59,977 bases of DNA from a virus, in the IMG/VR virus record IMGVR_UViG_3300027848_000024, positions 1 through 59,977 of that record; one strand, written 5' to 3'. The translations under genes and the position numbers were made by a program. Below are positions 1-59,977 of this stretch, in pieces (the stretch's first letter is position 1; each line of letters starts with the position of its first letter). The notes beneath the pieces are model-generated. The model saw only the letters and a program-made list of their open reading frames with translations. It had not been told where the DNA came from and made no database searches.

Positions 1-447
1 AAGACATGGCTGACCAACAGCAACACGATAGTTACTTCCCCGGTTTGGAACAAGTCCGAGGCGGAGAAGAAACTGCTACAACTGGCCGAACAGTTCCTTG
101 GGAAAGGTAAGGTAACCGAAACACCCATCGAAAACGCCATGGCTGTTGAGAAGCCAGATGACGAACTCCTGTTCGTTGAACTGTTTGGTGAGGAAGAAGA
201 CGAACATACGTGGTATGTGTTCTTGCACATACTTCTTCCCACTCCCGGAGCAAACTTCAAGTACCGGGTTACAGTGGAAGCGGAGACGTTTGATGTTTAC
301 ATGTGGGGTGAGCCTGTGGCCGACTTTGAGGATGCCAGAGGATGTTTGCTTGCATGGGCAACTGAAAACCTGCAAAACACGCAAAAGTTCCACAGACATG
401 CGGCTCGCTACGTCTATCGCTTGCTAGAGCCTACCGTTACCGAATGA
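1..447 (+). CDS. Hypothetical protein, 5' end outside window
   Basis: The reading frame is open from the first base, so this is the C-terminal part (148 residues visible) of a longer protein; an in-frame ATG at 139 exists, but the upstream codons read as normal coding sequence. No family recognised. The visible part is acidic and mixed alpha/beta, with stretches such as ELFGEEEDEHTWYVFLHI. A terminator follows 7 bases after the stop, so it ends its transcription unit. Confidence 0.7.
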   Translation, partial: KTWLTNSNTIVTSPVWNKSEAEKKLLQLAEQFLGKGKVTETPIENAMAVEKPDDELLFVELFGEEEDEHTWYVFLHILLPTPGANFKYRVTVEAETFDVYMWGEPVADFEDARGCLLAWATENLQNTQKFHRHAARYVYRLLEPTVTE

Positions 448-453
448 GAATTT

Positions 454-480
454 GGGTGGGGTGTAACAGCCCCGCCCTTT
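454..480 (+). terminator. Rho-independent terminator
   Basis: An 8-bp stem (454-461 with 470-477, one G-U pair) is followed by a short T run. It closes the unit of the partial first gene and lies directly upstream of a leader hairpin. Confidence 0.75.
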
Positions 481-518
481 AGACACTTTATCTTGTGTCA
501 CTGCAACTATTGGAGGAG
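478..518 (+). promoter_or_regulatory. Leader hairpin plus SD, copy 1
   Basis: TTTAG, then stem GACAC/GTGTC (482-486 with 495-499, 8-base loop), then ACTGCAACTATT and the strong ribosome site GGAGGAG at 512-518. One of eight copies of the same architecture in the first 8.2 kb. The stem bases differ between copies but pairing is kept. Confidence 0.6.
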
Positions 519-526
519 ATACTACA

Positions 527-817
527 ATGGAAAACTTGTTACATTCCAACAATGACAACATCATGTGCAGCATTGAGCGGGCCTACACCGCATGGAAGAG
601 CAGCCAGTATGGCTACCTTCCGTTCAACAAGCACTGCGCTTTCTGTTGGACGCAGACTACCAACACCGCAATCATTGTGTTTCACTGCGACCCGGAGCGC
701 AATGACGGTGACGGCTACCTTGCCATTCAGGTGCGCATGATTGCCCCGAACAATGTGTGGAGCGTCATTTCGGAAACCACGCACAAGTCCGCTAACTTGG
801 GTCTTGTGCTTAAGTAG
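527..817 (+). CDS. Hypothetical protein (96 aa)
   Basis: Starts at ATG 527, nine bases after GGAGGAG. No family recognised. The small soluble-looking protein has a CAFCW segment near residue 38 and no membrane segment. It is preceded by the conserved leader hairpin and followed after 18 bases by the next gene, so the two are probably co-transcribed. Function unknown. Confidence 0.75.
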   Translation: MENLLHSNNDNIMCSIERAYTAWKSSQYGYLPFNKHCAFCWTQTTNTAIIVFHCDPERNDGDGYLAIQVRMIAPNNVWSVISETTHKSANLGLVLK

Positions 818-835
818 AACAAGAAAGGGCACACA

Positions 836-1153
836 ATGTCCGCTTTCATCGAACGTACCACGGTTTCCCACTTCGTAGTTGTCCATTACAGCGCCCGAAC
901 GGGCGAAACTGTTTTCTGGCCCTGCCCTTGCCTTAACGCAGAGCCGGACAACGTCGGGCAGATGCTGGGAAATGCCTTTCGTATGCGTGTTAACCCGGAG
1001 AAACACCACTTTACTCCGGGCGTTCGCTACAAGGCAGATGTTACCACAAAAGACGAACAAATCGTCCGCGTGGAACTTGGCACCATAAAGGCATTATCCA
1101 TGGTGGCTGATAAAGAAATTGCGTTCGCCCTGCAAAGCGGGGTTGGCGCATGA
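836..1153 (+). CDS. Hypothetical protein (105 aa)
   Basis: ATG start at 836 with upstream purine-rich AAGAAAGGG as ribosome site. No recognisable domain; mostly beta-strand-like sequence with no signal peptide. It is the second gene of a two-gene unit that ends at the terminator at 1157. Confidence 0.75.
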   Translation: MSAFIERTTVSHFVVVHYSARTGETVFWPCPCLNAEPDNVGQMLGNAFRMRVNPEKHHFTPGVRYKADVTTKDEQIVRVELGTIKALSMVADKEIAFALQSGVGA

Positions 1154-1156
1154 TTT

Positions 1157-1185
1157 GGGAGGGGTACAATGGTGCCCCTCCCTTT
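1157..1185 (+). terminator. Rho-independent terminator
   Basis: GGGAGGGG (1157-1164) pairs perfectly with CCCCTCCC (1175-1182), followed by TTTATT. It ends the 527-1153 unit. Confidence 0.8.
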
Positions 1186-1218
1186 ATTACCTTTCTTTGG
1201 TACACTGCTACGGAGGGG
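1184..1218 (+). promoter_or_regulatory. Leader hairpin plus SD without an obvious gene, copy 2
   Basis: Stem TACC/GGTA (1188-1191 with 1199-1202, 7-base loop), then ACTGCTAC and GGAGGGG at 1212-1218. It matches the other leader copies, but the codon at the expected start spacing is ATA (1229) and that frame stops after 9 codons. Either the gene it served has decayed or it leads into the structured element at 1232-1308. Confidence 0.45.
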
Positions 1219-1231
1219 ACAACAACCATAC

Positions 1232-1308
1232 AAGCCGACGAGTGGCCCCTTGGTTGACTATGGTGGCGCTGGTCACTGTATGGTTAACTGAGGCTAGCCT
1301 GTCGGCTT
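1232..1308 (+). ncRNA. Possible small structured RNA element
   Basis: AAGCCGAC (1232-1239) pairs perfectly with GTCGGCTT (1301-1308). Inside, 1241-1247 pairs with 1271-1277 (7 bp, one G-U), and a short hairpin lies at 1291-1300. It is not a tRNA, since there is no T-arm or anticodon arm. It lies between a leader hairpin and the gene at 1337. Only pairing within one sequence supports it. Confidence 0.3.
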
Positions 1309-1336
1309 TAAATGGTCCTTACGCTAGGGGTTGGTT

Positions 1337-1780
1337 ATGGCTATACTTGATGCTGAGACTACCGACGTGGACTTTTACGTCACCTTTGCCGGTAAATTGT
1401 TCTTGTACAGCTTGGACGTAGAAATTGCTACGCAAGAACTTACACAGCATTGGTCCAGCACTACTTACCTTAAAAAGTTTCTTAGCACTTACGGGGTGTT
1501 CACAAATAAGAATGTAACTACCGTACACATATTGGAAAACAAGGTAATTCCCTGTGTTTGTTTGGGCAGCGTTACCGTATCGCCTAAGACCATGGATAAG
1601 GACGCGGTGTTGTCCTTTAACCTGTACCTTGGTAAGAAAGAGTTCTTTAATGATAGGTTTTACATTCTTACCATGGACGCCGGGGATGAACTGCCTACCT
1701 ACTGGAACGTACTCTCCCCCGGTGGTTATGAGCACTTTCGTACTTGGTTGTTTTCTATGCTAGAACAGAACATTACTTAG
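1337..1780 (+). CDS. Hypothetical protein (147 aa)
   Basis: ATG at 1337 is preferred over the upstream in-frame TTG at 1331 because AGGGG at 1326-1330 is correctly spaced for it. No family recognised; no membrane or signal segment. Its stop codon overlaps the stem of the leader hairpin that serves the next gene, and no terminator intervenes. Confidence 0.75.
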   Translation: MAILDAETTDVDFYVTFAGKLFLYSLDVEIATQELTQHWSSTTYLKKFLSTYGVFTNKNVTTVHILENKVIPCVCLGSVTVSPKTMDKDAVLSFNLYLGKKEFFNDRFYILTMDAGDELPTYWNVLSPGGYEHFRTWLFSMLEQNIT

Positions 1781-1811
1781 TCACTTTGTGACACTGCACT
1801 AACTGGAGGAG
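1776..1811 (+). promoter_or_regulatory. Leader hairpin plus SD, copy 3
   Basis: Stem GTCAC/GTGAC (1780-1784 with 1788-1792, loop TTT), then ACTGCACTAACT and GGAGGAG at 1805-1811. Nearly identical to the copy at 4817. It overlaps the stop codon of the previous gene. Confidence 0.65.
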
Positions 1812-1816
1812 TACCA

Positions 1817-2224
1817 ATGCCAACGAAAAAGAAAGCCGTGGATTTGGCTAATCTTTCGGATGGGGACCTCGTTGATGGCTTCCATGCAATGAAAGCGCGG
1901 GTTAAAGCGTTGACGTCGCAGGCGGAAGCCATGAAAGTCGAGATCACTAGGCGAATGAAGAAACCACCGACGGCGACAAGAGCACGGATGCTGAAGGGTA
2001 GCGCAATTAGTGCTACTTGGATGCAGGAACCGTGGAGATGGGTCGACCAGAAAAACCTGCGGGCCGATGCCGAGAAGAAAATTACCTTAAGGAAGTACCT
2101 TTTGGAAGGCACCCGTAACGTTATGATAACGGCCCCTTCTGGTGAGAACGCAAAAGACGTTCGCCAGAAACAATCAGAAATGCACAGCCCCAAGAAAGCG
2201 GCAAAGAAAAGACCGCGGTTGTAG
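1817..2224 (+). CDS. Hypothetical basic coiled-coil protein, ends in KKRPRL
   Basis: ATG at 1817, five bases after GGAGGAG. 135 residues, strongly basic. A helical, probably coiled-coil stretch spans residues 12-50, followed by a compact middle part and a Lys/Arg-rich tail. The last five residues are KRPRL, one of eleven RP(R/S/T)L motifs found in unrelated proteins of this window. The charge suggests nucleic-acid contact, but that is inference. Confidence 0.75.
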   Translation: MPTKKKAVDLANLSDGDLVDGFHAMKARVKALTSQAEAMKVEITRRMKKPPTATRARMLKGSAISATWMQEPWRWVDQKNLRADAEKKITLRKYLLEGTRNVMITAPSGENAKDVRQKQSEMHSPKKAAKKRPRL

Positions 2225-2228
2225 TACT

Positions 2229-2423
2229 ATGAAAACAATGTTTAAGTACGGATCGCGGTTCGTTGGGGGAATGGTTTTCTTTTGGTTCTTCGCCTTTGTG
2301 ATGCTGCCTGTCTTTGGCTCTTGTGCCTTTGACATGGAGCCGCCGCAAAGTTCGTTCCCAAACGAGGATCCTACCCCAAGAGCCGGTTCCGACGGACTTA
2401 TTGGTGGTTCTTACGCACCATGA
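2229..2423 (+). CDS. Small membrane protein or lipoprotein (64 aa)
   Basis: ATG at 2229, four bases after the previous stop. A hydrophobic stretch (residues about 11-30) is followed by FGSC, a poor but possible lipobox, and then a Pro/Ser-rich polar tail. Either a single-pass membrane protein or an exported lipoprotein. A terminator follows immediately. Confidence 0.65.
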   Translation: MKTMFKYGSRFVGGMVFFWFFAFVMLPVFGSCAFDMEPPQSSFPNEDPTPRAGSDGLIGGSYAP

Positions 2424-2427
2424 AGAT

Positions 2428-2460
2428 AGCAGGGGGCTCCGGCCCCCTGCTACTCTCTTT
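2428..2460 (+). terminator. Rho-independent terminator
   Basis: Perfect 10-bp stem (2428-2437 with 2442-2451) with loop TCCG, followed by a pyrimidine-rich run. It starts five bases after the stop of the 2229 gene. Confidence 0.85.
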
Positions 2461-2475
2461 TGTTGGCTGGTATTA

Positions 2476-2513
2476 TTTAGTCCATATTGGACAAAAACTG
2501 CAAACTGGAGGAG
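2476..2513 (+). promoter_or_regulatory. Leader hairpin plus SD, copy 4
   Basis: TTTAG, stem GTCCA/TGGAC (2480-2484 with 2488-2492, loop TAT), then AAAAACTGCAAACT and GGAGGAG at 2507-2513. The stem differs from copies 1 and 3 at both strands together. Confidence 0.65.
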
Positions 2514-2522
2514 TACTTAAAA

Positions 2523-3548
2523 ATGCATCCGAAAAGCACTGTTATTGCGCTGACGGCACTCATTGCAAACCGGGAGCCTGCCTTGCTGGTTGGCCCCCCG
2601 GGAGTGGGAAAGACTTCGTTGATCAAAATGGCGGCAGATGCTGCAGACTACGACCTGATCATCACCCACCCCGTTGTGTCGCAGCCGATCGACTTCCGCG
2701 GTATGCCGTCCACGATTAAGGACGGCGACGAATACCGCGCAGAGTTCCTGCCCATTGGGGCCTTGAGGGACATGTTGGCCGCTACTGAGCCGACCGTGTT
2801 CTTCCTGGATGATCTCGGGCAGGCGGCTCCGTCCACGCAGGCTGCATGTATGCAGCTTCTGTTGGAGCGGCGCTTGGACGAGTATGTGGTCCCTGACTGC
2901 GTTACGTTCATGGCCGCTACCAATGGCCGCAAGGACAAGGCGGGCGTTGGCGGGCTGCTTGAGCCTGTTAAGTCCCGTTTCACCACCATCTTCACGCTTG
3001 AGGTTAGCGTGCAGGAGTGGTGCGATTGGGCGATCGACGCGGGCTACGACGACATGGCGGCGTTCATCAAGTTTCGCCCCGCCCTGTTGTTTGACTTCCA
3101 GCCCACGGCCGATGTGGAAGTCAACTCCCCGGTGCCCCGCACCGTGGAAGCTGCGGCGCGTATCGCGCGGATGGATCTTCCTACCCACATCCGCAATGAG
3201 ATGATTCGTGGCGCGGCTGGTGACGGCTTTGCCGTGGAGTTCTGCCACTTCTTGGATATGGTGGCTAAGCTGCCTGATCCCAGGAAGGTGCTGGCAGACC
3301 CCATGAAGGTGCAGCTGGACGCCGACAATGTGTCCTACACCTATGCTCTGGTTACGGCGGTTTCTCGCGTCGTGGACAAGAACACGATCAGCAATTTCGT
3401 TAAGCTGATCGACCGGGACGAGATTGGCGTGGACTTTGGTACCATGGCCATGCGGATGATTGGCAGGCGGAACAACAAGCTCGTCGCCACTCGTGCGTTC
3501 TTGGATTGGGTGAATGAAAACAACGTGCGCCTGGATTGGGCGTCGTAA
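2523..3548 (+). CDS. MoxR-like AAA+ ATPase
   Basis: 341 residues from ATG 2523, chosen because GGAGGAG at 2507-2513 is correctly spaced; an upstream TTG at 2487 lies inside the leader. Walker A GPPGVGKT at residues 24-31 and Walker B FFLDDLGQ with D96/D97, followed by a sensor-type segment (AATNGR). The size and the KPVKSRF-type region fit the AAA_5/MoxR group. Such ATPases usually act as chaperones with a VWA partner, and the VWA protein lies two genes downstream (4863). Known phage examples lack an assigned function. Confidence 0.85.
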   Translation: MHPKSTVIALTALIANREPALLVGPPGVGKTSLIKMAADAADYDLIITHPVVSQPIDFRGMPSTIKDGDEYRAEFLPIGALRDMLAATEPTVFFLDDLGQAAPSTQAACMQLLLERRLDEYVVPDCVTFMAATNGRKDKAGVGGLLEPVKSRFTTIFTLEVSVQEWCDWAIDAGYDDMAAFIKFRPALLFDFQPTADVEVNSPVPRTVEAAARIARMDLPTHIRNEMIRGAAGDGFAVEFCHFLDMVAKLPDPRKVLADPMKVQLDADNVSYTYALVTAVSRVVDKNTISNFVKLIDRDEIGVDFGTMAMRMIGRRNNKLVATRAFLDWVNENNVRLDWAS

Positions 3549-3557
3549 CTGCCATTG

Positions 3558-3586
3558 GCGGGGGGCCTTCGGGCCTCCCGCTACTT
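3558..3586 (+). terminator. Terminator with UUCG tetraloop
   Basis: 10-bp stem (3558-3567 with 3572-3581, one G-U) closed by C-TTCG-G, the very stable UNCG tetraloop. The T run after it is short, so read-through is possible. Confidence 0.75.
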
Positions 3587-3625
3587 AGGTCATAATAATG
3601 TGACCACTGCGAACTATTGGAGGAG
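3584..3625 (+). promoter_or_regulatory. Leader hairpin plus SD, copy 5
   Basis: CTTAG, stem GGTCA/TGACC (3588-3592 with 3601-3605, 8-base loop), then ACTGCGAACTATT and GGAGGAG at 3619-3625. Another compensated stem sequence. Confidence 0.65.
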
Positions 3626-3631
3626 TACGTT

Positions 3632-4771
3632 ATGAATACCACTTCCCTCATTGAGGAAAATGCCGTCGTTGTGAAGCTTTTCATCGGCGGCTGGAAGGGC
3701 GAGAAGAATGACAAGGCGACGGCGTCCAAGGTTACCACGGACAGCCATGCCAAGCGTTCGGCTGGCCGGTTCATCAAGCGGCTGGTTGCTAACGAGCACC
3801 ATGCCACTTTCTACAAGATGGTGAGCCAGATTCGCACCTTCCACCTCGACGCCACGTTGCCGTGGCTCGACACGGGCTTGCGTCTTCTGCCCGTGGAGGC
3901 CATGGATAACTACAACAAGGAAATGGCCAGTATGCGCGTCAAAGCGATGAAGGCCGCAAAGCTGTTCGTGGCGGACTACACGGGCGTTCGTGAGAAGGCC
4001 CGGGAAGAGTTGGGACTTCTGTTCCGCGAGGAAGACTACCCCTCGTCGGAGCGGCTGGGTTCCCGTTTTGCGGTTGACGTGCGCTTTCTTCCCGTCCCCA
4101 ACCCTGCTACCGACTTCCGGTGCAAGGTGTCGGCGGAATCGCGCGATGCGTTGATCGCACAGGGAGAAGAAGCCATGCGCACGGTGGTGAAGAGTGTTGC
4201 CACCGACCTGTGGGAACGTGTCGTGGAAAACGCCGAGCTCCTCTTGGAGCGCGTCGAGGACCCCGACCGTTCTTTGCAGGAACGCCTTGTTGGTCGTGTG
4301 AAGGCCACCTTGGCGTCGATGGAGACCCTGAACGTTCTCAACGACACGGAACTCAACGACATGCTGAAGCAGTTCAAGGACGTGCTGAAGCCTGACATTG
4401 AGTCCATCCGCGGCGATACTGTGGTGCGCGGCGCTACCTTGAAGGGCTTGAAAGAGCTTTCCAAGACGGCGCGTTCCAAGGCCGGTATGCCTTCCCGTGA
4501 GAACGAGAAGAAGAAGGCCAACGTCGCCAAGGCCGACAAGAAGGCGGCGGCTGTGGAAAAGGTGGCGGCGCAGAAGGGTGCTGCTCCCAAGAAGAAGCCT
4601 GTGGTCAAGCTGGTCAAGCAGCCCCGTAAGAAGGGCAACCAGTCGCCTGTGTCGACCACGGGCGGTTCGGGTAGCAGTGTGGCGGACGAAACCGCCCCTG
4701 TCGACAGCTATGTGCCCGCCTCGGACGTTTCCGAGGCGGACATTGACCGTGGTGAGCAGGCTGCGTCGTAA
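3632..4771 (+). CDS. Hypothetical partner of the MoxR/VWA pair (DUF3150-like?)
   Basis: 379 residues from ATG 3632, six bases after GGAGGAG. The helical N-terminal two thirds end in a Lys/Ala-rich disordered tail (about residues 285-345) and a Ser/Asp-rich end. It sits between the MoxR-like ATPase and the VWA protein. From memory, phage MoxR/VWA sets often include a protein of this size annotated DUF3150; I cannot confirm membership. It is probably part of the same complex (inference from gene order). Confidence 0.7.
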   Translation: MNTTSLIEENAVVVKLFIGGWKGEKNDKATASKVTTDSHAKRSAGRFIKRLVANEHHATFYKMVSQIRTFHLDATLPWLDTGLRLLPVEAMDNYNKEMASMRVKAMKAAKLFVADYTGVREKAREELGLLFREEDYPSSERLGSRFAVDVRFLPVPNPATDFRCKVSAESRDALIAQGEEAMRTVVKSVATDLWERVVENAELLLERVEDPDRSLQERLVGRVKATLASMETLNVLNDTELNDMLKQFKDVLKPDIESIRGDTVVRGATLKGLKELSKTARSKAGMPSRENEKKKANVAKADKKAAAVEKVAAQKGAAPKKKPVVKLVKQPRKKGNQSPVSTTGGSGSSVADETAPVDSYVPASDVSEADIDRGEQAAS

Positions 4772-4789
4772 GTAGCTGGGTTTCCAGCG

Positions 4790-4819
4790 GGGTAGGGGCG
4801 AAAGCCCCTACCCTTTCTT
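4790..4819 (+). terminator. Rho-independent terminator
   Basis: Perfect 10-bp stem (4790-4799 with 4804-4813) with a GAAA tetraloop, followed by TTTCTT. Confidence 0.9.
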
Positions 4820-4853
4820 AGTCACTTTGTGACACTGCACTAACTTGGAGGAG
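4817..4853 (+). promoter_or_regulatory. Leader hairpin plus SD, copy 6
   Basis: CTTAG, stem GTCAC/GTGAC (4821-4825 with 4829-4833, loop TTT), then ACTGCACTAACTT and GGAGGAG at 4847-4853. It matches copy 3 over more than 30 bases. Confidence 0.65.
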
Positions 4854-4862
4854 ATTAAACAA

Positions 4863-6209
4863 ATGCACGAAGTAAATAAAGCCCGAGAGCAGGCCACGCT
4901 CGATGACCTGCGAAAGTGCCGTAGCTTCATGCTGCTTGCCCATCCTTTCTTTGGGCAGTTGGCCATGAATCTGCGGCTGAAGGTTGCCGAGGGAATTCAC
5001 CAGTGGATTATCCCCACGGCGGCTACGGACGGGGTGTACATCGTTGTTAACCCCGACTTTTGGGACAGCCTTTCCAAGCAGGAAAAGGTTTTCCTCGTGG
5101 CGCACCAGACCTTCCACTGTGCACTCGACCACATTGCCCGAACTGGAGAACGCGAGCCGGACAAGTGGAACGTCGCTTGTGACTACGTTATCAACCTTAT
5201 CTTGTCGAAACAGCGTTCGATGACCATGCCCCAAGGTGGCTTGCTGGATAGCAAGTACGAGGGCATGAACGCGGACACTGTCTACAAGATGTTGCCTGAC
5301 CCCCCGCCACCTGAACAGGGTAGCGGTGCAGAAGGGGACGACGAAGGTTCCGCCGACGAGGACGGACAAGGCCAAGGTGGACCCGGACAGCCCGGGAAAG
5401 GCAAGGGCAAGCCGTCCAACAAAGGTGGCTATGGAAAAGCCCTCGGGGACAACAAGGACATCCTTCCTGCGGGGTCGGTTGGCAAGCCAAGTGATACCAC
5501 CAACAACCACAGGGACGACGACGCGGGCCTTACTCCACAACAGTTGGGGGAAGTACTGCGGGACAAGTGGAAGGGCGCTCTTGCGGGCGCTTACCACGCG
5601 GCAAAGTCGGCTGGCGATGTACCTGCGGGCGTGGAAGAACTCATTAACGACTTCCTCCACCCGCGCATCGACTGGAAGGATATCCTTCGCCGGTTCTTTA
5701 CCGAGCAGGCAATGGATGACTACAATTGGATGTCCCCCGACAGGTACATGTTGAACCACGGCTTCTACTTGCCCACCCTCGACTCCGAGGGCAAGATGGG
5801 TGAAATGGCTGTGTTCGTTGATACCAGTGGCAGCATTGGGCCGGAAGAGCTCAAGGTGTTTGGTGGTATCATCAGCAACATCCTGGAAGAGGTGCGGCCT
5901 AGCACCTGCCATGTCTTCTACGGAGACACACAGTTGCAGAGGCACGATACCTTTGATGCGGACGAGTTGCCCATCACGCTCCACAAGGTTGGTGGCGGTG
6001 GAACGGCGTTCTCCAGTATTTTTCACAGCGTCGCGGAAATGCGGTTGGACATCCACTGTGCCATCTTCCTTACCGACCTGTATGTCCACGACTTCGGGCC
6101 GGAACCCAAGTACCCCGTCCTTTGGGCCAGCACTACGGACCAGGACAAGGTGCCTTGGGGGCAGGTGATGAAGGTTGACATGGATGACTTGCGGTCGCAA
6201 GGTTTTTAG
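4863..6209 (+). CDS. VWA protein with degenerate metallopeptidase-like domain (DUF2201-like)
   Basis: 448 residues from ATG 4863, nine bases after GGAGGAG. The N-terminal part resembles the putative metallopeptidase domain of DUF2201 proteins, but the HExxH motif reads HQTFH (residues 81-85), so the catalytic Glu is replaced by Gln. A Gly/Pro/Asp-rich linker spans about 145-230. The C-terminal VWA domain carries the MIDAS signature D320-T-S-G-S324. Family knowledge pairs this architecture with MoxR ATPases, and one is encoded at 2523. It is probably a metal-binding adaptor rather than an active protease (inference from the missing Glu). Confidence 0.85.
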   Translation: MHEVNKAREQATLDDLRKCRSFMLLAHPFFGQLAMNLRLKVAEGIHQWIIPTAATDGVYIVVNPDFWDSLSKQEKVFLVAHQTFHCALDHIARTGEREPDKWNVACDYVINLILSKQRSMTMPQGGLLDSKYEGMNADTVYKMLPDPPPPEQGSGAEGDDEGSADEDGQGQGGPGQPGKGKGKPSNKGGYGKALGDNKDILPAGSVGKPSDTTNNHRDDDAGLTPQQLGEVLRDKWKGALAGAYHAAKSAGDVPAGVEELINDFLHPRIDWKDILRRFFTEQAMDDYNWMSPDRYMLNHGFYLPTLDSEGKMGEMAVFVDTSGSIGPEELKVFGGIISNILEEVRPSTCHVFYGDTQLQRHDTFDADELPITLHKVGGGGTAFSSIFHSVAEMRLDIHCAIFLTDLYVHDFGPEPKYPVLWASTTDQDKVPWGQVMKVDMDDLRSQGF

Positions 6210-6225
6210 GCGACCCGCGCTTAGG

Positions 6226-6254
6226 GGGAGGGGTTAGCGCCCCTCCCTTCTTTT
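6226..6254 (+). terminator. Rho-independent terminator
   Basis: GGGAGGGG (6226-6233) pairs with CCCCTCCC (6240-6247), followed by TTCTTTT. It ends the MoxR/VWA block. Confidence 0.85.
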
Positions 6255-6280
6255 AGTAATAAAAACTACTATTGGAGGAG
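6251..6280 (+). promoter_or_regulatory. Leader hairpin plus SD, short variant, copy 7
   Basis: TTTTAG, weak stem TAGT/ACTA (6254-6257 with 6265-6268), then CTATT and GGAGGAG at 6274-6280. It lacks the ACTGC element of the other copies. Confidence 0.5.
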
Positions 6281-6283
6281 ATA

Positions 6284-6592
6284 ATGCCTAGTAAGCAGCC
6301 CGCGTCCTACACCACCATGTTTGCGCGACACAACCAAAAGCCATCCTACGAGTACACTTGGAGTGTATCCAAAGACTCTCTTAATCAAGGGAAGCTGTCC
6401 ATTACCGAGCAGTACCTTAGTAGAAGTCTTTTCTATGGCAAAGCAGCACCAGCGTCTCTATCCATCCCCTTGGATAAAGAAAGCTGTGCATCTTTGATGC
6501 AGGACCTTCAAAACCTGTATGGCATGCTCCCCGATACGCATATGACCACACCTTCCAATAAACCCCCGTTGCCCTCCGCAAGGAACGAGTAA
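6284..6592 (+). CDS. Hypothetical protein (102 aa)
   Basis: ATG 6284 follows GGAGGAG by only three bases; the in-frame TTG at 6272 is inside the ribosome site and is rejected. No family recognised. Polar, Ser/Pro-rich at both ends, with a short amphipathic helix around residues 70-82. Its stop is four bases before the next ATG, so the two genes are probably co-translated. Confidence 0.7.
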   Translation: MPSKQPASYTTMFARHNQKPSYEYTWSVSKDSLNQGKLSITEQYLSRSLFYGKAAPASLSIPLDKESCASLMQDLQNLYGMLPDTHMTTPSNKPPLPSARNE

Positions 6593-6596
6593 CAGC

Positions 6597-7445
6597 ATGT
6601 TTGAGCAACTTACGCGCGGGGTCTCTTACCAACCAAGTGTGAGCGCTGTCTACAAAGGCTTTCTATACAGAGGAATGATGTTTAACCTAGTTCCGCATCT
6701 TTCCGACGTTGAAAAATACACCTCGCCTACTGAGTCGCCAAAAAAATATCAGCTAAACGCGTTCCACCTACTATTGCAGCGCGACGGAGAAGTCCTAACA
6801 GAAAAGAAGTTTCTAAAAAAATTCTTAATGAGAAAAGAAGAGAAAACTTTCCAAGTAAGAAAAAGAGCTTTGCCTGTATCAAGTCCCTCTACAATCGGGG
6901 CCACTGCCTCTCCGCCTGTTTTGGTAAGACTTCTTGCTTTTGCCTGTCAAGTGCGCGTTACTGTGGAACACGATGAAACTTTCCGAGGGTTTGTTACCAA
7001 GCCCATTCAAAAAGAATTGATTGTGCAACACGGAGAATACCCGCGTATTCCTTTACTACATCACGCCGGTAGGAAGGCAGGTAAGGAAACAGACTTAACC
7101 CCGCAGGAAATTGATAATTTGTTTTTCTTTGAAACGGGGCAACCGTTGTTCGGTACGTTTTCCCAAAGAAAACAATCGAATAGGTTCCTTGAAACGCAAG
7201 AAGAGGACTGCTGCACAATAGAAGGGCACGCATACCACCTGTGCTCTTTTAGTGGTATTTCATACCTACACGGGAAACGTACGCCAAGCGAGTCGGTAGA
7301 ACCGCAAGGGAACACCCTCTCCGAGAAACTATTGGAAGTGAGCAAGTGGCTTTCGACGTCCTCGTTGTTTGGTTTGAACTATTCCCATGACTTGTTGGAA
7401 AATCTTAATCAAGCTGCGAAAGAAGCATTAAGCCATTCGATATAG
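6597..7445 (+). CDS. Hypothetical protein (282 aa)
   Basis: ATG 6597 with AAGGAA upstream. No domain recognised. The protein is basic in the first half (KKFLKKFLMRKEEK) and has His/Cys clusters at about residues 158-160 and 207-218 that might bind metal, but they match no known finger. No signal peptide or membrane span. Confidence 0.7.
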   Translation: MFEQLTRGVSYQPSVSAVYKGFLYRGMMFNLVPHLSDVEKYTSPTESPKKYQLNAFHLLLQRDGEVLTEKKFLKKFLMRKEEKTFQVRKRALPVSSPSTIGATASPPVLVRLLAFACQVRVTVEHDETFRGFVTKPIQKELIVQHGEYPRIPLLHHAGRKAGKETDLTPQEIDNLFFFETGQPLFGTFSQRKQSNRFLETQEEDCCTIEGHAYHLCSFSGISYLHGKRTPSESVEPQGNTLSEKLLEVSKWLSTSSLFGLNYSHDLLENLNQAAKEALSHSI

Positions 7446-7517
7446 CTACCGGGGAATCCCTTTGTATATATAGAATCTGAAAAGGTCTGATCGATAAAAA
7501 AACTAGAGGAGAAACTA

Positions 7518-8006
7518 ATGGAAGAAACCCGTTACATAACAAAAGAAGAAGCTGTTTTTGCAGGGAACCAACACTTTGGTGAAGAAAGAAAACACCATAC
7601 CTGCGAAGGTTCCTTTTTTTTGGTGTGCTACCATGTACTGGACAAGAACTTCTCTTGGCAGAAGTTCGGGCACATTGCCAATCCGGTACGGCCTGTTGAG
7701 GCAGGGGCGAAACGGCCACGACTACAAGCCGAAAAGGTCCTGCCTGCCAAAGCGACCGTGGTTGCCAAACCAAAGCGACCCAGCCTCGATGACAAACCAA
7801 AAGGTGATGGCCCCAAGGTTGGGTCCAAAATGAGACTGGTCTTTGACCTATGTCGCGCGGCCGAGGGGGCTACCAAGGACGACCTTGACCAAGCTACGGG
7901 CAACCGGGTTGGCTGGCGGACTCGTGTTATGGATCTTGGAGTCAAGTACGGCTTTGAGTTCTCGGAAGCTGGTACCAAAAAGAATCCGCGGTACTGGCTA
8001 AAGTGA
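7518..8006 (+). CDS. Hypothetical protein with winged-helix-like C-terminus and two RPxL motifs
   Basis: 162 residues, ATG 7518 seven bases after AGAGGAG. A Lys/Pro-rich linker (about residues 64-105) carries AKRPRLQ and PKRPSLD, two of the RP(R/S/T)L motifs. The last 55 residues look like a small helix-turn-helix/winged-helix fold of the DUF3489 type (from memory). A DNA-binding role is plausible but unproven. Confidence 0.7.
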   Translation: MEETRYITKEEAVFAGNQHFGEERKHHTCEGSFFLVCYHVLDKNFSWQKFGHIANPVRPVEAGAKRPRLQAEKVLPAKATVVAKPKRPSLDDKPKGDGPKVGSKMRLVFDLCRAAEGATKDDLDQATGNRVGWRTRVMDLGVKYGFEFSEAGTKKNPRYWLK

Positions 8007-8046
8007 GCTGATGGATGTCCAGCATGGATGTCCGGGGGTACATTTT

Positions 8047-8085
8047 ACGGGGGGGCCACAACGAACGTGGCCCCCCCGTCTCCCC
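8047..8085 (+). terminator. Rho-independent terminator
   Basis: Perfect 13-bp stem (8047-8059 with 8067-8079), 7-base loop, with a weak T-containing tail. It is the strongest hairpin of the early region. Confidence 0.8.
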
Positions 8086-8096
8086 TTGCTAACATT

Positions 8097-8136
8097 GTTT
8101 AGGTGCATTAACGCATCACGTAACTCACTGGAGGGG
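8097..8136 (+). promoter_or_regulatory. Leader hairpin plus SD, copy 8
   Basis: TTTAG, stem GGTGC/GCATC (8102-8106 with 8113-8117, one G-U, 6-base loop), then ACGTAACTCACT and GGAGGGG at 8130-8136. Confidence 0.5.
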
Positions 8137-8139
8137 TAT

Positions 8140-8430
8140 ATGGAGAAAAGAGAAGTACATGAGGTAACCACGTACTACGATTGCCTTGGGAACGAATTCA
8201 AAGCCCAAACTATCGCAGACGTGGCCACCAACCACTTCCACGGCTTGGCGTTACAAACCAAGCTGGATGTACTGCAAGCGCAACGTGGCCACCTGTGGGA
8301 CTTGCCTGACGGTACCAACGCGCAAGCGGCTACACGAGAGCACCGCTTGTCTATCTTGCTTGGCACCGTTAACGAGGTTACTGGTTCCCCAAACAGGGAA
8401 ACTGTGCAGGCCTTTATGGTCCGCCACTAG
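8140..8430 (+). CDS. Hypothetical protein (96 aa)
   Basis: ATG 8140 directly after GGAGGGGTAT; the longer frame from 8011 runs through the terminator and is rejected. No family recognised. Soluble, His-containing and probably helical (LALQTKLDVLQAQRGHLW). Enclosed between two terminators, so it forms a single-gene unit. Confidence 0.7.
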   Translation: MEKREVHEVTTYYDCLGNEFKAQTIADVATNHFHGLALQTKLDVLQAQRGHLWDLPDGTNAQAATREHRLSILLGTVNEVTGSPNRETVQAFMVRH

Positions 8431-8440
8431 GAGAACTGTA

Positions 8441-8478
8441 CCCGAGGGGTCTTAACCGGCCCCTCGGGTTTTTCTTTT
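8441..8478 (+). terminator. Rho-independent terminator
   Basis: CCCGAGGGG (8441-8449) pairs perfectly with CCCCTCGGG (8460-8468), followed by TTTTTCTTTT. A textbook terminator. Confidence 0.92.
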
Positions 8479-8500
8479 AAACTGCACAGGAGATAATCAA

Positions 8501-8704
8501 ATGAACGAAGACAAAAAGATTGATAACTACGGGGACGTTATGCAGGGATCCGTAAAGTTTGCCCCTGAGGGCAGATCTTTTAACATGGTGTGCAAGTCCG
8601 CGGAAGGTGGGAAGTGCTTGGTGCCCTCCTTTACTGGGACGCGATGTGCCGCCTGCCCCGAGCGTGTGAACTCAACCGAATGGAAGAAGACGAGTGATGT
8701 CTGA
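8501..8704 (+). CDS. Hypothetical small Cys-containing protein (67 aa)
   Basis: ATG 8501 with AGGAG at 8488-8492; an ACTGCA box like that of the leader family precedes it. Four Cys (GGKCL, GTRCAACPE) could form a zinc knuckle. Overlaps the next gene by 8 bases, indicating translational coupling. Function unknown. Confidence 0.65.
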   Translation: MNEDKKIDNYGDVMQGSVKFAPEGRSFNMVCKSAEGGKCLVPSFTGTRCAACPERVNSTEWKKTSDV

Positions 8705-8891
8705 GGCTCATTCAATAATTCGCACCAGCCCCAAAGGCAAAGGGCAGAAGTTTGTCGGGGTCTGCATCAGATGTGGGCAAAAAGGACTGACAATAGCTGA
8801 CGTGAACGAGGAGTGCTCGAACGTGCGCGGGGTCTCCGCTGACGCCGCCCTCGTGGAGATTCTCGCAGGCCCGCGGGCGCGGGCTAGGTGA
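8697..8891 (+). CDS. Hypothetical small CxxC protein (64 aa)
   Basis: ATG 8697 lies inside the end of the previous gene (frame shifted). CIRCGQKG is a zinc-knuckle-like half site; only one further Cys follows. The 3' half is GC-rich (GPRARAR), marking the start of a cassette with different base composition that runs to about 9.95 kb. Confidence 0.6.
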   Translation: MSEAHSIIRTSPKGKGQKFVGVCIRCGQKGLTIADVNEECSNVRGVSADAALVEILAGPRARAR

Positions 8892-8918
8892 ACGGCTGCA
8901 CAACCAGAGGAGACGACC

Positions 8919-9614
8919 ATGTACCAGATCAAACACATTCTCACTGAGGCGGTCCTGTTCGAGGCCGATACCGATGACCTGCGCCGATGCGTGATGCTTG
9001 CAGTCGAAAGCGGCGCCGATCTGCGCTTTGCCTACCTGAGCGATGCCTACCTGCGCGCCGCCGACATGCGCTGTGCCAACCTTTCGCGCGCCAACCTTTC
9101 GCGCGCCAACCTGATCTGTGCCGACCTGAGTGGGGCCAACCTGATCTGTGCCGACCTGATCGGCGCCTACCTGAGCGATGCCTACCTGCGCGCCGCCAAC
9201 CTGATCTGTGCCAACCTGATCTGTGCCGACCTGAGTGGTGCCAACCTGATCTGTGCCGACCTGAATGGTGCCCACCTGAGCGATGCCAACCTTTCGCGCG
9301 CCGACCTGCTCTACGTCGACCTGAGTGGTGCCGACCTGAGTGGTGCCAACCTGATCGGCGCCAACCTGAATGGTGCCAACCTGCACAGTAATTCCATCAT
9401 CGACGCCGGGAAGGACGCTCGCGGCTATCGATTCGTTGCCGTGCAGCACGACACCGGGCCGATGATCGCCGCTGGCTGTCGCTGGTTCACCCTCGACGAA
9501 GCCAAGGTGCATTGGGATGCCGCTCATGCCGACGATCCCATCCTTCGTTCTGAGTGTATCGCCAAGGTCTCACTGATCGAGGCCATCGCCAAAGCGCGCG
9601 GATGGATTGCCTGA
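8919..9614 (+). CDS. Pentapeptide-repeat protein
   Basis: 231 residues, ATG 8919 with AGAGGAG upstream. An N-terminal lead of about 25 residues, then roughly 25 pentapeptides of type A(D/N)LxX (residues about 34-155), which form a right-handed quadrilateral beta helix. The C-terminal domain of about 70 residues has the GYRF, AGCRWFTL and ARGWI blocks that I associate with other phage and prophage pentapeptide proteins. The DNA is built of near-identical 15-base units and is clearly GC-richer than its neighbours, suggesting recent acquisition. Some pentapeptide proteins mimic DNA and bind gyrase, but nothing here shows that role. Confidence 0.88.
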   Translation: MYQIKHILTEAVLFEADTDDLRRCVMLAVESGADLRFAYLSDAYLRAADMRCANLSRANLSRANLICADLSGANLICADLIGAYLSDAYLRAANLICANLICADLSGANLICADLNGAHLSDANLSRADLLYVDLSGADLSGANLIGANLNGANLHSNSIIDAGKDARGYRFVAVQHDTGPMIAAGCRWFTLDEAKVHWDAAHADDPILRSECIAKVSLIEAIAKARGWIA

Positions 9615-9652
9615 TCACACACCGGGCATGGCCCGAGAAGGAGAAGCAGATT

Positions 9653-9789
9653 ATGAACCTATTGAAAGCGTGTCGCGACCTGTGATGAACGCGCTGCGTC
9701 GCGTCGAGAATATTGAACTTGCGATCGACGGTCGCGACAACATGTTTGCCCCTGTACGGACCGTTCTGAAAGAGGCGCCCGATGAATGA
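9653..9789 (+). pseudogene. Frameshifted small phage gene
   Basis: ATG 9653 has a good ribosome site (AAGGAGAAG) but its frame stops after 10 codons at 9683. The neighbouring frame continues MNALRRVENIELAI and on to the stop at 9787. Removing the shift by adding one base near 9682 would give a single 45-residue protein that starts like MNLLKACRDL, a pattern I know from small phage proteins preceding the 9782 type. Either a real one-base deletion, a sequencing error or programmed slippage. Confidence 0.5.
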
Positions 9790-9943
9790 CAAAACCAAAG
9801 AAGTTGAAGTCTTGGTGGACAAGGCAGCGAAATCCAGCGATTCCGCGGACGCCCTGCGTTTCTCGCAAGCGGCGTGCAATGTGGCGATCGCCATGTGCGC
9901 CGCCCGAATTGCGCGGAGCGAGACGGAGAACCCTACACCCTAA
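9782..9943 (+). CDS. Small conserved phage protein (53 aa)
   Basis: ATG 9782 overlaps the end of the preceding frame (ATGAATGA). The sequence pattern VDKAAKSSDSADALRFSQAACNVAIA is that of a very common small phage/prophage protein of unknown function. GC-rich like the pentapeptide gene, so it belongs to the same transferred cassette. A terminator hairpin follows at 9955. Confidence 0.75.
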   Translation: MNDKTKEVEVLVDKAAKSSDSADALRFSQAACNVAIAMCAARIARSETENPTP

Positions 9944-9954
9944 CACCCAGCAAG

Positions 9955-9980
9955 GCGGAACCTTTCGGGGTTCCGCTCTC
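9955..9980 (+). terminator. Hairpin, probable terminator
   Basis: GCGGAACC (9955-9962) pairs with GGTTCCGC (9969-9976); only a TCTCT tail follows. It closes the GC-rich cassette. Confidence 0.6.
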
Positions 9981-10039
9981 TGGATGTCACACTCCGGTCA
10001 CAGTCAAGTTAAACCATAACAGAAAACCATTTAGCGAGA

Positions 10040-10075
10040 AGGCATGGTCTTTTTGCCGTTATCGTATAATAATGG
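10040..10075 (+). promoter_or_regulatory. Candidate promoter (perfect TATAAT -10)
   Basis: TATAAT at 10065-10070 in the context GTTATCGTATAATAATGGG, with no convincing -35. The same context occurs upstream of the lysis genes on the other strand (49549-49554), which raises its credibility. It would drive the gene at 10106 and the tRNA region. Confidence 0.45.
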
Positions 10076-10105
10076 GCAACTAGGCACTTACAGGGAGCAT
10101 ACGCT

Positions 10106-10321
10106 ATGAGCTTTAATACGGAACCACTGGCACAGTTTTTCAAGTATGACCACCTCCCGCCGCACTTGCAGGAGATCTCCAAGCCGTTCCACGAATTGGC
10201 GGAAACCATGTGCCACGTCATTGCGCGCAACCCTGAGCGCACTGTTATGCTGCGCAAGATGCTGGAAGCCAAGGACTGCGCTGTTCGGGCCACCCTGTAC
10301 ACCTATGTCAGCGGACAATGA
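10106..10321 (+). CDS. Small conserved phage protein, helical hairpin (71 aa)
   Basis: ATG 10106 with AGGGAG upstream. The pattern HLPPHLQ...KPFHELAE......NPERTVMLRKMLEAKDCAVRA recurs in many tailed phages (family knowledge, no function I can name with certainty). Two long helices are predicted. The C-terminal helix is reminiscent of the hairpin domain of Acb2/Tad1-type cyclic-nucleotide sponges, but this is only a resemblance. Confidence 0.72.
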   Translation: MSFNTEPLAQFFKYDHLPPHLQEISKPFHELAETMCHVIARNPERTVMLRKMLEAKDCAVRATLYTYVSGQ

Positions 10322-10334
10322 TTTGAGAAAGAAC

Positions 10335-10409
10335 GGTCCCGTAGCTCAATTGGTTAGTAGCTAACTGCTCATAACAGTTCGGTTGTAGGTTCGAGTCTTA
10401 CCGGGACCA
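10335..10409 (+). tRNA. tRNA with CAU anticodon (Met or Ile2)
   Basis: Acceptor GGTCCCG (10335-10341) pairs with CGGGACC (10402-10408). Anticodon arm AACTG-CTCATAA-CAGTT, so CAU. T-arm GTAGG-TTCGAGT-CTTAC, with CCA encoded at 10410-10412. The first acceptor pair is normal, so it is not an initiator. CAU may read Met, or AUA Ile if lysidine-modified. The D-stem has one mismatch. Confidence 0.9.
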
Positions 10410-10435
10410 CCACTTTCTTCTACAAGAGGTTTACT

Positions 10436-10723
10436 ATGGTTGGCGTTGGTAAATACACAAAAGAAGAAAACCAGAAGTTTATGGCTCTGTGGCGAACAAG
10501 CACGTCCGCGGTCAACATAGCTATTGAACTCGATATAACCGTTGATTCTGTCTACACCAGAGCGGCGCGTCTACGCAAGTTGGGTTACGACATACCGACC
10601 AAGGTAGGCAACAACGAAAAGGATTCCGAGACCAAGCACCGCCGGTGCCTTCGTTGCAATAGAATGTTTCTTAGTAAACATGCGGGCAATAGGCTTTGTG
10701 GCATTGGTCGGTGTAGCGGTTAG
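10436..10723 (+). CDS. HTH/zinc-finger putative DNA-binding protein
   Basis: 95 residues, ATG 10436 with AAGAGG upstream. The N-terminal half reads as a homeodomain-like HTH (YTKEENQKFMALWRTS followed by IALELD-type helix and SVYTRAARLRKLG). The C-terminal half has CLRCNRMFLSKHAGNRLC plus one more Cys, a zinc-finger pattern. Follows the tRNA. Possibly a transcription regulator; target unknown. Confidence 0.7.
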   Translation: MVGVGKYTKEENQKFMALWRTSTSAVNIAIELDITVDSVYTRAARLRKLGYDIPTKVGNNEKDSETKHRRCLRCNRMFLSKHAGNRLCGIGRCSG

Positions 10724-10728
10724 CCGTC

Positions 10729-10893
10729 ATGGCCTTATTACACAAAGTAAGAAGTAGCGCGGAGAACACATACCGACGCAAGTGGACGGATACCCGCCTA
10801 AATGCTCTTATAAAAGAACTGTACGTTTTGTTTCCCAGTGCCAGTTTTGCCTTACCAGAATTGGTACAGTGGAAAAATGTAGAGCACCTGTAA
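10729..10893 (+). CDS. Small basic protein, coding appears to continue past a stop
   Basis: 54 residues from ATG 10729 to TAA 10891, with no clear ribosome site. KWTDTRLNALIKELY resembles a SANT/HTH helix. After the TAA the same frame remains open to 10965 and encodes a Lys-rich tail (KQYELNPSKKKGKK...), as though the stop were recent or read through. The distal part overlaps the next gene. Confidence 0.5.
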   Translation: MALLHKVRSSAENTYRRKWTDTRLNALIKELYVLFPSASFALPELVQWKNVEHL

Positions 10894-10939
10894 AAACAAT
10901 ACGAACTAAATCCCAGTAAGAAGAAAGGAAAGAAGGCCC

Positions 10940-11473
10940 ATGGTAAAAGCTCTTCTAAAAAGTAGCGGTGTGTATCTAAGCACTAACACAGTGCGTACCG
11001 CGTGCGATGCTTTCCTAACCGATGTGCTGGCAACACGGTCTAGACAAACCAACGTGCTCTTAGAGAATCTTCGTGGTCCAAGAAGGTTTTGGGTAGGACC
11101 ACGCTTAACGGGGAGCGCGAGGTTGCACTACATTAGAAATCTTCCCACATATAAAGAGGCCAAAGACTACAAAAGTAAAGAATTCCTCAATGTTCTTCAG
11201 TTGAAAGAAATATGCAAGGCAACCCAAATGGCACTGGTATTTGTGTCCTCCTCGGACTATTGGTTAATACGGTACTTCTATCTCATTCCCCGAGATTCCT
11301 CGGAAAGTAATACTGTGCAGGAGGGGTCCCCTCCCGATCGCTTCTGCATAGTTAGGTGCAGAAGTAAAGAGCAAGCTGCTGCTAGCTTTGGCGCTCATGG
11401 CAAAGCAGTACGCCCCCTTACTTCTGCACCGCCTTATTTCTGCACTCACTGGAGTACAAGAAACCATGGCTAA
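10940..11473 (+). CDS. Hypothetical protein (177 aa)
   Basis: ATG 10940 with GGAAAGAAGG upstream. No family recognised; helical first half, then a beta-rich section with IVRCRSKEQA. The 3' end contains a 13-base perfect inverted repeat (11355-11367 with 11418-11430). Overlaps the next gene by 8 bases. Confidence 0.65.
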   Translation: MVKALLKSSGVYLSTNTVRTACDAFLTDVLATRSRQTNVLLENLRGPRRFWVGPRLTGSARLHYIRNLPTYKEAKDYKSKEFLNVLQLKEICKATQMALVFVSSSDYWLIRYFYLIPRDSSESNTVQEGSPPDRFCIVRCRSKEQAAASFGAHGKAVRPLTSAPPYFCTHWSTRNHG

Positions 11474-11738
11474 GAAACCTTCCGTCGACGGCGTTCCCAA
11501 GAAGAAGAAGACCCCAGCCTTCACCCCCGTGTCCGACAAGCAGATTGCTTCGGCCTATCTGAGCAAGCTGATGAACGGTATCGATGCAGAGTCCATCGAC
11601 AAGGAAGCTCTGCGGGAGTTGTGTGGCACCAACATCCGGGATTCACGCTGTGACCGCATTGCCGAGCGTATCGTTGAGAGGGCACAGGCGTTGGTCAAGC
11701 CCGTCGACAAGTACCTTGCCGGGTGCGCCAGCAAGTAA
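11466..11738 (+). CDS. Hypothetical protein (90 aa)
   Basis: ATG 11466 with TGGAG 12 bases upstream; the longer frame from 11388 is rejected as it lies in the previous gene. A Lys/Pro-rich N-terminal 25 residues precede a helical domain. No family recognised. Ends its unit before the terminator at 11760. Confidence 0.7.
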   Translation: MAKKPSVDGVPKKKKTPAFTPVSDKQIASAYLSKLMNGIDAESIDKEALRELCGTNIRDSRCDRIAERIVERAQALVKPVDKYLAGCASK

Positions 11739-11759
11739 GGCCCCCTGTCGACACAATAT

Positions 11760-11805
11760 GGGGCCGGTTGCCTATACCTAGCGGGGTCACCGGCCCCCCT
11801 CTTTT
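11760..11805 (+). terminator. Rho-independent terminator
   Basis: GGGGCCGGT (11760-11768) pairs with ACCGGCCCC (11789-11797) across a 20-base loop, followed by CCTCTTTTT. Confidence 0.8.
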
Positions 11806-11884
11806 TCACAAAAGAACCATTACACGTTGGGGCAATTACAGTACGTTGTTTACATTGTTCTTTTTTACTGTGCAGAGGGTTGCT

Positions 11885-11992
11885 ATGACAATGAGTTTTA
11901 ATACCGGGTTCGAACCACTAGACAAGAGCGCGCTTGGTCCAGCGGTAACCCATCGCTTAACAGGCACGCAAGGCCACCTCATCAAAGAGTAA
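11885..11992 (+). CDS. Mini-protein (35 aa)
   Basis: ATG 11885 with AGAGGG upstream. The N-terminus MTMSFNTGFEPL resembles the start of the 10106 protein (MSFNTEPL), also at the DNA level, as if 5' ends were duplicated. Followed at once by the next small gene. Function unknown. Confidence 0.5.
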   Translation: MTMSFNTGFEPLDKSALGPAVTHRLTGTQGHLIKE

Positions 11993-11993
11993 G

Positions 11994-12134
11994 ATGATCT
12001 GCTTCATGTGTGTGTTAGGCGCACTGTGGTTTCTTGGAGTGGTTTCTACGTGCGAGACGTTTGGGCACACCGATTCTGGTGCAAGGAAAACGTTTCCAGC
12101 CTTTGATAGCAACAACCACAAACTAAAAGAATGA
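11994..12134 (+). CDS. Small membrane or exported protein (46 aa)
   Basis: ATG 11994, two bases after the previous stop. Residues 1-20 are hydrophobic (MICFMCVLGALWFLGVVSTC), which could be a membrane anchor or lipoprotein-like signal, followed by a polar tail. No ribosome site beyond translational coupling. Confidence 0.5.
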   Translation: MICFMCVLGALWFLGVVSTCETFGHTDSGARKTFPAFDSNNHKLKE

Positions 12135-12143
12135 GATGTAACT

Positions 12144-12503
12144 ATGGCTAAGATGCGTGGAAGCTCCCGGGTTACAGTTCCCAAAACATCGGAAGACTAC
12201 TGGATTATTCGGGTTAACACGTCTGAGGGAATCGCAGAACCCACATGCTATAGGTACAATAACAGGGATGATTGCTGGTTAGCAATGTCCCCCCGCAACA
12301 AGGATAAGGTGTGGCACGGAGTTGGTTCTGTTTACTCAAACGAATTCAAAGAAGCAAAGGGAGAAGGTTCCTTTGGTGCGCAGTACCTGCACTTGGCGTA
12401 CAGGACCAAAGAAGAAGCTACTACCGTCTACGAAGCCTTGTTGGGACTAGGCAATGTTCTTGCCAACATAAACAGAATCTTTTCCTCGTTTAGGACCAAG
12501 TAG
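12144..12503 (+). CDS. Hypothetical protein (119 aa)
   Basis: ATG 12144. Alternating strand-like segments with a long C-terminal helix (TKEEATTVYEALLGLGNVLANI). No family recognised. Lies just upstream of the tRNA-Leu gene. Confidence 0.7.
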   Translation: MAKMRGSSRVTVPKTSEDYWIIRVNTSEGIAEPTCYRYNNRDDCWLAMSPRNKDKVWHGVGSVYSNEFKEAKGEGSFGAQYLHLAYRTKEEATTVYEALLGLGNVLANINRIFSSFRTK

Positions 12504-12511
12504 TGCTGTTT

Positions 12512-12593
12512 GCCCGCATGGCGGAATTGGTAGACGCAGTGGACTTAAAATCCATTGACACATGTCGTGGGGGTTCGAGTCCCCCTGCGGGTA
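12512..12593 (+). tRNA. tRNA-Leu (UAA)
   Basis: Acceptor GCCCGCA (12512-12518) pairs with TGCGGGT (12586-12592). Anticodon arm TGGA-CTTAAAA-TCCA gives UAA. A class II variable arm is present, the T-arm is GGGGG-TTCGAGT-CCCCC, and CCA is encoded at 12594-12596. Confidence 0.95.
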
Positions 12594-12619
12594 CCACTAC
12601 AAAGTAACTGGAGAAGAAA

Positions 12620-12799
12620 ATGGACTACGTTCCTTGGATACTAATCCTTTTGTTTTCGGATCCCTCTATGCCAAGGGAGGTATTACTACCTTTCAAAACA
12701 CAGCAGGAGTGCGAGGTTATTCTCGAACACGTTAGGGAAAGCATGGACGAGAAGGCTGGTGAGTATGAATCCGTGTGTTTCCCGGACTTCCGAGAATAG
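12620..12799 (+). CDS. Small hypothetical, possibly exported protein (59 aa)
   Basis: ATG 12620 with CTGGAGAAG upstream. The hydrophobic start (DYVPWILILLF) is too short for a certain membrane span. It has two Cys (residues 31 and 53) in an acidic helical remainder. Unknown function. Confidence 0.55.
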   Translation: MDYVPWILILLFSDPSMPREVLLPFKTQQECEVILEHVRESMDEKAGEYESVCFPDFRE

Positions 12800-12836
12800 A
12801 AACCTTTACCAACTTCTTTTATAAAGGAAAAAAAGA

Positions 12837-13382
12837 ATGACCACAATGTTTTATAAAGATGAACGCACCATGTTGTTCGTGGACGGCGCTAATGTGTCTG
12901 CCTCGGCTAAGGCACTTAGGTGCAGCATGGACTGGAAGAAGGTGCTAACCTACTTCCAAGGCAACTGCCGACTGGTGTCTGCTTACTACTACACCGCCGT
13001 GTTGGATACCGGCGACGAGCACAATGCGCTGGTACCACTACTGGACTGGCTATCTTTCAATGGGTACACCTTGGTTACCCGAGAAGCCAAGCGGTACACC
13101 AATGACGGGGTTGACCGTATCAAAGGCAACATGGACGTAGACATGGCGGTCGGCGTGCTGGAAAGCTGCGCCCATTGCGACCATGTGGTGCTTATGACGG
13201 GCGACGGGGACTTCGTGCCAGTGGTACAAGCTGCACAACGGCGAGGCGTGCGGGTCACCGTTGTAAGTACCGTGGCGACCAACCCTCCCATGGCAAGCGA
13301 CGACCTTCGGCGGGTCGCAAACAACTTCATTGAATTATCCGAAACACGTTTGTTTTTAATGAATGCTTGGGAAGGAGAATAA
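12837..13382 (+). CDS. NYN-domain (LabA/PIN-like) protein
   Basis: 181 residues, ATG 12837 with AAGGAAAAAAAG upstream. LFVDGANV at residues 13-20 (D16), KGNMDVDMAVGVL (D100, D102) and LMTGDGDFVPVV (D123, D125) supply the acidic residues of the NYN/PIN nuclease fold. Family members act on RNA or are assumed to. Likely a soluble ribonuclease-like protein; the substrate is unknown. Four bases separate it from the following membrane protein. Confidence 0.85.
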   Translation: MTTMFYKDERTMLFVDGANVSASAKALRCSMDWKKVLTYFQGNCRLVSAYYYTAVLDTGDEHNALVPLLDWLSFNGYTLVTREAKRYTNDGVDRIKGNMDVDMAVGVLESCAHCDHVVLMTGDGDFVPVVQAAQRRGVRVTVVSTVATNPPMASDDLRRVANNFIELSETRLFLMNAWEGE

Positions 13383-13385
13383 ACC

Positions 13386-13610
13386 ATGAAGATTCGCATT
13401 ATTCCTAGAACTATAGGGGACGTGGTGGTGGGCCTATGTTATTGGGGTCTTCTGGTCATGTTCTTTTACGGGGTCTTCATGTTCGCGTACTGGCAATTGG
13501 ACTTGCTTTCCAACATGGCCATTTGGGGCACTTCTGAGCGGGTGTTGCTCTTGCTTGGCTTAGGGGTGCTGTTGGTGGTAGCTTTTGTTGCTGGCAACGA
13601 ACTGGACTAA
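13386..13610 (+). CDS. Small two-span membrane protein (74 aa)
   Basis: ATG 13386 with AAGGAG in the end of the NYN gene. Two hydrophobic helices (about residues 12-36 and 51-69) separated by a short polar loop. No family recognised. Its coupling to the NYN gene could mean a functional link. Confidence 0.7.
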   Translation: MKIRIIPRTIGDVVVGLCYWGLLVMFFYGVFMFAYWQLDLLSNMAIWGTSERVLLLLGLGVLLVVAFVAGNELD

Positions 13611-13627
13611 CACAAAGGAACAAAGAT

Positions 13628-13957
13628 ATGTACGTACTGCGGAAAGTCCTTCCCGTAATCTCCAACCCCGGCCACAAGTTGAAACCCCTTGGCAACCACA
13701 TTGTGCTGGAAAGCCATGTGGACTTCCAGTCTATCTGTCCGGTCGATGCACTGGCACGGGACTGGTACGTCCTCGATTCTAAGAAGATTGTGGGAGTGCA
13801 TGTGGATGAGTCCTACCACGTACACGACTACGACATTAACGACCCGGCCAACCGCAAGGAGGCCCTTGCTGCGAAGGAGTCCCCCATTACGGAAGAAGAG
13901 AAGATTGCGGAAGACCTGGAAGAGGAAAAGCCCCGGCGTCGTATCCGCCTTCCCTAA
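13628..13957 (+). CDS. Hypothetical protein with acidic-basic tail (109 aa)
   Basis: ATG 13628 with AAAGGAAC upstream. The first 70 residues are compact (DFQSICPVDALARDWYVLD), then an Asp/Glu-rich stretch and a final PRRRIRLP. No family recognised. Confidence 0.65.
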   Translation: MYVLRKVLPVISNPGHKLKPLGNHIVLESHVDFQSICPVDALARDWYVLDSKKIVGVHVDESYHVHDYDINDPANRKEALAAKESPITEEEKIAEDLEEEKPRRRIRLP

Positions 13958-14002
13958 GCAACACAACAGTCACCAGACATGGCGCTTCCCTTTGGGGGTT
14001 GA

Positions 14003-14242
14003 ATAACTAAAGTAGAACCGACGTGCCCACGGCTGGGCCGCTTTTTTGGGGGCTGTCATTTTGAAGCACGGTACGACCGCGGTGCCGTGTGCGGCGTACA
14101 ACGCGTACATATGGATAACCCCACGGACCTTCAAATTAAAAAGGTACTGGACTCCATGCGCGAGGTAACTTACGTGCATGATATCTGCACAACCTGTGGA
14201 AAGATAGTATCTTTTAATTCCGGCAGAGATAACAAACATTAG
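14003..14242 (+). CDS. Zinc-binding-type small phage protein with unusual ATA start
   Basis: From 14003 the frame encodes TKVEPTCPRLGRFFGGCHFE, then EVTYVHDICTTCGKIV, a pattern I know from small phage proteins (CRLFGGCKFEPRYD ... YVRDVCVRCGK). Cys residues at 8, 18, 62 and 65 could bind zinc. The codon where the family starts is ATA, five bases after GGGGG; no ATG occurs before 14111, and the in-frame ATG at 13979 is cut by TGA at 14000. ATA initiation, a GTG start at 14087 or a recent start-codon loss are all possible. Confidence 0.5.
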   Translation: MTKVEPTCPRLGRFFGGCHFEARYDRGAVCGVQRVHMDNPTDLQIKKVLDSMREVTYVHDICTTCGKIVSFNSGRDNKH

Positions 14243-14253
14243 GAGAAACCGAC

Positions 14254-14631
14254 GTGTCTCGCATAAAACAGGAACCCCTCTTTGCAGAATATACACGCAA
14301 GAGGAATCGCCAACCCCCACTAGAGCCCGCCTACGGAGATGTTGTTCTCCGTGGCGGGTTTTTGCTTAGGCACACCATCAGAAACATACTGAAAGAAATA
14401 AAGTATGTACACGAGTTGGAGATCTCGTGGCGTGTTACGCGAAGTGGTATCTTTCGAAGGGACTACTATGTCAGCGGCACAGAGCAAGCGCTTCTGTGCG
14501 CCGAAGAAGCTACCCAAGTCTCGGGGGGCACCATATATGTACCCTACAAGCGGCGCGGGCGTTTGGTCGACATCCTGCCCGACGAAGAAACAGACGACAA
14601 GGTACACCTGCGCTTTCCTCCTTTTGTTTAA
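14254..14631 (+). CDS. Hypothetical protein (125 aa)
   Basis: GTG start at 14254, eight bases after AGGAG (14241-14245). Basic; no family recognised. It contains ILKEIKYVHELEISW and a strand-rich centre, with an acidic end (PDEETDDKV). Confidence 0.65.
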   Translation: MSRIKQEPLFAEYTRKRNRQPPLEPAYGDVVLRGGFLLRHTIRNILKEIKYVHELEISWRVTRSGIFRRDYYVSGTEQALLCAEEATQVSGGTIYVPYKRRGRLVDILPDEETDDKVHLRFPPFV

Positions 14632-14666
14632 CTACCACAAAAGCGCACCATACCCTTGTTAAAACT

Positions 14667-14894
14667 ATGGGAAAGAAAGAGATGTTTGGTTGGTTGTTTC
14701 GAGACAAGATCGAAGACACAATTCGCTCGTGGCGTGATGAAGCCATCGAGCGTCAGGAGAAGAATGGCTTCTCTGAGTCACTTTTCAACGAAATATACGA
14801 ACTGGATTCAATTTTAATTGATTACCATTTCTGCAAGATGGTCAGGCGATGTCGCTGGAAGAAACACTGGCAGTGGGTTCTTGCTGAGAATTAA
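14667..14894 (+). CDS. Hypothetical protein (75 aa)
   Basis: ATG 14667; no good ribosome site is visible. Highly charged helical protein with Trp/Arg-rich ends (RRCRWKKHWQW). The longer frame from 14427 runs inside the preceding gene and is rejected. Confidence 0.55.
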   Translation: MGKKEMFGWLFRDKIEDTIRSWRDEAIERQEKNGFSESLFNEIYELDSILIDYHFCKMVRRCRWKKHWQWVLAEN

Positions 14895-14919
14895 CCAGAA
14901 ACCGAAAAGGCCATTAGTA

Positions 14920-15147
14920 ATGGAAGACCATACGCCCCATGTAACCTACGTAGAAGCGTTTACAATTGGGGCCGTCTTTGCGCTAACTATGTCTTTTATT
15001 GTATGGATTCCCGCGATCTTAGCGGCGGCGCTGGCTGATGAGTCGCTGTATTTGCTAGTCGCACCCGCTATTGCCCTGTTAGGTGGTCTTATGGGTGTTG
15101 TAGATAAAGCCTTTAGCCTGAGCGACAACCCCCACGACGGTTTGTAA
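14920..15147 (+). CDS. Small two-span membrane protein (75 aa)
   Basis: ATG 14920 with AAAAGG upstream. Hydrophobic helices at about residues 14-37 and 41-60. No family recognised. Confidence 0.65.
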   Translation: MEDHTPHVTYVEAFTIGAVFALTMSFIVWIPAILAAALADESLYLLVAPAIALLGGLMGVVDKAFSLSDNPHDGL

Positions 15148-15165
15148 AACGAGAAGGTTCACAGG

Positions 15166-15522
15166 ATGTTTGATTTAAAGAGGCCATGCACAAATTGCCC
15201 GTTTAGAAAGGGCAAGGGAGAAGTCTTTTGGTTTGCGCAAGAGCGCCTGGAGGAAATCTTTACTGCCACCGCTTTCCAATGCCACAAGACTGTGTATTAC
15301 GGTAGCGGCGAAGACGGGGAAGAAACACACAGTGCCGGTGATCGTCCGCAGCAATGTGCTGGTGTCATGACCGTCCTTCGTAACGAGAATAAATTAAATG
15401 ACATTATGCAAGTAGGTTCCCGGCTGGGTGCGTTAGACCTGGACGCATTGGACCCAAAGAAAGAAGCTTACCAATCGTTTGAAGAAGTTTTTGTTGCACA
15501 CAAATGCTCCCGCAAGAAGTAA
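15166..15522 (+). CDS. DUF6283-like Cys-rich phage protein
   Basis: 118 residues, ATG 15166 with GAGAAGG upstream. CTNCPFRKG near the start, FQCHKTV in the middle and QQCAGVM are the blocks of the phage family I remember as DUF6283; the Cys/His set suggests metal binding. Function unknown. Confidence 0.75.
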   Translation: MFDLKRPCTNCPFRKGKGEVFWFAQERLEEIFTATAFQCHKTVYYGSGEDGEETHSAGDRPQQCAGVMTVLRNENKLNDIMQVGSRLGALDLDALDPKKEAYQSFEEVFVAHKCSRKK

Positions 15523-15540
15523 CCTGTTAACCAAGCTAGG

Positions 15541-15681
15541 ATGTGCTTAATGTGTCCTTGCACAAAAAACGCCCGCCAGTGCGGTCGGCGACAAAACCGG
15601 GCCGCTGGTACTGCCCCGGTCGCCGACACGACCCCTACGGGCCTTAAAATGCAAGCAAACACACCTTTGCGGGGGGTATAA
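15541..15681 (+). CDS. Doubtful Cys-rich mini-protein (46 aa)
   Basis: Open frame from ATG 15541 with MCLMCPCTKNARQC at its start, a possible metal knuckle, and an Arg/Thr-rich remainder. Weak ribosome site (only AGG touching the ATG). Kept because the 15523-15846 stretch otherwise has no gene. Confidence 0.3.
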   Translation: MCLMCPCTKNARQCGRRQNRAAGTAPVADTTPTGLKMQANTPLRGV

Positions 15682-15688
15682 CAACCCT

Positions 15689-15847
15689 ATGACAAATAAT
15701 TGCGGGCGAAGGATTGCACCGGCCCTGTTGCGGGCTTACCTTTGCCCCATGGCGGTTATGGCTAGTGGCCGCCCTGCGCAAGCAGACAAGGAAGTACTGC
15801 CCACGGTTACACTTGGTTCCCGCTTGGGAGCAGATCGTGCAGGATAA
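15689..15847 (+). CDS. Doubtful small protein (52 aa)
   Basis: Open frame from ATG 15689. Its TAA stop overlaps the ATG of the next gene, the coupling style used throughout this genome. No recognisable features; composition unlike the neighbouring genes. Confidence 0.35.
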   Translation: MTNNCGRRIAPALLRAYLCPMAVMASGRPAQADKEVLPTVTLGSRLGADRAG

Positions 15848-16284
15848 TGAAAGTGTGGGGCACTTATGCCCATGAGTGTTTCTACTTTGGTTTGTGTGAT
15901 GCACAACCTCCCGCCGGATTCATCACTACTCCCCCGATGACACCGGCACCCAAGGTAGATGTTGTTGGCCCAAACGCACCGAGGCGCGTTAGTGGTACTG
16001 GTCTTAACTATGCGACTTCACGGCGCATCGTGCTCCTCCAAGAGAGACCAGTAGCCCCGCCCGCGGTAGCTAAGACAAGCCAGCAATTCTCCACACTTTC
16101 ATTATCCTGCCCGGTCATCCTCCTAAAACCAGTAGCTAAAACAAATCCACGCTCTGTCGTGCCCCTGACAACGTGGTGCCTACTTAGCCTAAACATCTAC
16201 ATGGTGTTGCTCTTGTTTCTGGCCTATAGAGTTTCTAGCAAGAGCAACACTGGTCACGGATGTAAAACGATGTGGCCTTATTGA
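15847..16284 (+). CDS. Hypothetical protein with C-terminal membrane span (145 aa)
   Basis: ATG 15847 overlaps the previous stop (ATAATGA). Pro/Thr/Val-rich, low-complexity-like first 110 residues, then one hydrophobic helix (about residues 109-129) and a short basic tail. No ribosome site. It might not be expressed; it is followed by the non-coding structured region. Confidence 0.45.
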   Translation: MKVWGTYAHECFYFGLCDAQPPAGFITTPPMTPAPKVDVVGPNAPRRVSGTGLNYATSRRIVLLQERPVAPPAVAKTSQQFSTLSLSCPVILLKPVAKTNPRSVVPLTTWCLLSLNIYMVLLLFLAYRVSSKSNTGHGCKTMWPY

Positions 16285-16610
16285 TGCCAGACAGCCGGGT
16301 GAAACAGATAGCCCGCTGCCACCTACGGGTGGAGGAACCGAGTATGGTGCCCCAAGAAGTGCTTGGGTTGGCTTAAGAGTGGAAAAAGAAGCTCTATTAC
16401 AGGTTTTATCCTGTTAGATGCCTACTTCTCGTAGAAGTGCCAGCATCTATTCCACTTGCCACTACGTGATAAGCTGCGCTAGCGAAGAGAAGCGTAAGCC
16501 CGCCATGTAGGCCAGAAAGGGCATAGCTATATCTACTCTCATATTATAAGATAAATAATGGCTGGTAATAGCCATTTAGAACATACCACGTTAGGGGTAT
16601 GTTAAGTTAC
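16285..16610 (+). ncRNA. Candidate large structured RNA
   Basis: No reading frame here looks coding. Instead there are many helices: 16319-16323 with 16328-16332 capped by a UACG tetraloop; 16351-16356 with 16362-16367; 16370-16375 with 16495-16500 enclosing a multi-branch formed by 16378-16384 with 16450-16456, 16399-16403 with 16410-16414, 16415-16421 with 16443-16449 and 16424-16429 with 16433-16438; then hairpins 16557-16563 with 16570-16576 and 16580-16587 with 16596-16603. Almost all are perfect Watson-Crick. I cannot assign it to a known RNA class. Strand is given by the direction of the neighbouring genes. Confidence 0.55.
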
Positions 16611-16638
16611 TGTTTAGACTAACAATAAGAGGGGCATA

Positions 16639-16845
16639 GTGGTTATCATGGCAACTACAACAGAGCGGGTAAAATTCCGTTTGTTGCAGACTCCATGCTG
16701 CAACACACAACTTTGTTGGGTTAATCCTAGATTGCCTAATCATTGCCCAGAATGTGGTACCCATATCTACCCCGAAATAAAGAGCTGTGTTACCCACGAA
16801 GACAAGGACGCTTATCTAAAACTGAAAGTGGCCGTTGGGCGATGA
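16639..16845 (+). CDS. Zinc-ribbon mini-protein (68 aa)
   Basis: GTG 16639 (four bases after AAGAGGGG) or ATG 16648; the choice is uncertain. CC and C followed by CPECG form a zinc-ribbon pattern. Overlaps the next gene by four bases. First of two adjacent zinc-ribbon genes. Confidence 0.65.
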   Translation: MVIMATTTERVKFRLLQTPCCNTQLCWVNPRLPNHCPECGTHIYPEIKSCVTHEDKDAYLKLKVAVGR

Positions 16846-17018
16846 AACATTGGCTTTGCATTACCTGCAAACATGCGTGGGACAGTTACAATGAGGAACA
16901 CTGTGCTTGGTGCGCTTCCAATAGAAGACCACGTCTGCTTGAAGATAAGCAGGTTATGCTGGAAGAAGATCAACAACGAATGCTAAGGGCATTGCAGGGG
17001 GGCAACCATGGACACTAA
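16842..17018 (+). CDS. Zinc-ribbon mini-protein with RPRL motif (58 aa)
   Basis: ATG 16842 overlaps the previous stop (ATGA). CITCKHAW and CAWCASN form a four-Cys zinc ribbon, directly followed by RRPRLLED, one of the recurrent RP(R/S/T)L motifs. The C-terminal helix is acidic and Gln-rich. Confidence 0.65.
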   Translation: MKHWLCITCKHAWDSYNEEHCAWCASNRRPRLLEDKQVMLEEDQQRMLRALQGGNHGH

Positions 17019-17799
17019 ACATCACAACAAACTGCCAGACGATTTTCCCAAGGTGTTGTACGCGGCCTGCTCTTATAAACACCTTATGAATATTTTGGAT
17101 AACAAATTGTTAATTGGCCATCGGTTGCCAGAACGAGTAGAAGGCGTGGGAGAACAAAACAGTCCTTTGCTTCTTATAAGCAAGTACCCTCTGTACTATG
17201 CAAAGAAGTTTATGAGGGCGGGCACATCCTCTTGTCTTGTAGCCATTAGTGCCAAAACGTTGCGGGGTTCTTTTTTCTCTTTTGATCCAACTTCCATGGA
17301 AAAAGCTACACGGGGTTTTGATGGTGTAGAAGACTCGGACAGCCGTAATTTTACTTTGGGGGGCCATCGCCTACAATTCTACAAAGACCAAACAAAACAT
17401 AATCGTGGTTGGGAGCCCGCCCAACTAACTTTGGGCAATTCTGGTTTGTGCCAGTATCACGGTGCCATAGCGCTTTCTTCTTTAAAGCACGTCTACATAG
17501 TTAACTGGTCGGTGGGCGCTTCTCCCATGTTGGTTACTTCTTTATCTACTTTGGCCATGCGCTGCAAGCCAAGCGACCCTCCCGCCGTAGGCACAGGTGA
17601 AACCCCGGAAGAGTACCACCGGGCGTTAAGCGCCGCTTTCCTACATGGCAGGTTTACACGTCTTTCTGAGATGCTTAACGTCCAAGACAATTTGAGCGCT
17701 ATGCCGTGGCTTAAGCAGCTTAGTGCGGACGCTGTCAGTTCCTGCTCCGTACCAGAGTTAATTCGGACAGTGAATAAGACGCGCATAGGCCATCCGTGA
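17008..17799 (+). CDS. Hypothetical protein (263 aa), ADP-ribosyltransferase-like opening
   Basis: ATG 17008 with GGGGGG upstream; overlaps the previous gene by 11 bases. VLYAACSYKHLMNILDNKLLIGH and LLISKYPLYYAKKF near the N-terminus recall the opening of DarT/ART-type folds (Tyr/His near the start, then a short loop and helix), but I see no convincing catalytic triad. Treat as unknown. No signal or membrane segment. Confidence 0.65.
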   Translation: MDTKHHNKLPDDFPKVLYAACSYKHLMNILDNKLLIGHRLPERVEGVGEQNSPLLLISKYPLYYAKKFMRAGTSSCLVAISAKTLRGSFFSFDPTSMEKATRGFDGVEDSDSRNFTLGGHRLQFYKDQTKHNRGWEPAQLTLGNSGLCQYHGAIALSSLKHVYIVNWSVGASPMLVTSLSTLAMRCKPSDPPAVGTGETPEEYHRALSAAFLHGRFTRLSEMLNVQDNLSAMPWLKQLSADAVSSCSVPELIRTVNKTRIGHP

Positions 17800-17826
17800 T
17801 CCACCACAACTAGCGGAAGAAAGAAC

Positions 17827-18027
17827 ATGATTCTCTCCATAATCGTTATTGTCATTGGTGTTGTGCTTGGTGTAGGTATTAACGAGTACCTCGACCCCGA
17901 ATGCAACCAATACCAGAGCAATCGCACATGCGAAAGCAACTATGATATCTTCTCGGACGATAGACGTCCCAGCCTGTACTACAACAACAACTCAGACGAG
18001 AACGTAGGAGGAGTGCTCCGTGAGTAA
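17827..18027 (+). CDS. Single-span membrane protein (66 aa)
   Basis: ATG 17827 with GGAAGAAAG upstream. Residues 2-19 form one hydrophobic helix (ILSIIVIVIGVVLGVGI); the remainder is Asn/Asp-rich with two Cys. Overlaps the next gene by 8 bases. Confidence 0.65.
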   Translation: MILSIIVIVIGVVLGVGINEYLDPECNQYQSNRTCESNYDIFSDDRRPSLYYNNNSDENVGGVLRE

Positions 18028-18292
18028 CAAACCAAGAGTACGGTCCAAATTGGCCAAACCCGCGCAAGAAGTAGCTTTCCAGGATTTGTTGGGTTTGCTA
18101 CACAAACGCCAAGCAGATGTAACCGCAGAAGAAATGTTAGCTATAGCTTCCAACATTGTTGGTAAGCTGGTAGCTTTGCAGGACCAAAGATACATGACCC
18201 CTGCGATGGCCATGGAGATAGTAGCTTTGAACGTGGAGAACGGAAACAGTCAATATACGTCCCTACTGATGGAAACAAAAGGCACTTCTTAA
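18020..18292 (+). CDS. Hypothetical helical protein (90 aa)
   Basis: GTG start at 18020 supported by GGAGGAG at 18007-18013. Basic N-terminal 15 residues (NKPRVRSKLAKP), then three predicted helices. Unknown function. Confidence 0.7.
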   Translation: MSNKPRVRSKLAKPAQEVAFQDLLGLLHKRQADVTAEEMLAIASNIVGKLVALQDQRYMTPAMAMEIVALNVENGNSQYTSLLMETKGTS

Positions 18293-18321
18293 TTTCTTCA
18301 AACAAAGTGGAGCGCGTACAA

Positions 18322-18792
18322 ATGGTACAGGAATGTAACAAAGAATTCACCTTGCATCGCAACCGTGTTATTTGGAAGCCAATGGAAGAACTAGGCGCGC
18401 ATAACAGGGGGAACGCCAAGCTGGTTGGTACCAACGGAAAGCCGCTCGGTTTTTTCTTCTTTCCAGGGGTTACGCACCAACAAGTAGAAACAGCTTTCAC
18501 TAATGTAACCAGTGAATGCTTTCAGGGGGAGTACACATGGGACCTGCTACTTAGTAAGCAGAAAGACAAGTTTTTCTTTGTTATGTTCCACAAGTCCGAA
18601 GCGATGTTCGTTCGGAGCAACAGTGTAGTGCGGGTTGCCGTTCTGAAAGTACAGAATCCCATGCTCGTCAGCACCATGTACCGACGCAAAGATGGTGCCC
18701 GTAGTGCGGCCAACAGGATGCTTCGTTATTTTGGGGAGTACGGATTCAAGTTGGAGAGAGACGACACTACGGACTTAACGCCGTACCTTTAA
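18322..18792 (+). CDS. Hypothetical protein (156 aa)
   Basis: ATG 18322, nine bases after GGAG; the in-frame GTG at 18307 is too close to that site. Mixed alpha/beta with Phe-rich strands (FFFFPGV, FFFVMFH). No family recognised. Confidence 0.7.
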   Translation: MVQECNKEFTLHRNRVIWKPMEELGAHNRGNAKLVGTNGKPLGFFFFPGVTHQQVETAFTNVTSECFQGEYTWDLLLSKQKDKFFFVMFHKSEAMFVRSNSVVRVAVLKVQNPMLVSTMYRRKDGARSAANRMLRYFGEYGFKLERDDTTDLTPYL

Positions 18793-18841
18793 ACGCTGAC
18801 ATACAAGAAATGTTTTTGCGAGGGACTGCCTACCCCTTTCA

Positions 18842-19063
18842 ATGGGGTTGGGCTACAGTAGCGCTCGCATGTCTTTAACAGTTGGGGGTAAAGTGCAAAA
18901 CAACTCATCACACAAGTACTGGCTACATTGTGGCCCCTATGACCCGGCAGACCCTGTGTTTGACATACCAGACTTTCTGCTAGCTAATCCCAAAAAGAAA
19001 GACAAGAAACCAAAAGACACCAAAAAGGTGATTACCAAGAAGTCCAGGCCCCGACTTCGCTAA
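18842..19063 (+). CDS. Small Lys-rich protein ending in SRPRLR
   Basis: 73 residues from ATG 18842; ATG 18869 is an equally possible start and overlaps the end of a 22-codon upstream frame (18810-18878). The last 25 residues are Lys-rich and end in SRPRLR, one of the RP(R/S/T)L motifs. No family recognised. Confidence 0.55.
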   Translation: MGLGYSSARMSLTVGGKVQNNSSHKYWLHCGPYDPADPVFDIPDFLLANPKKKDKKPKDTKKVITKKSRPRLR

Positions 19064-19104
19064 GGGCCTTTTCGCCTTGAAAGCCTATAACAAAGGGAGC
19101 TCTT

Positions 19105-19629
19105 ATGAATGAGGGTTTAAAGTCTTTTCTAGCTAAGGTGGAAAAGGACATACACGATAGCCCCAACAGTTGGAACATGGTGCAGTGCGAGCATGGTTTA
19201 GTTAACGAGTTGAGAAGGACGTTTCCAACGGAGCAATCCGCTCAGCTCCGGGTTCTTACCTATACGTGGAGTCCCGGGCTTACCAAGCCCTCACATACCA
19301 ACCGGAAAGATACCCCGCTGGTTCGCGTGATGGATAAGACTCCTATTGACATGGGGTGCTTTCCATCTTTCTTCGAATATATGATTGGTACGCCTGACGA
19401 CTTTGGTGCCTACGAGTACCGTGTCGTTAAGAGCATCGTGCTCAACAAACCCCAAACATTACGTGTGCTGAAGAAGGTGGCACCTTTGTTTGCCGCACTG
19501 AATGATACCGCGTGCATCACGGTTATGGAAGAGGTGTTTCCCGTCGCAGTAGCAACAAACATCGAGTCCGTTGGTAAGCGCCCCTTGCCACGCAAAAGGC
19601 TGGATGTGATTACTGGTGGAAAGAAGTAG
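19105..19629 (+). CDS. Hypothetical protein (174 aa)
   Basis: ATG 19105 with AAAGGGAG upstream. Compact alpha/beta protein; no recognised domain. Basic C-terminus (GKRPLPRKRLDV) that resembles but does not match the RPxL motif. Two bases separate it from the next gene. Confidence 0.7.
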   Translation: MNEGLKSFLAKVEKDIHDSPNSWNMVQCEHGLVNELRRTFPTEQSAQLRVLTYTWSPGLTKPSHTNRKDTPLVRVMDKTPIDMGCFPSFFEYMIGTPDDFGAYEYRVVKSIVLNKPQTLRVLKKVAPLFAALNDTACITVMEEVFPVAVATNIESVGKRPLPRKRLDVITGGKK

Positions 19630-19631
19630 CT

Positions 19632-19928
19632 ATGGCCAAGGTCCCAAAAATAGACTTTGACAAGGACTTTGCACCCAAGCGCCGGCCGCGCTTAAGCGAC
19701 CCGGCTTCACACACTAAGCAGGCCACCAAAAAGGCAAACACTGTCGACCCAGCCGTGCAACAGTGCCTTGCCCGACTTGGGCCGGTTGTGGCACACATGC
19801 GAGACACGTTGCCCGAAAATATGCGGTCAATGGCAATTTGGTCTGGCACGTCCAACCCAGCATCCAAACTGGCTGCACAAGATATTATAGACATACACGA
19901 CCAGTTGAAAGCACTAGCCAACAAGTGA
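19632..19928 (+). CDS. Hypothetical protein with RRPRL motif (98 aa)
   Basis: ATG 19632 with GGAAAGAAG upstream. N-terminal basic tail containing KRRPRLSD (residues 17-24), then a helical body. Overlaps the next gene (GTGA). Unknown; lies two genes ahead of queE and the helicase. Confidence 0.65.
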   Translation: MAKVPKIDFDKDFAPKRRPRLSDPASHTKQATKKANTVDPAVQQCLARLGPVVAHMRDTLPENMRSMAIWSGTSNPASKLAAQDIIDIHDQLKALANK

Positions 19929-20425
19929 ACACCACCAAAGACCAGATACTAGCACTTCTACCCAAGCTAACCGCGCCAGAACTAAACGAAGTTGCCAGCA
20001 CTGCGCAAGCCTTGCTGGATCTTGCGGGTGCGCCGCCCCTTGCCCAAAAAGAAATTGCGGAAGACATAGGGATACACGAGGTTTGGGAAGGCTTCCAAAG
20101 CGCTTGTCTCAACGACCTTGGCTTAGGGCGGTGCCCTCCTATAGAGGTTATGAAGTCTCGTTGGGGCAACAAGGTATCGGATGTTTTTTCTGGTATGCGG
20201 GCGTACTTGGATTCTTATATGCCAAAGGCAACACGCAACGAACGCCGTCACATCTACAAATTGATGGTTATTTCTGCAAACGAGTACCTCCAAGTGCAGG
20301 GGCAGTTTATCTCGTACAAGACCTTGTTTGAATCATTAGAGCGGGTGGGGGTTATTATGGACCACGCCTTCCCCGGCTATGCTAAAAATGGTATGCTTAA
20401 GTTTCTCGTAAGACACAGAGGTTAA
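19925..20425 (+). CDS. Hypothetical protein (166 aa)
   Basis: GTG 19925 overlapping the previous TGA is the best start; the longer frame from 19763 lies inside the preceding gene. All-helical, with ELNEVASTAQALLDL and ATRNERRHIYKLM. Position ahead of queE and a DnaB-like helicase would suit a loader or replication accessory role, but nothing in the sequence proves it. Confidence 0.65.
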   Translation: MNTTKDQILALLPKLTAPELNEVASTAQALLDLAGAPPLAQKEIAEDIGIHEVWEGFQSACLNDLGLGRCPPIEVMKSRWGNKVSDVFSGMRAYLDSYMPKATRNERRHIYKLMVISANEYLQVQGQFISYKTLFESLERVGVIMDHAFPGYAKNGMLKFLVRHRG

Positions 20426-20430
20426 TTAAC

Positions 20431-21270
20431 ATGACGAAATACAATCCGGTAAACGTGGACACCAGTTATGGTAAGGGGGCTTTTCAAAAGAAGTTCTTTG
20501 AGGAAGGTAAACTTCTGGTTCGCACGCACTTTGATACCTTACAGGGAGAAGGACCTTTTGCGGGCAGGCCCGCTTTCTTCATTCGCTTTGGTGGTTGCAA
20601 CTTTGGGGGCAAGGGCACAAAGGCTGGCCCCGGCTGCACTTTTTGTGACACAGACTTCTCCATAAACAAATCGCTGTTATACGCGCCGCTTGATCTGTTA
20701 GAGATTGTGCAAAGCGGTACCAAAAGCAAGCTGGTTATCCTTACCGGAGGGGAGCCCCTCCTGCAACCCGACATTCCCATGGAAAATCTATTTAGGGCAT
20801 TGAAGGCGGAAGGGTACGAGATCCAACTGGAAACCAACGGCACCTATATGCCGGAGTGGTTGGTGCGCATGTCCGGGAGCAGAGTGACTATTGTGGTTTC
20901 GCCTAAAGCTGCTGAGAAGTTGAAGAAGTACGATTCTGCAAAGAAACCGGTTCCCAAAATTGCAGATAGGATGAAAACCTTCGGAGACGTGTTTAAGTTC
21001 CTTATTAGTGCAGACCCGGAAAGCCCGTACTACGATATCCCGGCTTGGGGGAAAGACTTGGCATACAAAATAAACCCCATGGAGCGTGTGTGGCTGTCTC
21101 CCATTGCCGTGTACCATAGCGCGCCCACTAGCGAGGTGGTTAGCGGCTGGTCGGGGGAACACATTGACCGTGAGGCCACGGCGCGCAACTACGCACGCAC
21201 CGCAGAGCTTTGTATGGAGTATGGTGCCCGACTTACCATTCAGCAGCACTTGTTCACGGCCATCCCATAA
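20431..21270 (+). CDS. queE: 7-carboxy-7-deazaguanine synthase QueE
   Basis: 279 residues, ATG 20431. Radical-SAM enzyme that turns 6-carboxy-tetrahydropterin into 7-carboxy-7-deazaguanine, third step to preQ0. TLQGEGPFAGRPAFFIRFGGCN is the family signature; cluster cysteines are C56, C69 and C72 (a C-x12-C-x2-C variant also seen in some bacterial QueE). TGGEPLLQ is the SAM-binding GGE motif. The gene is 6-10 kb away from queD, queC and folE, but on the same strand. Stop and next start overlap (TAATG). Confidence 0.95.
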   Translation: MTKYNPVNVDTSYGKGAFQKKFFEEGKLLVRTHFDTLQGEGPFAGRPAFFIRFGGCNFGGKGTKAGPGCTFCDTDFSINKSLLYAPLDLLEIVQSGTKSKLVILTGGEPLLQPDIPMENLFRALKAEGYEIQLETNGTYMPEWLVRMSGSRVTIVVSPKAAEKLKKYDSAKKPVPKIADRMKTFGDVFKFLISADPESPYYDIPAWGKDLAYKINPMERVWLSPIAVYHSAPTSEVVSGWSGEHIDREATARNYARTAELCMEYGARLTIQQHLFTAIP

Positions 21271-22700
21271 TGGCAAAACGTCTTGGGAAGGCATCGCAGG
21301 AAAACCTCCTAGCGTTGCTGGCAACTAGTGAAAAGCAAGCGGGCATCATACGCAATACCATTAAGCCTGAACTTTTCATTGGGCACTACGCCGACATGAT
21401 GGAAACTCTGTGTGATTACTATGACACCTACGGGAAGCCCCCCGGCTTTGTCCATTTGGCGGACTTGTTTGAGAACGAGCTTAACCATAGCGACGAAGAC
21501 ATTGCAGAGCAGTACCGTGACACCATTCTCAATGTTGAGCAGTCCCATAAGGACATCAACGAAGAGTACGTGATGTCCAGCTTGCAGAACTTTATTAGGA
21601 CGCAAGTAACCATGCAGGCCGTGCTTGAATCCGCGGAACTGCTAGCCAGCATGGGAAGCGACGCCATTGATGACGTGGATGAGATTCTAGCCAAGGCTCA
21701 GAAAACAAAGCTGGATCTGTTTGAACCGGGTATTCGCCTTATAGATACCACACGTAGTTTGTCTTTCTTGGACAAGCTGGACGAAGAACTAGAATTCCCA
21801 ACAGGCATACCTGAATTTGACAAGTACCAAGTGTGCCCCGCTAGACAAACCCTATTCGTCTTTGTGGCTCTGCCCAAGAGGGGGAAGACACAGTTTGCGG
21901 TAAACCTTGGAAGGCAGTCTTTGCTTAATCGCAAGAAGGTCTTGCACATTAGTTTAGAAATGAGTGCGGAAGCTATTGCACAGCGTTATGTGCAGAACTT
22001 GTTTGCTGTTGCCAAGCGCAAAGAAGACATCTCCATTACGAGACTAGAAGTTAAGAAAGGCAAGCTGGTCGACATGTTGCCGGTGGACCGCACCCCGCAG
22101 CACACGTTTGAAGATGACAACATTAAGTCCAAGCTGCTTAAGAAGATAGACCAAGTTGGCTACCGCATTAAGAACATTATTGTTAAAGGCTTCCCTAGTG
22201 GCAAGTTGACCATTAAGGGGCTTAACGCTTACTTGGATAACCTGGAACAGAGGGAAGGCTTTATCCCCGACCTAATTATCCTTGACTACGCTGACATTAT
22301 GGAAGTGCCTTCCGATAACAAGCGAGACGCGCTTGGCAAGTTGTACGTCGACCTACGCGGCTTGGGGCAAGAGCGTAATGCCGCCGTGGTTACCTTTAGT
22401 CAGGGCAACCGGCAGGGCGTCGGCCGCAAGGAAATGACTGAGAGCAATATCGCGGAAGACTTTAGCAAGATGGCTACCGCGGACATTGTGGTTATTTACA
22501 ACCAGACAAAGATGGAAAAGATGCTTGGGCTTGCTAGGGTGACGGTACAGCTTGCCCGTGGGGACCAGGACTCCTTTACCGTTCTGGTTAGCCAGAACTA
22601 TACGCAAAGCCAATTTGTGGTGGATAGCGTGCGCCTTAGCAGCAATTACTTTGACATGTTGAAAGAACTATCGGATGAACCGGACGACGAGGAGGACTAA
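21270..22700 (+). CDS. DnaB-like replicative helicase
   Basis: 476 residues from ATG 21270. N-terminal helical domain of about 150 residues, then a RecA-type core. The P-loop is atypical, ALPKRGKT (residues 200-207); Walker B-like LIILDYADIM, and AAVVTFSQGN with the sensor Gln. Matches the phage branch of the DnaB family, which unwinds DNA ahead of the fork. Acidic C-terminus (DEPDDEED). The primase lies five genes downstream, as a separate protein. Confidence 0.9.
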   Translation: MAKRLGKASQENLLALLATSEKQAGIIRNTIKPELFIGHYADMMETLCDYYDTYGKPPGFVHLADLFENELNHSDEDIAEQYRDTILNVEQSHKDINEEYVMSSLQNFIRTQVTMQAVLESAELLASMGSDAIDDVDEILAKAQKTKLDLFEPGIRLIDTTRSLSFLDKLDEELEFPTGIPEFDKYQVCPARQTLFVFVALPKRGKTQFAVNLGRQSLLNRKKVLHISLEMSAEAIAQRYVQNLFAVAKRKEDISITRLEVKKGKLVDMLPVDRTPQHTFEDDNIKSKLLKKIDQVGYRIKNIIVKGFPSGKLTIKGLNAYLDNLEQREGFIPDLIILDYADIMEVPSDNKRDALGKLYVDLRGLGQERNAAVVTFSQGNRQGVGRKEMTESNIAEDFSKMATADIVVIYNQTKMEKMLGLARVTVQLARGDQDSFTVLVSQNYTQSQFVVDSVRLSSNYFDMLKELSDEPDDEED

Positions 22701-22701
22701 C

Positions 22702-23436
22702 ATGGCCAACTACCTTACCAAGAAAGAGAAGCTGCACATTGCTTCCCTATGCGCGGATGCGCTCCTAAAGACACACAGAGACTCTCTGTATGCTTCTTCT
22801 GTACTCCTTTTTGAACAGTACATGGAGCAGCAATACCCCATGCCAAACGTGCGCAGCCCTGAGTTGAAAGAGGCATTGTACGAGACTATTAACGCACATC
22901 GTAACGCGCTCATGGTGCTTAGCGTTGCGGCAAACATACCAGCTAGCGCAGAGCTTACTCCAAGCTGGCGCATCATTACCATATTGTTTGAACACCCAAC
23001 GCTAGTGCCTGCCCCCCTTTGTTTTGGTTATGTCTCTGGTAGGAGGGAGAGTACGCATCCAGGTTTGTCATCTAAGGACAAAATTAGACTGGTAGCCCCC
23101 GTCGCACAAGAACCGTTGGCCGGTCTTCTAATACGACAGGATCAGTTACAGTACCAGTACGTGAACTTATGGACAACTAGCATCATTACTTTTACGGAAC
23201 TTTTTGAAAAAGCAACAACCGTGGAAAAGTTGCGAAAAGAATTCCCCGAAAGTTGCTTGCACTGTGAAGACTTTTTGGAACAGGTTGTTCTTAGGAACAC
23301 AACCTCCCGTGAGCAACGGCAGCCCAAGACGAAACAGAGTTCTGAAAAAAAGAGTACTGTACAAGATGTTTATAACAAGAACGTGGAAAAGCTAGAAAAG
23401 GACATTAGGGGGTTAGAGAAAAAGATATGCCCGTAA
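22702..23436 (+). CDS. Hypothetical protein between two helicases (244 aa)
   Basis: ATG 22702 with GGAGGA in the helicase end. Helical, with a Lys/Glu coiled coil in the last 35 residues (NKNVEKLEKDIRGLEKKI). No family recognised. Overlaps the SNF2-like gene by 10 bases. Confidence 0.7.
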   Translation: MANYLTKKEKLHIASLCADALLKTHRDSLYASSVLLFEQYMEQQYPMPNVRSPELKEALYETINAHRNALMVLSVAANIPASAELTPSWRIITILFEHPTLVPAPLCFGYVSGRRESTHPGLSSKDKIRLVAPVAQEPLAGLLIRQDQLQYQYVNLWTTSIITFTELFEKATTVEKLRKEFPESCLHCEDFLEQVVLRNTTSREQRQPKTKQSSEKKSTVQDVYNKNVEKLEKDIRGLEKKICP

Positions 23437-25001
23437 CAAAAAGAGTAGTTAACCAGTTCTTAGAACGCAAACTGGCAAACTACGACTGGATGAAAGAGCT
23501 GCCCGCTAAGGAAGTCGTGCGCGAATACAAACTGATTAACCCGCGTTCTACCATGTGCACGACTTTGTACAGCCACCAGATGATTTGCTTGCTGCTGGGA
23601 GTAGCCCACGAGCAATTCCTCTATTTCCTTGACATGGGCACAGGCAAAAGTCTGCTAGCGTTAACCCTGTATGACTATTTCCGGCAAATGCAGGGCATTG
23701 GGAGTGGGCTGGTTCTAGTGCCAAACGTTATCAATATCGAAGGTTGGCAAGAGCAGGTGGAAGAACACTGCCCGCATTTTTCGTTTGTGCCGTTGGTTGG
23801 GACCAGTCACCAAAAAGAGATGGCGTTGCTCGACCCGGCGGACTTGTACTGTATCAACTACGCGGGGTTGAACCATTTGGTAAGCACTAAGGTTGCTAGC
23901 GGAAAGAAGGGGGGTGGTGAGAACCTTAAGCCGCAGGATGGTGTTATCAAGCGGTTAACCGACCGCATTGGGTTTGTTGCGTTCGACGAAAGCCAAGCCC
24001 TTATGAACCACGATTCTCTTACTAGTCGGGTATGCCGCAAGATTGCCAAACAAGTAGAGTTCCGGTTTGCCTTTACCGGAACCCCGGCAGGCCGAGACCC
24101 CTCTGCCTTTTGGAACCAATTTATGACTATCGACATGGGGGATACCCTTGGGGAAACTCTTGGCATGTTTCGCTCTGCTTTCTTTAAGTCAAAGAGAAAC
24201 TACTTTTCTGGTTTCCCGGAGTACATCTTCGATGATGCCAAACTAAACAAACTGCACGAAGTTATGAAGAATCGCAGTATTAGCTACGAGGCTTCTGAAT
24301 GTGTTGACATGCCCCAAGAAGTAGAAGTTAATAAAGTGGTGGCTTTGTCCCACACGGGTATTGATTACTATAAGAAGTACCAAGCCAAATTGGCCGCAGC
24401 TAAAGGCAACAAGTCTCTTATGAAGAATGAGTTTATGAAATTAAGACAGATTAGCAGTGGTTTCCTAAAGGTGAAGAATGCCAAGACAGCAAAGGTGACC
24501 GTGGTTAACCTGCCCGAGAATCCTAAGTTGGATTTGCTTTTGTCTCTTATGGGGAACGTTCCTTCTGCTCGGAAAATGGTTATCGCCTACGAGTTCATTC
24601 AAAGTGGCGTCCTTTTAAAGAAAGCGCTAACAGAACTTGGCATAAACTTTGCTTTCTTGGGGAATGGTTTAACCAAGCAGGAAAAGCGGGATGAGTTGCG
24701 CAGGTTCAAACAAGACCCAACGTGCGTTTGCTACTTGATGAGTCACAAGGCCGGTGGTAGTGGGCTAAACCTACAGGTGGCCAATTACATGTTTGTGTAT
24801 GAAACGCCTATATCCTCTATTGCTAGACAACAGTTATTGCGCCGGGTGGCCCGTGGTGGACAGAAGATGAAGAAAGTGTTTATCTTTAATTTGCTGATGA
24901 AAGGCACGGTGGACGTGCGCATATTGGAGTACTGCAAAGAGGGCAAGAACCTCTTGGAAATCCTTCTTAACGGATCGGATGAGTTGTATGAAGACAATTG
25001 A
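23427..25001 (+). CDS. SNF2-family DEAD-like helicase/translocase
   Basis: 524 residues, ATG 23427. Motif I DMGTGKS (residues 69-75), motif II FDESQ (about 187-191), motif III TGTPAGRDPSAFWNQF, motif V GGSGLNLQVA and motif VI-like RQQLLRRVARGGQ. The layout is that of phage SNF2-type ATPases, which move on double-stranded DNA and may remodel forks or displace proteins. Overlaps RNase H. Confidence 0.88.
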   Translation: MPVTKRVVNQFLERKLANYDWMKELPAKEVVREYKLINPRSTMCTTLYSHQMICLLLGVAHEQFLYFLDMGTGKSLLALTLYDYFRQMQGIGSGLVLVPNVINIEGWQEQVEEHCPHFSFVPLVGTSHQKEMALLDPADLYCINYAGLNHLVSTKVASGKKGGGENLKPQDGVIKRLTDRIGFVAFDESQALMNHDSLTSRVCRKIAKQVEFRFAFTGTPAGRDPSAFWNQFMTIDMGDTLGETLGMFRSAFFKSKRNYFSGFPEYIFDDAKLNKLHEVMKNRSISYEASECVDMPQEVEVNKVVALSHTGIDYYKKYQAKLAAAKGNKSLMKNEFMKLRQISSGFLKVKNAKTAKVTVVNLPENPKLDLLLSLMGNVPSARKMVIAYEFIQSGVLLKKALTELGINFAFLGNGLTKQEKRDELRRFKQDPTCVCYLMSHKAGGSGLNLQVANYMFVYETPISSIARQQLLRRVARGGQKMKKVFIFNLLMKGTVDVRILEYCKEGKNLLEILLNGSDELYEDN

Positions 25002-25476
25002 CATATACTGCGATGGCAGTTGTAGAAACAAGAAGACACAACGTGATGGAGGTTGGGGTGCTATTATCGTACACGGATTTTATCCGCTTAACCCTACCAT
25101 TATGTGCGGTGTTGCTGCTAATGCCACAAGCAATAATCGCATGGAGTTACTGGCGGCAATTTGCCCCTTGGAAATACTTGGTGCCCACGATGTTCCCGTG
25201 GTGGTTACCAGCGACAGTAAGTACGTCGTAGACGGCTTCCGCTTTTGGATTAAGGACTGGGAAGGAAACGACTGGAAAGTTTCCAACGGGGACGACCTAA
25301 AGAACATGGATCTTTGGAAACGGTTGCTGCTACAAAAGAGAGCGCACAGGAATTTGACCTTCAAGTGGGTCAAGGGGCACCGGGGGCACGCTTTCAACGA
25401 ACAAGCGGACTATTGGGCTGGCTTGGCAAGACGAGGCACAGTGCCGGACGAATACATTGTGAGTAGTGACAGCTAA
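24988..25476 (+). CDS. Ribonuclease HI
   Basis: 162 residues from ATG 24988 (ATG 24979 is possible). YCDGSC with D9, NRMELLA with the catalytic Glu, TSDSKYV with the third acid and NEQADYWA with the fourth make the DEDD set complete; KGHRGH is the handle-adjacent substrate loop. Removes RNA primers from Okazaki fragments, in keeping with the primase next door. It starts inside the SNF2 gene, and its stop overlaps the primase start. Confidence 0.93.
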   Translation: MKTIDIYCDGSCRNKKTQRDGGWGAIIVHGFYPLNPTIMCGVAANATSNNRMELLAAICPLEILGAHDVPVVVTSDSKYVVDGFRFWIKDWEGNDWKVSNGDDLKNMDLWKRLLLQKRAHRNLTFKWVKGHRGHAFNEQADYWAGLARRGTVPDEYIVSSDS

Positions 25477-26720
25477 TGGCACGCAAAACAAAAGGCACTT
25501 CTTCTTTCGACTGGCGCAAGTTCTTCGAAAGCAACAGCATTGAGTATGTAACCACGGGACCAAACGTCTCTCAAGGAAACATAAACATTAAGTGCCCGTT
25601 CTGCGGTAGCGGCGACCCTAGTCATCACATGGGCGTTAGCATACATGGTCGGGGTTGGTCTTGCTGGCGTGCCGCGGACCATCGTGGAATTGCTCCCCAG
25701 CGTCTTATAATGGCCCTGCTAGGCTGCGACAAAGCCCGCGCCGACGGCATAGCAGGCCGAAAGCCGTCACTGTCCCCTAGCGGCCCTATACAGGCGTTGC
25801 GCGAGGCCATGGAAAACACACCGACGGCATACATTGCCACTAGTGGGGGTACTGCCAAACAAAAGAAGAAAGATCCCGGGAAACTTAAAGTTTCTATGGT
25901 ATCCGCGCAGCGGCCTATTAACGTAAGCAAGGGGAGCCGCTTTTGGTCGTATATGCAGGGTCGTGGTTTCTTGTATAACGGCGAAACAATGAAGGTTCTA
26001 AACAGTAACCATGTTTTCTTCTGCAAGAAGGGTTTATTTAAGGACAGGGTTCTTTTTGCTATCCGTCACAAGGGAGAGGTTGTTACTTGGACAGCACGAG
26101 CGATTGGCCAAAGTTCGGTACGCTACAAGTCCCTTTCGGAGAAGCCGAGCAACATACAAGGTATGCCACTGGCTAAAAGGAACATTAAAGACTGCCTGTA
26201 TGGGTACGATGACCTTATTAACCTAACTGGGAGAGATTCCTTTTTTAACATTTTACTGGTGTGCGAAGGCCCCATGGACGCGCTTAAGTTAGACTATTTA
26301 AAAGGGAAGTTATCTCGGGCAGGAGAACACGCTAGGCGGCGACCGGGAACACCCCCTGTGAATTTTCAGCACACCTGCTTGTTTGGCGTTACTGTTAGTG
26401 AGAAGCAGGTTATGCTTCTCGAGAAGCTTTCTAAGGTCTTTGATAAGATAGTGTTCCTGTTGGACCCCGAAACGGTGGTTAATCAAGTGGACGCATTATC
26501 CAACTTTGCGGGCGTTGACGTATCCTTGGGAGAAATACCCGAAGGGTACGAGGACCCCGGCGCATTAGATTCGGTGGGGTACCGGGCAATGATTATAAAC
26601 ATGGAAGACAAGTTTTCCAAAGAAAAGAAGCTACATACCATTAACTTTAGTGCCAATATGCAGTGGCCCCGCCAGCCACTCCCCTCTTTTAATAAAGTGA
26701 TTACCACGGGGGTTGTTTAA
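25476..26720 (+). CDS. DNA primase with zinc finger and Toprim domain
   Basis: 414 residues, ATG 25476. The N-terminal zinc module CPFCGSGDPSHHMGVSIHGRGWSC is close to the T7 gp4/DnaG type. Toprim motifs LLVCEGPMDALKL and FLLDPET follow in the C-terminal half. The length lacks room for a helicase domain, consistent with the separate DnaB-like protein. A disordered Ser/Lys linker lies between the domains. Confidence 0.9.
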   Translation: MARKTKGTSSFDWRKFFESNSIEYVTTGPNVSQGNINIKCPFCGSGDPSHHMGVSIHGRGWSCWRAADHRGIAPQRLIMALLGCDKARADGIAGRKPSLSPSGPIQALREAMENTPTAYIATSGGTAKQKKKDPGKLKVSMVSAQRPINVSKGSRFWSYMQGRGFLYNGETMKVLNSNHVFFCKKGLFKDRVLFAIRHKGEVVTWTARAIGQSSVRYKSLSEKPSNIQGMPLAKRNIKDCLYGYDDLINLTGRDSFFNILLVCEGPMDALKLDYLKGKLSRAGEHARRRPGTPPVNFQHTCLFGVTVSEKQVMLLEKLSKVFDKIVFLLDPETVVNQVDALSNFAGVDVSLGEIPEGYEDPGALDSVGYRAMIINMEDKFSKEKKLHTINFSANMQWPRQPLPSFNKVITTGVV

Positions 26721-27319
26721 TGAGAGCAAGACCACGCATACCGGGTTTTGTTCCCACATGGGAAGGTGCCATTGCTTGGTACGCACTTAAGTATTGTAGG
26801 AAGAACTCTTACCGTTTCCCCAGCGTAGACGTAGAAGATCTCTACGCGGAAGCCTATTTGATTTTTGAGAACATACGCTTTAAGTACGGCCCCCCTCGGG
26901 TAACCTGCGAGAAGCACTTTATGGCGTTGTACAAAACCTCACTGCACAACACGCTAATTGACTTGGGGGTAAGGTGGGCCAGCCGTTCGGCTAGAGAGAC
27001 CCCTGTCGGCTTGTTTAACCGCGCAAATGACGATGCACTGCCCACAATACTTGAGGTAGCAGACCCAGCTAGCGATTTGGGGCCTTTTCTCACCTTCCTA
27101 CGAGAATACAGCGTGGAGTGCAGGCTTTTCGTCTCCATGTTCGACGACCCTCGAAAAATGGAACAATTCAAAAAAGGATACAAGAAAGAATTAGTTGGTG
27201 ATTTAACCAAACGAGAAACTAGGAATGAATTTCTTTGTAGAATCATTGGCATTGACCCAAACAAGTATAAGGTAAGCACCGCGTTAAGAAGCGCACTAAC
27301 AGAGTGGAGACAAGCGTGA
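26720..27319 (+). CDS. Sigma-factor-like protein
   Basis: 199 residues, ATG 26720 overlapping the primase stop. VDVEDLYAEAYLIFENIRFKYG and FMALYKTSLHNTLIDLGVR look like sigma regions 2.1-2.4; the C-terminal DLTKRETRNEFLCRIIG could serve as region 4. It may redirect host RNA polymerase to phage late promoters. The resemblance is moderate; a DNA-replication accessory is the alternative. The N-terminus ARPRIPG is a near-match to the RPxL motif. Confidence 0.5.
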   Translation: MRARPRIPGFVPTWEGAIAWYALKYCRKNSYRFPSVDVEDLYAEAYLIFENIRFKYGPPRVTCEKHFMALYKTSLHNTLIDLGVRWASRSARETPVGLFNRANDDALPTILEVADPASDLGPFLTFLREYSVECRLFVSMFDDPRKMEQFKKGYKKELVGDLTKRETRNEFLCRIIGIDPNKYKVSTALRSALTEWRQA

Positions 27320-27789
27320 TACATCTAAGCACAAAGACATACACGGGCTTCCCTTGCTGTCACCGGCAGCACCGCCACGATGGGCACTGCTCCTACATCC
27401 ACGGGTACAGCCGAACGTACTCCTTTGTTTTTGGGGCCAAGCAACGGGACAAATGCGGTTTCGTGGTGGACTTCGGAAATCTGAAGTGGCTCAAGGAACA
27501 CCTGGACTACATGTACGACCATACTCTTTTGGTCAACTCGGACGACCCAGAACTGCCTGTTCTGCGAGAGCAGGCAGCTCGTGGCGTGTACCTTTTGCGG
27601 GAGGTCGAAAACGCCAGTATGGAGGGTACCGCGGAATACTTGTTCAACTATGCTAACGGGCATCTTTCCAAAGTAACAAATGGCCGGTGTTTCGTGGTTT
27701 CCGTGGAAGCCCGCGAAAACGAAAAGAACAGTGCCATCTTTGGTAGTTTGTACCTGCCTGAGCACCTGTCGGACCTCGGGGGGCATTAG
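27316..27789 (+). CDS. queD: 6-carboxy-tetrahydropterin synthase-like QueD
   Basis: 157 residues from GTG 27316 (GGAG at 27305-27308); GTG 27304 is less likely. Second step to preQ0. H16 (CCHRQ) and H29 (CSYIHGY) match zinc ligands, C25 is in the catalytic position, and VVDFGNLKWLKEHLDYMYDHTLL is the family core. The third zinc His of HGH is Tyr31 here; I recall a phage/bacterial subgroup with HGY, so it may be functional. Sits one gene before the basic repeat proteins and two before queC. Confidence 0.88.
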   Translation: MIHLSTKTYTGFPCCHRQHRHDGHCSYIHGYSRTYSFVFGAKQRDKCGFVVDFGNLKWLKEHLDYMYDHTLLVNSDDPELPVLREQAARGVYLLREVENASMEGTAEYLFNYANGHLSKVTNGRCFVVSVEARENEKNSAIFGSLYLPEHLSDLGGH

Positions 27790-27791
27790 GG

Positions 27792-28388
27792 ATGGCTACC
27801 AGTGCCGGTAACCGCGTGCTCTGCTCTATCGAAGTAGAGCTTATTAACGCCACTGGTATAGCTAGGAGAGACAACGAATCCGACCAAACATGGCGCGCTC
27901 GTCTTGTGATGGCACAGGATGAAATGGCGGACAAGTTGTTCGACGGACTATCGGTGGCCACAAAGGAATGGTGCAAGGCTGCGGTGCCTATGCACAATAG
28001 GGGGTTTAAGCTCCCCGATTTTAGTCACTACTTGGAAAGCGAAGAGGAGGCTGATACACCACGACCCAAGCGGGGACCTGCCATGTCCGCCCCGCACCGA
28101 ATGAAAAACCAAACGGAAAAGGGTAAACCGGCAACAGAGCGTGCCAAAGAAATCATGTTGGATAATAGATTCGACATCCCCAACAAGATCATCCATGCAC
28201 TTCTGCTTGAAGAAGGGTACACGGTTAGTTTAGGCATGGTCGAACAATGCCGCGCCAGCATCCGGCAAACCCTTCGTATCTTAAAGGTCAAGCACCTGCT
28301 AAAGCCGGGGTATAATCCTTTTGCAAAGAAGCCGGGGAGAAAACCATCCCCAAAAAAAGAAAGCGTAAAGAAGCGAGTGCCTAAGTGA
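27792..28388 (+). CDS. Hypothetical HTH-like basic protein (198 aa)
   Basis: ATG 27792, two bases after queD. A folded N-terminus, a Pro/Lys linker (about residues 90-115), then a winged-helix-like segment (AKEIMLDNRFDIPNKIIHALLLEEG ... IRQTLRILKVKHLL) and a Lys/Pro tail. The segment parallels the C-terminal domain of the next protein (28464), so the two may be paralogues in part. Possible DNA-binding protein. Confidence 0.65.
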   Translation: MATSAGNRVLCSIEVELINATGIARRDNESDQTWRARLVMAQDEMADKLFDGLSVATKEWCKAAVPMHNRGFKLPDFSHYLESEEEADTPRPKRGPAMSAPHRMKNQTEKGKPATERAKEIMLDNRFDIPNKIIHALLLEEGYTVSLGMVEQCRASIRQTLRILKVKHLLKPGYNPFAKKPGRKPSPKKESVKKRVPK

Positions 28389-28463
28389 CCACCATGCTAC
28401 ATCGTATATGTATGCAAGGTGTCTTACACGTAAGAAACCCAAAAGAAAGCGGAGAAGAGAAAC

Positions 28464-29582
28464 ATGACTGTTGAAATTGGCAAGGTTGGCAAGGAAGCTC
28501 TCAAGGCTACTGGCCAAAAGGTGCAGGGCCAGAAGGAAAAGGACCAGCCTTTCCTTGAGCGAGTTTGTCGCGCCTTTGAGGGGGTTGAGGACGACGACTA
28601 CGAAGACCTGCCCGAAGAGGTGCAGAGCTGGCACGCCGCCGCTGTTGAAGCGGTTAAGGAGGAGGAAGCTATCCCCGCGTTCGAGCCTGTCGCTACCAAG
28701 GGTAAGGGCAAGAAGAAGCCCGAACCTGAGGAAGACGAAGACGAGGAAGACGCGGACGAAGACGCGGACGAAGACGACGAAGACGAGGAAGACGCGGACG
28801 AAGACGCGGACGAAGACGAGGAAGACGAAGAGGAAGACGAGGCCCCGGCACCAAAGAAAAAGGGTAAGGGTAAGAAGACGCCCGAGCCTGAGGAAGACGA
28901 GGAAGACGAAGACGAGGAAGACGCGGACGAAGACGCGGACGAAGACGCGGACGAAGACGAGGAAGACGCGGACGAAGACGAGGAAGACGCGGACGAAGAC
29001 GAGGAAGACGAAGAGGAAGACGAGGCCCCGGCACCAAAGAAAAAGGGTAAGAACAAGAAGAAGACCGAGCCTGAGGAAGACGCGGACGAAGACGCGGACG
29101 AAGACGAGGAAGACGCGGACGAAGACGAAGACGAGGACGAAGACGACAACCAGTCCGACGAGGACGAAGACGAGGAAGAGGATACCAATATGGCTACCAA
29201 GAAGGCTGCCCCCAAGAAGATTGCTCCCAAGAAGAGCCCTCGCAAGGCTAAGGTGGTTGCTGCTGAGGAGACTGTCGTCACTGAAGAGGTGACCGAGACC
29301 CCCAAGAAGAAGGGCAAGGGCAAGGCTGCTCCTGCGCCGAAGGCTGAGAAGGCTGAGAAGGCTGCGCCGGCTGAGAAGGCCCCCAAGAAGAAGCGCGGCC
29401 CGTCGACGGCCGACATTATGATTACGGCTATCGCCAAGAAGCCGGACATCACCAAGGAAAAGATGACCGAGATTCTGGAGAAGAAGGGTGCCGAGGTTAA
29501 GGCCAGCACCATTGCTATCCAGCTCGGGTGGATCAAGCGCATCATTAAGAAGCTGCGCGAAGAGGGCCTGATGGCCGAGTAA
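28464..29582 (+). CDS. Acidic-repeat protein with C-terminal HTH-like domain
   Basis: 372 residues, ATG 28464 with GGAGAAGAG upstream. Residues about 90-240 are Asp/Glu tracts interrupted by three KKKGKxKK linkers; residues about 245-305 are Lys/Ala/Pro-rich (histone-H1-like); the last 65 form an HTH-like unit (ADIMITAIAKKPDITKEKMTEIL...). Charge layout suggests a DNA-mimic or nucleoid-type protein. One linker plus flank shares 35 identical bases with the SSB gene (28854-28888 and 39276-39310). A terminator follows. Confidence 0.75.
   Translation: MTVEIGKVGKEALKATGQKVQGQKEKDQPFLERVCRAFEGVEDDDYEDLPEEVQSWHAAAVEAVKEEEAIPAFEPVATKGKGKKKPEPEEDEDEEDADEDADEDDEDEEDADEDADEDEEDEEEDEAPAPKKKGKGKKTPEPEEDEEDEDEEDADEDADEDADEDEEDADEDEEDADEDEEDEEEDEAPAPKKKGKNKKKTEPEEDADEDADEDEEDADEDEDEDEDDNQSDEDEDEEEDTNMATKKAAPKKIAPKKSPRKAKVVAAEETVVTEEVTETPKKKGKGKAAPAPKAEKAEKAAPAEKAPKKKRGPSTADIMITAIAKKPDITKEKMTEILEKKGAEVKASTIAIQLGWIKRIIKKLREEGLMAE
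28700..29180 (+). repeat. Asp/Glu codon repeat tract
   Basis: Imperfect tandem repeats of GAAGACGCGGAC and GAGGAAGAC units coding alternating D/E. Length is probably unstable by slippage. The minus-strand Ser-rich frames opposite it are shadows. Confidence 0.8.
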
Positions 29583-29605
29583 CCCCGGAAAGGGTTACAA
29601 CATTC

Positions 29606-29647
29606 GGGCGGGTTGGGTTCCCTTGCACCCCTTCCCGCCCGTTTTGT
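29606..29647 (+). terminator. Rho-independent terminator
   Basis: CGGGCGGG (29606-29613) pairs with CCCGCCCG (29635-29642), followed by TTTTGT. It separates the acidic-repeat gene from queC. Confidence 0.8.
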
Positions 29648-29671
29648 CTATACAGCACAAAAGGTACTGAA

Positions 29672-30472
29672 ATGATTCGCCCCGAACAATCCGCCCCCGT
29701 TATTCTTATGTCTGGTGGGATGGACAGCCTGTTTGCTTGGTGGTCCTTACGAGACCAGCAAGATCTATTAAACGCAATTTGGCTCTACTCCAATATCAAC
29801 GCCAAGTACGGGGAGAAAGAGCAATCCGCAGTAAAAAATCTCGCTACTTTGCGAGAAAACCTGAATCTTTCTCACCGTTGGGACAAGCGCGCACAAAGAA
29901 TGGTGGTTATGCCTAGCACGGATATGAGCCCGTTCGAAGATGCTGCTAGTGGTATTATCCCTTTTCGGAACGCACAGTTGGTCCTAAACGCCGCGCAATA
30001 CGGGCAAAACATCTTGCTTGGCATTTTAGAAGATGAAATCAACTCCGACAAAAGCCCGGAGTTTTGCTCTGTTATGGAAACCCTGTTGAACATAAGCCAC
30101 CGCCCACAATACTGGACGGAGGGAAAGTATTTCAAAGTAGGAAGTCCTATCCGGCATCTTAACAAAACAGAAGCGTTGTATGAGTATCTTGTGACTGGTG
30201 GGCCACTCGACATGCTTTCCCAAACAATTTCCTGCTACAGCGGCGAGCAGGGGCATTGTGGCGAGTGCCCTAGTTGCTTTAAAAGGTGGGTAGCCTTAGT
30301 CAACAACGACATGGCGAACCACACAGAGTTTCTTTCTGACCCAATGGAGTACGGACGGAAAACTAGCGCTTTGTACAAAGCCCAAACAGGAGGGTACCCC
30401 AACAAGCGCGCACAAGAAATTCTTACCGCCTACAAGAAAACAGGAGGGGCTAATGAACTCGGAGCACTTTGA
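29672..30472 (+). CDS. queC: 7-cyano-7-deazaguanine synthase QueC
   Basis: 266 residues, ATG 29672 with AAAAGG upstream. ATP-dependent conversion of CDG to preQ0. PP-loop SGGMDS at 14-19; IIPFRNAQLVLNAA is the family core; zinc site C188, C196, C199, C202 in CYSGEQGHCGECPSC. The C-terminal 50 residues are phage-specific. No glutamine-amidotransferase fusion, so nothing here points to onward conversion to the archaeosine-type base. Overlaps folE by 20 bases. Confidence 0.95.
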   Translation: MIRPEQSAPVILMSGGMDSLFAWWSLRDQQDLLNAIWLYSNINAKYGEKEQSAVKNLATLRENLNLSHRWDKRAQRMVVMPSTDMSPFEDAASGIIPFRNAQLVLNAAQYGQNILLGILEDEINSDKSPEFCSVMETLLNISHRPQYWTEGKYFKVGSPIRHLNKTEALYEYLVTGGPLDMLSQTISCYSGEQGHCGECPSCFKRWVALVNNDMANHTEFLSDPMEYGRKTSALYKAQTGGYPNKRAQEILTAYKKTGGANELGAL

Positions 30473-31502
30473 GAAAGCCTGTCACCATATCCTTAAGGGT
30501 ATTTCGGACAGTGAAGACATTAAGCGGGAAGGGCTGCAAGAAACCCCGGAACGTTTTGCTCGCGCCTTTACGCATTACCTTGGTGGCTACGAACACAATC
30601 CTTTAAACATCCTTAAAGCGTTCAAGGATGGCAGTTCCAATTATGACGAAATGGTTTGCCAAACCAACATCCCCGTTTACAGCATGTGTGTTGTCGGCTC
30701 TACTTTCGTAGAGACGCCGAAGGGTCTCATACCAATCTCACAGTTGACCACTGGCGATTGGGTGTATTGTGTGGACGAACAAACCATGCAGTTGCATTTA
30801 CGACAATGTGAGAATCCTAGGGTGACTAGGAAGAACGCCAAACTTGTTCGCGTGTACACAGACAACGACACAGTTTTATGTACACCGGATCACAGGTTTC
30901 TTACTTACAACCGTGGATGGGTGGAAGCGCAACATCTAACTTCGGGGGATAGTCTGTTATCTCTTTACCGGACAAGTACGAAGTTGAAAACCGACAAGGC
31001 CAAATACCAAGATAGACGGGACGCCCTGTCTTTGGGTTGTTATCTAAATCGAGGACAAGGTGACCATACTGTGCTCGGCGTGGAAGAGGGTCGTTGGCGA
31101 GAAGACGTTTGGTGCATGACTGTGCCGGATTTCCCCAACTTCTTTGCTAACGGTATGTTGGTACATAACTGTGAGCATCACTTCGCCCCCTTCTTTGGCG
31201 TGGCGCACATAGCTTATGTTCCCAATGGAAGTGTTGTTGGGTTGAGCAAGTTAGCCCGTGTGGTGGATGTGTTTTCCAAGAGGTTACAAGTGCAGGAAAG
31301 GCTCACCGTGCAGATCGCGGAAGCACTGCGCGATGTGCTCAACCCCCATGGTGTGGCTGTTATGCTCCAATGCAGACATATGTGTATGGAAATGCGCGGC
31401 ATCAAAGTACAAGGCGTTCTCACCACCACGTCCAAGATGACCGGTTACTTCTTGGACAACGTTTCTACCCGGCAAGAATTCCTAGCACTGCTCCCCAAAT
31501 GA
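30453..31502 (+). CDS. folE: GTP cyclohydrolase I interrupted by a mini-intein
   Basis: 349 residues, ATG 30453 with AGGAGGGG upstream. First step to preQ0: GTP to dihydroneopterin triphosphate. The two exteins (1-78 and 240-349) join to 188 residues, normal FolE length, restoring the site VYSM-CEHHFAPFF. Zinc ligands are C240, H243 and C311 (RHMC). Residues 79-239 form an intein: block A CVVGSTFVETPKG, block B TPDHRFLT (T-x-x-H), block F ending GMLVHN, then Cys as the +1 residue. No homing-endonuclease block. The unspliced enzyme would lack its active site. Confidence 0.93.
   Translation: MNSEHFEKACHHILKGISDSEDIKREGLQETPERFARAFTHYLGGYEHNPLNILKAFKDGSSNYDEMVCQTNIPVYSMCVVGSTFVETPKGLIPISQLTTGDWVYCVDEQTMQLHLRQCENPRVTRKNAKLVRVYTDNDTVLCTPDHRFLTYNRGWVEAQHLTSGDSLLSLYRTSTKLKTDKAKYQDRRDALSLGCYLNRGQGDHTVLGVEEGRWREDVWCMTVPDFPNFFANGMLVHNCEHHFAPFFGVAHIAYVPNGSVVGLSKLARVVDVFSKRLQVQERLTVQIAEALRDVLNPHGVAVMLQCRHMCMEMRGIKVQGVLTTTSKMTGYFLDNVSTRQEFLALLPK
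30687..31169 (+). other. Mini-intein coding sequence inside folE
   Basis: 161 codons from Cys79 to Asn239, flanked by Met78 and Cys240. All self-splicing residues are present: N-terminal Cys, block B Thr/His, penultimate His, terminal Asn and Cys +1. About 55 residues replace the endonuclease domain. Class 1 (standard) intein by motif. Confidence 0.93.
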
Positions 31503-32530
31503 GCAGGCCGCACCTTACCCGGCCTCCGCTAAAAATCCTGCTGGATAGTGGGGCCTTTACTGTGTGGCGTAGCGGTGGCTACATAGATCTTTGGGAGTAC
31601 GTGGACTTTGTTACGGACAATGAGCTGGCACTTAACTCTTATATCAACCTGGACGTGATGCCGGGTGCCCTTGGTAGGGTGCCAACACCAACGGAACTGG
31701 AAGAGTCCGCCCGTGCTGGTTATGAAAATCTTCTTATTATGGAATCGGCGGGTTTGCACTGTATGCCCGTTTACCATGCTGGAGAAGATCTTCGTTGGTT
31801 GGATAAGTACATCAGCAAGGGGTACACTTACATAGGGATCTCACCTAGCTCCATTCGTTCCAGCCGGGGCCGTGTTGCTTTCCTCGACCGTGTGTACGAC
31901 CACATTGCTAATAGCGCTGGTCAACCTGTCGTAGCGACGCACCTGTTGGGGTTGACCAGTTTGCCACTCATGTACCGCTACCCGTGGAAAACGTGTGACA
32001 GCACGTCTTGGATGCTCATTGGTGCGTTTGGTAACATACTTCTTCCCAAGATGAATGACGGGGTGCCTGATTATTCCGTTAGCCCAAACATGGTAGCAAT
32101 GAGCGAGAAGAGCGGCTCTATTAAGGGCGGAAAGCATTTTCTCAATATGAAGGGGCACGAGAAGAAAGCTATCGTGGACTTCATTGAGAGCAATGGCTTT
32201 ACCGTAACTGGTATGGAAACCCACTACCGAGACCGCATGAAACTAATTACCCGTGTGCTTCTTAACGTGCAGGCTACTTTACGCAAGAAGAACATGACTT
32301 TCCAAAAGCAAGGTTTTATACATACTTCCAGTTACCGAAATGAACCGGGGTTTGTTATTAAAGACAGAAGCATTATTTTTGCTTTCCCGGCACAGGATTC
32401 TTTTAACAGTATTCTAAACGGGGAAGGCGTGGTTAATCGTCTTGTAAGTTATGAGTTCCTAAAACAACGTAACCTATCGGAATTGCACACGTATAAGAAG
32501 ACGTGGGAATTCCTTCCAACCGGAGTGTAA
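31499..32530 (+). CDS. dpdA: DpdA-like DNA 7-deazaguanine transglycosylase
   Basis: 343 residues from ATG 31499, overlapping the folE stop (ATGA). TGT-superfamily barrel: LLDSGAF (D16), INLDVMPG (D52) and PVYHAGEDLRWLDKYISKGYTYIGISPS follow the phage DpdA pattern. It exchanges guanine in DNA for preQ0 or a derivative. The coupling to folE and queC puts the whole route in one operon. The start MSRPHLTRPPL contains two near-matches to the RPxL motif. Confidence 0.88.
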   Translation: MSRPHLTRPPLKILLDSGAFTVWRSGGYIDLWEYVDFVTDNELALNSYINLDVMPGALGRVPTPTELEESARAGYENLLIMESAGLHCMPVYHAGEDLRWLDKYISKGYTYIGISPSSIRSSRGRVAFLDRVYDHIANSAGQPVVATHLLGLTSLPLMYRYPWKTCDSTSWMLIGAFGNILLPKMNDGVPDYSVSPNMVAMSEKSGSIKGGKHFLNMKGHEKKAIVDFIESNGFTVTGMETHYRDRMKLITRVLLNVQATLRKKNMTFQKQGFIHTSSYRNEPGFVIKDRSIIFAFPAQDSFNSILNGEGVVNRLVSYEFLKQRNLSELHTYKKTWEFLPTGV

Positions 32531-32532
32531 CA

Positions 32533-33645
32533 ATGGACCGTCACGTACTTCTGAAGCAGTTGGGTATTGCCAAGCTGGCTCTTGCTACCAAGGACTTTGT
32601 TCCGGTGCTAACCTGCTTCCACTTCACCGGCAAGGAGGTTGTTGCCTATAACGATCAGCTTGGTATCAAAACCAAGTGTCCCACGGGGTTTAGTGGTCTG
32701 GTGCGCGGTAGTCAGCTGCTCGGGTTTCTCAACAAGTACACGGGCAAGGAACTGGATCTCACCGTTGATAAAGAGATTCTAACCGTGGGAAAGGGTCGTA
32801 GCAAGTTCACCGCCCCCATCCTGCCAGAGTCCGACTACATATTCAAAGTACCCTCGGGCATTAAGAACGCTTGGGACATTGATATTACGCCATCCTTCAT
32901 TCTGGCGCTTCGGCACTGCCTTATTAGTGCTAGCGACGACATGTCCATGCCGCAGTTTAGTGGCATTCTTGTTAGACGGCTTGGAGACTTCCTAAAGCTG
33001 TTTAGCACCAACGATCGCACCATCTGTTCGTATGAGATCCCGGGAAAGAAACTTGAGGGCGGAGAAACACACGCTATTCTCCCCACTAACTTTTGTACCG
33101 CGCTGGTTGATATTGCCGACGAGGTACTTTCCCTGAAAAACCCGGAAGCCTCGTTGAGCATTGGCAAGCAGAGCGTTATGGCTACCTTCGGCGGGGGTAC
33201 TTCCATTTACAGCAAGTTTGCTTCCGGTGTTAACCCCCCTGATTACGAAGCCATGGTGGCTTCCTTTGATGCGGGGCATACCAACGGGGACATGGTTCCC
33301 ATTCCCGCCAACTTCTACGCAGCCATCCAACGTTGCCAGTTGGTTCTTACGGAGGACAGCCCGCACATCATAGCTTCCATTGCGGAAAACAAGCTAACCC
33401 TGCGGGCTGAATCCCGCTTTGGTAAGGTTAGGGAAGTTCTCAAGTTGGAGGCGGTGGAAGATCACACTGTTGCGGAAACCACCGTGCGCTTGCTCCCGGA
33501 AGATATGCTGCGCGTGTCGGACAAGGTGTCTTCCATGCTCCTAGGGCAGTCGGGCAGTCGTTTCGGCGGAACAACCCACTACTTCAACTACTATGTTGCC
33601 CCGCTGGCCACTCCCACCGTTGCCGCGGTAGAGGAGGAAGACTAA
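32533..33645 (+). CDS. Beta sliding clamp-like protein
   Basis: 370 residues from ATG 32533 (GGAG nine bases upstream; the TTG at 32503 is rejected). Three-domain length and the repeated strand/helix layout (GGETHAILPTNFCTALVDIA; GDMVPIPANFYAAIQRCQLVL) fit bacterial DnaN-type clamps, though divergent. Encircles DNA and tethers the polymerase encoded at 33907; the loader is at 36604. C-terminus acidic. Confidence 0.8.
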   Translation: MDRHVLLKQLGIAKLALATKDFVPVLTCFHFTGKEVVAYNDQLGIKTKCPTGFSGLVRGSQLLGFLNKYTGKELDLTVDKEILTVGKGRSKFTAPILPESDYIFKVPSGIKNAWDIDITPSFILALRHCLISASDDMSMPQFSGILVRRLGDFLKLFSTNDRTICSYEIPGKKLEGGETHAILPTNFCTALVDIADEVLSLKNPEASLSIGKQSVMATFGGGTSIYSKFASGVNPPDYEAMVASFDAGHTNGDMVPIPANFYAAIQRCQLVLTEDSPHIIASIAENKLTLRAESRFGKVREVLKLEAVEDHTVAETTVRLLPEDMLRVSDKVSSMLLGQSGSRFGGTTHYFNYYVAPLATPTVAAVEEED

Positions 33646-33905
33646 TGGAATGGTTGCAATACCATAGCACCGCCCTTCTTGGGGGGTTAGCGCTCTTTTT
33701 GGTGGTACCAACAATCGCCATTGTGTTTATTCTACTGCGCGATCGAAAAAGGTGGAATAACGGTAAGTGTTCAAACTGCCAAGCAGCCCTTGAGTTTGTG
33801 CAAGCGGACCCCAAGGGAATGCTGGTTGCGTACCAGTGCACTAACCCCCAATGCGGGGAACTGAATATGTTTGCCGTGGGAAACCCTTTCATTAGCGTGA
33901 GGTAG
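33645..33905 (+). CDS. Membrane-anchored zinc-ribbon protein (86 aa)
   Basis: ATG 33645 overlaps the clamp stop (TAATG). One hydrophobic helix (about residues 10-31), a basic RDRKRW, then a zinc ribbon CSNC ... CTNPQC. Its place between clamp and polymerase is curious for a membrane protein. Unknown function. Confidence 0.7.
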   Translation: MEWLQYHSTALLGGLALFLVVPTIAIVFILLRDRKRWNNGKCSNCQAALEFVQADPKGMLVAYQCTNPQCGELNMFAVGNPFISVR

Positions 33906-33906
33906 C

Positions 33907-36492
33907 ATGGGCTTTTTTATTGCGGACGAAAAGAAGAAGCTGGCAAAGAGAAGGCCCGATTCGGTAAGCAAGGAAACCCTGTACGAAATGGGGTGCGCCG
34001 CCTGCCCTTTGAACAAAGCTAAGGTTACCTCCCCAAAGATGGGGTCTACTGGTGCCGACAACGCCCCAATCTACGTGCTACACGGGGGTATTACCGAGGA
34101 GCAGGACGACGAGGGCCGACATTTGGTTGGCGACGCTGGGTCCGAGTTTAAACGCATTTTTGGTGCGGCGAACATACAGCATATGCGGTTTGGTTCTGTA
34201 ACTAAGGATTATACCCCCAAGGGCAGGCGACCCAATGAAGTAGAAATAAACTGCTGCCGCAAACAAGTAGAAGAAGATATTGCCCTGCATAAGCCCAAGG
34301 TTGTTATCGGACTTGGGTTTCTTGCTATGAAGTGGGCTACGGGCCTTACGGACATTAAGTTGTTCTCTTACAGGCTTATCCCGGTTAACATTGGCGGGCA
34401 CGACTGTTGGTTCTTCCCTATGGAAGACATGGAAACCATGCTGGCCAATATACGCGCGTCTCAGCGCACCGGAGAACGGTATTTCACAGAAGCAGACAAC
34501 CTCGCCAAGCATCGCGGCCGCGCCATTGTACTTAAGGCTAAAAAGAACAAGTTGGGTAAACCTGAAGTTCTTTCGCAGGCGGACTATGCACAGGGCATAC
34601 ACATTGTCTTTGGAAAGAACGAAACTTCTGATCTTAAAACAATTGAACGCCACTTTAAGAAGATGTCCGTAGAAGATTCCTGCGCCTACGACATCGAAAG
34701 CCATGGGCTACGCCCTTATAACAACGGCGCTAAACTTCTTAGCATCGCTATTGGTACCTACGGCAACACCCTTGCTATTGGGCTAGAACACCCGGAGTGT
34801 CAGTGGAGTCGTAAAGGGCTGAAGGCGGTGTACGCCTTAGTAGAGAAATTCCTTAGAGAAACCACCACAAAGAAGGTTGCCCATAACCTGCCTTTTGAAC
34901 TAGAACATATGGGTTACTACTTTGGGTTCGACATTTGTTGGGCCGCGAATTGGCAAGACACGGTTATGCAGGCATACATCTTGGACGAGCGTAACAAGCA
35001 GATGCGCGGGTTTAGCTTGGACGATTTGTGTACCATTAACTTAGGACTTAGAATTAAGGAAATTAGCAATCTCGACCGCGCCAACCTTATTCAAGCCCCG
35101 TTGGTTGAAGTGCTCACCTACAACGGGGGAGATACTAAATACACACATAAGCTCTATCTAACACAGCAAGCTAAGCTGGAAGACCAATCACTGGTGGAAG
35201 TGTACGAAGATGCGCTGCGCAGGTGCAAGACGGTGCCCGCTACACAACTTGCCGGATTACACGTTGACCAGAGTGAGGTAGTACGCTACCAAAAGTTTCT
35301 CTCTAAGAAGATAAAGAAAGCGGAGAAAGCTATAAAGTCCCTCCCGGAAGTAGACGAGTACGAGGCCAAGTACAGAAAACATTTTAACGTGGGTAGCCCC
35401 GAAGACGTAGCTAAGGTGTTGTATGAGTTTGCTGGTGTGCGCTCCGTTAAAGTGAACGGCAAGTTTAAGGCGGATGAAGGCATTTTGTCTAAGGTGACTC
35501 ACCCGTTGGCTAAATTGGCGCTGGACTTCCGTGGAGCAACCAAGCTGAAATCCACCTACGTCGACGGGTTGGCCATAGGTGGGGACTACCTGTTCGACGA
35601 TGGCATGTTACACCCGGTTCTTAGTCCTTGCATCGCGGAGACGGGACGTCTTACTTCTAAGGAGCCAAACGAGCAGAATTTCCCCAAGCATAAAGACAAG
35701 TACATTCGTAGCCAGATCGTAGCGCCAAGCGGTGAACTGTTTGTTGCCGCGGACTACGGGCAAATTGAATGGCGCGTGATTGGTTTGTGCGCCAAGGACA
35801 AGGCGCTCAAGGCCGCACTGTGGGAACGGTACGACGTTCACAAGGAGTGGGCGGAAAGAATTATAGCGCAGTGTTCTAGTCTTATTGGTGGTGGTCGTTG
35901 GAAGAGCTTGGATAAGGCCGAGCAGGGTATTTGGAGACAACGTAGCAAGAACGAGTTTGTGTTCCCTAGTTGTTTTGGTGCACAGCCAAAAGGGATTGCC
36001 AACAGCCTTGGGGTAGACGAGAAGCAAATTGTGTGGCTGCAAAAAGAGCTTTGGAAGCAGTTCCCCGGTGTGCGCCGCTGGCACGAAGACACCAGAAAGT
36101 TCTACGCTGAGAACTTCTACGTGGAAACCCTCACTGGTAGACGCCGACGCGGACCGTTGGAAAGGAACCAGCCAATCAACACTCCAGTGCAAGGCACTGC
36201 CGCCGACGTGGTTATGGATGCCATGGCGCGGCTAAGCGAGTACGCTTGCAAGGTTGGCGACATACGTTACCAGCCTGTTCTTAACATCCACGATGACTTG
36301 ACCTTTAGGTTGCCTGAGAACAAGGCCGAGGAATACTTGGAAAACATCCTGGAGATTATGTTGCAGAGCTCCTACAAGTTTTTTGATGTGCCAATTCTTG
36401 TGGAAGTGGAGGCGGGTAGTAGTTGGTACGATCTCAACGAAGTTGACAAGTTTTACAGTGACGATTGGTTCAATCAGAAACAGGCTGCTTAA
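33907..36492 (+). CDS. DNA polymerase A with N-terminal uracil-glycosylase-like domain
   Basis: 861 residues, ATG 33907 with GAGGTAGC upstream. N-terminal 200 residues resemble family 4/5 UDG (GCAACPLNKAK with C30/C33, GSTGADNAPIYVLHGG, GDAGSEFKRIF), but the catalytic GExPG loop reads GGITEE and the cysteine set looks incomplete, so glycosylase activity is doubtful. 3'-5' exonuclease: D262/E264. Polymerase motif A DYGQIEWR (D616), motif B RSKNEFVFPSCFGA, motif C LNIHDD (D796/D797). The main replicative polymerase. Confidence 0.93.
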   Translation: MGFFIADEKKKLAKRRPDSVSKETLYEMGCAACPLNKAKVTSPKMGSTGADNAPIYVLHGGITEEQDDEGRHLVGDAGSEFKRIFGAANIQHMRFGSVTKDYTPKGRRPNEVEINCCRKQVEEDIALHKPKVVIGLGFLAMKWATGLTDIKLFSYRLIPVNIGGHDCWFFPMEDMETMLANIRASQRTGERYFTEADNLAKHRGRAIVLKAKKNKLGKPEVLSQADYAQGIHIVFGKNETSDLKTIERHFKKMSVEDSCAYDIESHGLRPYNNGAKLLSIAIGTYGNTLAIGLEHPECQWSRKGLKAVYALVEKFLRETTTKKVAHNLPFELEHMGYYFGFDICWAANWQDTVMQAYILDERNKQMRGFSLDDLCTINLGLRIKEISNLDRANLIQAPLVEVLTYNGGDTKYTHKLYLTQQAKLEDQSLVEVYEDALRRCKTVPATQLAGLHVDQSEVVRYQKFLSKKIKKAEKAIKSLPEVDEYEAKYRKHFNVGSPEDVAKVLYEFAGVRSVKVNGKFKADEGILSKVTHPLAKLALDFRGATKLKSTYVDGLAIGGDYLFDDGMLHPVLSPCIAETGRLTSKEPNEQNFPKHKDKYIRSQIVAPSGELFVAADYGQIEWRVIGLCAKDKALKAALWERYDVHKEWAERIIAQCSSLIGGGRWKSLDKAEQGIWRQRSKNEFVFPSCFGAQPKGIANSLGVDEKQIVWLQKELWKQFPGVRRWHEDTRKFYAENFYVETLTGRRRRGPLERNQPINTPVQGTAADVVMDAMARLSEYACKVGDIRYQPVLNIHDDLTFRLPENKAEEYLENILEIMLQSSYKFFDVPILVEVEAGSSWYDLNEVDKFYSDDWFNQKQAA

Positions 36493-36603
36493 ACGACGAC
36501 CCTACAGGTGTCGTATAGGTAGTTAAGCCCGTTGGGGTGCTACTAGGGGTCAAAAGCCCCTGTGTCCCTCGCAAAACAGCATTAGCACGTAGGAGAAACC
36601 ACC

Positions 36604-37560
36604 ATGGCCAGCCTAGCAGTTCGTTGTCGCCCCCAAACATTGGATGAAGTAGTGGGAAACGGTCCCATTGTGCGATCCATTGAGAAAATCATAGAGGCCA
36701 AGCAGCGCCCCCATACCTTTTTACTGACAGGCGGTTCCGGCGAAGGCAAGACAACGCTTGCTAAGGTTATGGCGCGGGCCTTTGGTTGCGCGGACGCTAA
36801 CGTGCAGGAAGTTGATGCGGCAACCAATAGCGGTGTCGATGCGGTGCGCGCCCTTACCCAGCACATGAATTACAAGAGCATGTCCAAGGGGGGTATCAAG
36901 TGCGTGGTTGTGGATGAGTGCCATGCCCTCTCCAATTCCAGTTGGCAGGCGTTGCTTAAGTCCACGGAAGAGCCCCCGGAGCATTTCTACTGGTTCTTGT
37001 GCACTACAGAAGAAGGCAAGGTACCTAAGACCATCCGCACCCGTGCTACCCACTTTAAGGTCGCCCCCCTAAAAGAAGATGAATTAAGGAAGGTGCTGCT
37101 GCGTGGCTGCAAAGAGCTTGGTATTAAGAGCAAGTCTCTTGGCGAAGGCGTTGCCGACGTTTGTGTTGAAAGTTCCGGTGGTAGTGCACGCCAGTTGCTA
37201 ACCTACTTGGAGCAGTGCCACTTCGCACAAGATGCGGACGAGGCCGTGGCGCTTATTAACCAAGTGCAGGTTAACGACAAGAACGTTATTGACCTGTGTC
37301 GCCTGCTTGCCTTCGGTAAGCCCACATGGAGCAAAGTTCTTTCCATTCTACGTGACTTGGAAGGTACCGACCCCGAAAGTTTGCGGTTAGTATTGGTCAA
37401 CTACTGCACCAAGGTGGCCATGGATAACAAGACCAAGGATGGGCAACGTATGTCCCTGCTGGCCGTTGTGGACGCTTTTTGCCCCGGCATATACAACCGT
37501 AGTGAGAAGATGGCCCCGGTTATGCTGGCCATTGGTTCTTTGTTGGAAGGTGAGGAATAA
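36604..37560 (+). CDS. Clamp-loader ATPase (DnaX/gp44-like)
   Basis: 318 residues, ATG 36604 with AGGAG upstream. Walker A GGSGEGKT (43-50), Walker B VVVDECHA (D104/E105), TRATHF before the lid and GGSARQLL as sensor 2. No zinc-finger cysteines of bacterial DnaX, so closer to the T4 gp44/RFC small-subunit layout. Opens the clamp encoded at 32533. The 110 bases before it hold only a weak hairpin (36545-36561). Confidence 0.9.
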   Translation: MASLAVRCRPQTLDEVVGNGPIVRSIEKIIEAKQRPHTFLLTGGSGEGKTTLAKVMARAFGCADANVQEVDAATNSGVDAVRALTQHMNYKSMSKGGIKCVVVDECHALSNSSWQALLKSTEEPPEHFYWFLCTTEEGKVPKTIRTRATHFKVAPLKEDELRKVLLRGCKELGIKSKSLGEGVADVCVESSGGSARQLLTYLEQCHFAQDADEAVALINQVQVNDKNVIDLCRLLAFGKPTWSKVLSILRDLEGTDPESLRLVLVNYCTKVAMDNKTKDGQRMSLLAVVDAFCPGIYNRSEKMAPVMLAIGSLLEGEE

Positions 37561-37562
37561 CA

Positions 37563-38096
37563 ATGGCAAGTAGACCAACATTGAATAACGAAGTTGTGGA
37601 AGAGGACGAAGCAGAATATAAACACTACCGTAGCAAACTTCGTATCCAAAAAACCAACTTAGACACACACTTTGAGCAACACCCGGAACTTTTCCACGAA
37701 ATATCGGAGAAGTGCCGGGTATTGCAATCTCAACGGGATCTGCTCCTTTTTAGAATAAAAAGGTATGAATCTCGATTTTACACAAAAACAAAAGCCAACA
37801 CTACCGGCAGAGTTACCAAAGAAGAATTATCCGCCAAAATAATGAATGAACCCCATTGGCGGGCTATGCAAGATGATTTGAAGGAACTGCAACATCACCT
37901 TGCCAAATGGCAGACACTCAAAGAGTCTTTTAACCAACGTAGTCAAATGCTGCGCGAGCTTGGTCGTATATACGTAGCAGGGTACTTTAGCGACATCGTC
38001 ATTAAGGGCAGCAATGACCTAACCGACGAAACCTACGCGCAAAGAAGGGTCGCTATGTCTCAGCAACGGAAAGCAACCAAGAAAAGAAAACTGTGA
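37563..38096 (+). CDS. UvsY-like recombination mediator candidate, RPTL motif
   Basis: 177 residues, ATG 37563. Long helical protein; the spacing of LDTHFEQHPELFHEIS ... HWRAMQDDLKELQHHLAKWQTLKESFNQRSQMLREL recalls T4 UvsY, which loads UvsX onto gp32-coated DNA. Its place right before the SSB-like and UvsX-like genes supports this. Starts MASRPTLNN, one of the RP(R/S/T)L motifs. It could alternatively be a clamp-loader small subunit. Confidence 0.55.
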   Translation: MASRPTLNNEVVEEDEAEYKHYRSKLRIQKTNLDTHFEQHPELFHEISEKCRVLQSQRDLLLFRIKRYESRFYTKTKANTTGRVTKEELSAKIMNEPHWRAMQDDLKELQHHLAKWQTLKESFNQRSQMLRELGRIYVAGYFSDIVIKGSNDLTDETYAQRRVAMSQQRKATKKRKL

Positions 38097-38278
38097 TGGG
38101 CCTGTATATCGAAATAGCCTGGATTGTGTTAGCAGTGCTGGCACTTGTTCTGTTTAACCCGGCAACATTGGCACGCTGCTACTACGAAGAGAAGTTCAAA
38201 TACCTAGTGCGAATGACAAAGCTGCCACACTCCGGCGAGAGTGTGCAAAAGGGCGCTCGCCACGACAAATTCAATTAA
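38096..38278 (+). CDS. Small single-span membrane protein (60 aa)
   Basis: ATG 38096 overlaps the previous stop. Hydrophobic residues 4-24, then a polar tail. No family recognised. Confidence 0.6.
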   Translation: MGLYIEIAWIVLAVLALVLFNPATLARCYYEEKFKYLVRMTKLPHSGESVQKGARHDKFN

Positions 38279-38297
38279 GCAAAGAAGGAAAGATACC

Positions 38298-39515
38298 ATG
38301 GCGCTTAAGAAGAAGACAGCCAAGAAGACGTTCAACTACAAGCCGCGTTCCGCGGAGCAGGTTAAGAAGCGCGCCAACCAGTCCGGGCGGGACTTCGACT
38401 CTATCTTCAAGGACGACGCGCAGACCTACTCCATTGGCGAGGGGAAGAACACGGTACGTATTCTCCCGCCGACATGGGACGACCCCGAGCACTACGGCTT
38501 GGACATTTGGGTCCACTACGGTGTTGGCCCCGATGATGTCACCTACCTGTGCGCGGACAGGATGAACGGCACGCATTGTCCCGTCTGCGCTGAGCAGGCA
38601 CGGGCCGCGGCGGACGATGACGAAGAGTCCGCTAAGGCGTTTAAGGCCAAGCGGCGCATTGTGGTTTTTGTGGTCGACCGCAAAGATGAAGATTCCGCCC
38701 CCGAGATTTGGTCCATGCCGGTTACCTTGGACAAGGAAATCGCTGGACAGGCCGAAGAAGAAGACGGTGGCGTTATCCCGCTTGACAACCCCTACGATGG
38801 GTTTGACGTTGTGTTTAGCCGAGAAGGCAAGGGACTTGCTACCAAGTACAGCAAGGTGAAGTTGGCGCGGCGGTCCTCTCCGGCGCTGGCGGATGATGAT
38901 GAGCTTGCCGCACTCTTGGAAAAGATCCAGGAGCGCCCGCTTCCCTCGTGGTTGAACTTCTACAGTGTTGAGCACATCGAAAAGGTGCTTGGTGGTGGTG
39001 CTTCCCGTCGTACGGACGAGGAAGACGAGGAAGAAGACGAAGACCCCGCCACCAAGAAGACTAAGAAGAAAACGAAGAAGCCCAGCGTGGACGACGAAGA
39101 CGAAGACGAGGACGAAGACGAGGACGAAGACGACGACGCCCCCGCCCCTAAGAAAAAGGGCAAGTCCAAGAAGAAGCCTGAGCCCGACGAAGAAGAAGAA
39201 GAAGACGAGGACGAAGACGAAGACGAAGACGAAGACGAGGACGAAGACGAAGACGAGGACGAAGACCCCGCCCCTAAGAAAAAGGGTAAGGGTAAGAAGA
39301 CGCCCGAGCCCGACGAAGACGAAGACGAGGACGAAGACGAGGACGAAGACGAGGACGAAGACGAGGAAGAAGAAGAAGACGAGGACGAAGACGAAGACGA
39401 GGACGAAGACCCCGCCCCCAAGAAGTCCGCGAAAAAGTCCGCGAAAAGCAGCATTGAGCGCCTGAAAAAGACCAAGGGTGCCGGTGTCATTAAGTCCAAG
39501 AAAAAGGTGAGGTAA
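38298..39515 (+). CDS. gp32-like ssDNA-binding protein with very long acidic tail
   Basis: 405 residues from ATG 38298 (AAGGA eight bases upstream). Residues 1-235 follow the T4 gp32 pattern: basic N-terminus, YSIGEGKNTVRILPP opening strand, and a Cys cluster (YLCADRMNGTHCPVCAEQ) for the zinc. From about 238 the tail alternates D/E tracts with KKKGKxKK linkers and ends in a basic KKSAKSSIERLKKTKGAGVI segment. In gp32 the acidic tail recruits partners; here it is several times longer. 35 bases are shared with the 28464 gene. Confidence 0.85.
   Translation: MALKKKTAKKTFNYKPRSAEQVKKRANQSGRDFDSIFKDDAQTYSIGEGKNTVRILPPTWDDPEHYGLDIWVHYGVGPDDVTYLCADRMNGTHCPVCAEQARAAADDDEESAKAFKAKRRIVVFVVDRKDEDSAPEIWSMPVTLDKEIAGQAEEEDGGVIPLDNPYDGFDVVFSREGKGLATKYSKVKLARRSSPALADDDELAALLEKIQERPLPSWLNFYSVEHIEKVLGGGASRRTDEEDEEEDEDPATKKTKKKTKKPSVDDEDEDEDEDEDEDDDAPAPKKKGKSKKKPEPDEEEEEDEDEDEDEDEDEDEDEDEDEDPAPKKKGKGKKTPEPDEDEDEDEDEDEDEDEDEEEEEDEDEDEDEDEDPAPKKSAKKSAKSSIERLKKTKGAGVIKSKKKVR
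39010..39415 (+). repeat. Asp/Glu codon repeat tract in SSB gene
   Basis: Tandem GACGAAGACGAG-type units with two intervening KKKGKxKK linker modules; probably prone to slippage and to recombination with the similar tract at 28.7-29.2 kb. Confidence 0.8.
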
Positions 39516-39523
39516 GCGAAGCT

Positions 39524-40579
39524 ATGGCCGTTGCAAAGAAAGCAGGAAGACCTTCTTTGTCCACGGGCAAACAGGAAAGCGGCGGGCTCTACTTTGAGTC
39601 CGCCGACTCTCTTGAGACCTTCTCAAGCGGATGCAAACTACTTGACTGTGTGCTTGGGAATGGTTGGCCTGTTGGACGTATCGTCAACATCATTGGGGAC
39701 AAGAGCACAAACAAAACCGGCCTATCAATGGAAGCAGCTACTAACTTCTTGCGTACCTTCGAAGATGGTATTGTGCGCTATGTGGAAGCTGAAGCGGCTT
39801 TTAACAAGGACTACGCCTCCATGCTTGGTGCTCCTGTGGACCGCATGGAGTTCCCCAACGAAGAAGGAAGTACTGGTAAGAAGGCCATCTTTCTTATCGA
39901 GGAGTTTGGTGCCGACCTTATTACCTTCTGCGAAAAGCGGAAGAAGGATGGCAAGCACGGCCTGTACATTATAGATAGCTTGGACGCCTTGTCCGACGTT
40001 GGCGAAATGAAGAAAGAGTTTGGAGACGCCAGCTACGGAAACAAGGCCAAGAAGATGTCCGAACTGTTCCGTCGTATTACCGGCAAGATTGAACAGTCCT
40101 CGGTAACGCTTATTGTGGTGTCACAGGTGCGTGACAACATTGGCGTGATGTTTGGTAGCAAGCACACCCGGTCTGGTGGCCGTGCGCTCGATTTCTACTC
40201 CAGCATCAACCTATGGCTGTCCCAAGTTAAGGAGATGTCTCGGACCAGTAAGAAGGTTAAGCGCACCTTTGGTATCCGGGTAAAGGCTAAGGCCAAAAAG
40301 AATAAGGTTGGCCTGCCCCAACGGGAATGCGAGTTCTCCGTTATCTTTAGCTATGGCATAGATGACGTAGGGTCACACTTGCAATGGCTCTCGGATATTG
40401 GACAGCTTGACGAGATAGACATAGAAGCAGCTACGGCCAAGGAAATCATAGCTAAGGGGGCCGGTCGCGTTATGGATATCAAGGACGAACGCCGCCTGCG
40501 CAAGAAGCTTAACGTTGTGGTGAAACGCCATTGGCGTAGAATTGAACATGACTTTCTTCCCGCACGAGGCAAGTACTAG
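39524..40579 (+). CDS. RecA/UvsX-like recombinase, GRPSL motif
   Basis: 351 residues, ATG 39524. Core follows phage RecA homologues: FSSGCKLLDCVLGNGWPVGRI, the P-loop at 58-65 reads GDKSTNKT (the usual glycine before Lys is Asn), LYIIDSLDAL as Walker B, and a loop region near RDNIGVMFG. Strand exchange for recombination-dependent replication. N-terminal AGRPSLS is one of the RP(R/S/T)L motifs. C-terminal extension basic. Confidence 0.88.
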   Translation: MAVAKKAGRPSLSTGKQESGGLYFESADSLETFSSGCKLLDCVLGNGWPVGRIVNIIGDKSTNKTGLSMEAATNFLRTFEDGIVRYVEAEAAFNKDYASMLGAPVDRMEFPNEEGSTGKKAIFLIEEFGADLITFCEKRKKDGKHGLYIIDSLDALSDVGEMKKEFGDASYGNKAKKMSELFRRITGKIEQSSVTLIVVSQVRDNIGVMFGSKHTRSGGRALDFYSSINLWLSQVKEMSRTSKKVKRTFGIRVKAKAKKNKVGLPQRECEFSVIFSYGIDDVGSHLQWLSDIGQLDEIDIEAATAKEIIAKGAGRVMDIKDERRLRKKLNVVVKRHWRRIEHDFLPARGKY

Positions 40580-40588
40580 GAGGACCAT

Positions 40589-40975
40589 ATGAACGTCTTT
40601 ATTGCAACCACCTCTGAAAATGCAGAGGTGGCCATGTCTTGGGCTATCAAAGAAAACATTACGCTGGCCTGCGCTTGGATACTGGAATTCGAAGACGGGG
40701 ACATTCCCGAGAATGAGTTCTACGCGAGGATGTTGCAGGACGCAGCACAGTGCGACGCTTTCTTCTTTTGGCCTGTGCAAGAAATGGCCGTTGAGACAGA
40801 CATTCTGGCAACCGTACTTGTAGCCATCGGAGCGGCACTAGGGGCAGGCAAACGTGTTCTGTATTTGGACAACGGAGTGTTTGAAGTGCAGCCCACGGTT
40901 TTTCAGCACAACCTTGTTACGTTCTATGGTAGCCTGTCAGAAGTAACGGAAAGCTTGAAAAGACATGGCGCGTAG
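40589..40975 (+). CDS. Nucleoside 2-deoxyribosyltransferase-like fold
   Basis: 128 residues, ATG 40589 with AGGAGG upstream. NVFIATTSE opening strand, QCDAFFFWP and IGAALGAGKRVLYLD have the Rossmann-like layout of deoxyribosyltransferase/SLOG-type proteins, in which an acidic residue after the second strand is catalytic. A nucleotide salvage or NAD-related activity is possible; not certain. Overlaps the next gene by 11 bases. Confidence 0.5.
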   Translation: MNVFIATTSENAEVAMSWAIKENITLACAWILEFEDGDIPENEFYARMLQDAAQCDAFFFWPVQEMAVETDILATVLVAIGAALGAGKRVLYLDNGVFEVQPTVFQHNLVTFYGSLSEVTESLKRHGA

Positions 40976-41549
40976 AAAAGGCTTTGGGAAGAACAAAGGA
41001 AATGCGTTTGAGCGTACTATTGCAAAGACACTTTCTCTTTGGGTTAGCGGGGGCACCCGTGATGACTTGTACTGGCGCACGGCGGGGAGTGGCGGGCGGG
41101 CCACGACCCGTCGACGTGTAGCGCGTAAGGGCACTGTCAACGCCGATGGTGACATTGGTAGCGAAAGCCCCATAGGTCGCCTGTTAATTGAGACCTTTCA
41201 CGTAGAGTGCAAGCGGTACAATAAATTGGAAGCTGAAAGGCTTGTGTTTAACAACACGGGCTTCTTAGTTAGCACATGGAAGCATCTTGTCAGCGATTCT
41301 CGTATTGGCAAGAAGCGGCCCATGCTTATTGCCAAGCAGGACCACCGGGACGCTATTATTGTTCTGTGCCACTACGGAGAAATGATCTTCCAAGCAGACG
41401 AGCAACTGCCCTGTCTGTGCTATGTACCTGAGTTGGATATGTACATATACAGCTTGGAAGAGTTTCTTGCCAAAATGCGTAATCCCATAGATAAGATAGA
41501 AAAGAGGAAGCGTTATGCTGCTCGTAGCAACAGACCTACACTTCACTGA
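40965..41549 (+). CDS. PD-(D/E)XK nuclease (resolvase-like), ends NRPTLH
   Basis: 194 residues, ATG 40965. NAFERTIAKTL (Glu in helix 1), ADGDIG (Asp) and HVECKRY (E-x-K) form the PD-(D/E)XK active site of Hjc/restriction-type nucleases. Very basic. It may resolve branched DNA before packaging, in line with the recombination genes around it. Ends in SNRPTLH, a copy of the RPxL motif. Overlaps the SbcD-like gene by 35 bases. Confidence 0.72.
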   Translation: MARRKGFGKNKGNAFERTIAKTLSLWVSGGTRDDLYWRTAGSGGRATTRRRVARKGTVNADGDIGSESPIGRLLIETFHVECKRYNKLEAERLVFNNTGFLVSTWKHLVSDSRIGKKRPMLIAKQDHRDAIIVLCHYGEMIFQADEQLPCLCYVPELDMYIYSLEEFLAKMRNPIDKIEKRKRYAARSNRPTLH

Positions 41550-42567
41550 CCAGCCTGACGACAACTACCGATTTGGTCTGTTGCCGTGGCTCAACCGCCT
41601 AGCTGGAGAAAGTAAGGACAAAGAGCGCGTTTGCCTCATCCTTGGTGATTTAACCGACAAGAAGAACCGACACGACGCTCTACTGGTTAACCGCATTACT
41701 TCTGAAATAGAAGCGTGTGACCACATCACTCATTTTATTATCTTAAAAGGTAACCACGACTACATAGAAGAAACAGTACCCTTCTTTAAATTCCTGGATA
41801 ACAGAAACCAGATAACCTTTGTGATCGACCCGCAAAGAGTTCCCTTGCCAAATGGTAAGACGGCTTACTGCATACCGCATATTAGAAAAAACGATGAGTT
41901 CGATGCGGCGGTGGCCAAAGCCATTGCTAGCTACAAAGAGGACAAATACGATTATCTTCTTTTGCACCAGACCTTTACCGGCGCGCAGGCCAGCAACGGG
42001 TCGGAGATGAAAGGTGTTTACTTTGACCAGCTCGCCCCCTTGCATAAGAAGGGCGTGCGCATTCTAAGTGGAGATATCCACGTTCCACAGGACTTGGGGC
42101 CACTTACCTATGTAGGCAGTCCTTACGCCGTGCACTTTGGAGATACGTTCAAACCGCGGTGTATGGTGATAACCAACAAGGGGTTGGAAACCGACGTGCG
42201 GTACCCTGCCCCCAAGAAAAGGTCCGTGGCGCTTAAGCCGGACGCGGGAATACCTTCTCATTTAAAGAAGGGCGACCATGTTAAGATCCAAGTAATGTTA
42301 CCTAGAGAAGAATTTCACCAGTGGGAACTTATTCGGGCAAGTATGTTGGAGAAGATAAAGGCGCGTGGTTTACTGTGTTTTGGCTTAGAGATAAAAGAAC
42401 AGAAACCCAAGGAAGCCCAACCGCCTCTTTCAACTGAAAAAGAAACACCTGCGCAAACCACGTTAAACGACGGGGATGTGGTGAATAATTTTGTTGCTGC
42501 TAATAAAATAGACAGCGACGTGGCAGAGATGGCCAAGAAAATCATGGAGCGTAGCAATGATTATTAA
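41515..42567 (+). CDS. sbcD: SbcD/Mre11-like nuclease (gp47-like)
   Basis: 350 residues, ATG 41515 with AGAGGAAG upstream. Metallophosphoesterase motifs: D7/H9, GDLTDKKN (D45), KGNHD (N80/H81) and SGDIHVPQ. Partner of the SbcC-like ATPase immediately downstream; together they trim DNA ends. An acidic/Gln-rich linker precedes the C-terminal helix. Confidence 0.92.
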   Translation: MLLVATDLHFTDQPDDNYRFGLLPWLNRLAGESKDKERVCLILGDLTDKKNRHDALLVNRITSEIEACDHITHFIILKGNHDYIEETVPFFKFLDNRNQITFVIDPQRVPLPNGKTAYCIPHIRKNDEFDAAVAKAIASYKEDKYDYLLLHQTFTGAQASNGSEMKGVYFDQLAPLHKKGVRILSGDIHVPQDLGPLTYVGSPYAVHFGDTFKPRCMVITNKGLETDVRYPAPKKRSVALKPDAGIPSHLKKGDHVKIQVMLPREEFHQWELIRASMLEKIKARGLLCFGLEIKEQKPKEAQPPLSTEKETPAQTTLNDGDVVNNFVAANKIDSDVAEMAKKIMERSNDY

Positions 42568-44443
42568 GAAGTTAGTTTTACAGAACTTCCAAAGTTACGC
42601 AGAGAAAACAGTTTTCCCTTTTAGCCGGTTTGGTACTGGTGTTTTCTTTCTAACAGGCACTAACCAAGATGAGAAAGTTGCTATGGGGAGCAATGGTGCT
42701 GGTAAAAGCACCATATGGGATGGTGTATGCTGGGTTCTGTTTGGTGAGACCCTAAACAAGCAGAAAGCTACAGACATTCGGAACTGGCACAATAGCAGCG
42801 GGGCCGTAACGGGGAAACTCTTTGTAGATATTCGCGGCGTTGCTTGCATCATTAAGAGAACATGGTCCCCCAACTCCTTGGAAATAGTGGAAGCCGGGGT
42901 TAAGCGCACACTTGAGCAGGCGGACCTAAACGAACTTCTTAACATGAGCCATAACACGTTTAAGACCAGTGTTGTGATTGGGCAGGAAGCTGCTCAGTTC
43001 TTTGATTACACCCCCACTGCCAAGTTGGACTTGTTTACCCAAGTGTTGAATCTCAACAGGTGGATAGACTACAGCAAGCAGGCTAAGGCAGAGGCGGACG
43101 AGATTAGGGCTACTATAGAAGATAGCCAACAGGATGTTAGCCAGTTCAAGGGGCACATCAGCGCCCTTGTGTTGGATAAGCGCAGAGAGAAAGCCGCACG
43201 TACTACTTGGGAAAAGGAAAGAACGTCCCGCATAGCTTCGTCCGAATCGCGTGTTGCTGCCAACCAGAAACAACTAGTGGTTTTGGTGAATACCTGTAAG
43301 CAATTAAAGAACAAAATTGCAACAATAGACGAGAAGATTTCTACGAAGGAGTCCTCTATTAGAAAAAGGTCCGACCGTTTGGAAGGGTTGGAATCGTCCC
43401 TGCAAGAAAGCCAGCTTGCGATAGCGGATACCCGCGCTACCATAAGCGCCAACGAAAAAAGTATGCAGTCCTATCTATCTCGCATTGCGGATGGCAAATG
43501 TTCTTCTTGTGGGCAGTCCGTCGGTAGTAAGCACTTGGATGCTATCACAGCTCCTCTTAAAAACAATATAGAAGAAGCTAAAACAGTTTTAGTAGAATTA
43601 CAAGAAGGGATTGATGATGTAAATGCCCGCATTTCTTCCATTGAAAAAAAGCTAAACCCGGTACATGAGGCCATTAAGGTTTTACACGCGCGTAGAAGAA
43701 AGGTGGACGGTGAATGGCAAACAACTACGAGCCAAAAAAGCCTAAAGCAGCGCGATGTAGAGGAAGCAGAGAGAGGGGTAGCTTCCGTAAAGCAAGAAAC
43801 CAACCCCCATATTGCCAACGTCTCCCGCATTCTAAAAGAATTGAAGCAACAAAAGACTGGCCGGGACACTGTGCTTGCGTTTATAGGAGAGCAGGAGGTA
43901 ACCCTGTCTCATGCAAGCTATTGGGTACAAGGGTTCAAACAAATTAGGCTTCACATTATTGACCAATGCCTTCTCGCTTTAGAAGTGGAAATTAACAACG
44001 TGCTTTCTCAGTTTGGCATGTCCGGTTGGAAGGTAACGTTAGACGTAGAGAAGGAAAACAAAACGGGCGGGGTTACCAAAGGCTTCCAAATCTTTATAGA
44101 ATCGCCTACATCACCAAAGAGGGTTCCTTGGGCTAGCTGGTCAGGCGGGCAGAAGCAGCGGTTACGCATTGCTGGCACTACAGCGCTTATCAACCTCATT
44201 AACGCCACTAACGGAAATGAATGCAATATAGAAGTGTGGGATGAACCAACCAACTACCTGAGCGTGCAAGGTGTAGACAACATGGTTTCCATACTTGATT
44301 CGCGAGCGCGCAGCTTGAACAAACAGGTGTGGCTGGTGGACCACCGATCGTTGGACTACGGTACTTTCAATGGTATATGGGAAGTTGAATACAAAGACGG
44401 AAAATCTTCTTTAGCTCAGATAGTAGAAATGGTAGACGAGTAA
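42557..44443 (+). CDS. sbcC: SbcC/Rad50-like SMC ATPase (gp46-like)
   Basis: 628 residues, ATG 42557. Walker A GSNGAGKST, about 400 residues of coiled coil interrupted by zinc hook CSSC (C315, C318), ABC signature WSGGQKQRLRIA and Walker B VWDEPTNYL. Works with the SbcD-like nuclease. The stop overlaps the terminase start. Confidence 0.93.
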   Translation: MIIKKLVLQNFQSYAEKTVFPFSRFGTGVFFLTGTNQDEKVAMGSNGAGKSTIWDGVCWVLFGETLNKQKATDIRNWHNSSGAVTGKLFVDIRGVACIIKRTWSPNSLEIVEAGVKRTLEQADLNELLNMSHNTFKTSVVIGQEAAQFFDYTPTAKLDLFTQVLNLNRWIDYSKQAKAEADEIRATIEDSQQDVSQFKGHISALVLDKRREKAARTTWEKERTSRIASSESRVAANQKQLVVLVNTCKQLKNKIATIDEKISTKESSIRKRSDRLEGLESSLQESQLAIADTRATISANEKSMQSYLSRIADGKCSSCGQSVGSKHLDAITAPLKNNIEEAKTVLVELQEGIDDVNARISSIEKKLNPVHEAIKVLHARRRKVDGEWQTTTSQKSLKQRDVEEAERGVASVKQETNPHIANVSRILKELKQQKTGRDTVLAFIGEQEVTLSHASYWVQGFKQIRLHIIDQCLLALEVEINNVLSQFGMSGWKVTLDVEKENKTGGVTKGFQIFIESPTSPKRVPWASWSGGQKQRLRIAGTTALINLINATNGNECNIEVWDEPTNYLSVQGVDNMVSILDSRARSLNKQVWLVDHRSLDYGTFNGIWEVEYKDGKSSLAQIVEMVDE

Positions 44444-46029
44444 TGTCCACGGCGACACGGTCACGGCCCCGGCTGGGTAGCGCGTCAAATACCAGCACAA
44501 AGGCCACAAATGAGTCGACCAGTAGCCCTCGGCCCAAACGACCGAGCTTGGCTGGCGTAACAACCAAAAAAACCACCAGCGCTAAAAAAAAGCGGCCTAG
44601 CCGTAGACAGCGTATTCAGCCCATTCAATCCAACGTAAACATCATTCAGGCGTGTTTGCGGGACGATCTGTTTGGCAAATGGTTTAAGCATGATAAGTAC
44701 CAGTGGATCACTTGGTTTACTTTCCTGCGCACCATGTTCGGGTTAAAGCTGCTAGACCCACAACTGGACATTTACCAAAAGTGCACTGGTAGGAAGAAAC
44801 CTACACAAAGGGCCGTACAGGAAGCGTACCTCATTTGTGGGCGGCGTAGCGGCAAGTCTCGTGTGCTGGCCCTAATGGCAGTGTTCCTTGCGTGCTTTGT
44901 TGACTGGCGACCGTGTCTAGCGCCCGGTGAGCGCGGCACCATTATTCTTGTGGCTACGGACCGCAAGCAGGCCCGCGTTATGTTCAGGTACATAGAAGCC
45001 TTCCTAAAGCAAACAGATCTGCTAAAGGATGTTATTATACGTGACACCCGAGAAATGTTTGAACTAAAGAAGAGTATTAACATTGAAATTCATACGGCTA
45101 GCCTGCGCGGTGTGCGTGGTTACACAATTGTCGCGGCGCTACTGGATGAGATCGCTTTCTTTAGAAGTGAAGAAAGTACCAACCCCGATACTGAAATCTT
45201 GGAAGCCCTACGCCCCGGCACTGCCACGGTACCGGGGTCCATGATACTTTGCGCAAGCAGCCCCTACGATAGACGTGGCGTTCTTTGGGAAGCCTACCAA
45301 GAGTACTATGGTAAGGAGGACCCTGACATACTTGTGTGGAAAGCCCCTACTTGGGTAATGAACCCAACAGTCCCTGACAAGTTCCTTAAGAAGCAATTCC
45401 GTAAGGACCCCGTTAGTGCGGACGCGGAGTATGGAGGCAACTTTAGAATGGATGTTAGCAAGCTGGTTTCTGAAGAAGTTATCCTTAGCGCCATAGAGCC
45501 CGGCTTGTATGAATTGCCCTACATAGCTTCTCACTATTACACAGGGTTTGTGGACGTGTCGGGCGGCAGTAGTGACAGCTACACGTTAGGCATTGCCCAT
45601 TACGACGAGGTTACGCGGAAGGTGGTGCTCGACTTGGTACGAGAATGGATGGTTCCCTTTAGCCCCATGGAAGTAACAAGACAGGCCGTTTCTATTCTAA
45701 AGGCTTACGGTATCTCAGAAGTCACTGGCGATAGGTATGGTGGCGAATGGCCACGAGAGCAGTTTGAAGAGGGAGGCATCAACTACAACTTGTCCCCTAA
45801 GACAAAGACGGAACTTTACCAGGACCTACTGCCCATGCTGAATTCCGGTACTGCTCAACTGGTGGATATGAGAACGCTTAAGAACCAGTTGAAATCTTTA
45901 GAACGCCGTACCCAGCGCGGCGGACGTGAAATTATTGATCATCCCCCCAAAGCTAAGGACGACGTGGCCAATGCGGCGGCTGGCGCGGTAGTCCTATGCA
46001 ACGCACAAGGACCGGCAGATGTCTTCTAA
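44443..46029 (+). CDS. terL: Terminase large subunit, two RPxL motifs in its tail
   Basis: 528 residues, ATG 44443. A basic disordered N-terminal 65 residues carry SRPRLGS and PKRPSLA. ATPase: Walker A CGRRSGKS (about 131-138), Walker B AALLDEIAFF. RNase H-like nuclease: GFVDVSGG, GDRYGGEW and the final KAKDDVANA. Packages DNA into procapsids. I see no small subunit or portal nearby, so they lie outside the window. Confidence 0.93.
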   Translation: MSTATRSRPRLGSASNTSTKATNESTSSPRPKRPSLAGVTTKKTTSAKKKRPSRRQRIQPIQSNVNIIQACLRDDLFGKWFKHDKYQWITWFTFLRTMFGLKLLDPQLDIYQKCTGRKKPTQRAVQEAYLICGRRSGKSRVLALMAVFLACFVDWRPCLAPGERGTIILVATDRKQARVMFRYIEAFLKQTDLLKDVIIRDTREMFELKKSINIEIHTASLRGVRGYTIVAALLDEIAFFRSEESTNPDTEILEALRPGTATVPGSMILCASSPYDRRGVLWEAYQEYYGKEDPDILVWKAPTWVMNPTVPDKFLKKQFRKDPVSADAEYGGNFRMDVSKLVSEEVILSAIEPGLYELPYIASHYYTGFVDVSGGSSDSYTLGIAHYDEVTRKVVLDLVREWMVPFSPMEVTRQAVSILKAYGISEVTGDRYGGEWPREQFEEGGINYNLSPKTKTELYQDLLPMLNSGTAQLVDMRTLKNQLKSLERRTQRGGREIIDHPPKAKDDVANAAAGAVVLCNAQGPADVF

Positions 46030-46666
46030 ACTAACTCCCGTAGACAATGCAGCAACGTGTTTCTTGCGCAGAACTTCTACAACATTAAACCCGGCGGCTA
46101 GGGCCATGCAAAAGATACTAGTAGAAGATTTACACTACTCGGTAAATAACGAGCAGGACCCCGCGGTAACGCACAGATATTCCACAGAAACTATTCTGCT
46201 TAAGAAAGAACTAAAGAAACTATCTCGCCAAATAACAAGAAGGCCCGTAGTCCTTAATATAGGTTGCGGGTTTTGTACGAGGTTCCTAGAAGTTCCGGGC
46301 GTGGATTGGGTTGAAGTAGACGATAAGTCCGTATTAGAACTTCGGAACAAAGTGTACCGCCAGTTTGGGTCCCGTCCGCAATACAGTGATGGGTACCTAC
46401 GCGGGAACACTGTTCGCAGGTTAGACAATTTGTACGCTGACATTGTGATAGCGGAAGGCGTTTTCCAGTACCTAGACGTAGAAACTATTGCCTACCTGCT
46501 TACTAGGTATCCTGTGGTCATTTTTGATGTGCACAAAAAGAACGACCACTACACCTACTTGGAAAGTGAATACCCTTGGAAAGACTATGCCTTTAGCCCC
46601 CCGGTTGTGCTACATGAAGAACGTGGCCTTGTAGCCATGGTAAAAGAATTCACTTTTAAGATGTGA
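46019..46666 (+). CDS. SAM-dependent methyltransferase-like protein
   Basis: 215 residues, ATG 46019 inside the terminase end. VVLNIGCGFCTRF as the SAM-binding motif and VDWVEVDDKSVLELRN as the acidic second strand; the layout resembles leucine-carboxyl methyltransferase/PPM2-type enzymes. No DNA-methylase signature, so a protein or small-molecule substrate is more likely. Confidence 0.7.
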   Translation: MSSKLTPVDNAATCFLRRTSTTLNPAARAMQKILVEDLHYSVNNEQDPAVTHRYSTETILLKKELKKLSRQITRRPVVLNIGCGFCTRFLEVPGVDWVEVDDKSVLELRNKVYRQFGSRPQYSDGYLRGNTVRRLDNLYADIVIAEGVFQYLDVETIAYLLTRYPVVIFDVHKKNDHYTYLESEYPWKDYAFSPPVVLHEERGLVAMVKEFTFKM

Positions 46667-46675
46667 GGGGCATTT

Positions 46676-46945
46676 ATGGGTCGTAGGAAAAAAGTAGTTT
46701 CGGAGGAATCGACCCCGGCTAAAGCGCTTCCTCTTACCCAATTATGGGGGTACTACGAAGAAGACGGGTCCATGCGGTTAACGGATGGGAATCGCAAGAT
46801 AGGTACCATAAAGCAAGAAGATGGTGTTTGGCGCGGGCGCATCCGCCATAACAAAACCATGATTACGGCCAAGTCTCGCAAGATGGATGTTTGTTTTGAG
46901 AGACTTTGGTATAAGATAAAAATCTTTGCTAAAAACAACGGGTGA
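46676..46945 (+). CDS. Hypothetical protein (89 aa), last plus-strand gene
   Basis: ATG 46676 with GAGGGGC upstream. Basic N-terminus, then a beta-hairpin-rich part (GNRKIGTIKQEDGVWRGRIRH). No family recognised. Ends the plus-strand gene block. Confidence 0.65.
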   Translation: MGRRKKVVSEESTPAKALPLTQLWGYYEEDGSMRLTDGNRKIGTIKQEDGVWRGRIRHNKTMITAKSRKMDVCFERLWYKIKIFAKNNG

Positions 46946-47124
46946 GGGTTGCCTTGTCTAACTCATTAAGCAAATATGGTTTTGGTTGTTTTGGCACATG
47001 TGCGCGTGTCGTACTGCCAGATCAACCCAAACTTGGAGATAAACGCCCGTCGCTTATGTAGGTTGTTCCTCTAAGGGGTAAACCATTATAGTCACCAAAA
47101 TCATCCACCCTCTCCACCGCATAC
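46946..47124. other. Intergenic spacer between convergent blocks
   Basis: About 180 bases with no credible gene on either strand and no strong hairpin before the terminator at 47125. Nothing recognised. Confidence 0.6.
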
Positions 47125-47161
47125 AAAAAGGCAGGTTCCGAACTTTCGGGCCTGCCTTTTT
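47125..47161. terminator. Bidirectional terminator
   Basis: AAAAAGGCAGG (47125-47135) pairs perfectly with CCTGCCTTTTT (47151-47161); the A/T runs let it stop transcription from both converging blocks. Confidence 0.93.
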
Positions 47162-47528
47162 ACTGAGCGGGTTCTTCCCTGTAATATTTCAAGCGCCACA
47201 TGCTTTCTTCAACCCACCGCGTTATCTCACTGTTGTTGAGGGCAAGCCTTTCAAAGTCCTCAGGCGTAAGCGCCATAAAGACCCACTGGTCGCCGACCGG
47301 CAAATTGTCGGGGGTGAGTACTACCCACTTAACGGTCTGAAGCTGTAGGGGCCTTGGATTTGGCAGCGCGGCACGTTCAGGGGGAGTCTTCAGGTCGAGG
47401 GGTACAGTCTGTACGTCCAGCGGTGATACACTCGAGCAAGCTGTAGGCATCAGCAGTACCGTTGTTAATGCGAGTGGTAATAAGACCCGGCTTACCTCTC
47501 GCCAACGCAGCGAGGTCGTGTTCCGCAA
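47160..47528 (-). CDS. Rz1: Rz1-like outer-membrane spanin lipoprotein
   Basis: TTG at 47528 (AGAAG upstream) gives a clean lipoprotein signal: Arg-rich start, VLLPLALTTVLL core and Cys in LMPTAC. 122 residues in total. It starts inside Rz in another frame, the classical nested arrangement. The mature part is Pro-rich (LPNPRPLQ), then a folded C-terminus longer than in lambda Rz1. The ATG at 47630 would add a basic stretch with no signal character. Role: fuse the two membranes at lysis together with Rz. Confidence 0.7.
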   Translation of the reverse strand: MRNTTSLRWREVSRVLLPLALTTVLLMPTACSSVSPLDVQTVPLDLKTPPERAALPNPRPLQLQTVKWVVLTPDNLPVGDQWVFMALTPEDFERLALNNSEITRWVEESMWRLKYYREEPAQ

Positions 47529-47835
47529 ATAACTTCTGTAAAGCAGAAGTGCGATCAGATGCGACCTGAGCCACTTGCGCAGCCTGTTCCGAAACTCGTT
47601 GTAGTTCTTTAAAGGCTTTGTCCCAATCATCGATTGTCTCCAAGGAGGTGTCTAGGGCTTCCTGCTGAACCTTTAGCGCTAACTCGAATTTGACTTGGTT
47701 CTCTTTGGCAAGCGCTAGGTCATTTACCAACGTGGTGTAGTGGAGGTACGCGAGAGAGATGGTGGTAACTAAGCCCACACCTGCCAGACAGTACCAAAAC
47801 ACCTTGTTTGTTAGAAGACCTACGACGGCAAACAT
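47377..47835 (-). CDS. Rz: Rz-like inner-membrane spanin
   Basis: 152 residues from ATG 47835. N-terminal anchor (VFWYCLAGVGLVTTISLAYL), then a long coiled coil to residue about 105 and a Cys-containing periplasmic tail. Classic i-spanin architecture; pairs with the overlapping lipoprotein frame. Confidence 0.75.
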   Translation of the reverse strand: MFAVVGLLTNKVFWYCLAGVGLVTTISLAYLHYTTLVNDLALAKENQVKFELALKVQQEALDTSLETIDDWDKAFKELQRVSEQAAQVAQVASDRTSALQKLFAEHDLAALARGKPGLITTRINNGTADAYSLLECITAGRTDCTPRPEDSP

Positions 47836-47840
47836 AACGC

Positions 47841-48071
47841 CTACTCCTTACCACCCCTAAGACGGTTGCTGTATTCCCAAGTGGCCCCAAAAGCGTAGGT
47901 TCCCACCACGGAGATTAACGTACCAAAGGCCATGGTAATAGCAGTCTCCCCCACGCTGTCGTGCGGGCCACGTAGAATAACAAGAAGGATTATCACTGCG
48001 CTAAAGATCGCCGCCCCAAAAATGAGGCGACGTCTAAGTTTCCAACTATCCTGCGGGGGGAGTTCATTCAT
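47841..48071 (-). CDS. Holin-like two-span membrane protein (76 aa)
   Basis: ATG 48071, one base overlapping the endolysin stop. Two membrane spans (about residues 16-32 and 41-64), charged N-terminus (KLRRR), and FGATWEYSNR near the end; the RRxIFGxxxF ... GxYxFGAxWE pattern is common in phage proteins annotated as holins. Located between endolysin and spanins. Confidence 0.65.
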   Translation of the reverse strand: MNELPPQDSWKLRRRLIFGAAIFSAVIILLVILRGPHDSVGETAITMAFGTLISVVGTYAFGATWEYSNRLRGGKE

Positions 48072-48595
48072 TACATTTTCCTTCGCAAAGTATCAGCTAT
48101 CCATTCGTTCCATAAGCGCACGTATTCAGAAGCAGCTTCGCCGCGAGCACCAGCCGCATTGTAGTATTTCTTCCAGTAGTTGGCATACCCGAGGACCGTG
48201 GTCGGTTGCGGGGCTGGTACCATCCAGTATTTCATGCGCGCCACTGCTACGGAGAAGGCCATATTGGTGCACAGTAGATAACGCAACTTATCTCCGTTGA
48301 AGTCTCTTTTGTCATACACGTACCCTTCAGGGAAAGATGCGTACATAATGTGAAAACGCCGCTCGGGCTGTAAATCGCCATACCTAAATAGAATGTCTTC
48401 CGCAGTGGGGTTCTCAATTTGGGCAATGCCGTTAGCAGGGCCACCCTTCAACTGAGTAAGCCAAGTGCCCATGGCACTTTCCACACCAATAGTTCCTAGC
48501 ATCTGTAGACAGGAATGTTCTTTGTAGTATTCTGGTCCCATCCGGGTAAGCGTGGGAACAATGACTTTGTGGTAGAGGTGATTGACGTCGAACAT
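48071..48595 (-). CDS. Endolysin (lysozyme-like)
   Basis: 174 residues from ATG 48595. LGTIGVESAMGTWLTQLKGGPANGIAQIE holds the probable catalytic E39 and matches phage lysozyme-superfamily muramidases. No signal peptide or SAR anchor, so release would need the neighbouring holin. C-terminus basic. Confidence 0.8.
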   Translation of the reverse strand: MFDVNHLYHKVIVPTLTRMGPEYYKEHSCLQMLGTIGVESAMGTWLTQLKGGPANGIAQIENPTAEDILFRYGDLQPERRFHIMYASFPEGYVYDKRDFNGDKLRYLLCTNMAFSVAVARMKYWMVPAPQPTTVLGYANYWKKYYNAAGARGEAASEYVRLWNEWIADTLRRKM

Positions 48596-48596
48596 G

Positions 48597-49049
48597 CTAG
48601 TAAACCTCTTCTACTGTTGGGAGAAACTGCATCCAAGCTAGCGTTAGCAGTACAGTAATAACAACTGACATAGAAGCTAATGTTAAACTTTTTTTGCTTT
48701 CTGTTATTCCCGCAAACATAACGATGCCGCCAACGACGGCAAACATGCGAACGAAGAACCGCGCAAAGTACGCGAACTCCTCCAAAACTTCGGCGGCTTC
48801 CCACCAACCAGCTAGCGCATAGGAAGCCACCAGTCCCCACGTAATTGAGTTGACCAGAAAAGCCCCCGCAATAAGAGCGAACCCAATACGCAAAAGATTA
48901 ACAGGGTAGAATAAACCCTTTTCATGTACTTCGGAGCAAAGGTTCTTGTACCAAGCGAACAGAACAACCACAAAGATATTGGTCTGCGCCCAATACCAAA
49001 GGATACCGTAGTGCTCCGCGTAATACTGTATGGGCCCATACAGAGACAT
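48597..49049 (-). CDS. Membrane protein with about four spans (150 aa)
   Basis: ATG 49049 with GAAGGAAC upstream is preferred over the longer frame from 49145. Hydrophobic helices at about 23-37, 53-75, 95-110 and 118-138. Part of the lysis cassette; might be a second holin or antiholin (inference from position). Its first 128 bases overlap the gene at 48922 in another frame. Confidence 0.65.
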   Translation of the reverse strand: MSLYGPIQYYAEHYGILWYWAQTNIFVVVLFAWYKNLCSEVHEKGLFYPVNLLRIGFALIAGAFLVNSITWGLVASYALAGWWEAAEVLEEFAYFARFFVRMFAVVGGIVMFAGITESKKSLTLASMSVVITVLLTLAWMQFLPTVEEVY

Positions 49050-49236
49050 GTTCTTTTGTTCCTTCTTCACTATGGAGTTGAGTAAGGAGTTCTTCCAAAC
49101 TACGACTGAGCGAATTCTGTGCGTGCTGCTTGGCCAGAATAGCACTGGCTACTGTGTTTTCAGTTTCCTCTAACTTTTTTTCAAGTAGCACAGTCTTCTC
49201 CTGCTCTTTTGGTTTCTGTTTGAAAAGCCAGAACAT
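48922..49236 (-). CDS. Hypothetical coiled-coil protein (104 aa)
   Basis: ATG 49236 with GGAGG nine bases upstream. Residues 8-52 form a Glu/Lys coiled coil after a short FWLF start. The last 40 residues overlap the start of the downstream membrane protein and look less natural, so the original gene may have ended earlier. Confidence 0.55.
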   Translation of the reverse strand: MFWLFKQKPKEQEKTVLLEKKLEETENTVASAILAKQHAQNSLSRSLEELLTQLHSEEGTKEHVSVWAHTVLRGALRYPLVLGADQYLCGCSVRLVQEPLLRST

Positions 49237-49241
49237 TGAGG

Positions 49242-49499
49242 CTAGCCTCCAATGCGCATGGATAAGATGTCTATAGAGTGCGCGAGTTTTCCAGTGTTTT
49301 CCGCCATCTTCATATCAGCTTCCGAGCGCTTTTGCCCTTCTTCAAATCGGGCGAAAACCAGCTTAGAAATAATGTCGTCCTTCTTAACATTGTTCTTCCA
49401 CAATAAAGCCAGTGCTCCCCAAGAAGCGAGAACAACTAGGCCAAGAACTACAATCGCAATGTTATCGTAAGTTAGGATTTGTTTAGCGGCATCTTCCAT
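49242..49499 (-). CDS. Membrane protein with one span (85 aa)
   Basis: ATG 49499 with GGAG upstream. One strong hydrophobic helix (about residues 14-34), then a charged helical tail (FARFEEGQKRSEADMKMAENTGKL). First gene of the lysis unit; a candidate promoter lies about 50 bases upstream. Confidence 0.65.
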   Translation of the reverse strand: MEDAAKQILTYDNIAIVVLGLVVLASWGALALLWKNNVKKDDIISKLVFARFEEGQKRSEADMKMAENTGKLAHSIDILSMRIGG

Positions 49500-49529
49500 T
49501 TTTGCGCTCCAAGCAACCTAGATGCAGCA

Positions 49530-49560
49530 CCCTACCCCAAGGGAACCCATTATACTGTTA
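49530..49560 (-). promoter_or_regulatory. Candidate lysis-cassette promoter
   Basis: Reading the minus strand, GTTAACAGTATAATGGG contains a perfect TATAAT (plus positions 49549-49554); no clear -35. It would transcribe 49499 down to 47160. The same local context is found on the plus strand at 10055-10075. Confidence 0.45.
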
Positions 49561-49589
49561 ACTGGAACACACTTGTACCATGACATACT

Positions 49590-49994
49590 CTAGGAAACTT
49601 CGCGCCACTTGTCCGCGCCAATAGCGAGGGCTGAGATCCATGTGTACCCCAATCCCTCCAATTGCTTGTAGGACCAGATGCCCCGCTGCCGGTTGTCCAC
49701 GACCCATGTGAGTTTATCGTCGCTGATAAAGCATACCAGATGACCAACCCCCGATTCCGCGGTGCAGGCTACAAGCCATACTTTTTCTTCGGGGTATTTG
49801 AAGTCTTCCACGGCAAGGCAGGCTGCTGAAAGAGCATAGCCGTCGCAGTCCTCCTGCCACGCCTGCTTGGCGCGAACCAGCTTGGCCATGTTGCGCCATT
49901 TCTCAGCAACACCGTATTGTGCCATATCCGAAGCGTAGGAGAATCGTTCCTCCAGCAAACTGCGAACTTTAGTGGCTACTTCTTTTGCGGACAT
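49590..49994 (-). CDS. Transglutaminase-like cysteine peptidase (BTLCP type)
   Basis: 134 residues from ATG 49994 (GGAGG seven bases upstream; the 50234 frame is rejected). EDCDGYALSAA (C50), GVGHLVCF (H85) and VVDNRQ (D100) are the Cys-His-Asp triad of the BTLCP/LapG-related family. A soluble peptidase; in a phage tail/lysis region it may act on surface proteins or at DNA entry. Overlaps the lipoprotein gene. Confidence 0.82.
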   Translation of the reverse strand: MSAKEVATKVRSLLEERFSYASDMAQYGVAEKWRNMAKLVRAKQAWQEDCDGYALSAACLAVEDFKYPEEKVWLVACTAESGVGHLVCFISDDKLTWVVDNRQRGIWSYKQLEGLGYTWISALAIGADKWREVS

Positions 49995-50176
49995 GAAAAA
50001 GCCTCCGGGTCTTCGGCGCACATTGTATACCAGCCAAGAGGGGCAAACACCACTTCTCCTAATTTCGCTGGCCCTTCGTCCTCGTTGGCACACCCGCCCA
50101 AGGAAATAAGGGCGAGCAGGCCAGCAATAAGAACTATGGTTAGAACTACGTGAGTATTTACGCTGGCGTGTTTCAT
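49976..50176 (-). CDS. Small lipoprotein (66 aa)
   Basis: ATG 50176. Signal sequence VVLTIVLIAGLLALISLGGC with a good lipobox (LGGC), mature part 38 residues with two Cys. Overlaps both neighbours. Possible superinfection-exclusion or peptidase partner (inference from position and type). Confidence 0.75.
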   Translation of the reverse strand: MKHASVNTHVVLTIVLIAGLLALISLGGCANEDEGPAKLGEVVFAPLGWYTMCAEDPEAFSCPQKK

Positions 50177-50751
50177 ACGGGTTCCTCCTCAGTCGGGGGA
50201 AGGCCAAGGATGGCCAAGGCGCGGACGGGACCAAACACTTGCCCGAAAGCCGCTATGTTGGCTGCTGAGTTAATGACGATCTCACTAGCCGCTCCCCAAC
50301 GAAGCAGCCATCGTTGAATTTGTGCACTCGGGCTTGCGGCAAGCGAAGCTACTAGAAGAACTTCCTCGTCTGTGAGCCGGTCTGCAATCACCAGCTTGGG
50401 AGAAGTGCGCGGCACGAAGACGTCTTCTGGTGCGGTAAACGTAGCGCCGTCGTACAACCACCCGACTTGGGCCTCGTCGTTGACGACCGCCGTGTGTCCT
50501 AGGGGCACGACCCATTGCTTTTGTGCTGGGGGTTGCCACGACCGAGCCTGCCAAACGCCGAAACGCGCTGTGTCCCAGTCTTTAGGCTCGTTGCTAGCGG
50601 GTTCTACGTAGCGCCCGTCTACAAGCAGCCAACCGTACGGGCCAGTGGCGGCTGGACTAAAGAAATGCCCGGTTGTTTCTCCCTCGGTCCACCCCTCGTC
50701 CAGCTTCACTACGTTCGTAACCACGCCATCCTTAACCAGAGCAAGTCTCAT
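50173..50751 (-). CDS. Tail-fibre-associated protein (192 aa)
   Basis: ATG 50751. The N-terminal MRLALVKDGVVTNVVKLDEGWTEGE and the repeated WLYDGATFTAP style are those of phage tail-fibre chaperones or small fibre proteins encoded after fibre genes; I cannot place it in a specific family. Follows the glycine-rich fibre gene by about 120 bases that hold no gene. Confidence 0.6.
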   Translation of the reverse strand: MRLALVKDGVVTNVVKLDEGWTEGETTGHFFSPAATGPYGWLLVDGRYVEPASNEPKDWDTARFGVWQARSWQPPAQKQWVVPLGHTAVVNDEAQVGWLYDGATFTAPEDVFVPRTSPKLVIADRLTDEEVLLVASLAASPSAQIQRWLLRWGAASEIVINSAANIAAFGQVFGPVRALAILGLPPTEEEPV

Positions 50752-50874
50752 GTCTCTCTCCTATTAGTTTACCATGGGGTACTGTTTGCTATCCACAAGC
50801 AGTGCGCTATTCTTCGAAAATACCGTATGGCAGCGTTAGCACACCGCCCGCGCCAATATTTATTGCCATATTCT

Positions 50875-52446
50875 TTACCAAACCGTTACGCGAACGCGGC
50901 CATCGCCGCCCGCGCCAGAGTTGCCACTCTGGCTGCCACCGCCGCCGCCTGCCGGTTGCGTTCCAGCTGTTGCGTGGGCTGCAGCAAGTCCGCCCGCGCC
51001 CCCCGCGCCACCGCCGCCAGAGGCCCCTCCAGTGGTTGTGCTACCACTACCACTACCGCCGCCACCGCCGCCGCCGCCCATGACGGACGCGCCACCGATA
51101 AATGTTCCCACAGTGCTGATGCCGCCCGAGCCGCCACCGCCGCCGAAGTAACCCTGTCCGCCAGTCCGGGGCGAGGCATTGCCACCGCCCGAGCCGCCAC
51201 CGCCTAAACTGGTGGCGGGATTGCCTAGCCCTGCCGCCCCCACCGCACCACCACCAGGACCGCCGCCCGCCATTCCCGATGTCGTTGTTCCAGCTTGGAG
51301 TCCGGCAGTAAAAGCGCCGCCACCACCACCACCGCCGCCGTTGCCTGTGTTGCCGCCGCTGCCACCGAACGCGGATAGAAACGCGCCAAATGTGGTTGTT
51401 CCGCCGATCACACCAACAAGGTTGGTTGTTCTCGCCGCGCCGCCTGCACCAATCGTCACAGTCTCGGTCGCGCCCAGACCGCTGAGCAGGATTGTCAACG
51501 ATGAGTACGCGCCGCCACCGCCGCCACCGCCACCGGCACCGGTGCCCCGTCCGCCAGAGCCACCAGCGCCCCAGACCTCAACGAGTGCGTAGGTGCCTGA
51601 TCCCGGCTTGGTCCATGTTCCGCTTGCGTTGAATGTCTGTTGATCTTTGAATGAGCCACCGATGTTGGTTACGAGAACCTTTTTGACTGTGCCTGCAGAA
51701 GCGTCATACGTCATAATGAAGTCTGCATCTTCGTCGGGCGTTGTGTCTTCCGTAAGTGAGTTGATCACTTTCATGAGATCAACGAGCGTGATGGCGTTCG
51801 CGCGGGAAGCGCTCGTGTCGTACAACGCGAGGATGTCGTCTGTTGCTGGAGAGCTTTCCGCGGTGAGCACCCCAATGACTTTCAACATGTTTACCAAGGT
51901 TATGGACCGGATAACCGTGCCGCTGGTATCTTCCAGCACCATGAGATCGTCGACGGCAGGCGCACCCAACTCTGTTAGCGTTCTGATCTCAGTAGCCGCC
52001 AGCCTAGTGAGACCTAGTGTGGCAAGATTGCGTTCATCCGTGATGTCCGCGTTGGCAATCTCAGTCATGCCCACTGTCAGCGCAATCTGCGCAAGCGGTA
52101 CCATGTTAATATCCAAGGCGGGAGCCGCTGGGGAAGCGGACTCAGTACCTGCCTGAATACCCACGGTGCCCGTGGAGGCAGCAAGGTACACAAGGTCAAT
52201 ACGCGGGTTTGTTACCGGAGCAACCAGTGTGGCCGAGTTTCTCGCCGCTAGTGAGGTGGAAGTCCCCGCGTCCGAATCAAAGATGTACCCGGCGTTAATC
52301 TTAACAGACATATCGGGCGTTGCCTGTTCATGCACGGCGTGTTGCCCCGCGATACCAGCCAAGGCCGCGATGGAACTATCGATAGCTGCCTTGTAAACGG
52401 CGTCAGCCTGTGTGGTGTAGTCTGGCTGCACGAAGGTAGTTGCCAT
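50875..52446 (-). CDS. Glycine-rich tail-fibre/adhesin protein
   Basis: 523 residues, ATG 52446 with GGAG upstream. An N-terminal part of about 160 residues, then three related units (164-194, 201-232, 239-262) of type DD-x-L-x-x-D-T-S-A ... ITLVxLxKVI, then a long glycine-rich distal region (about 293-510) and the end GDGRVRVTVW. The distal region suggests polyglycine-helix sandwiches as in S16-type adhesins. Probably the receptor-contacting fibre tip. Plus-strand Pro-rich frames opposite are shadows. Confidence 0.8.
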   Translation of the reverse strand: MATTFVQPDYTTQADAVYKAAIDSSIAALAGIAGQHAVHEQATPDMSVKINAGYIFDSDAGTSTSLAARNSATLVAPVTNPRIDLVYLAASTGTVGIQAGTESASPAAPALDINMVPLAQIALTVGMTEIANADITDERNLATLGLTRLAATEIRTLTELGAPAVDDLMVLEDTSGTVIRSITLVNMLKVIGVLTAESSPATDDILALYDTSASRANAITLVDLMKVINSLTEDTTPDEDADFIMTYDASAGTVKKVLVTNIGGSFKDQQTFNASGTWTKPGSGTYALVEVWGAGGSGGRGTGAGGGGGGGGAYSSLTILLSGLGATETVTIGAGGAARTTNLVGVIGGTTTFGAFLSAFGGSGGNTGNGGGGGGGGAFTAGLQAGTTTSGMAGGGPGGGAVGAAGLGNPATSLGGGGSGGGNASPRTGGQGYFGGGGGSGGISTVGTFIGGASVMGGGGGGGGSGSGSTTTGGASGGGGAGGAGGLAAAHATAGTQPAGGGGGSQSGNSGAGGDGRVRVTVW

Positions 52447-52449
52447 GCC

Positions 52450-55400
52450 TTAAACTCCGGTTATTTGGACATCAGCGACACCGCCAACGTCTGTGCCTGT
52501 TTCATCGAAGATGAATATCTTTACGGAAGTGGTGGTTTTGTTGCTGTAACCAGCATACCGCGGAGCATCGCTGGCACCAAGTACCGGCGTTATGCTCACA
52601 GCGGGCGTAAGGAAAAACTCTGTGGCGTAGGTGACCGCGGTGCCCCCGACGGCTATTACTACCCCTTCCTGTGCGTCAGTACGCTCAACAGTATCTACGG
52701 TGCCAGAAAGTTCCTCAAGGTAACCGACGCCAGTGGAGGTATCCATGCTAATTTGCCATTTAACGTGCCGGCCCGTAATAGTGCCAATGTGCCATTCTTC
52801 GAACCCGTCGTAATCGTCCGAGTCGCCATGGTAGTCCAAAGAGACGGTTGTAGTGACTGCACCACTCTCTCCGGGGCCAAAGTTCGTAATCAGATCTGCC
52901 CACACGCGGAGAGAAGAAGCGGCGTGCCCAACGTCCACTTCTCTTGAAATGAAAGTAGCTTCCGCTACTGGATTGTCTACGAAAGAAGAAAACACGGCTG
53001 TTCCAGTGGAGTCCGTGTTTTGTGTATTTGGTACCAGCACCCCGGAAACATCATGCTTCACAAAGTTGGTGAAGTACGAGAATAGCTTGGTCATATCAAG
53101 GTAGTCACTAGCCGGGGCTGAAATGGCAATCATGTCCGCAGAAGATAAAGCGTAGTCCCATATAGCTAATTCCATGAATACGCCATGCGCGCCGGTAGCG
53201 CCATCATACCTCGTACCGAGGTACAGGTTGGTTATCACCGAGTCCAAGGGCACACTGTCTGTGCTGGTGGCACCAAGAACACCATCTATGTAGAAAGACA
53301 TAGCTCCATTAGAGATGGCTGCTATCAAAATGTGTTCTTCGTCGTCTGTCACATCAATAGTGGTTGTTCTACCCGTGTTAGCTACACCCCCCACCGTCGA
53401 GAGAAAGCGAAACTTGTTGGCTCCGTCCAACACACGAAGTTCCCAATAGTTGTTAGCGGTGCCATCGCCAGCAACAAGAATCATGCCCTGCTCGGTAATT
53501 GAACCTTTGGTAAGGGAGAACCTAACTGCAAAGGTGTGTACATCTGTTCCCCAACCCGGAATACTGGAAGTAGGCAGCGTAGCCATTTCCGCCTCACGGG
53601 TAACGGCACTGGCTTCCGGCTGAATGCTAGTAGAGGGGAATGGTAACGCTTCCAGCATCAACCCCCAAACAGCGATGGATTTACCTGCCGTGGGGGAACC
53701 AGATGCTGCACCAGTAGCCGCAGGGCCAATCTCCGTGTAGCCGTTGCCAGTCCCAGTTGTTATATCCACAGCCCATATGAAATACCAACCATGCCCCACG
53801 TACACAATGCCCGCGTCCAACATCTCATTAGCAGTTACCGTGCCTGCTTCCAAATCGAAGACGGCAACGTGAGTAATAAACGCCGTGGACGAAAAACGTA
53901 GGTAGGCATACCGATTCGTGTCTTTTCTAGCGTAAGCGGCCATGGTGTATGTCTCACCAGTTCCCATGGACGTACCATACCGAATACGCGGCGATGCACT
54001 TCCGTTAGCAATAATTAAGTCCGCTTCTAGTTCTCCATTTGGGGCCACCACCGCATTAGCAGTTACTGAGCAGTTAACCTTGCCCCACGCAGCGTTATTC
54101 ACGCTGGAAGAATACGTGAAAAGGGAAGCACCCGCAGGTTCCATTACAAACCCGTGCGGGACTGGCACTTCCCCGGAGTACTTCCAAGCTAGCCGCGGAA
54201 CATCGTCCGCCACCAGAACCGTCTTACCTGCACGATTTAAGTTGAAAGCGTGCGAGAGGGCACCCGCCGGACGAGAGAATGACCAAGCGTTGGGCAAGGT
54301 CCCCGTATCGTCTCGAAAATCACTGTAGAAGCGGGGCATACGCCCATCAATCCAGGAAGTGTGGTAGTCTATGTAGGAGATCTCGTCGTTGCTGTTAACA
54401 ACAGTGATGTCAAACGTCTTCTCGGTAGTGGAATAGTTTCCACTGGTGTCGACAGCTTTAACCGCCGTGGTCCAAGCACCGGGGGGCAAGCCCGCATTAG
54501 TAACCAGCGTTCCTTTGGTTACTGAGGTAAGCACCGTGGCGGTTTCCCATACAAGGGTGCCGACAGGCGCGTATCGCAACTCGTACCCCGAAAGGTCCGC
54601 GTCGGACACCTGTCCCCACTTAAACGTGACCACGTTGGCGTTTTGTTGGGCGCTAAAGGTGGCGACGTTGCTGGGATTGACGGTTTTGCCAAGAACTGTG
54701 TGGTTTAGCGCCTCTACCCAATCGCCTTGGAAACCAAAACGGTTAATAGAACGAATGCGAACATCGTAAGCTACTGTATCACTTACATTGAGGATAAAGA
54801 AGTCTATATCGGACCCATCCAAGAATCCATCTTTCTCCCAAGTGCTTTCCGAAGACTTTTTGTGTTGTACCTCCAACTGCCCACCATCTGTAACAAGGGC
54901 ATCCGCCACAACGTCCCACGTAACGTATATACGAGAGAACACCGTGCCATCGTTTCGTACGAACAGGAAGTCCGTGCCAGATTGCAGAGCGAGATTCGTG
55001 GGGTCCGCAGGGTCTTCTATAATTGCGCGAAGATTAGTATTAGGCGCGGGGTCCCCACGAGTTTCCTCGCCACTGTTCCAATCGAACACAGTAGAAGCCG
55101 TCTCTCGTAGGTTAAGATCGATTCCCAACACCGGGTCGTCATTTTGGCTATCCACCGCCATGGACCACCCTTTGATTTCAAAAGGTTTGTCCACCCATCC
55201 GAAGCGTGTGTTGTTTACGTTAATAACTTCTCCAACAGCAAACTTAAACGCTTTCAGATTGCAGGGCATACTAACAGAGATCTGCTGACGTGCACGCTCC
55301 AAGTCGATCTTGGCAATTCGTTGGCACATTGATGGAGACACTGTGAATGGAAGATCAATATCTTTCCAAATTCGCTCGGACTGGTCTTCCACATAGTAGG

Positions 55401-57786
55401 CCGAGTTAATCACACCGGGAAACTCTCCCGCTTCCCAAAAACCCCTAGGATCTGTAAAGGTACCTTTTACAGCGTTAAACAGTTCCTTTCTGCTAATACG
55501 GGACGCAACCTTAATACTGCCACGCAGGAAGGTTTCGTCTATGGATTGTGTGGGACTCCGGTACTCTCCGGCAAAGACGTTCCATTTTCCCCCAATGGGA
55601 ATGGCCATGCCCGCCATGGAGTTAAGAATTTTGGTGATGACTTCCTTGGGCTGTTCATCCGAAGAAAAAGCACCATTGCAAGTGTACCGTGGTTCCGACT
55701 TCCTAAACAGAGTGTGCGTGCCCGTACCTGCATCCGTAATAGTCACTGGTATTTCTGCGAGGGCATTGTCGAAGCTACTGCATAGGAACCCCCTGTACAC
55801 AACAAGGTTGGCCCCCGCATCCCCCGTAAAGTCTCCCGTGTATGCAAGTTCTGCCCAATAGTAATCTGTGACAGTAGACAAACCTGCGGGAAGGGTTCCT
55901 GTGCTTACCAACTGCACTACGTCCCCTGTGCGGAGATATGGAACATCTTCGGCTAGGAAGATAACCTGTGTACCAGAAACAATAGTGTTGTTCGAGCCGT
56001 CCACATGGGTAAGCAGGTGAAGCCCCGTCCCCCGACTTGTTAGGTTGATAACAGGGGTACCGTCCTGCTCGCCCGACGGTGCCGCAAACTGGCCGTCACC
56101 GTGGACTTCACCGGTACCGGCCAAAGACGCAAAGGCGCCATCATTGATGATAACAGGGAGACCGGCCAGTGCGTCCTCCAAAGTAGCCGCAAAGTAGCCA
56201 TCATTGTCGTTGTTTCTAATCCAAAAATACGTAACACCCGCTGTTAAGCCCCCCGGCAACCCTCCGGGGGAAGATACGCGAACTCTATCTCCGGTAGATA
56301 GTTCGGGGAAATCTGAAATAAACGTAGCCAGATCCGTTGTATCACTTACGGTAAACTGGCGAGATTCCGCGTCTACGGTAAAGTCGGCATTCTCTACACG
56401 GGAAACAGTATGTGTGCCCGTGCCCACATCTATTAGATCTATGTAGGTGCCAACACGAGCTTCATCTTCAGTTTCAGCAAAACGGCCTGTCGCATTCGTA
56501 ACCTGGATCCAAAAGTAGTTGGTACCCGCAACTAAAGGATCTGGTAATGTGGTTGTAGAAGCTACCCAAACTCTGTCCCCCGTGGTTATTCCGGGGGTGT
56601 CCGTGGCCAAGGTAACAATGTCTGTCGAAGCATCTACTGTGAACGCCTTTTCCACTTCTGTAGAAACTTGTTCATCGCAGATGTTTGCTGCGACAATGAC
56701 CGTAGCGTCATCTACTTCTGTAGCGGCGTCCGAGCCTAGGCCCAGCGTTTCATCTATAAGATAATCGCGTAACACGAGTGCGGGGTTATTGGACCACTTG
56801 GTGGCGCTATCCCGTGGGTCGTATATGCGCGCACCACGAACGAGGGCGGACACCTTTGGAACACGACGTTCTACTTTAAACAGGTTGGCGTTCCAGCTTA
56901 ACAGCAAACCCATCTTAGCTCTGTTTTGTTGCTTGTGGTTAGTGGACCACAAGTCTCCTGCACCGGGGTTACGGTTAGCTATAGATTTGGTTCCGTTTCG
57001 GAGAAGCTGGTGAACTTCATTATCCGCGTCACGGTGCATCGTATGCGTACCAGTGCCCGTGTCCAACACATCAACCGTTATGCTAGCGAGGGCCTTTTCC
57101 CGCGATAAGGACAGCTTGCCGGTAGTTGCCGTCACCGGCACCCAAAAGTAGTGCTGAGTCGCGCTTAAAGCGTCGGGCAGGGTGTCTGTGGTGGAGACGT
57201 AGCAGGGGTCCCCCTGTAGCAAGCCCAATGTTTCGGCAATGGTAAACACATCCGTACCGGCGACTACGGTAAAGGTAGTGCTCCCTTCCAACTGCCCCAA
57301 ACCGGGCACTACCCAGCTAGCGAGAGTTTTGTCTCGCCAACGCAAATTCCAGTCCACCTCTATGTCGGAGTACTTCAGCACATCCGTGTCGTAGTACCAA
57401 GTGAGAAAAGCATCCACTTGATGCGACGCCATTGTTAAGAGCGTGTACAGGTTGGCGTTAGCGTTACCCTGCGCGTCCGCAAGAGCACGATGGTACGTTA
57501 CCGCACCACCCACACGGATCATTCCATAAATGCGTCGCCAGTAGGTAATGGGCTGCCGCGTGTTGGAAGTAAGGGTTGCGCTGCGCGTGACAGGGTTGTT
57601 GAGGCCGGTGAGGTCTGGTGGCTTGGGCGCAAGCGCTTGTGACACAAAACCAAGAACAAGGTTAAGGGCCGCAACAACGAGTGCCGTTTGTAGAACAGTT
57701 AGTCCCGCAATGGTAAAGCCTGCTGCGTACACACTGGCGAAAGCAATTGCGGCTGGAACAGCAAAAGGCATTAGTTTGTTCCCCAT
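52450..57786 (-). CDS. Tail-tip/host-specificity protein (J-like)
   Basis: 1778 residues, ATG 57786. Hydrophobic, membrane-like N-terminal 50 residues, then the gpJ-type core (about 80-380, 700-960). Four related modules at about 171-252, 381-463, 468-592 and 594-695 carry (T)GDRVxVSSTxTLPxGLxAGTxYFW ... DxGTGTHTxxR and look like serial insertions. FN3-like domains at about 970-1130, and a LamG/concanavalin-like domain at about 1400-1540. Binds the host surface and closes the tail tube. Start overlaps the next upstream gene by 16 bases. Confidence 0.88.
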   Translation of the reverse strand: MGNKLMPFAVPAAIAFASVYAAGFTIAGLTVLQTALVVAALNLVLGFVSQALAPKPPDLTGLNNPVTRSATLTSNTRQPITYWRRIYGMIRVGGAVTYHRALADAQGNANANLYTLLTMASHQVDAFLTWYYDTDVLKYSDIEVDWNLRWRDKTLASWVVPGLGQLEGSTTFTVVAGTDVFTIAETLGLLQGDPCYVSTTDTLPDALSATQHYFWVPVTATTGKLSLSREKALASITVDVLDTGTGTHTMHRDADNEVHQLLRNGTKSIANRNPGAGDLWSTNHKQQNRAKMGLLLSWNANLFKVERRVPKVSALVRGARIYDPRDSATKWSNNPALVLRDYLIDETLGLGSDAATEVDDATVIVAANICDEQVSTEVEKAFTVDASTDIVTLATDTPGITTGDRVWVASTTTLPDPLVAGTNYFWIQVTNATGRFAETEDEARVGTYIDLIDVGTGTHTVSRVENADFTVDAESRQFTVSDTTDLATFISDFPELSTGDRVRVSSPGGLPGGLTAGVTYFWIRNNDNDGYFAATLEDALAGLPVIINDGAFASLAGTGEVHGDGQFAAPSGEQDGTPVINLTSRGTGLHLLTHVDGSNNTIVSGTQVIFLAEDVPYLRTGDVVQLVSTGTLPAGLSTVTDYYWAELAYTGDFTGDAGANLVVYRGFLCSSFDNALAEIPVTITDAGTGTHTLFRKSEPRYTCNGAFSSDEQPKEVITKILNSMAGMAIPIGGKWNVFAGEYRSPTQSIDETFLRGSIKVASRISRKELFNAVKGTFTDPRGFWEAGEFPGVINSAYYVEDQSERIWKDIDLPFTVSPSMCQRIAKIDLERARQQISVSMPCNLKAFKFAVGEVINVNNTRFGWVDKPFEIKGWSMAVDSQNDDPVLGIDLNLRETASTVFDWNSGEETRGDPAPNTNLRAIIEDPADPTNLALQSGTDFLFVRNDGTVFSRIYVTWDVVADALVTDGGQLEVQHKKSSESTWEKDGFLDGSDIDFFILNVSDTVAYDVRIRSINRFGFQGDWVEALNHTVLGKTVNPSNVATFSAQQNANVVTFKWGQVSDADLSGYELRYAPVGTLVWETATVLTSVTKGTLVTNAGLPPGAWTTAVKAVDTSGNYSTTEKTFDITVVNSNDEISYIDYHTSWIDGRMPRFYSDFRDDTGTLPNAWSFSRPAGALSHAFNLNRAGKTVLVADDVPRLAWKYSGEVPVPHGFVMEPAGASLFTYSSSVNNAAWGKVNCSVTANAVVAPNGELEADLIIANGSASPRIRYGTSMGTGETYTMAAYARKDTNRYAYLRFSSTAFITHVAVFDLEAGTVTANEMLDAGIVYVGHGWYFIWAVDITTGTGNGYTEIGPAATGAASGSPTAGKSIAVWGLMLEALPFPSTSIQPEASAVTREAEMATLPTSSIPGWGTDVHTFAVRFSLTKGSITEQGMILVAGDGTANNYWELRVLDGANKFRFLSTVGGVANTGRTTTIDVTDDEEHILIAAISNGAMSFYIDGVLGATSTDSVPLDSVITNLYLGTRYDGATGAHGVFMELAIWDYALSSADMIAISAPASDYLDMTKLFSYFTNFVKHDVSGVLVPNTQNTDSTGTAVFSSFVDNPVAEATFISREVDVGHAASSLRVWADLITNFGPGESGAVTTTVSLDYHGDSDDYDGFEEWHIGTITGRHVKWQISMDTSTGVGYLEELSGTVDTVERTDAQEGVVIAVGGTAVTYATEFFLTPAVSITPVLGASDAPRYAGYSNKTTTSVKIFIFDETGTDVGGVADVQITGV

Positions 57787-58202
57787 GCGCGGGTAGCTTT
57801 GTTTAACGGGAAAAGAACAACTCCCGTTTTACCAACAGCCACAACCTTACCACCTGAACCAACAATAGCGGCGGCTGGTCCTATTTCTGTGTTTATTAGA
57901 ACAATGTCTCCCCGCTGAGCCTTGTTCTTTGGTTTTTCGGGGAAACAACTGTCCTGCATTAAAATCTCTATAAACTTCTCAACATCGTACCCCCCGCACA
58001 CTTCCACAACAATACGCAACGCTGATTTTTCGCTAACACAGCGCTCCCGGTATTTGTGCATGAAGTCCATGCCGGTAATAGACAGAACAATATTGGCGGC
58101 AAACAGAACGCAATTATGGGTGGCCCAATCAAATTCCTTTTCTTTGGATTCTCTAATTTGGGCCTCAAGCACAATAGGCCAATCGTCTCTTCTCTTTGTC
58201 AT
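57771..58202 (-). CDS. Tail assembly protein, NlpC/P60-like (DUF6950 type)
   Basis: 143 residues from ATG 58202. FDWATHNCVLFAANIV with a Cys near the start and GDIVLINTEIGPAAAIVGSGGKVVAV later match small phage tail-tip proteins of DUF6950/NlpC type. Expected to sit at the tail tip and perhaps cut peptidoglycan; the catalytic His is not obvious. Confidence 0.72.
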   Translation of the reverse strand: MTKRRDDWPIVLEAQIRESKEKEFDWATHNCVLFAANIVLSITGMDFMHKYRERCVSEKSALRIVVEVCGGYDVEKFIEILMQDSCFPEKPKNKAQRGDIVLINTEIGPAAAIVGSGGKVVAVGKTGVVLFPLNKATRAWGTN

Positions 58203-58930
58203 GCTACACCAAATATGACGCTGGAATCTTTCATGTAAGGCACGTACTCAAATCCCAAGTCGCCGGGGAAATCTATTTGCTGGTCTTCCGTTGTGTATCT
58301 ACGCAAGCGCGGGCGCTCCAAGTCGATTAGCCTGTTCTCTGCTGATACCATAATAGTGGAAGTCTCAGCCCCTTCATCAATCTCAGCAACGTCTGTCTTA
58401 CCATTAAACAGCAAATACGGGTCCCCCACCAAAGACCAGTCCGTTGTGGACAAGGTAGCGAAGTACACCTTGGCTTCCCGTCCCCACTGTATGTCGTCCA
58501 GCGCCATAAGGATCTTATCCGAAGGAATACCACTAAGCGTGAATTTAACCCCGTTAACTTCCAATCCGTCGGATTCTTCTACAGCGCTAATTCCCATAAG
58601 GTCGCTGACACCATCATAGACTGTGTACATAACGGTATTTAACATAGTAGATGCGTCAGTTGGCACGGCGTAGCCGTTGCCATCTGTTATTTCTATATCC
58701 TCAATTGTTTCCACACCAGAATCTCTTGTAATGACCGCCGTGTAGTTGCCGTTAGGAACATCGAGGGAAAGTCCCGGACCAGCAAACGTGTCATACGGTA
58801 CACGAAGATCCCCCAAGCCAGACCATAGTTGTACGTAACCACTTGCCGTCTCTACTACAGCAAGAAAAGCGGGACGCAACTCGTCCGCTTCTGTTTCTGC
58901 TTGTAAATCTACGTCTAAGTCTCTTGCCAT
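58199..58930 (-). CDS. Tail protein upstream of J-like gene
   Basis: 243 residues from ATG 58930; the longer frame (58981) runs into the neighbour and is rejected. The layout VxLWSGxGDLxxxYDTFAGPG ... ENRLIDLERPRLRRYTTED ... FPGDLGFEY is that of phage tail proteins of the DUF2163-like group found next to the DUF6950-type gene. The RPRL here lies in this family-conserved block. Confidence 0.75.
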   Translation of the reverse strand: MARDLDVDLQAETEADELRPAFLAVVETASGYVQLWSGLGDLRVPYDTFAGPGLSLDVPNGNYTAVITRDSGVETIEDIEITDGNGYAVPTDASTMLNTVMYTVYDGVSDLMGISAVEESDGLEVNGVKFTLSGIPSDKILMALDDIQWGREAKVYFATLSTTDWSLVGDPYLLFNGKTDVAEIDEGAETSTIMVSAENRLIDLERPRLRRYTTEDQQIDFPGDLGFEYVPYMKDSSVIFGVA

Positions 58931-58934
58931 GTTT

Positions 58935-59555
58935 CTACACCACCGGGAGGCTAACGCAGCCAAAAGACATGTTGTAGTCAAAGGGCAAAGACATCTCTAC
59001 CCCCATCTCATTGGAAGATAATCTAAAGGTGCCCTTGGCGTTGGTAATGGTTAGGGCGGTATTGTCTGCGTAAGCTGTCCAAATGCTAGGCCATATATCC
59101 AAGGTAGCGTTGCCACTCCCATCCGCGGTTACATCTGACAGGTTCTTAAACAACCTGGAAGAAGTTCCAATGCCTAGTTGGAAGTAGTCCCCCGCTTTAA
59201 ACGTAGCCCCGGCAGACCAACCATCTGTGATAAGAGAGTTGCCTGTTTGGGAAGCCCCGTTAATAAGCGGAGTTCCCCCGGCGGTACCACGAGGAGTGCG
59301 CCCAAGCGGGTCACCAAGCAGAAAAGTGCCTTTTCGCCCGTTAAGCTTTAAAAAGAAGGTATGCCACGCTTCCGCCTCGGCCCTTTCCATAACGGGTAAG
59401 GTTGCTTCCACCTCCCAGCGTTGCCCTTGAAATTCTTGCACCTGGATTTCTTTTGTGAACGGGTTGTCGGTGTAACCTACAACAGACATGGCAGTAAGAC
59501 GAAAGCCAATGAGCGTTTCGTCGTCCGGCAACGCCAGTGGGTAGCTAATGCTCAT
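58935..59555 (-). CDS. Distal-tail-like protein
   Basis: 206 residues from ATG 59555. Opens with MSISYPLALPDDETLIGFRL and has EFQGQRWEVEATLPVMERAEAEAWHTFFLKLNGRKGTFLLGDP, a block common to distal tail proteins directly after tape measure genes. Stop is four bases before the next start; start overlaps the tape measure stop (ATGA). Confidence 0.75.
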   Translation of the reverse strand: MSISYPLALPDDETLIGFRLTAMSVVGYTDNPFTKEIQVQEFQGQRWEVEATLPVMERAEAEAWHTFFLKLNGRKGTFLLGDPLGRTPRGTAGGTPLINGASQTGNSLITDGWSAGATFKAGDYFQLGIGTSSRLFKNLSDVTADGSGNATLDIWPSIWTAYADNTALTITNAKGTFRLSSNEMGVEMSLPFDYNMSFGCVSLPVV

Positions 59556-59977
59556 CGGAAGGCTCCTAGCTTGTTACGCTTCTTAGCGTTAATCATTCCT
59601 GCCTGCGTTGCTCGCGAGATCTGCGGGAGCATATTCATTACTTCTGCACGAACTGTCTGTTGTACACCCGTCTGAAGCTGAATGGTCTGGTAGACCACCG
59701 CGCCACCATTCCCCGCGCCGCCTGAATTAGCCTGACCCGGTGTCATTACCGACACAACCTCGCCCGGTGTGGCCCGCAAAGCTACCGTCTGACTGTCGGT
59801 GCCCCCTGAACCGCCAACGGTGTGACTACCACCATGGGCAAACAGGCCCGCGAATTGTGTCGCCATCAGGGCTGCGGGGGTGGAACCACCACCAGACCCA
59901 AAAATAGAACCGAGAGCGTCGGGTATAGCACCACCGCTACCGCCAAGGGCACTGGAAGGCGGGCCGGACTGTGTCGC
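59552..59977 (-). CDS. Tape measure protein, C-terminal part only
   Basis: The minus-strand frame is open to the window edge (141 residues visible), so the N-terminal bulk lies outside. FAHGGSHTVGGSGGTDSQTVALRATPGEVVSVMTP is the characteristic C-terminal block of siphovirus tape measures. Gly/Ser-rich upstream stretch. Confidence 0.82.
   Translation of the reverse strand, partial: ATQSGPPSSALGGSGGAIPDALGSIFGSGGGSTPAALMATQFAGLFAHGGSHTVGGSGGTDSQTVALRATPGEVVSVMTPGQANSGGAGNGGAVVYQTIQLQTGVQQTVRAEVMNMLPQISRATQAGMINAKKRNKLGAFR

Follow-up and report, generated by a model that had tools for sequence, protein, structure and literature searches.

A recurrent hairpin leader in front of genes of an uncultured phage

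Described leaders and palindromes

The leaders of the ompA, papA and aprE mRNAs carry 5'-terminal stabilising stem-loops, described for single genes with mapped 5' ends. The locus presented here shares with them a ribosome site preceded by a small stem-loop that putatively lies close to the 5' end of the mRNA, as well as a stem whose sequence appears uncritical; unlike those leaders, it comprises eight paralogous copies, known from sequence.

Among phages, the closest described analogue is ESAS/SAS of cluster K mycobacteriophages, in which leaders of many non-structural genes carry an inverted repeat just before the SD, with a function that is unknown (PMC3203893). The likeness lies in an inverted repeat directly upstream of a start-associated site at many genes, as found here, and in a variable spacer (4-13 bp). 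The defining features of ESAS are absent from this locus, however: ESAS arms are imperfect, 17 bp long and follow a consensus (PMC3203893), whereas the present stems of 4-5 bp (maximum 7) vary in sequence but remain paired, and the leaders follow strong GC hairpins. The 13-bp SAS, GGGATAGGAGCCC, has one match, with two mismatches, at 29919 in the window (the whole stretch analysed, 59,977 nt of one IMG/VR virus record), where 0.97 are expected.

The promoters of the N4 virion polymerase are extruded DNA hairpins, whose non-conserved stem bases are free to change if the hairpin is kept (PMC4496689). The leaders resemble these promoters in having a short, sequence-variable paired stem set a short, constant distance from sequence downstream, but the required 3-nt loop with its bases was not found here, nor was the polymerase among the larger proteins scanned; an N4-type promoter was rejected because the loop rules (G and A on the template strand) are broken. 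Planktothrix phage Pag-Yong1 (OL906435) shares the ATPase, DUF3150-like and VWA gene set, and many of its starts have a palindromic hairpin (GGTTCA-NNN-TGAACC) 10-30 nt upstream, in some cases behind a terminator; these palindromes differ, however, in their conserved arms, in copies that also lie within genes and in their unrelated sequence. The 17-bp palindromes of cluster O mycobacteriophages (PMC4351075) are also a repeated dyad-symmetric element, often intergenic, as here, but their 7-bp arms are invariant and unconnected with an SD, and they resemble a DNA-binding site.

Leaders, their genes and the hairpins before them

Eight leaders (s1 to s8) lie on the + strand within 476-8139, and every site named in the original prediction was located. 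The predicted layout of TTAG, a short inverted repeat, usually ACTGC, and then GGAGGRG does recur, over a length of 35-45 nt, but its parts are less uniform: TTAG is present in seven of the eight (s2 has TTTATT instead), and ACTGC, located 3' of the hairpin, in six (ACTAC in s7, ACGTA in s8). The SD sequence is GGAGGAG in six leaders and GGAGGGG in two, with ordinary spacing to the start at seven of the eight. Loops vary from 3 to 8 nt and are not conserved in sequence.

The first leader, s1 (476..521), combines GACAC/GTGTC, ACTGC and GGAGGAG before gene 527-817 and scores 35.2 bits with covariance model R1. In s2 (1181..1221; 15.2 bits), TTAT, TACC/GGTA and ACTGC are followed by a GGAGGGG from which no start codon lies at a normal distance. 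The TAG of the TTAG in s3 (1774..1814; GTCAC/GTGAC, ACTGC, GGAGGAG; gene 1817-2224) doubles as the stop codon of ORF 1331-1780. An AAAA insertion distinguishes s4 (2474..2516; GTCCA/TGGAC, ACTGC, GGAGGAG; 35.6 bits), which precedes the AAA ATPase gene 2523-3548, and the GGTCA/TGACC stem of s5 (3582..3628; ACTGC, GGAGGAG) is extendable to 7 bp and stands before gene 3632-4771, whose product has a relative among DUF3150-annotated phage proteins. The s6 leader (4815..4856), before gene 4863-6209 (DUF2201 metallopeptidase/VWA), is near-identical to s3 between TTAG and SD only, the flanks being unrelated; the functional unit is thus delimited to this interval. The duplication leaves seven independent stems, five of them well supported. 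The weak s7 (6250..6283; 18.6 bits) has TAGT/ACTA or TAGTA/TACTA, no ACTGC, and GGAGGAG before gene 6284-6592, and s8 (8096..8139; 23.3 bits) has GGTGC/GCATC with one G-U pair, ACGTA, and GGAGGGG before gene 8140-8430. A candidate ninth leader (8470..8493, +; gene 8501-8704) is partial: it has ACTGCA and AGGAG, no TTAG, a best stem of 4 bp (GTTT/AAAC) reaching back to 8468, and no score with R1. Overall, the genes behind leaders encode an AAA/MoxR-like ATPase, the relative of DUF3150-annotated phage proteins, the DUF2201 metallopeptidase/VWA protein and unknowns.

A hairpin had been proposed at all eight sites. When the TTA-to-SD segment was folded alone, six copies folded well, with the named hairpin at P 0.97-1.0 (1.0 at s1, about 0.97 at s8; also s3, s4, s5 and s6), whereas the stems of s2 and s7 are not predicted to form (P 0), a longer pairing that absorbs the SD being preferred. 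The 4-bp stem of s7 in isolation gives 0 kcal/mol and is unfolded, and these two 4-bp cases are probably degenerate copies, judging from the folding model. With 35 nt of coding sequence appended, s5 and s6 favour alternative folds as well.

Strong GC hairpins are scarce, only 11 in 60 kb, and eight of them adjoin a leader or the candidate ninth. All eight are on the + strand. The hairpin at 454..477 (9 bp, weak U-tract) marks the 3' end of an upstream unit and adjoins s1; those at 1157..1182, 4789..4814 and 6224..6249 (each 11 bp and terminator-like) adjoin s2, s6 and s7, and that at 3556..3583 (12 bp, without a U-tract) adjoins s5. A further terminator-like hairpin of 11 bp, at 2427..2452, lies 24 nt upstream of s4, one of 13 bp without a U-tract, at 8047..8079, lies 18 nt upstream of s8, and a strong terminator with a good U-tract, at 8440..8469, precedes the candidate ninth leader. 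A GC stem is joined to a U-tract at 1157, 2427, 4789, 6224 and 8440, and the U-tract is weak or missing at 454, 3556 and 8047. Seven leaders had been placed directly behind a strong terminator; a strong GC hairpin does precede seven of the eight, but with a gap of 1-3 nt at only five, and the hairpins before s1, s5 and s8 lack a clear U-tract and fail a terminator scan.

A leader stands at the start of every terminator-bounded unit, and the non-first genes at 836, 2229, 6597 and 7518 have none. The exception is s3, which lies within a unit and has no GC hairpin before it. Because the leader is missing from most genes further down a unit, a role at mRNA 5' ends is favoured over one at every translation start. 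The true unit is a composite of strong GC hairpin and leader.

Pairing, chance and searches elsewhere

The summed best-hairpin score of the copies is 40, against 20.6 +/- 4.6 in shuffles, and was reached in none of 5000. Likewise, a window-wide scan returned seven sites, compared with a mean of 1.1 and a maximum of 3 in 60 dinucleotide shuffles. No site is convincing singly (per-site P 0.016-0.22), and the fixed-register product of about 10^-11.4 for six sites refers to a register picked after inspection. Across the paralogous copies, 95% of cells are paired and 15 are double-changed, figures biased by the selection of stems for pairing; the shuffled score sum is the unbiased test. Together these comparisons support the view that pairing has been retained among paralogous copies while stem sequence changed. 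Unconserved loops and stems with kept pairing suit a role that is physical and does not depend on the sequence being read, and an ordinary sequence-specific operator is unlikely. To that extent the original prediction, which took covariation as a sign of RNA pairing rather than of a protein operator, was borne out; its step to RNA over DNA was too strong, since a DNA-hairpin promoter of the N4 kind would covary too.

No homologue of the leader element was found in IMG/VR, in GTDB genomes or in 1.1 Mb of distant relatives, and the covariation evidence is therefore limited to paralogues of one genome. A degenerate DNA pattern hit 112 IMG/VR contigs, the anchored hairpin-leader layout occurring only in the window itself; the matches, mostly within genes, were attributed to chance. 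The exact s3/s6 core had three matches in IMG/VR and GTDB genomes, none with an SD after it. Relatives were sought through the ATPase, DNA polymerase, terminase, VWA and DUF3150-like proteins, yielding a 30-kb contig (identical over window 23907-39023, with no match to window 4780-6400) and others at 37% identity or less; R1 had no match in 1.13 Mb of relatives. Two phages related through their replication genes, Edwardsiella phage ZHS and Vibrio phage MAR10, lack the terminator-leader array, and Rfam covariance models matched only tRNAs. Two further likenesses were set aside. The CCTAACAWTGTTAGG of L202 resembles the bases before s8 (CTAACATTGTTTAG), but has copies within genes as well and was judged a different element; a likeness to lambda boxA/boxB (TTTA, then a 5-bp hairpin) was rejected on the unconserved loop and stem and on a TTTA that lies in the terminator tail at several copies.

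A proposed boundary module and its rivals

We tentatively favour a composite module at unit boundaries, which joins an upstream 3'-end hairpin to a leader hairpin that processes or stabilises the next 5' end; this may be correct, though our confidence in it is limited. It draws together the anatomy, the excess over chance, the kept pairing among paralogues, the tie to strong hairpins and the unit-start position. The strong GC hairpin would end the upstream transcript, either by terminating it or by protecting it after cleavage. The small leader hairpin would lie at the very start of the following mRNA, or close to it, and would shield that mRNA from 5'-end-dependent decay; downstream of this hairpin come an A/C/T-rich spacer without structure and then a strong SD. 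We infer that transcripts begin at TTAG or close by, with a 5' end made either by initiation or by a nuclease cut, and that this end is stabilised by the hairpin. Such mRNA-stabilising 5' stem-loops are established for ompA and papA (Emory et al. 1992, as cited in PMC3997798). Some observations weigh against the module: s3 sits inside a unit with no preceding hairpin, the folds predicted for s2 and s7 differ from the proposed ones, and s5 and s6 too favour other folds once coding sequence is appended. Four of the seven GC hairpins scan as terminators, which would call for a promoter in almost no space. In addition, the pyrimidine-rich 5' tails at the adjoining copies offer no clear RNase E sites.

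The same leader could instead act in translation initiation. Its hairpin and unstructured spacer might form a standby site or one that exposes the SD; alternatively, they might be a translational operator through which a phage or host RNA-binding protein governs a regulon. The strong SD with ordinary spacing at seven of eight copies, the ACTGC 3' of the hairpin at six and the precedent of the T4 gp32 and gp43 operators (PMC3014915) speak for this; yet the native hairpin exposes the SD no better than a shuffled hairpin sequence, leaving an SD-opening device unsupported, the s2 SD has no start codon in range, non-first genes lack the leader, and the unconserved loop argues against a sequence-specific binder. 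We consider this account unlikely. Chance and composition might also account for most stems, with SD and terminator tails as the only common parts: no single site is significant, s2 and s7 are unfolded, and TTTA partly overlaps terminator T-tails at s1, s2, s6 and s7. The joint tests (0/5000; 7 against 1.1, maximum 3) and the TTAG at s3, s4 and s8, none of which adjoins a terminator, make this very unlikely.

Promoters were weighed in two forms. Ordinary sigma70-type promoters could overlap or precede the leaders, with the hairpin incidental to duplicated leader-SD cassettes. Recent copying is evident in s3 and s6, and extended -10-like sequences are visible by eye just upstream of s4 (TGGTATTAT), s8 (TGCTAACAT) and s3 (TGCTAGAAC). 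The predicted lack of room for a standard promoter holds for the five adjoining copies, where space is scant or absent and no -10 is conserved; the extended -10 is plausible only at s4 and perhaps s8. Against such promoters, nothing -10-like precedes s1, s5, s6 or s7, s2 has only a weak match within the terminator hairpin, promoter-like sites are rarer than in shuffles (5 vs 8.8, 1-15 kb scan), and no -35 or -10 hexamer at a fixed position before the leaders is conserved across copies; moreover, copying alone would not preserve pairing in changing stems. This explanation is distinctly improbable, and we rate no higher a hairpin promoter recognised through its structure or used by a phage polymerase or a modified one, in which extruded DNA with ACTGC near +1 would give each unit its own promoter behind the previous terminator. 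Such a promoter would supply the start signal that units bounded by terminators require; a conserved motif does lie shortly 3' of the hairpin, and covarying stems can be DNA hairpins, as in N4 promoters (PMC4496689). No RNA polymerase match was found among the larger proteins scanned, but capsid, portal and tape-measure genes were not identified in the window either, which thus misses much of the genome, and a polymerase gene could lie elsewhere. Loops of 3 to 8 nt, and 3-nt template-strand loops (AAA, ATA) without the G and A needed by N4 vRNAP, tell against it. It is highly doubtful that a polymerase or cofactor unlike that of N4 reads a hairpin of variable sequence, in DNA or nascent RNA, as the start signal of each unit.

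Of the roles first suggested, a stabilising 5' UTR and a processing product remain the best, if putative, readings. The leader pattern in this one uncultured phage is real, and its putative role is probably to mark or protect mRNA 5' ends. Start-associated repeats such as ESAS had been described in phages earlier; this set differs in that pairing, not sequence, seems kept and that copies are coupled to a strong 3'-end hairpin. Stabilisation, if true, would be an incremental result, whereas leaders acting as structure-read promoters would be unexpected. Whether phages use hairpins in pairs, one 3' and one 5', to mark the limits of transcripts can thus be tested on this compact locus.

Anatomy of the leaders and the case against chance

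All eight plus-strand leaders of the original prediction (s1-s8, 476-8139) are present as described, each with a small hairpin ahead of a Shine-Dalgarno (SD) sequence, GGAGGRG, although TTAG was found in only seven of the eight and ACTGC in only six. The stem of s8 includes one G-U pair, and that of s5 can be extended to seven pairs. When each leader was folded alone, from TTA to the SD, the named hairpin formed with a probability of 0.97-1.0 in s1, s3, s4, s5, s6, and s8, and of 0 in s2 and s7. Because s2 and s7 are the copies with 4-bp stems, and s2 additionally has no start codon within range, these two look like degenerate copies.

The summed stem score of the leaders is 40, compared with 20.6 ± 4.6 in segment shuffles given equal freedom to pick the best stem; none of 5000 shuffles reached 40, and this outcome was unchanged when s6, a near-identical copy of s3, was omitted. 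Likewise, the combination of TTA, hairpin, and GGAGG occurs at 7 sites on the whole plus strand; 60 dinucleotide shuffles averaged 1.1 such sites and never exceeded 3. For six sites in a fixed register, which was picked after the sites were seen, the product of window frequencies is approximately 10^-11.4. The alignment, whose stems were selected for pairing, is 95% paired with 15 doubly changed cells. The case against chance is joint across sites, with no site convincing singly.

Coupling to strong hairpins

Strong hairpins, defined as those with at least nine pairs including seven G-C pairs, number 11 in the 60 kb, and nine of them lie within 454-8469. Eight of these nine directly precede s1, s2, s4, s5, s6, s7, s8, or a partial ninth leader (candidate at 8470-8493), with five ending 1-3 nt upstream of the TTA. 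Seven leaders had originally been placed behind strong terminators; a strong hairpin does precede seven of the eight, but just four of the seven hairpins scan as terminators. The hairpin in front of the partial ninth leader (8440-8469) also scans as a terminator, and those at 454, 3556, and 8047 carry no clear U-tract.

Every unit delimited by strong hairpins opens with a leader; genes internal to units (836, 2229, 6597, and 7518) lack one. Only s3 departs from this pattern: it is located inside a unit, and the TAG within its TTAG doubles as the stop of the ORF before it. Leader placement is better described by "5' end of a unit" than by "every translation start."

Within this region, a three-gene cassette (2523-6209) encodes an AAA ATPase, a DUF3150-like protein, and a DUF2201 metallopeptidase/VWA protein, each gene having a leader of its own. 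Farther downstream lies a 231-aa ORF with pentapeptide-like repeats (8919-9614), whose PHROG matches are to several families of unknown function.

The phage and comparable elements elsewhere

The IMG/VR record is linear, at 59,977 bases, and its phage gene content includes lambda-type tail-tip genes, a family A DNA polymerase, a DnaB-like helicase, and 7-deazaguanine genes. Because no capsid, portal, or tape-measure gene was recognized in the window, the record is probably a partial genome. QueE-like (20431-21270), GTP cyclohydrolase-like (30453-31502), and queuine tRNA-ribosyltransferase-like (31370-32530) genes correspond to a pathway for either queuosine or 7-deazaguanine modification of DNA, and tRNA-Met (CAT; 10335-10412) and tRNA-Leu (TAA; 12512-12596) genes are also present.

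No near relative was found in the phage collection searched. The sole close relative detected, L002, is part of a 30-kb contig and is identical to window 23907-39023; since nothing in this contig matches window 4780-6400, L002 is uninformative on the leader elements. Pattern scans of IMG/VR and of GTDB genomes for the element returned chance matches only, and Rfam gave no match for the leaders. The originally proposed check on relatives came back empty, as R1, a covariance model of the leaders, found no match in 1.13 Mb of their sequence.

The nearest described kind is the ESAS, a start-associated repeat of cluster K mycobacteriophages (PMC3203893), although the SAS motif and the 17-bp consensus arms of the ESAS are absent from the window. 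The module is grouped with such start-associated leader repeats, as a differing form. Planktothrix phage Pag-Yong1 has the ATPase, DUF3150-like, and VWA genes of the cassette in common with the window phage, but the conserved palindrome in the corresponding place is unrelated to the window leaders. Pag-Yong1 (OL906435; L203, L204, L118) carries approximately 30 copies of GGTTCA-NNN-TGAACC, many of them 10-30 nt upstream of leftward-operon start codons and some behind terminators; they bear no feature annotation in record OL906435. In another virus record (L202, IMGVR_UViG_3300043409_000185), the palindrome CCTAACAWTGTTAGG occurs 12 times within 386-9189, both between and inside genes, resembling a repressor-site array. 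Upstream of s8, CTAACATTGTTTAG (8088-8101) resembles this palindrome plus one additional T, a likeness taken as coincidence.

A possible role at RNA 5' ends

Covariation of the stems had been read as the signature of RNA pairing. Pairing is indeed kept while letters change, but covariation alone does not mean RNA: the hairpins recognized by the N4 virion polymerase are extruded DNA, and those of their stem bases that are not conserved are likewise free to vary if paired (PMC4496689). The window leaders do not follow the N4 loop rules, and no RNA polymerase was matched among the larger proteins scanned in the window; a hairpin-read promoter of another kind than N4's keeps a low probability. The proposed lack of room for a standard promoter holds for five abutting copies (leaders directly behind a strong GC hairpin), which leave no -10 space, but stretches resembling an extended -10 lie upstream of s3, s4, and s8, as judged by eye. 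The hairpin was also considered as an SD-exposing device, and this was not supported, with SD exposure no better than in shuffled sequence.

Across copies, loop and stem letters vary freely and pairing is retained, a pattern consistent with a physical role at the 5' end of an RNA. The leader hairpin may act as a stabilizing stem-loop, by analogy with the 5' stem-loops of ompA and papA (in references cited in PMC3997798). The RNA 5' end could arise via initiation or via cleavage, and the GC hairpin would protect or create the 3' end of the preceding unit. The terminator-leader module is real, compact, and repeated, and is known from one phage; for its function, we infer a 5'-end role at unit boundaries.
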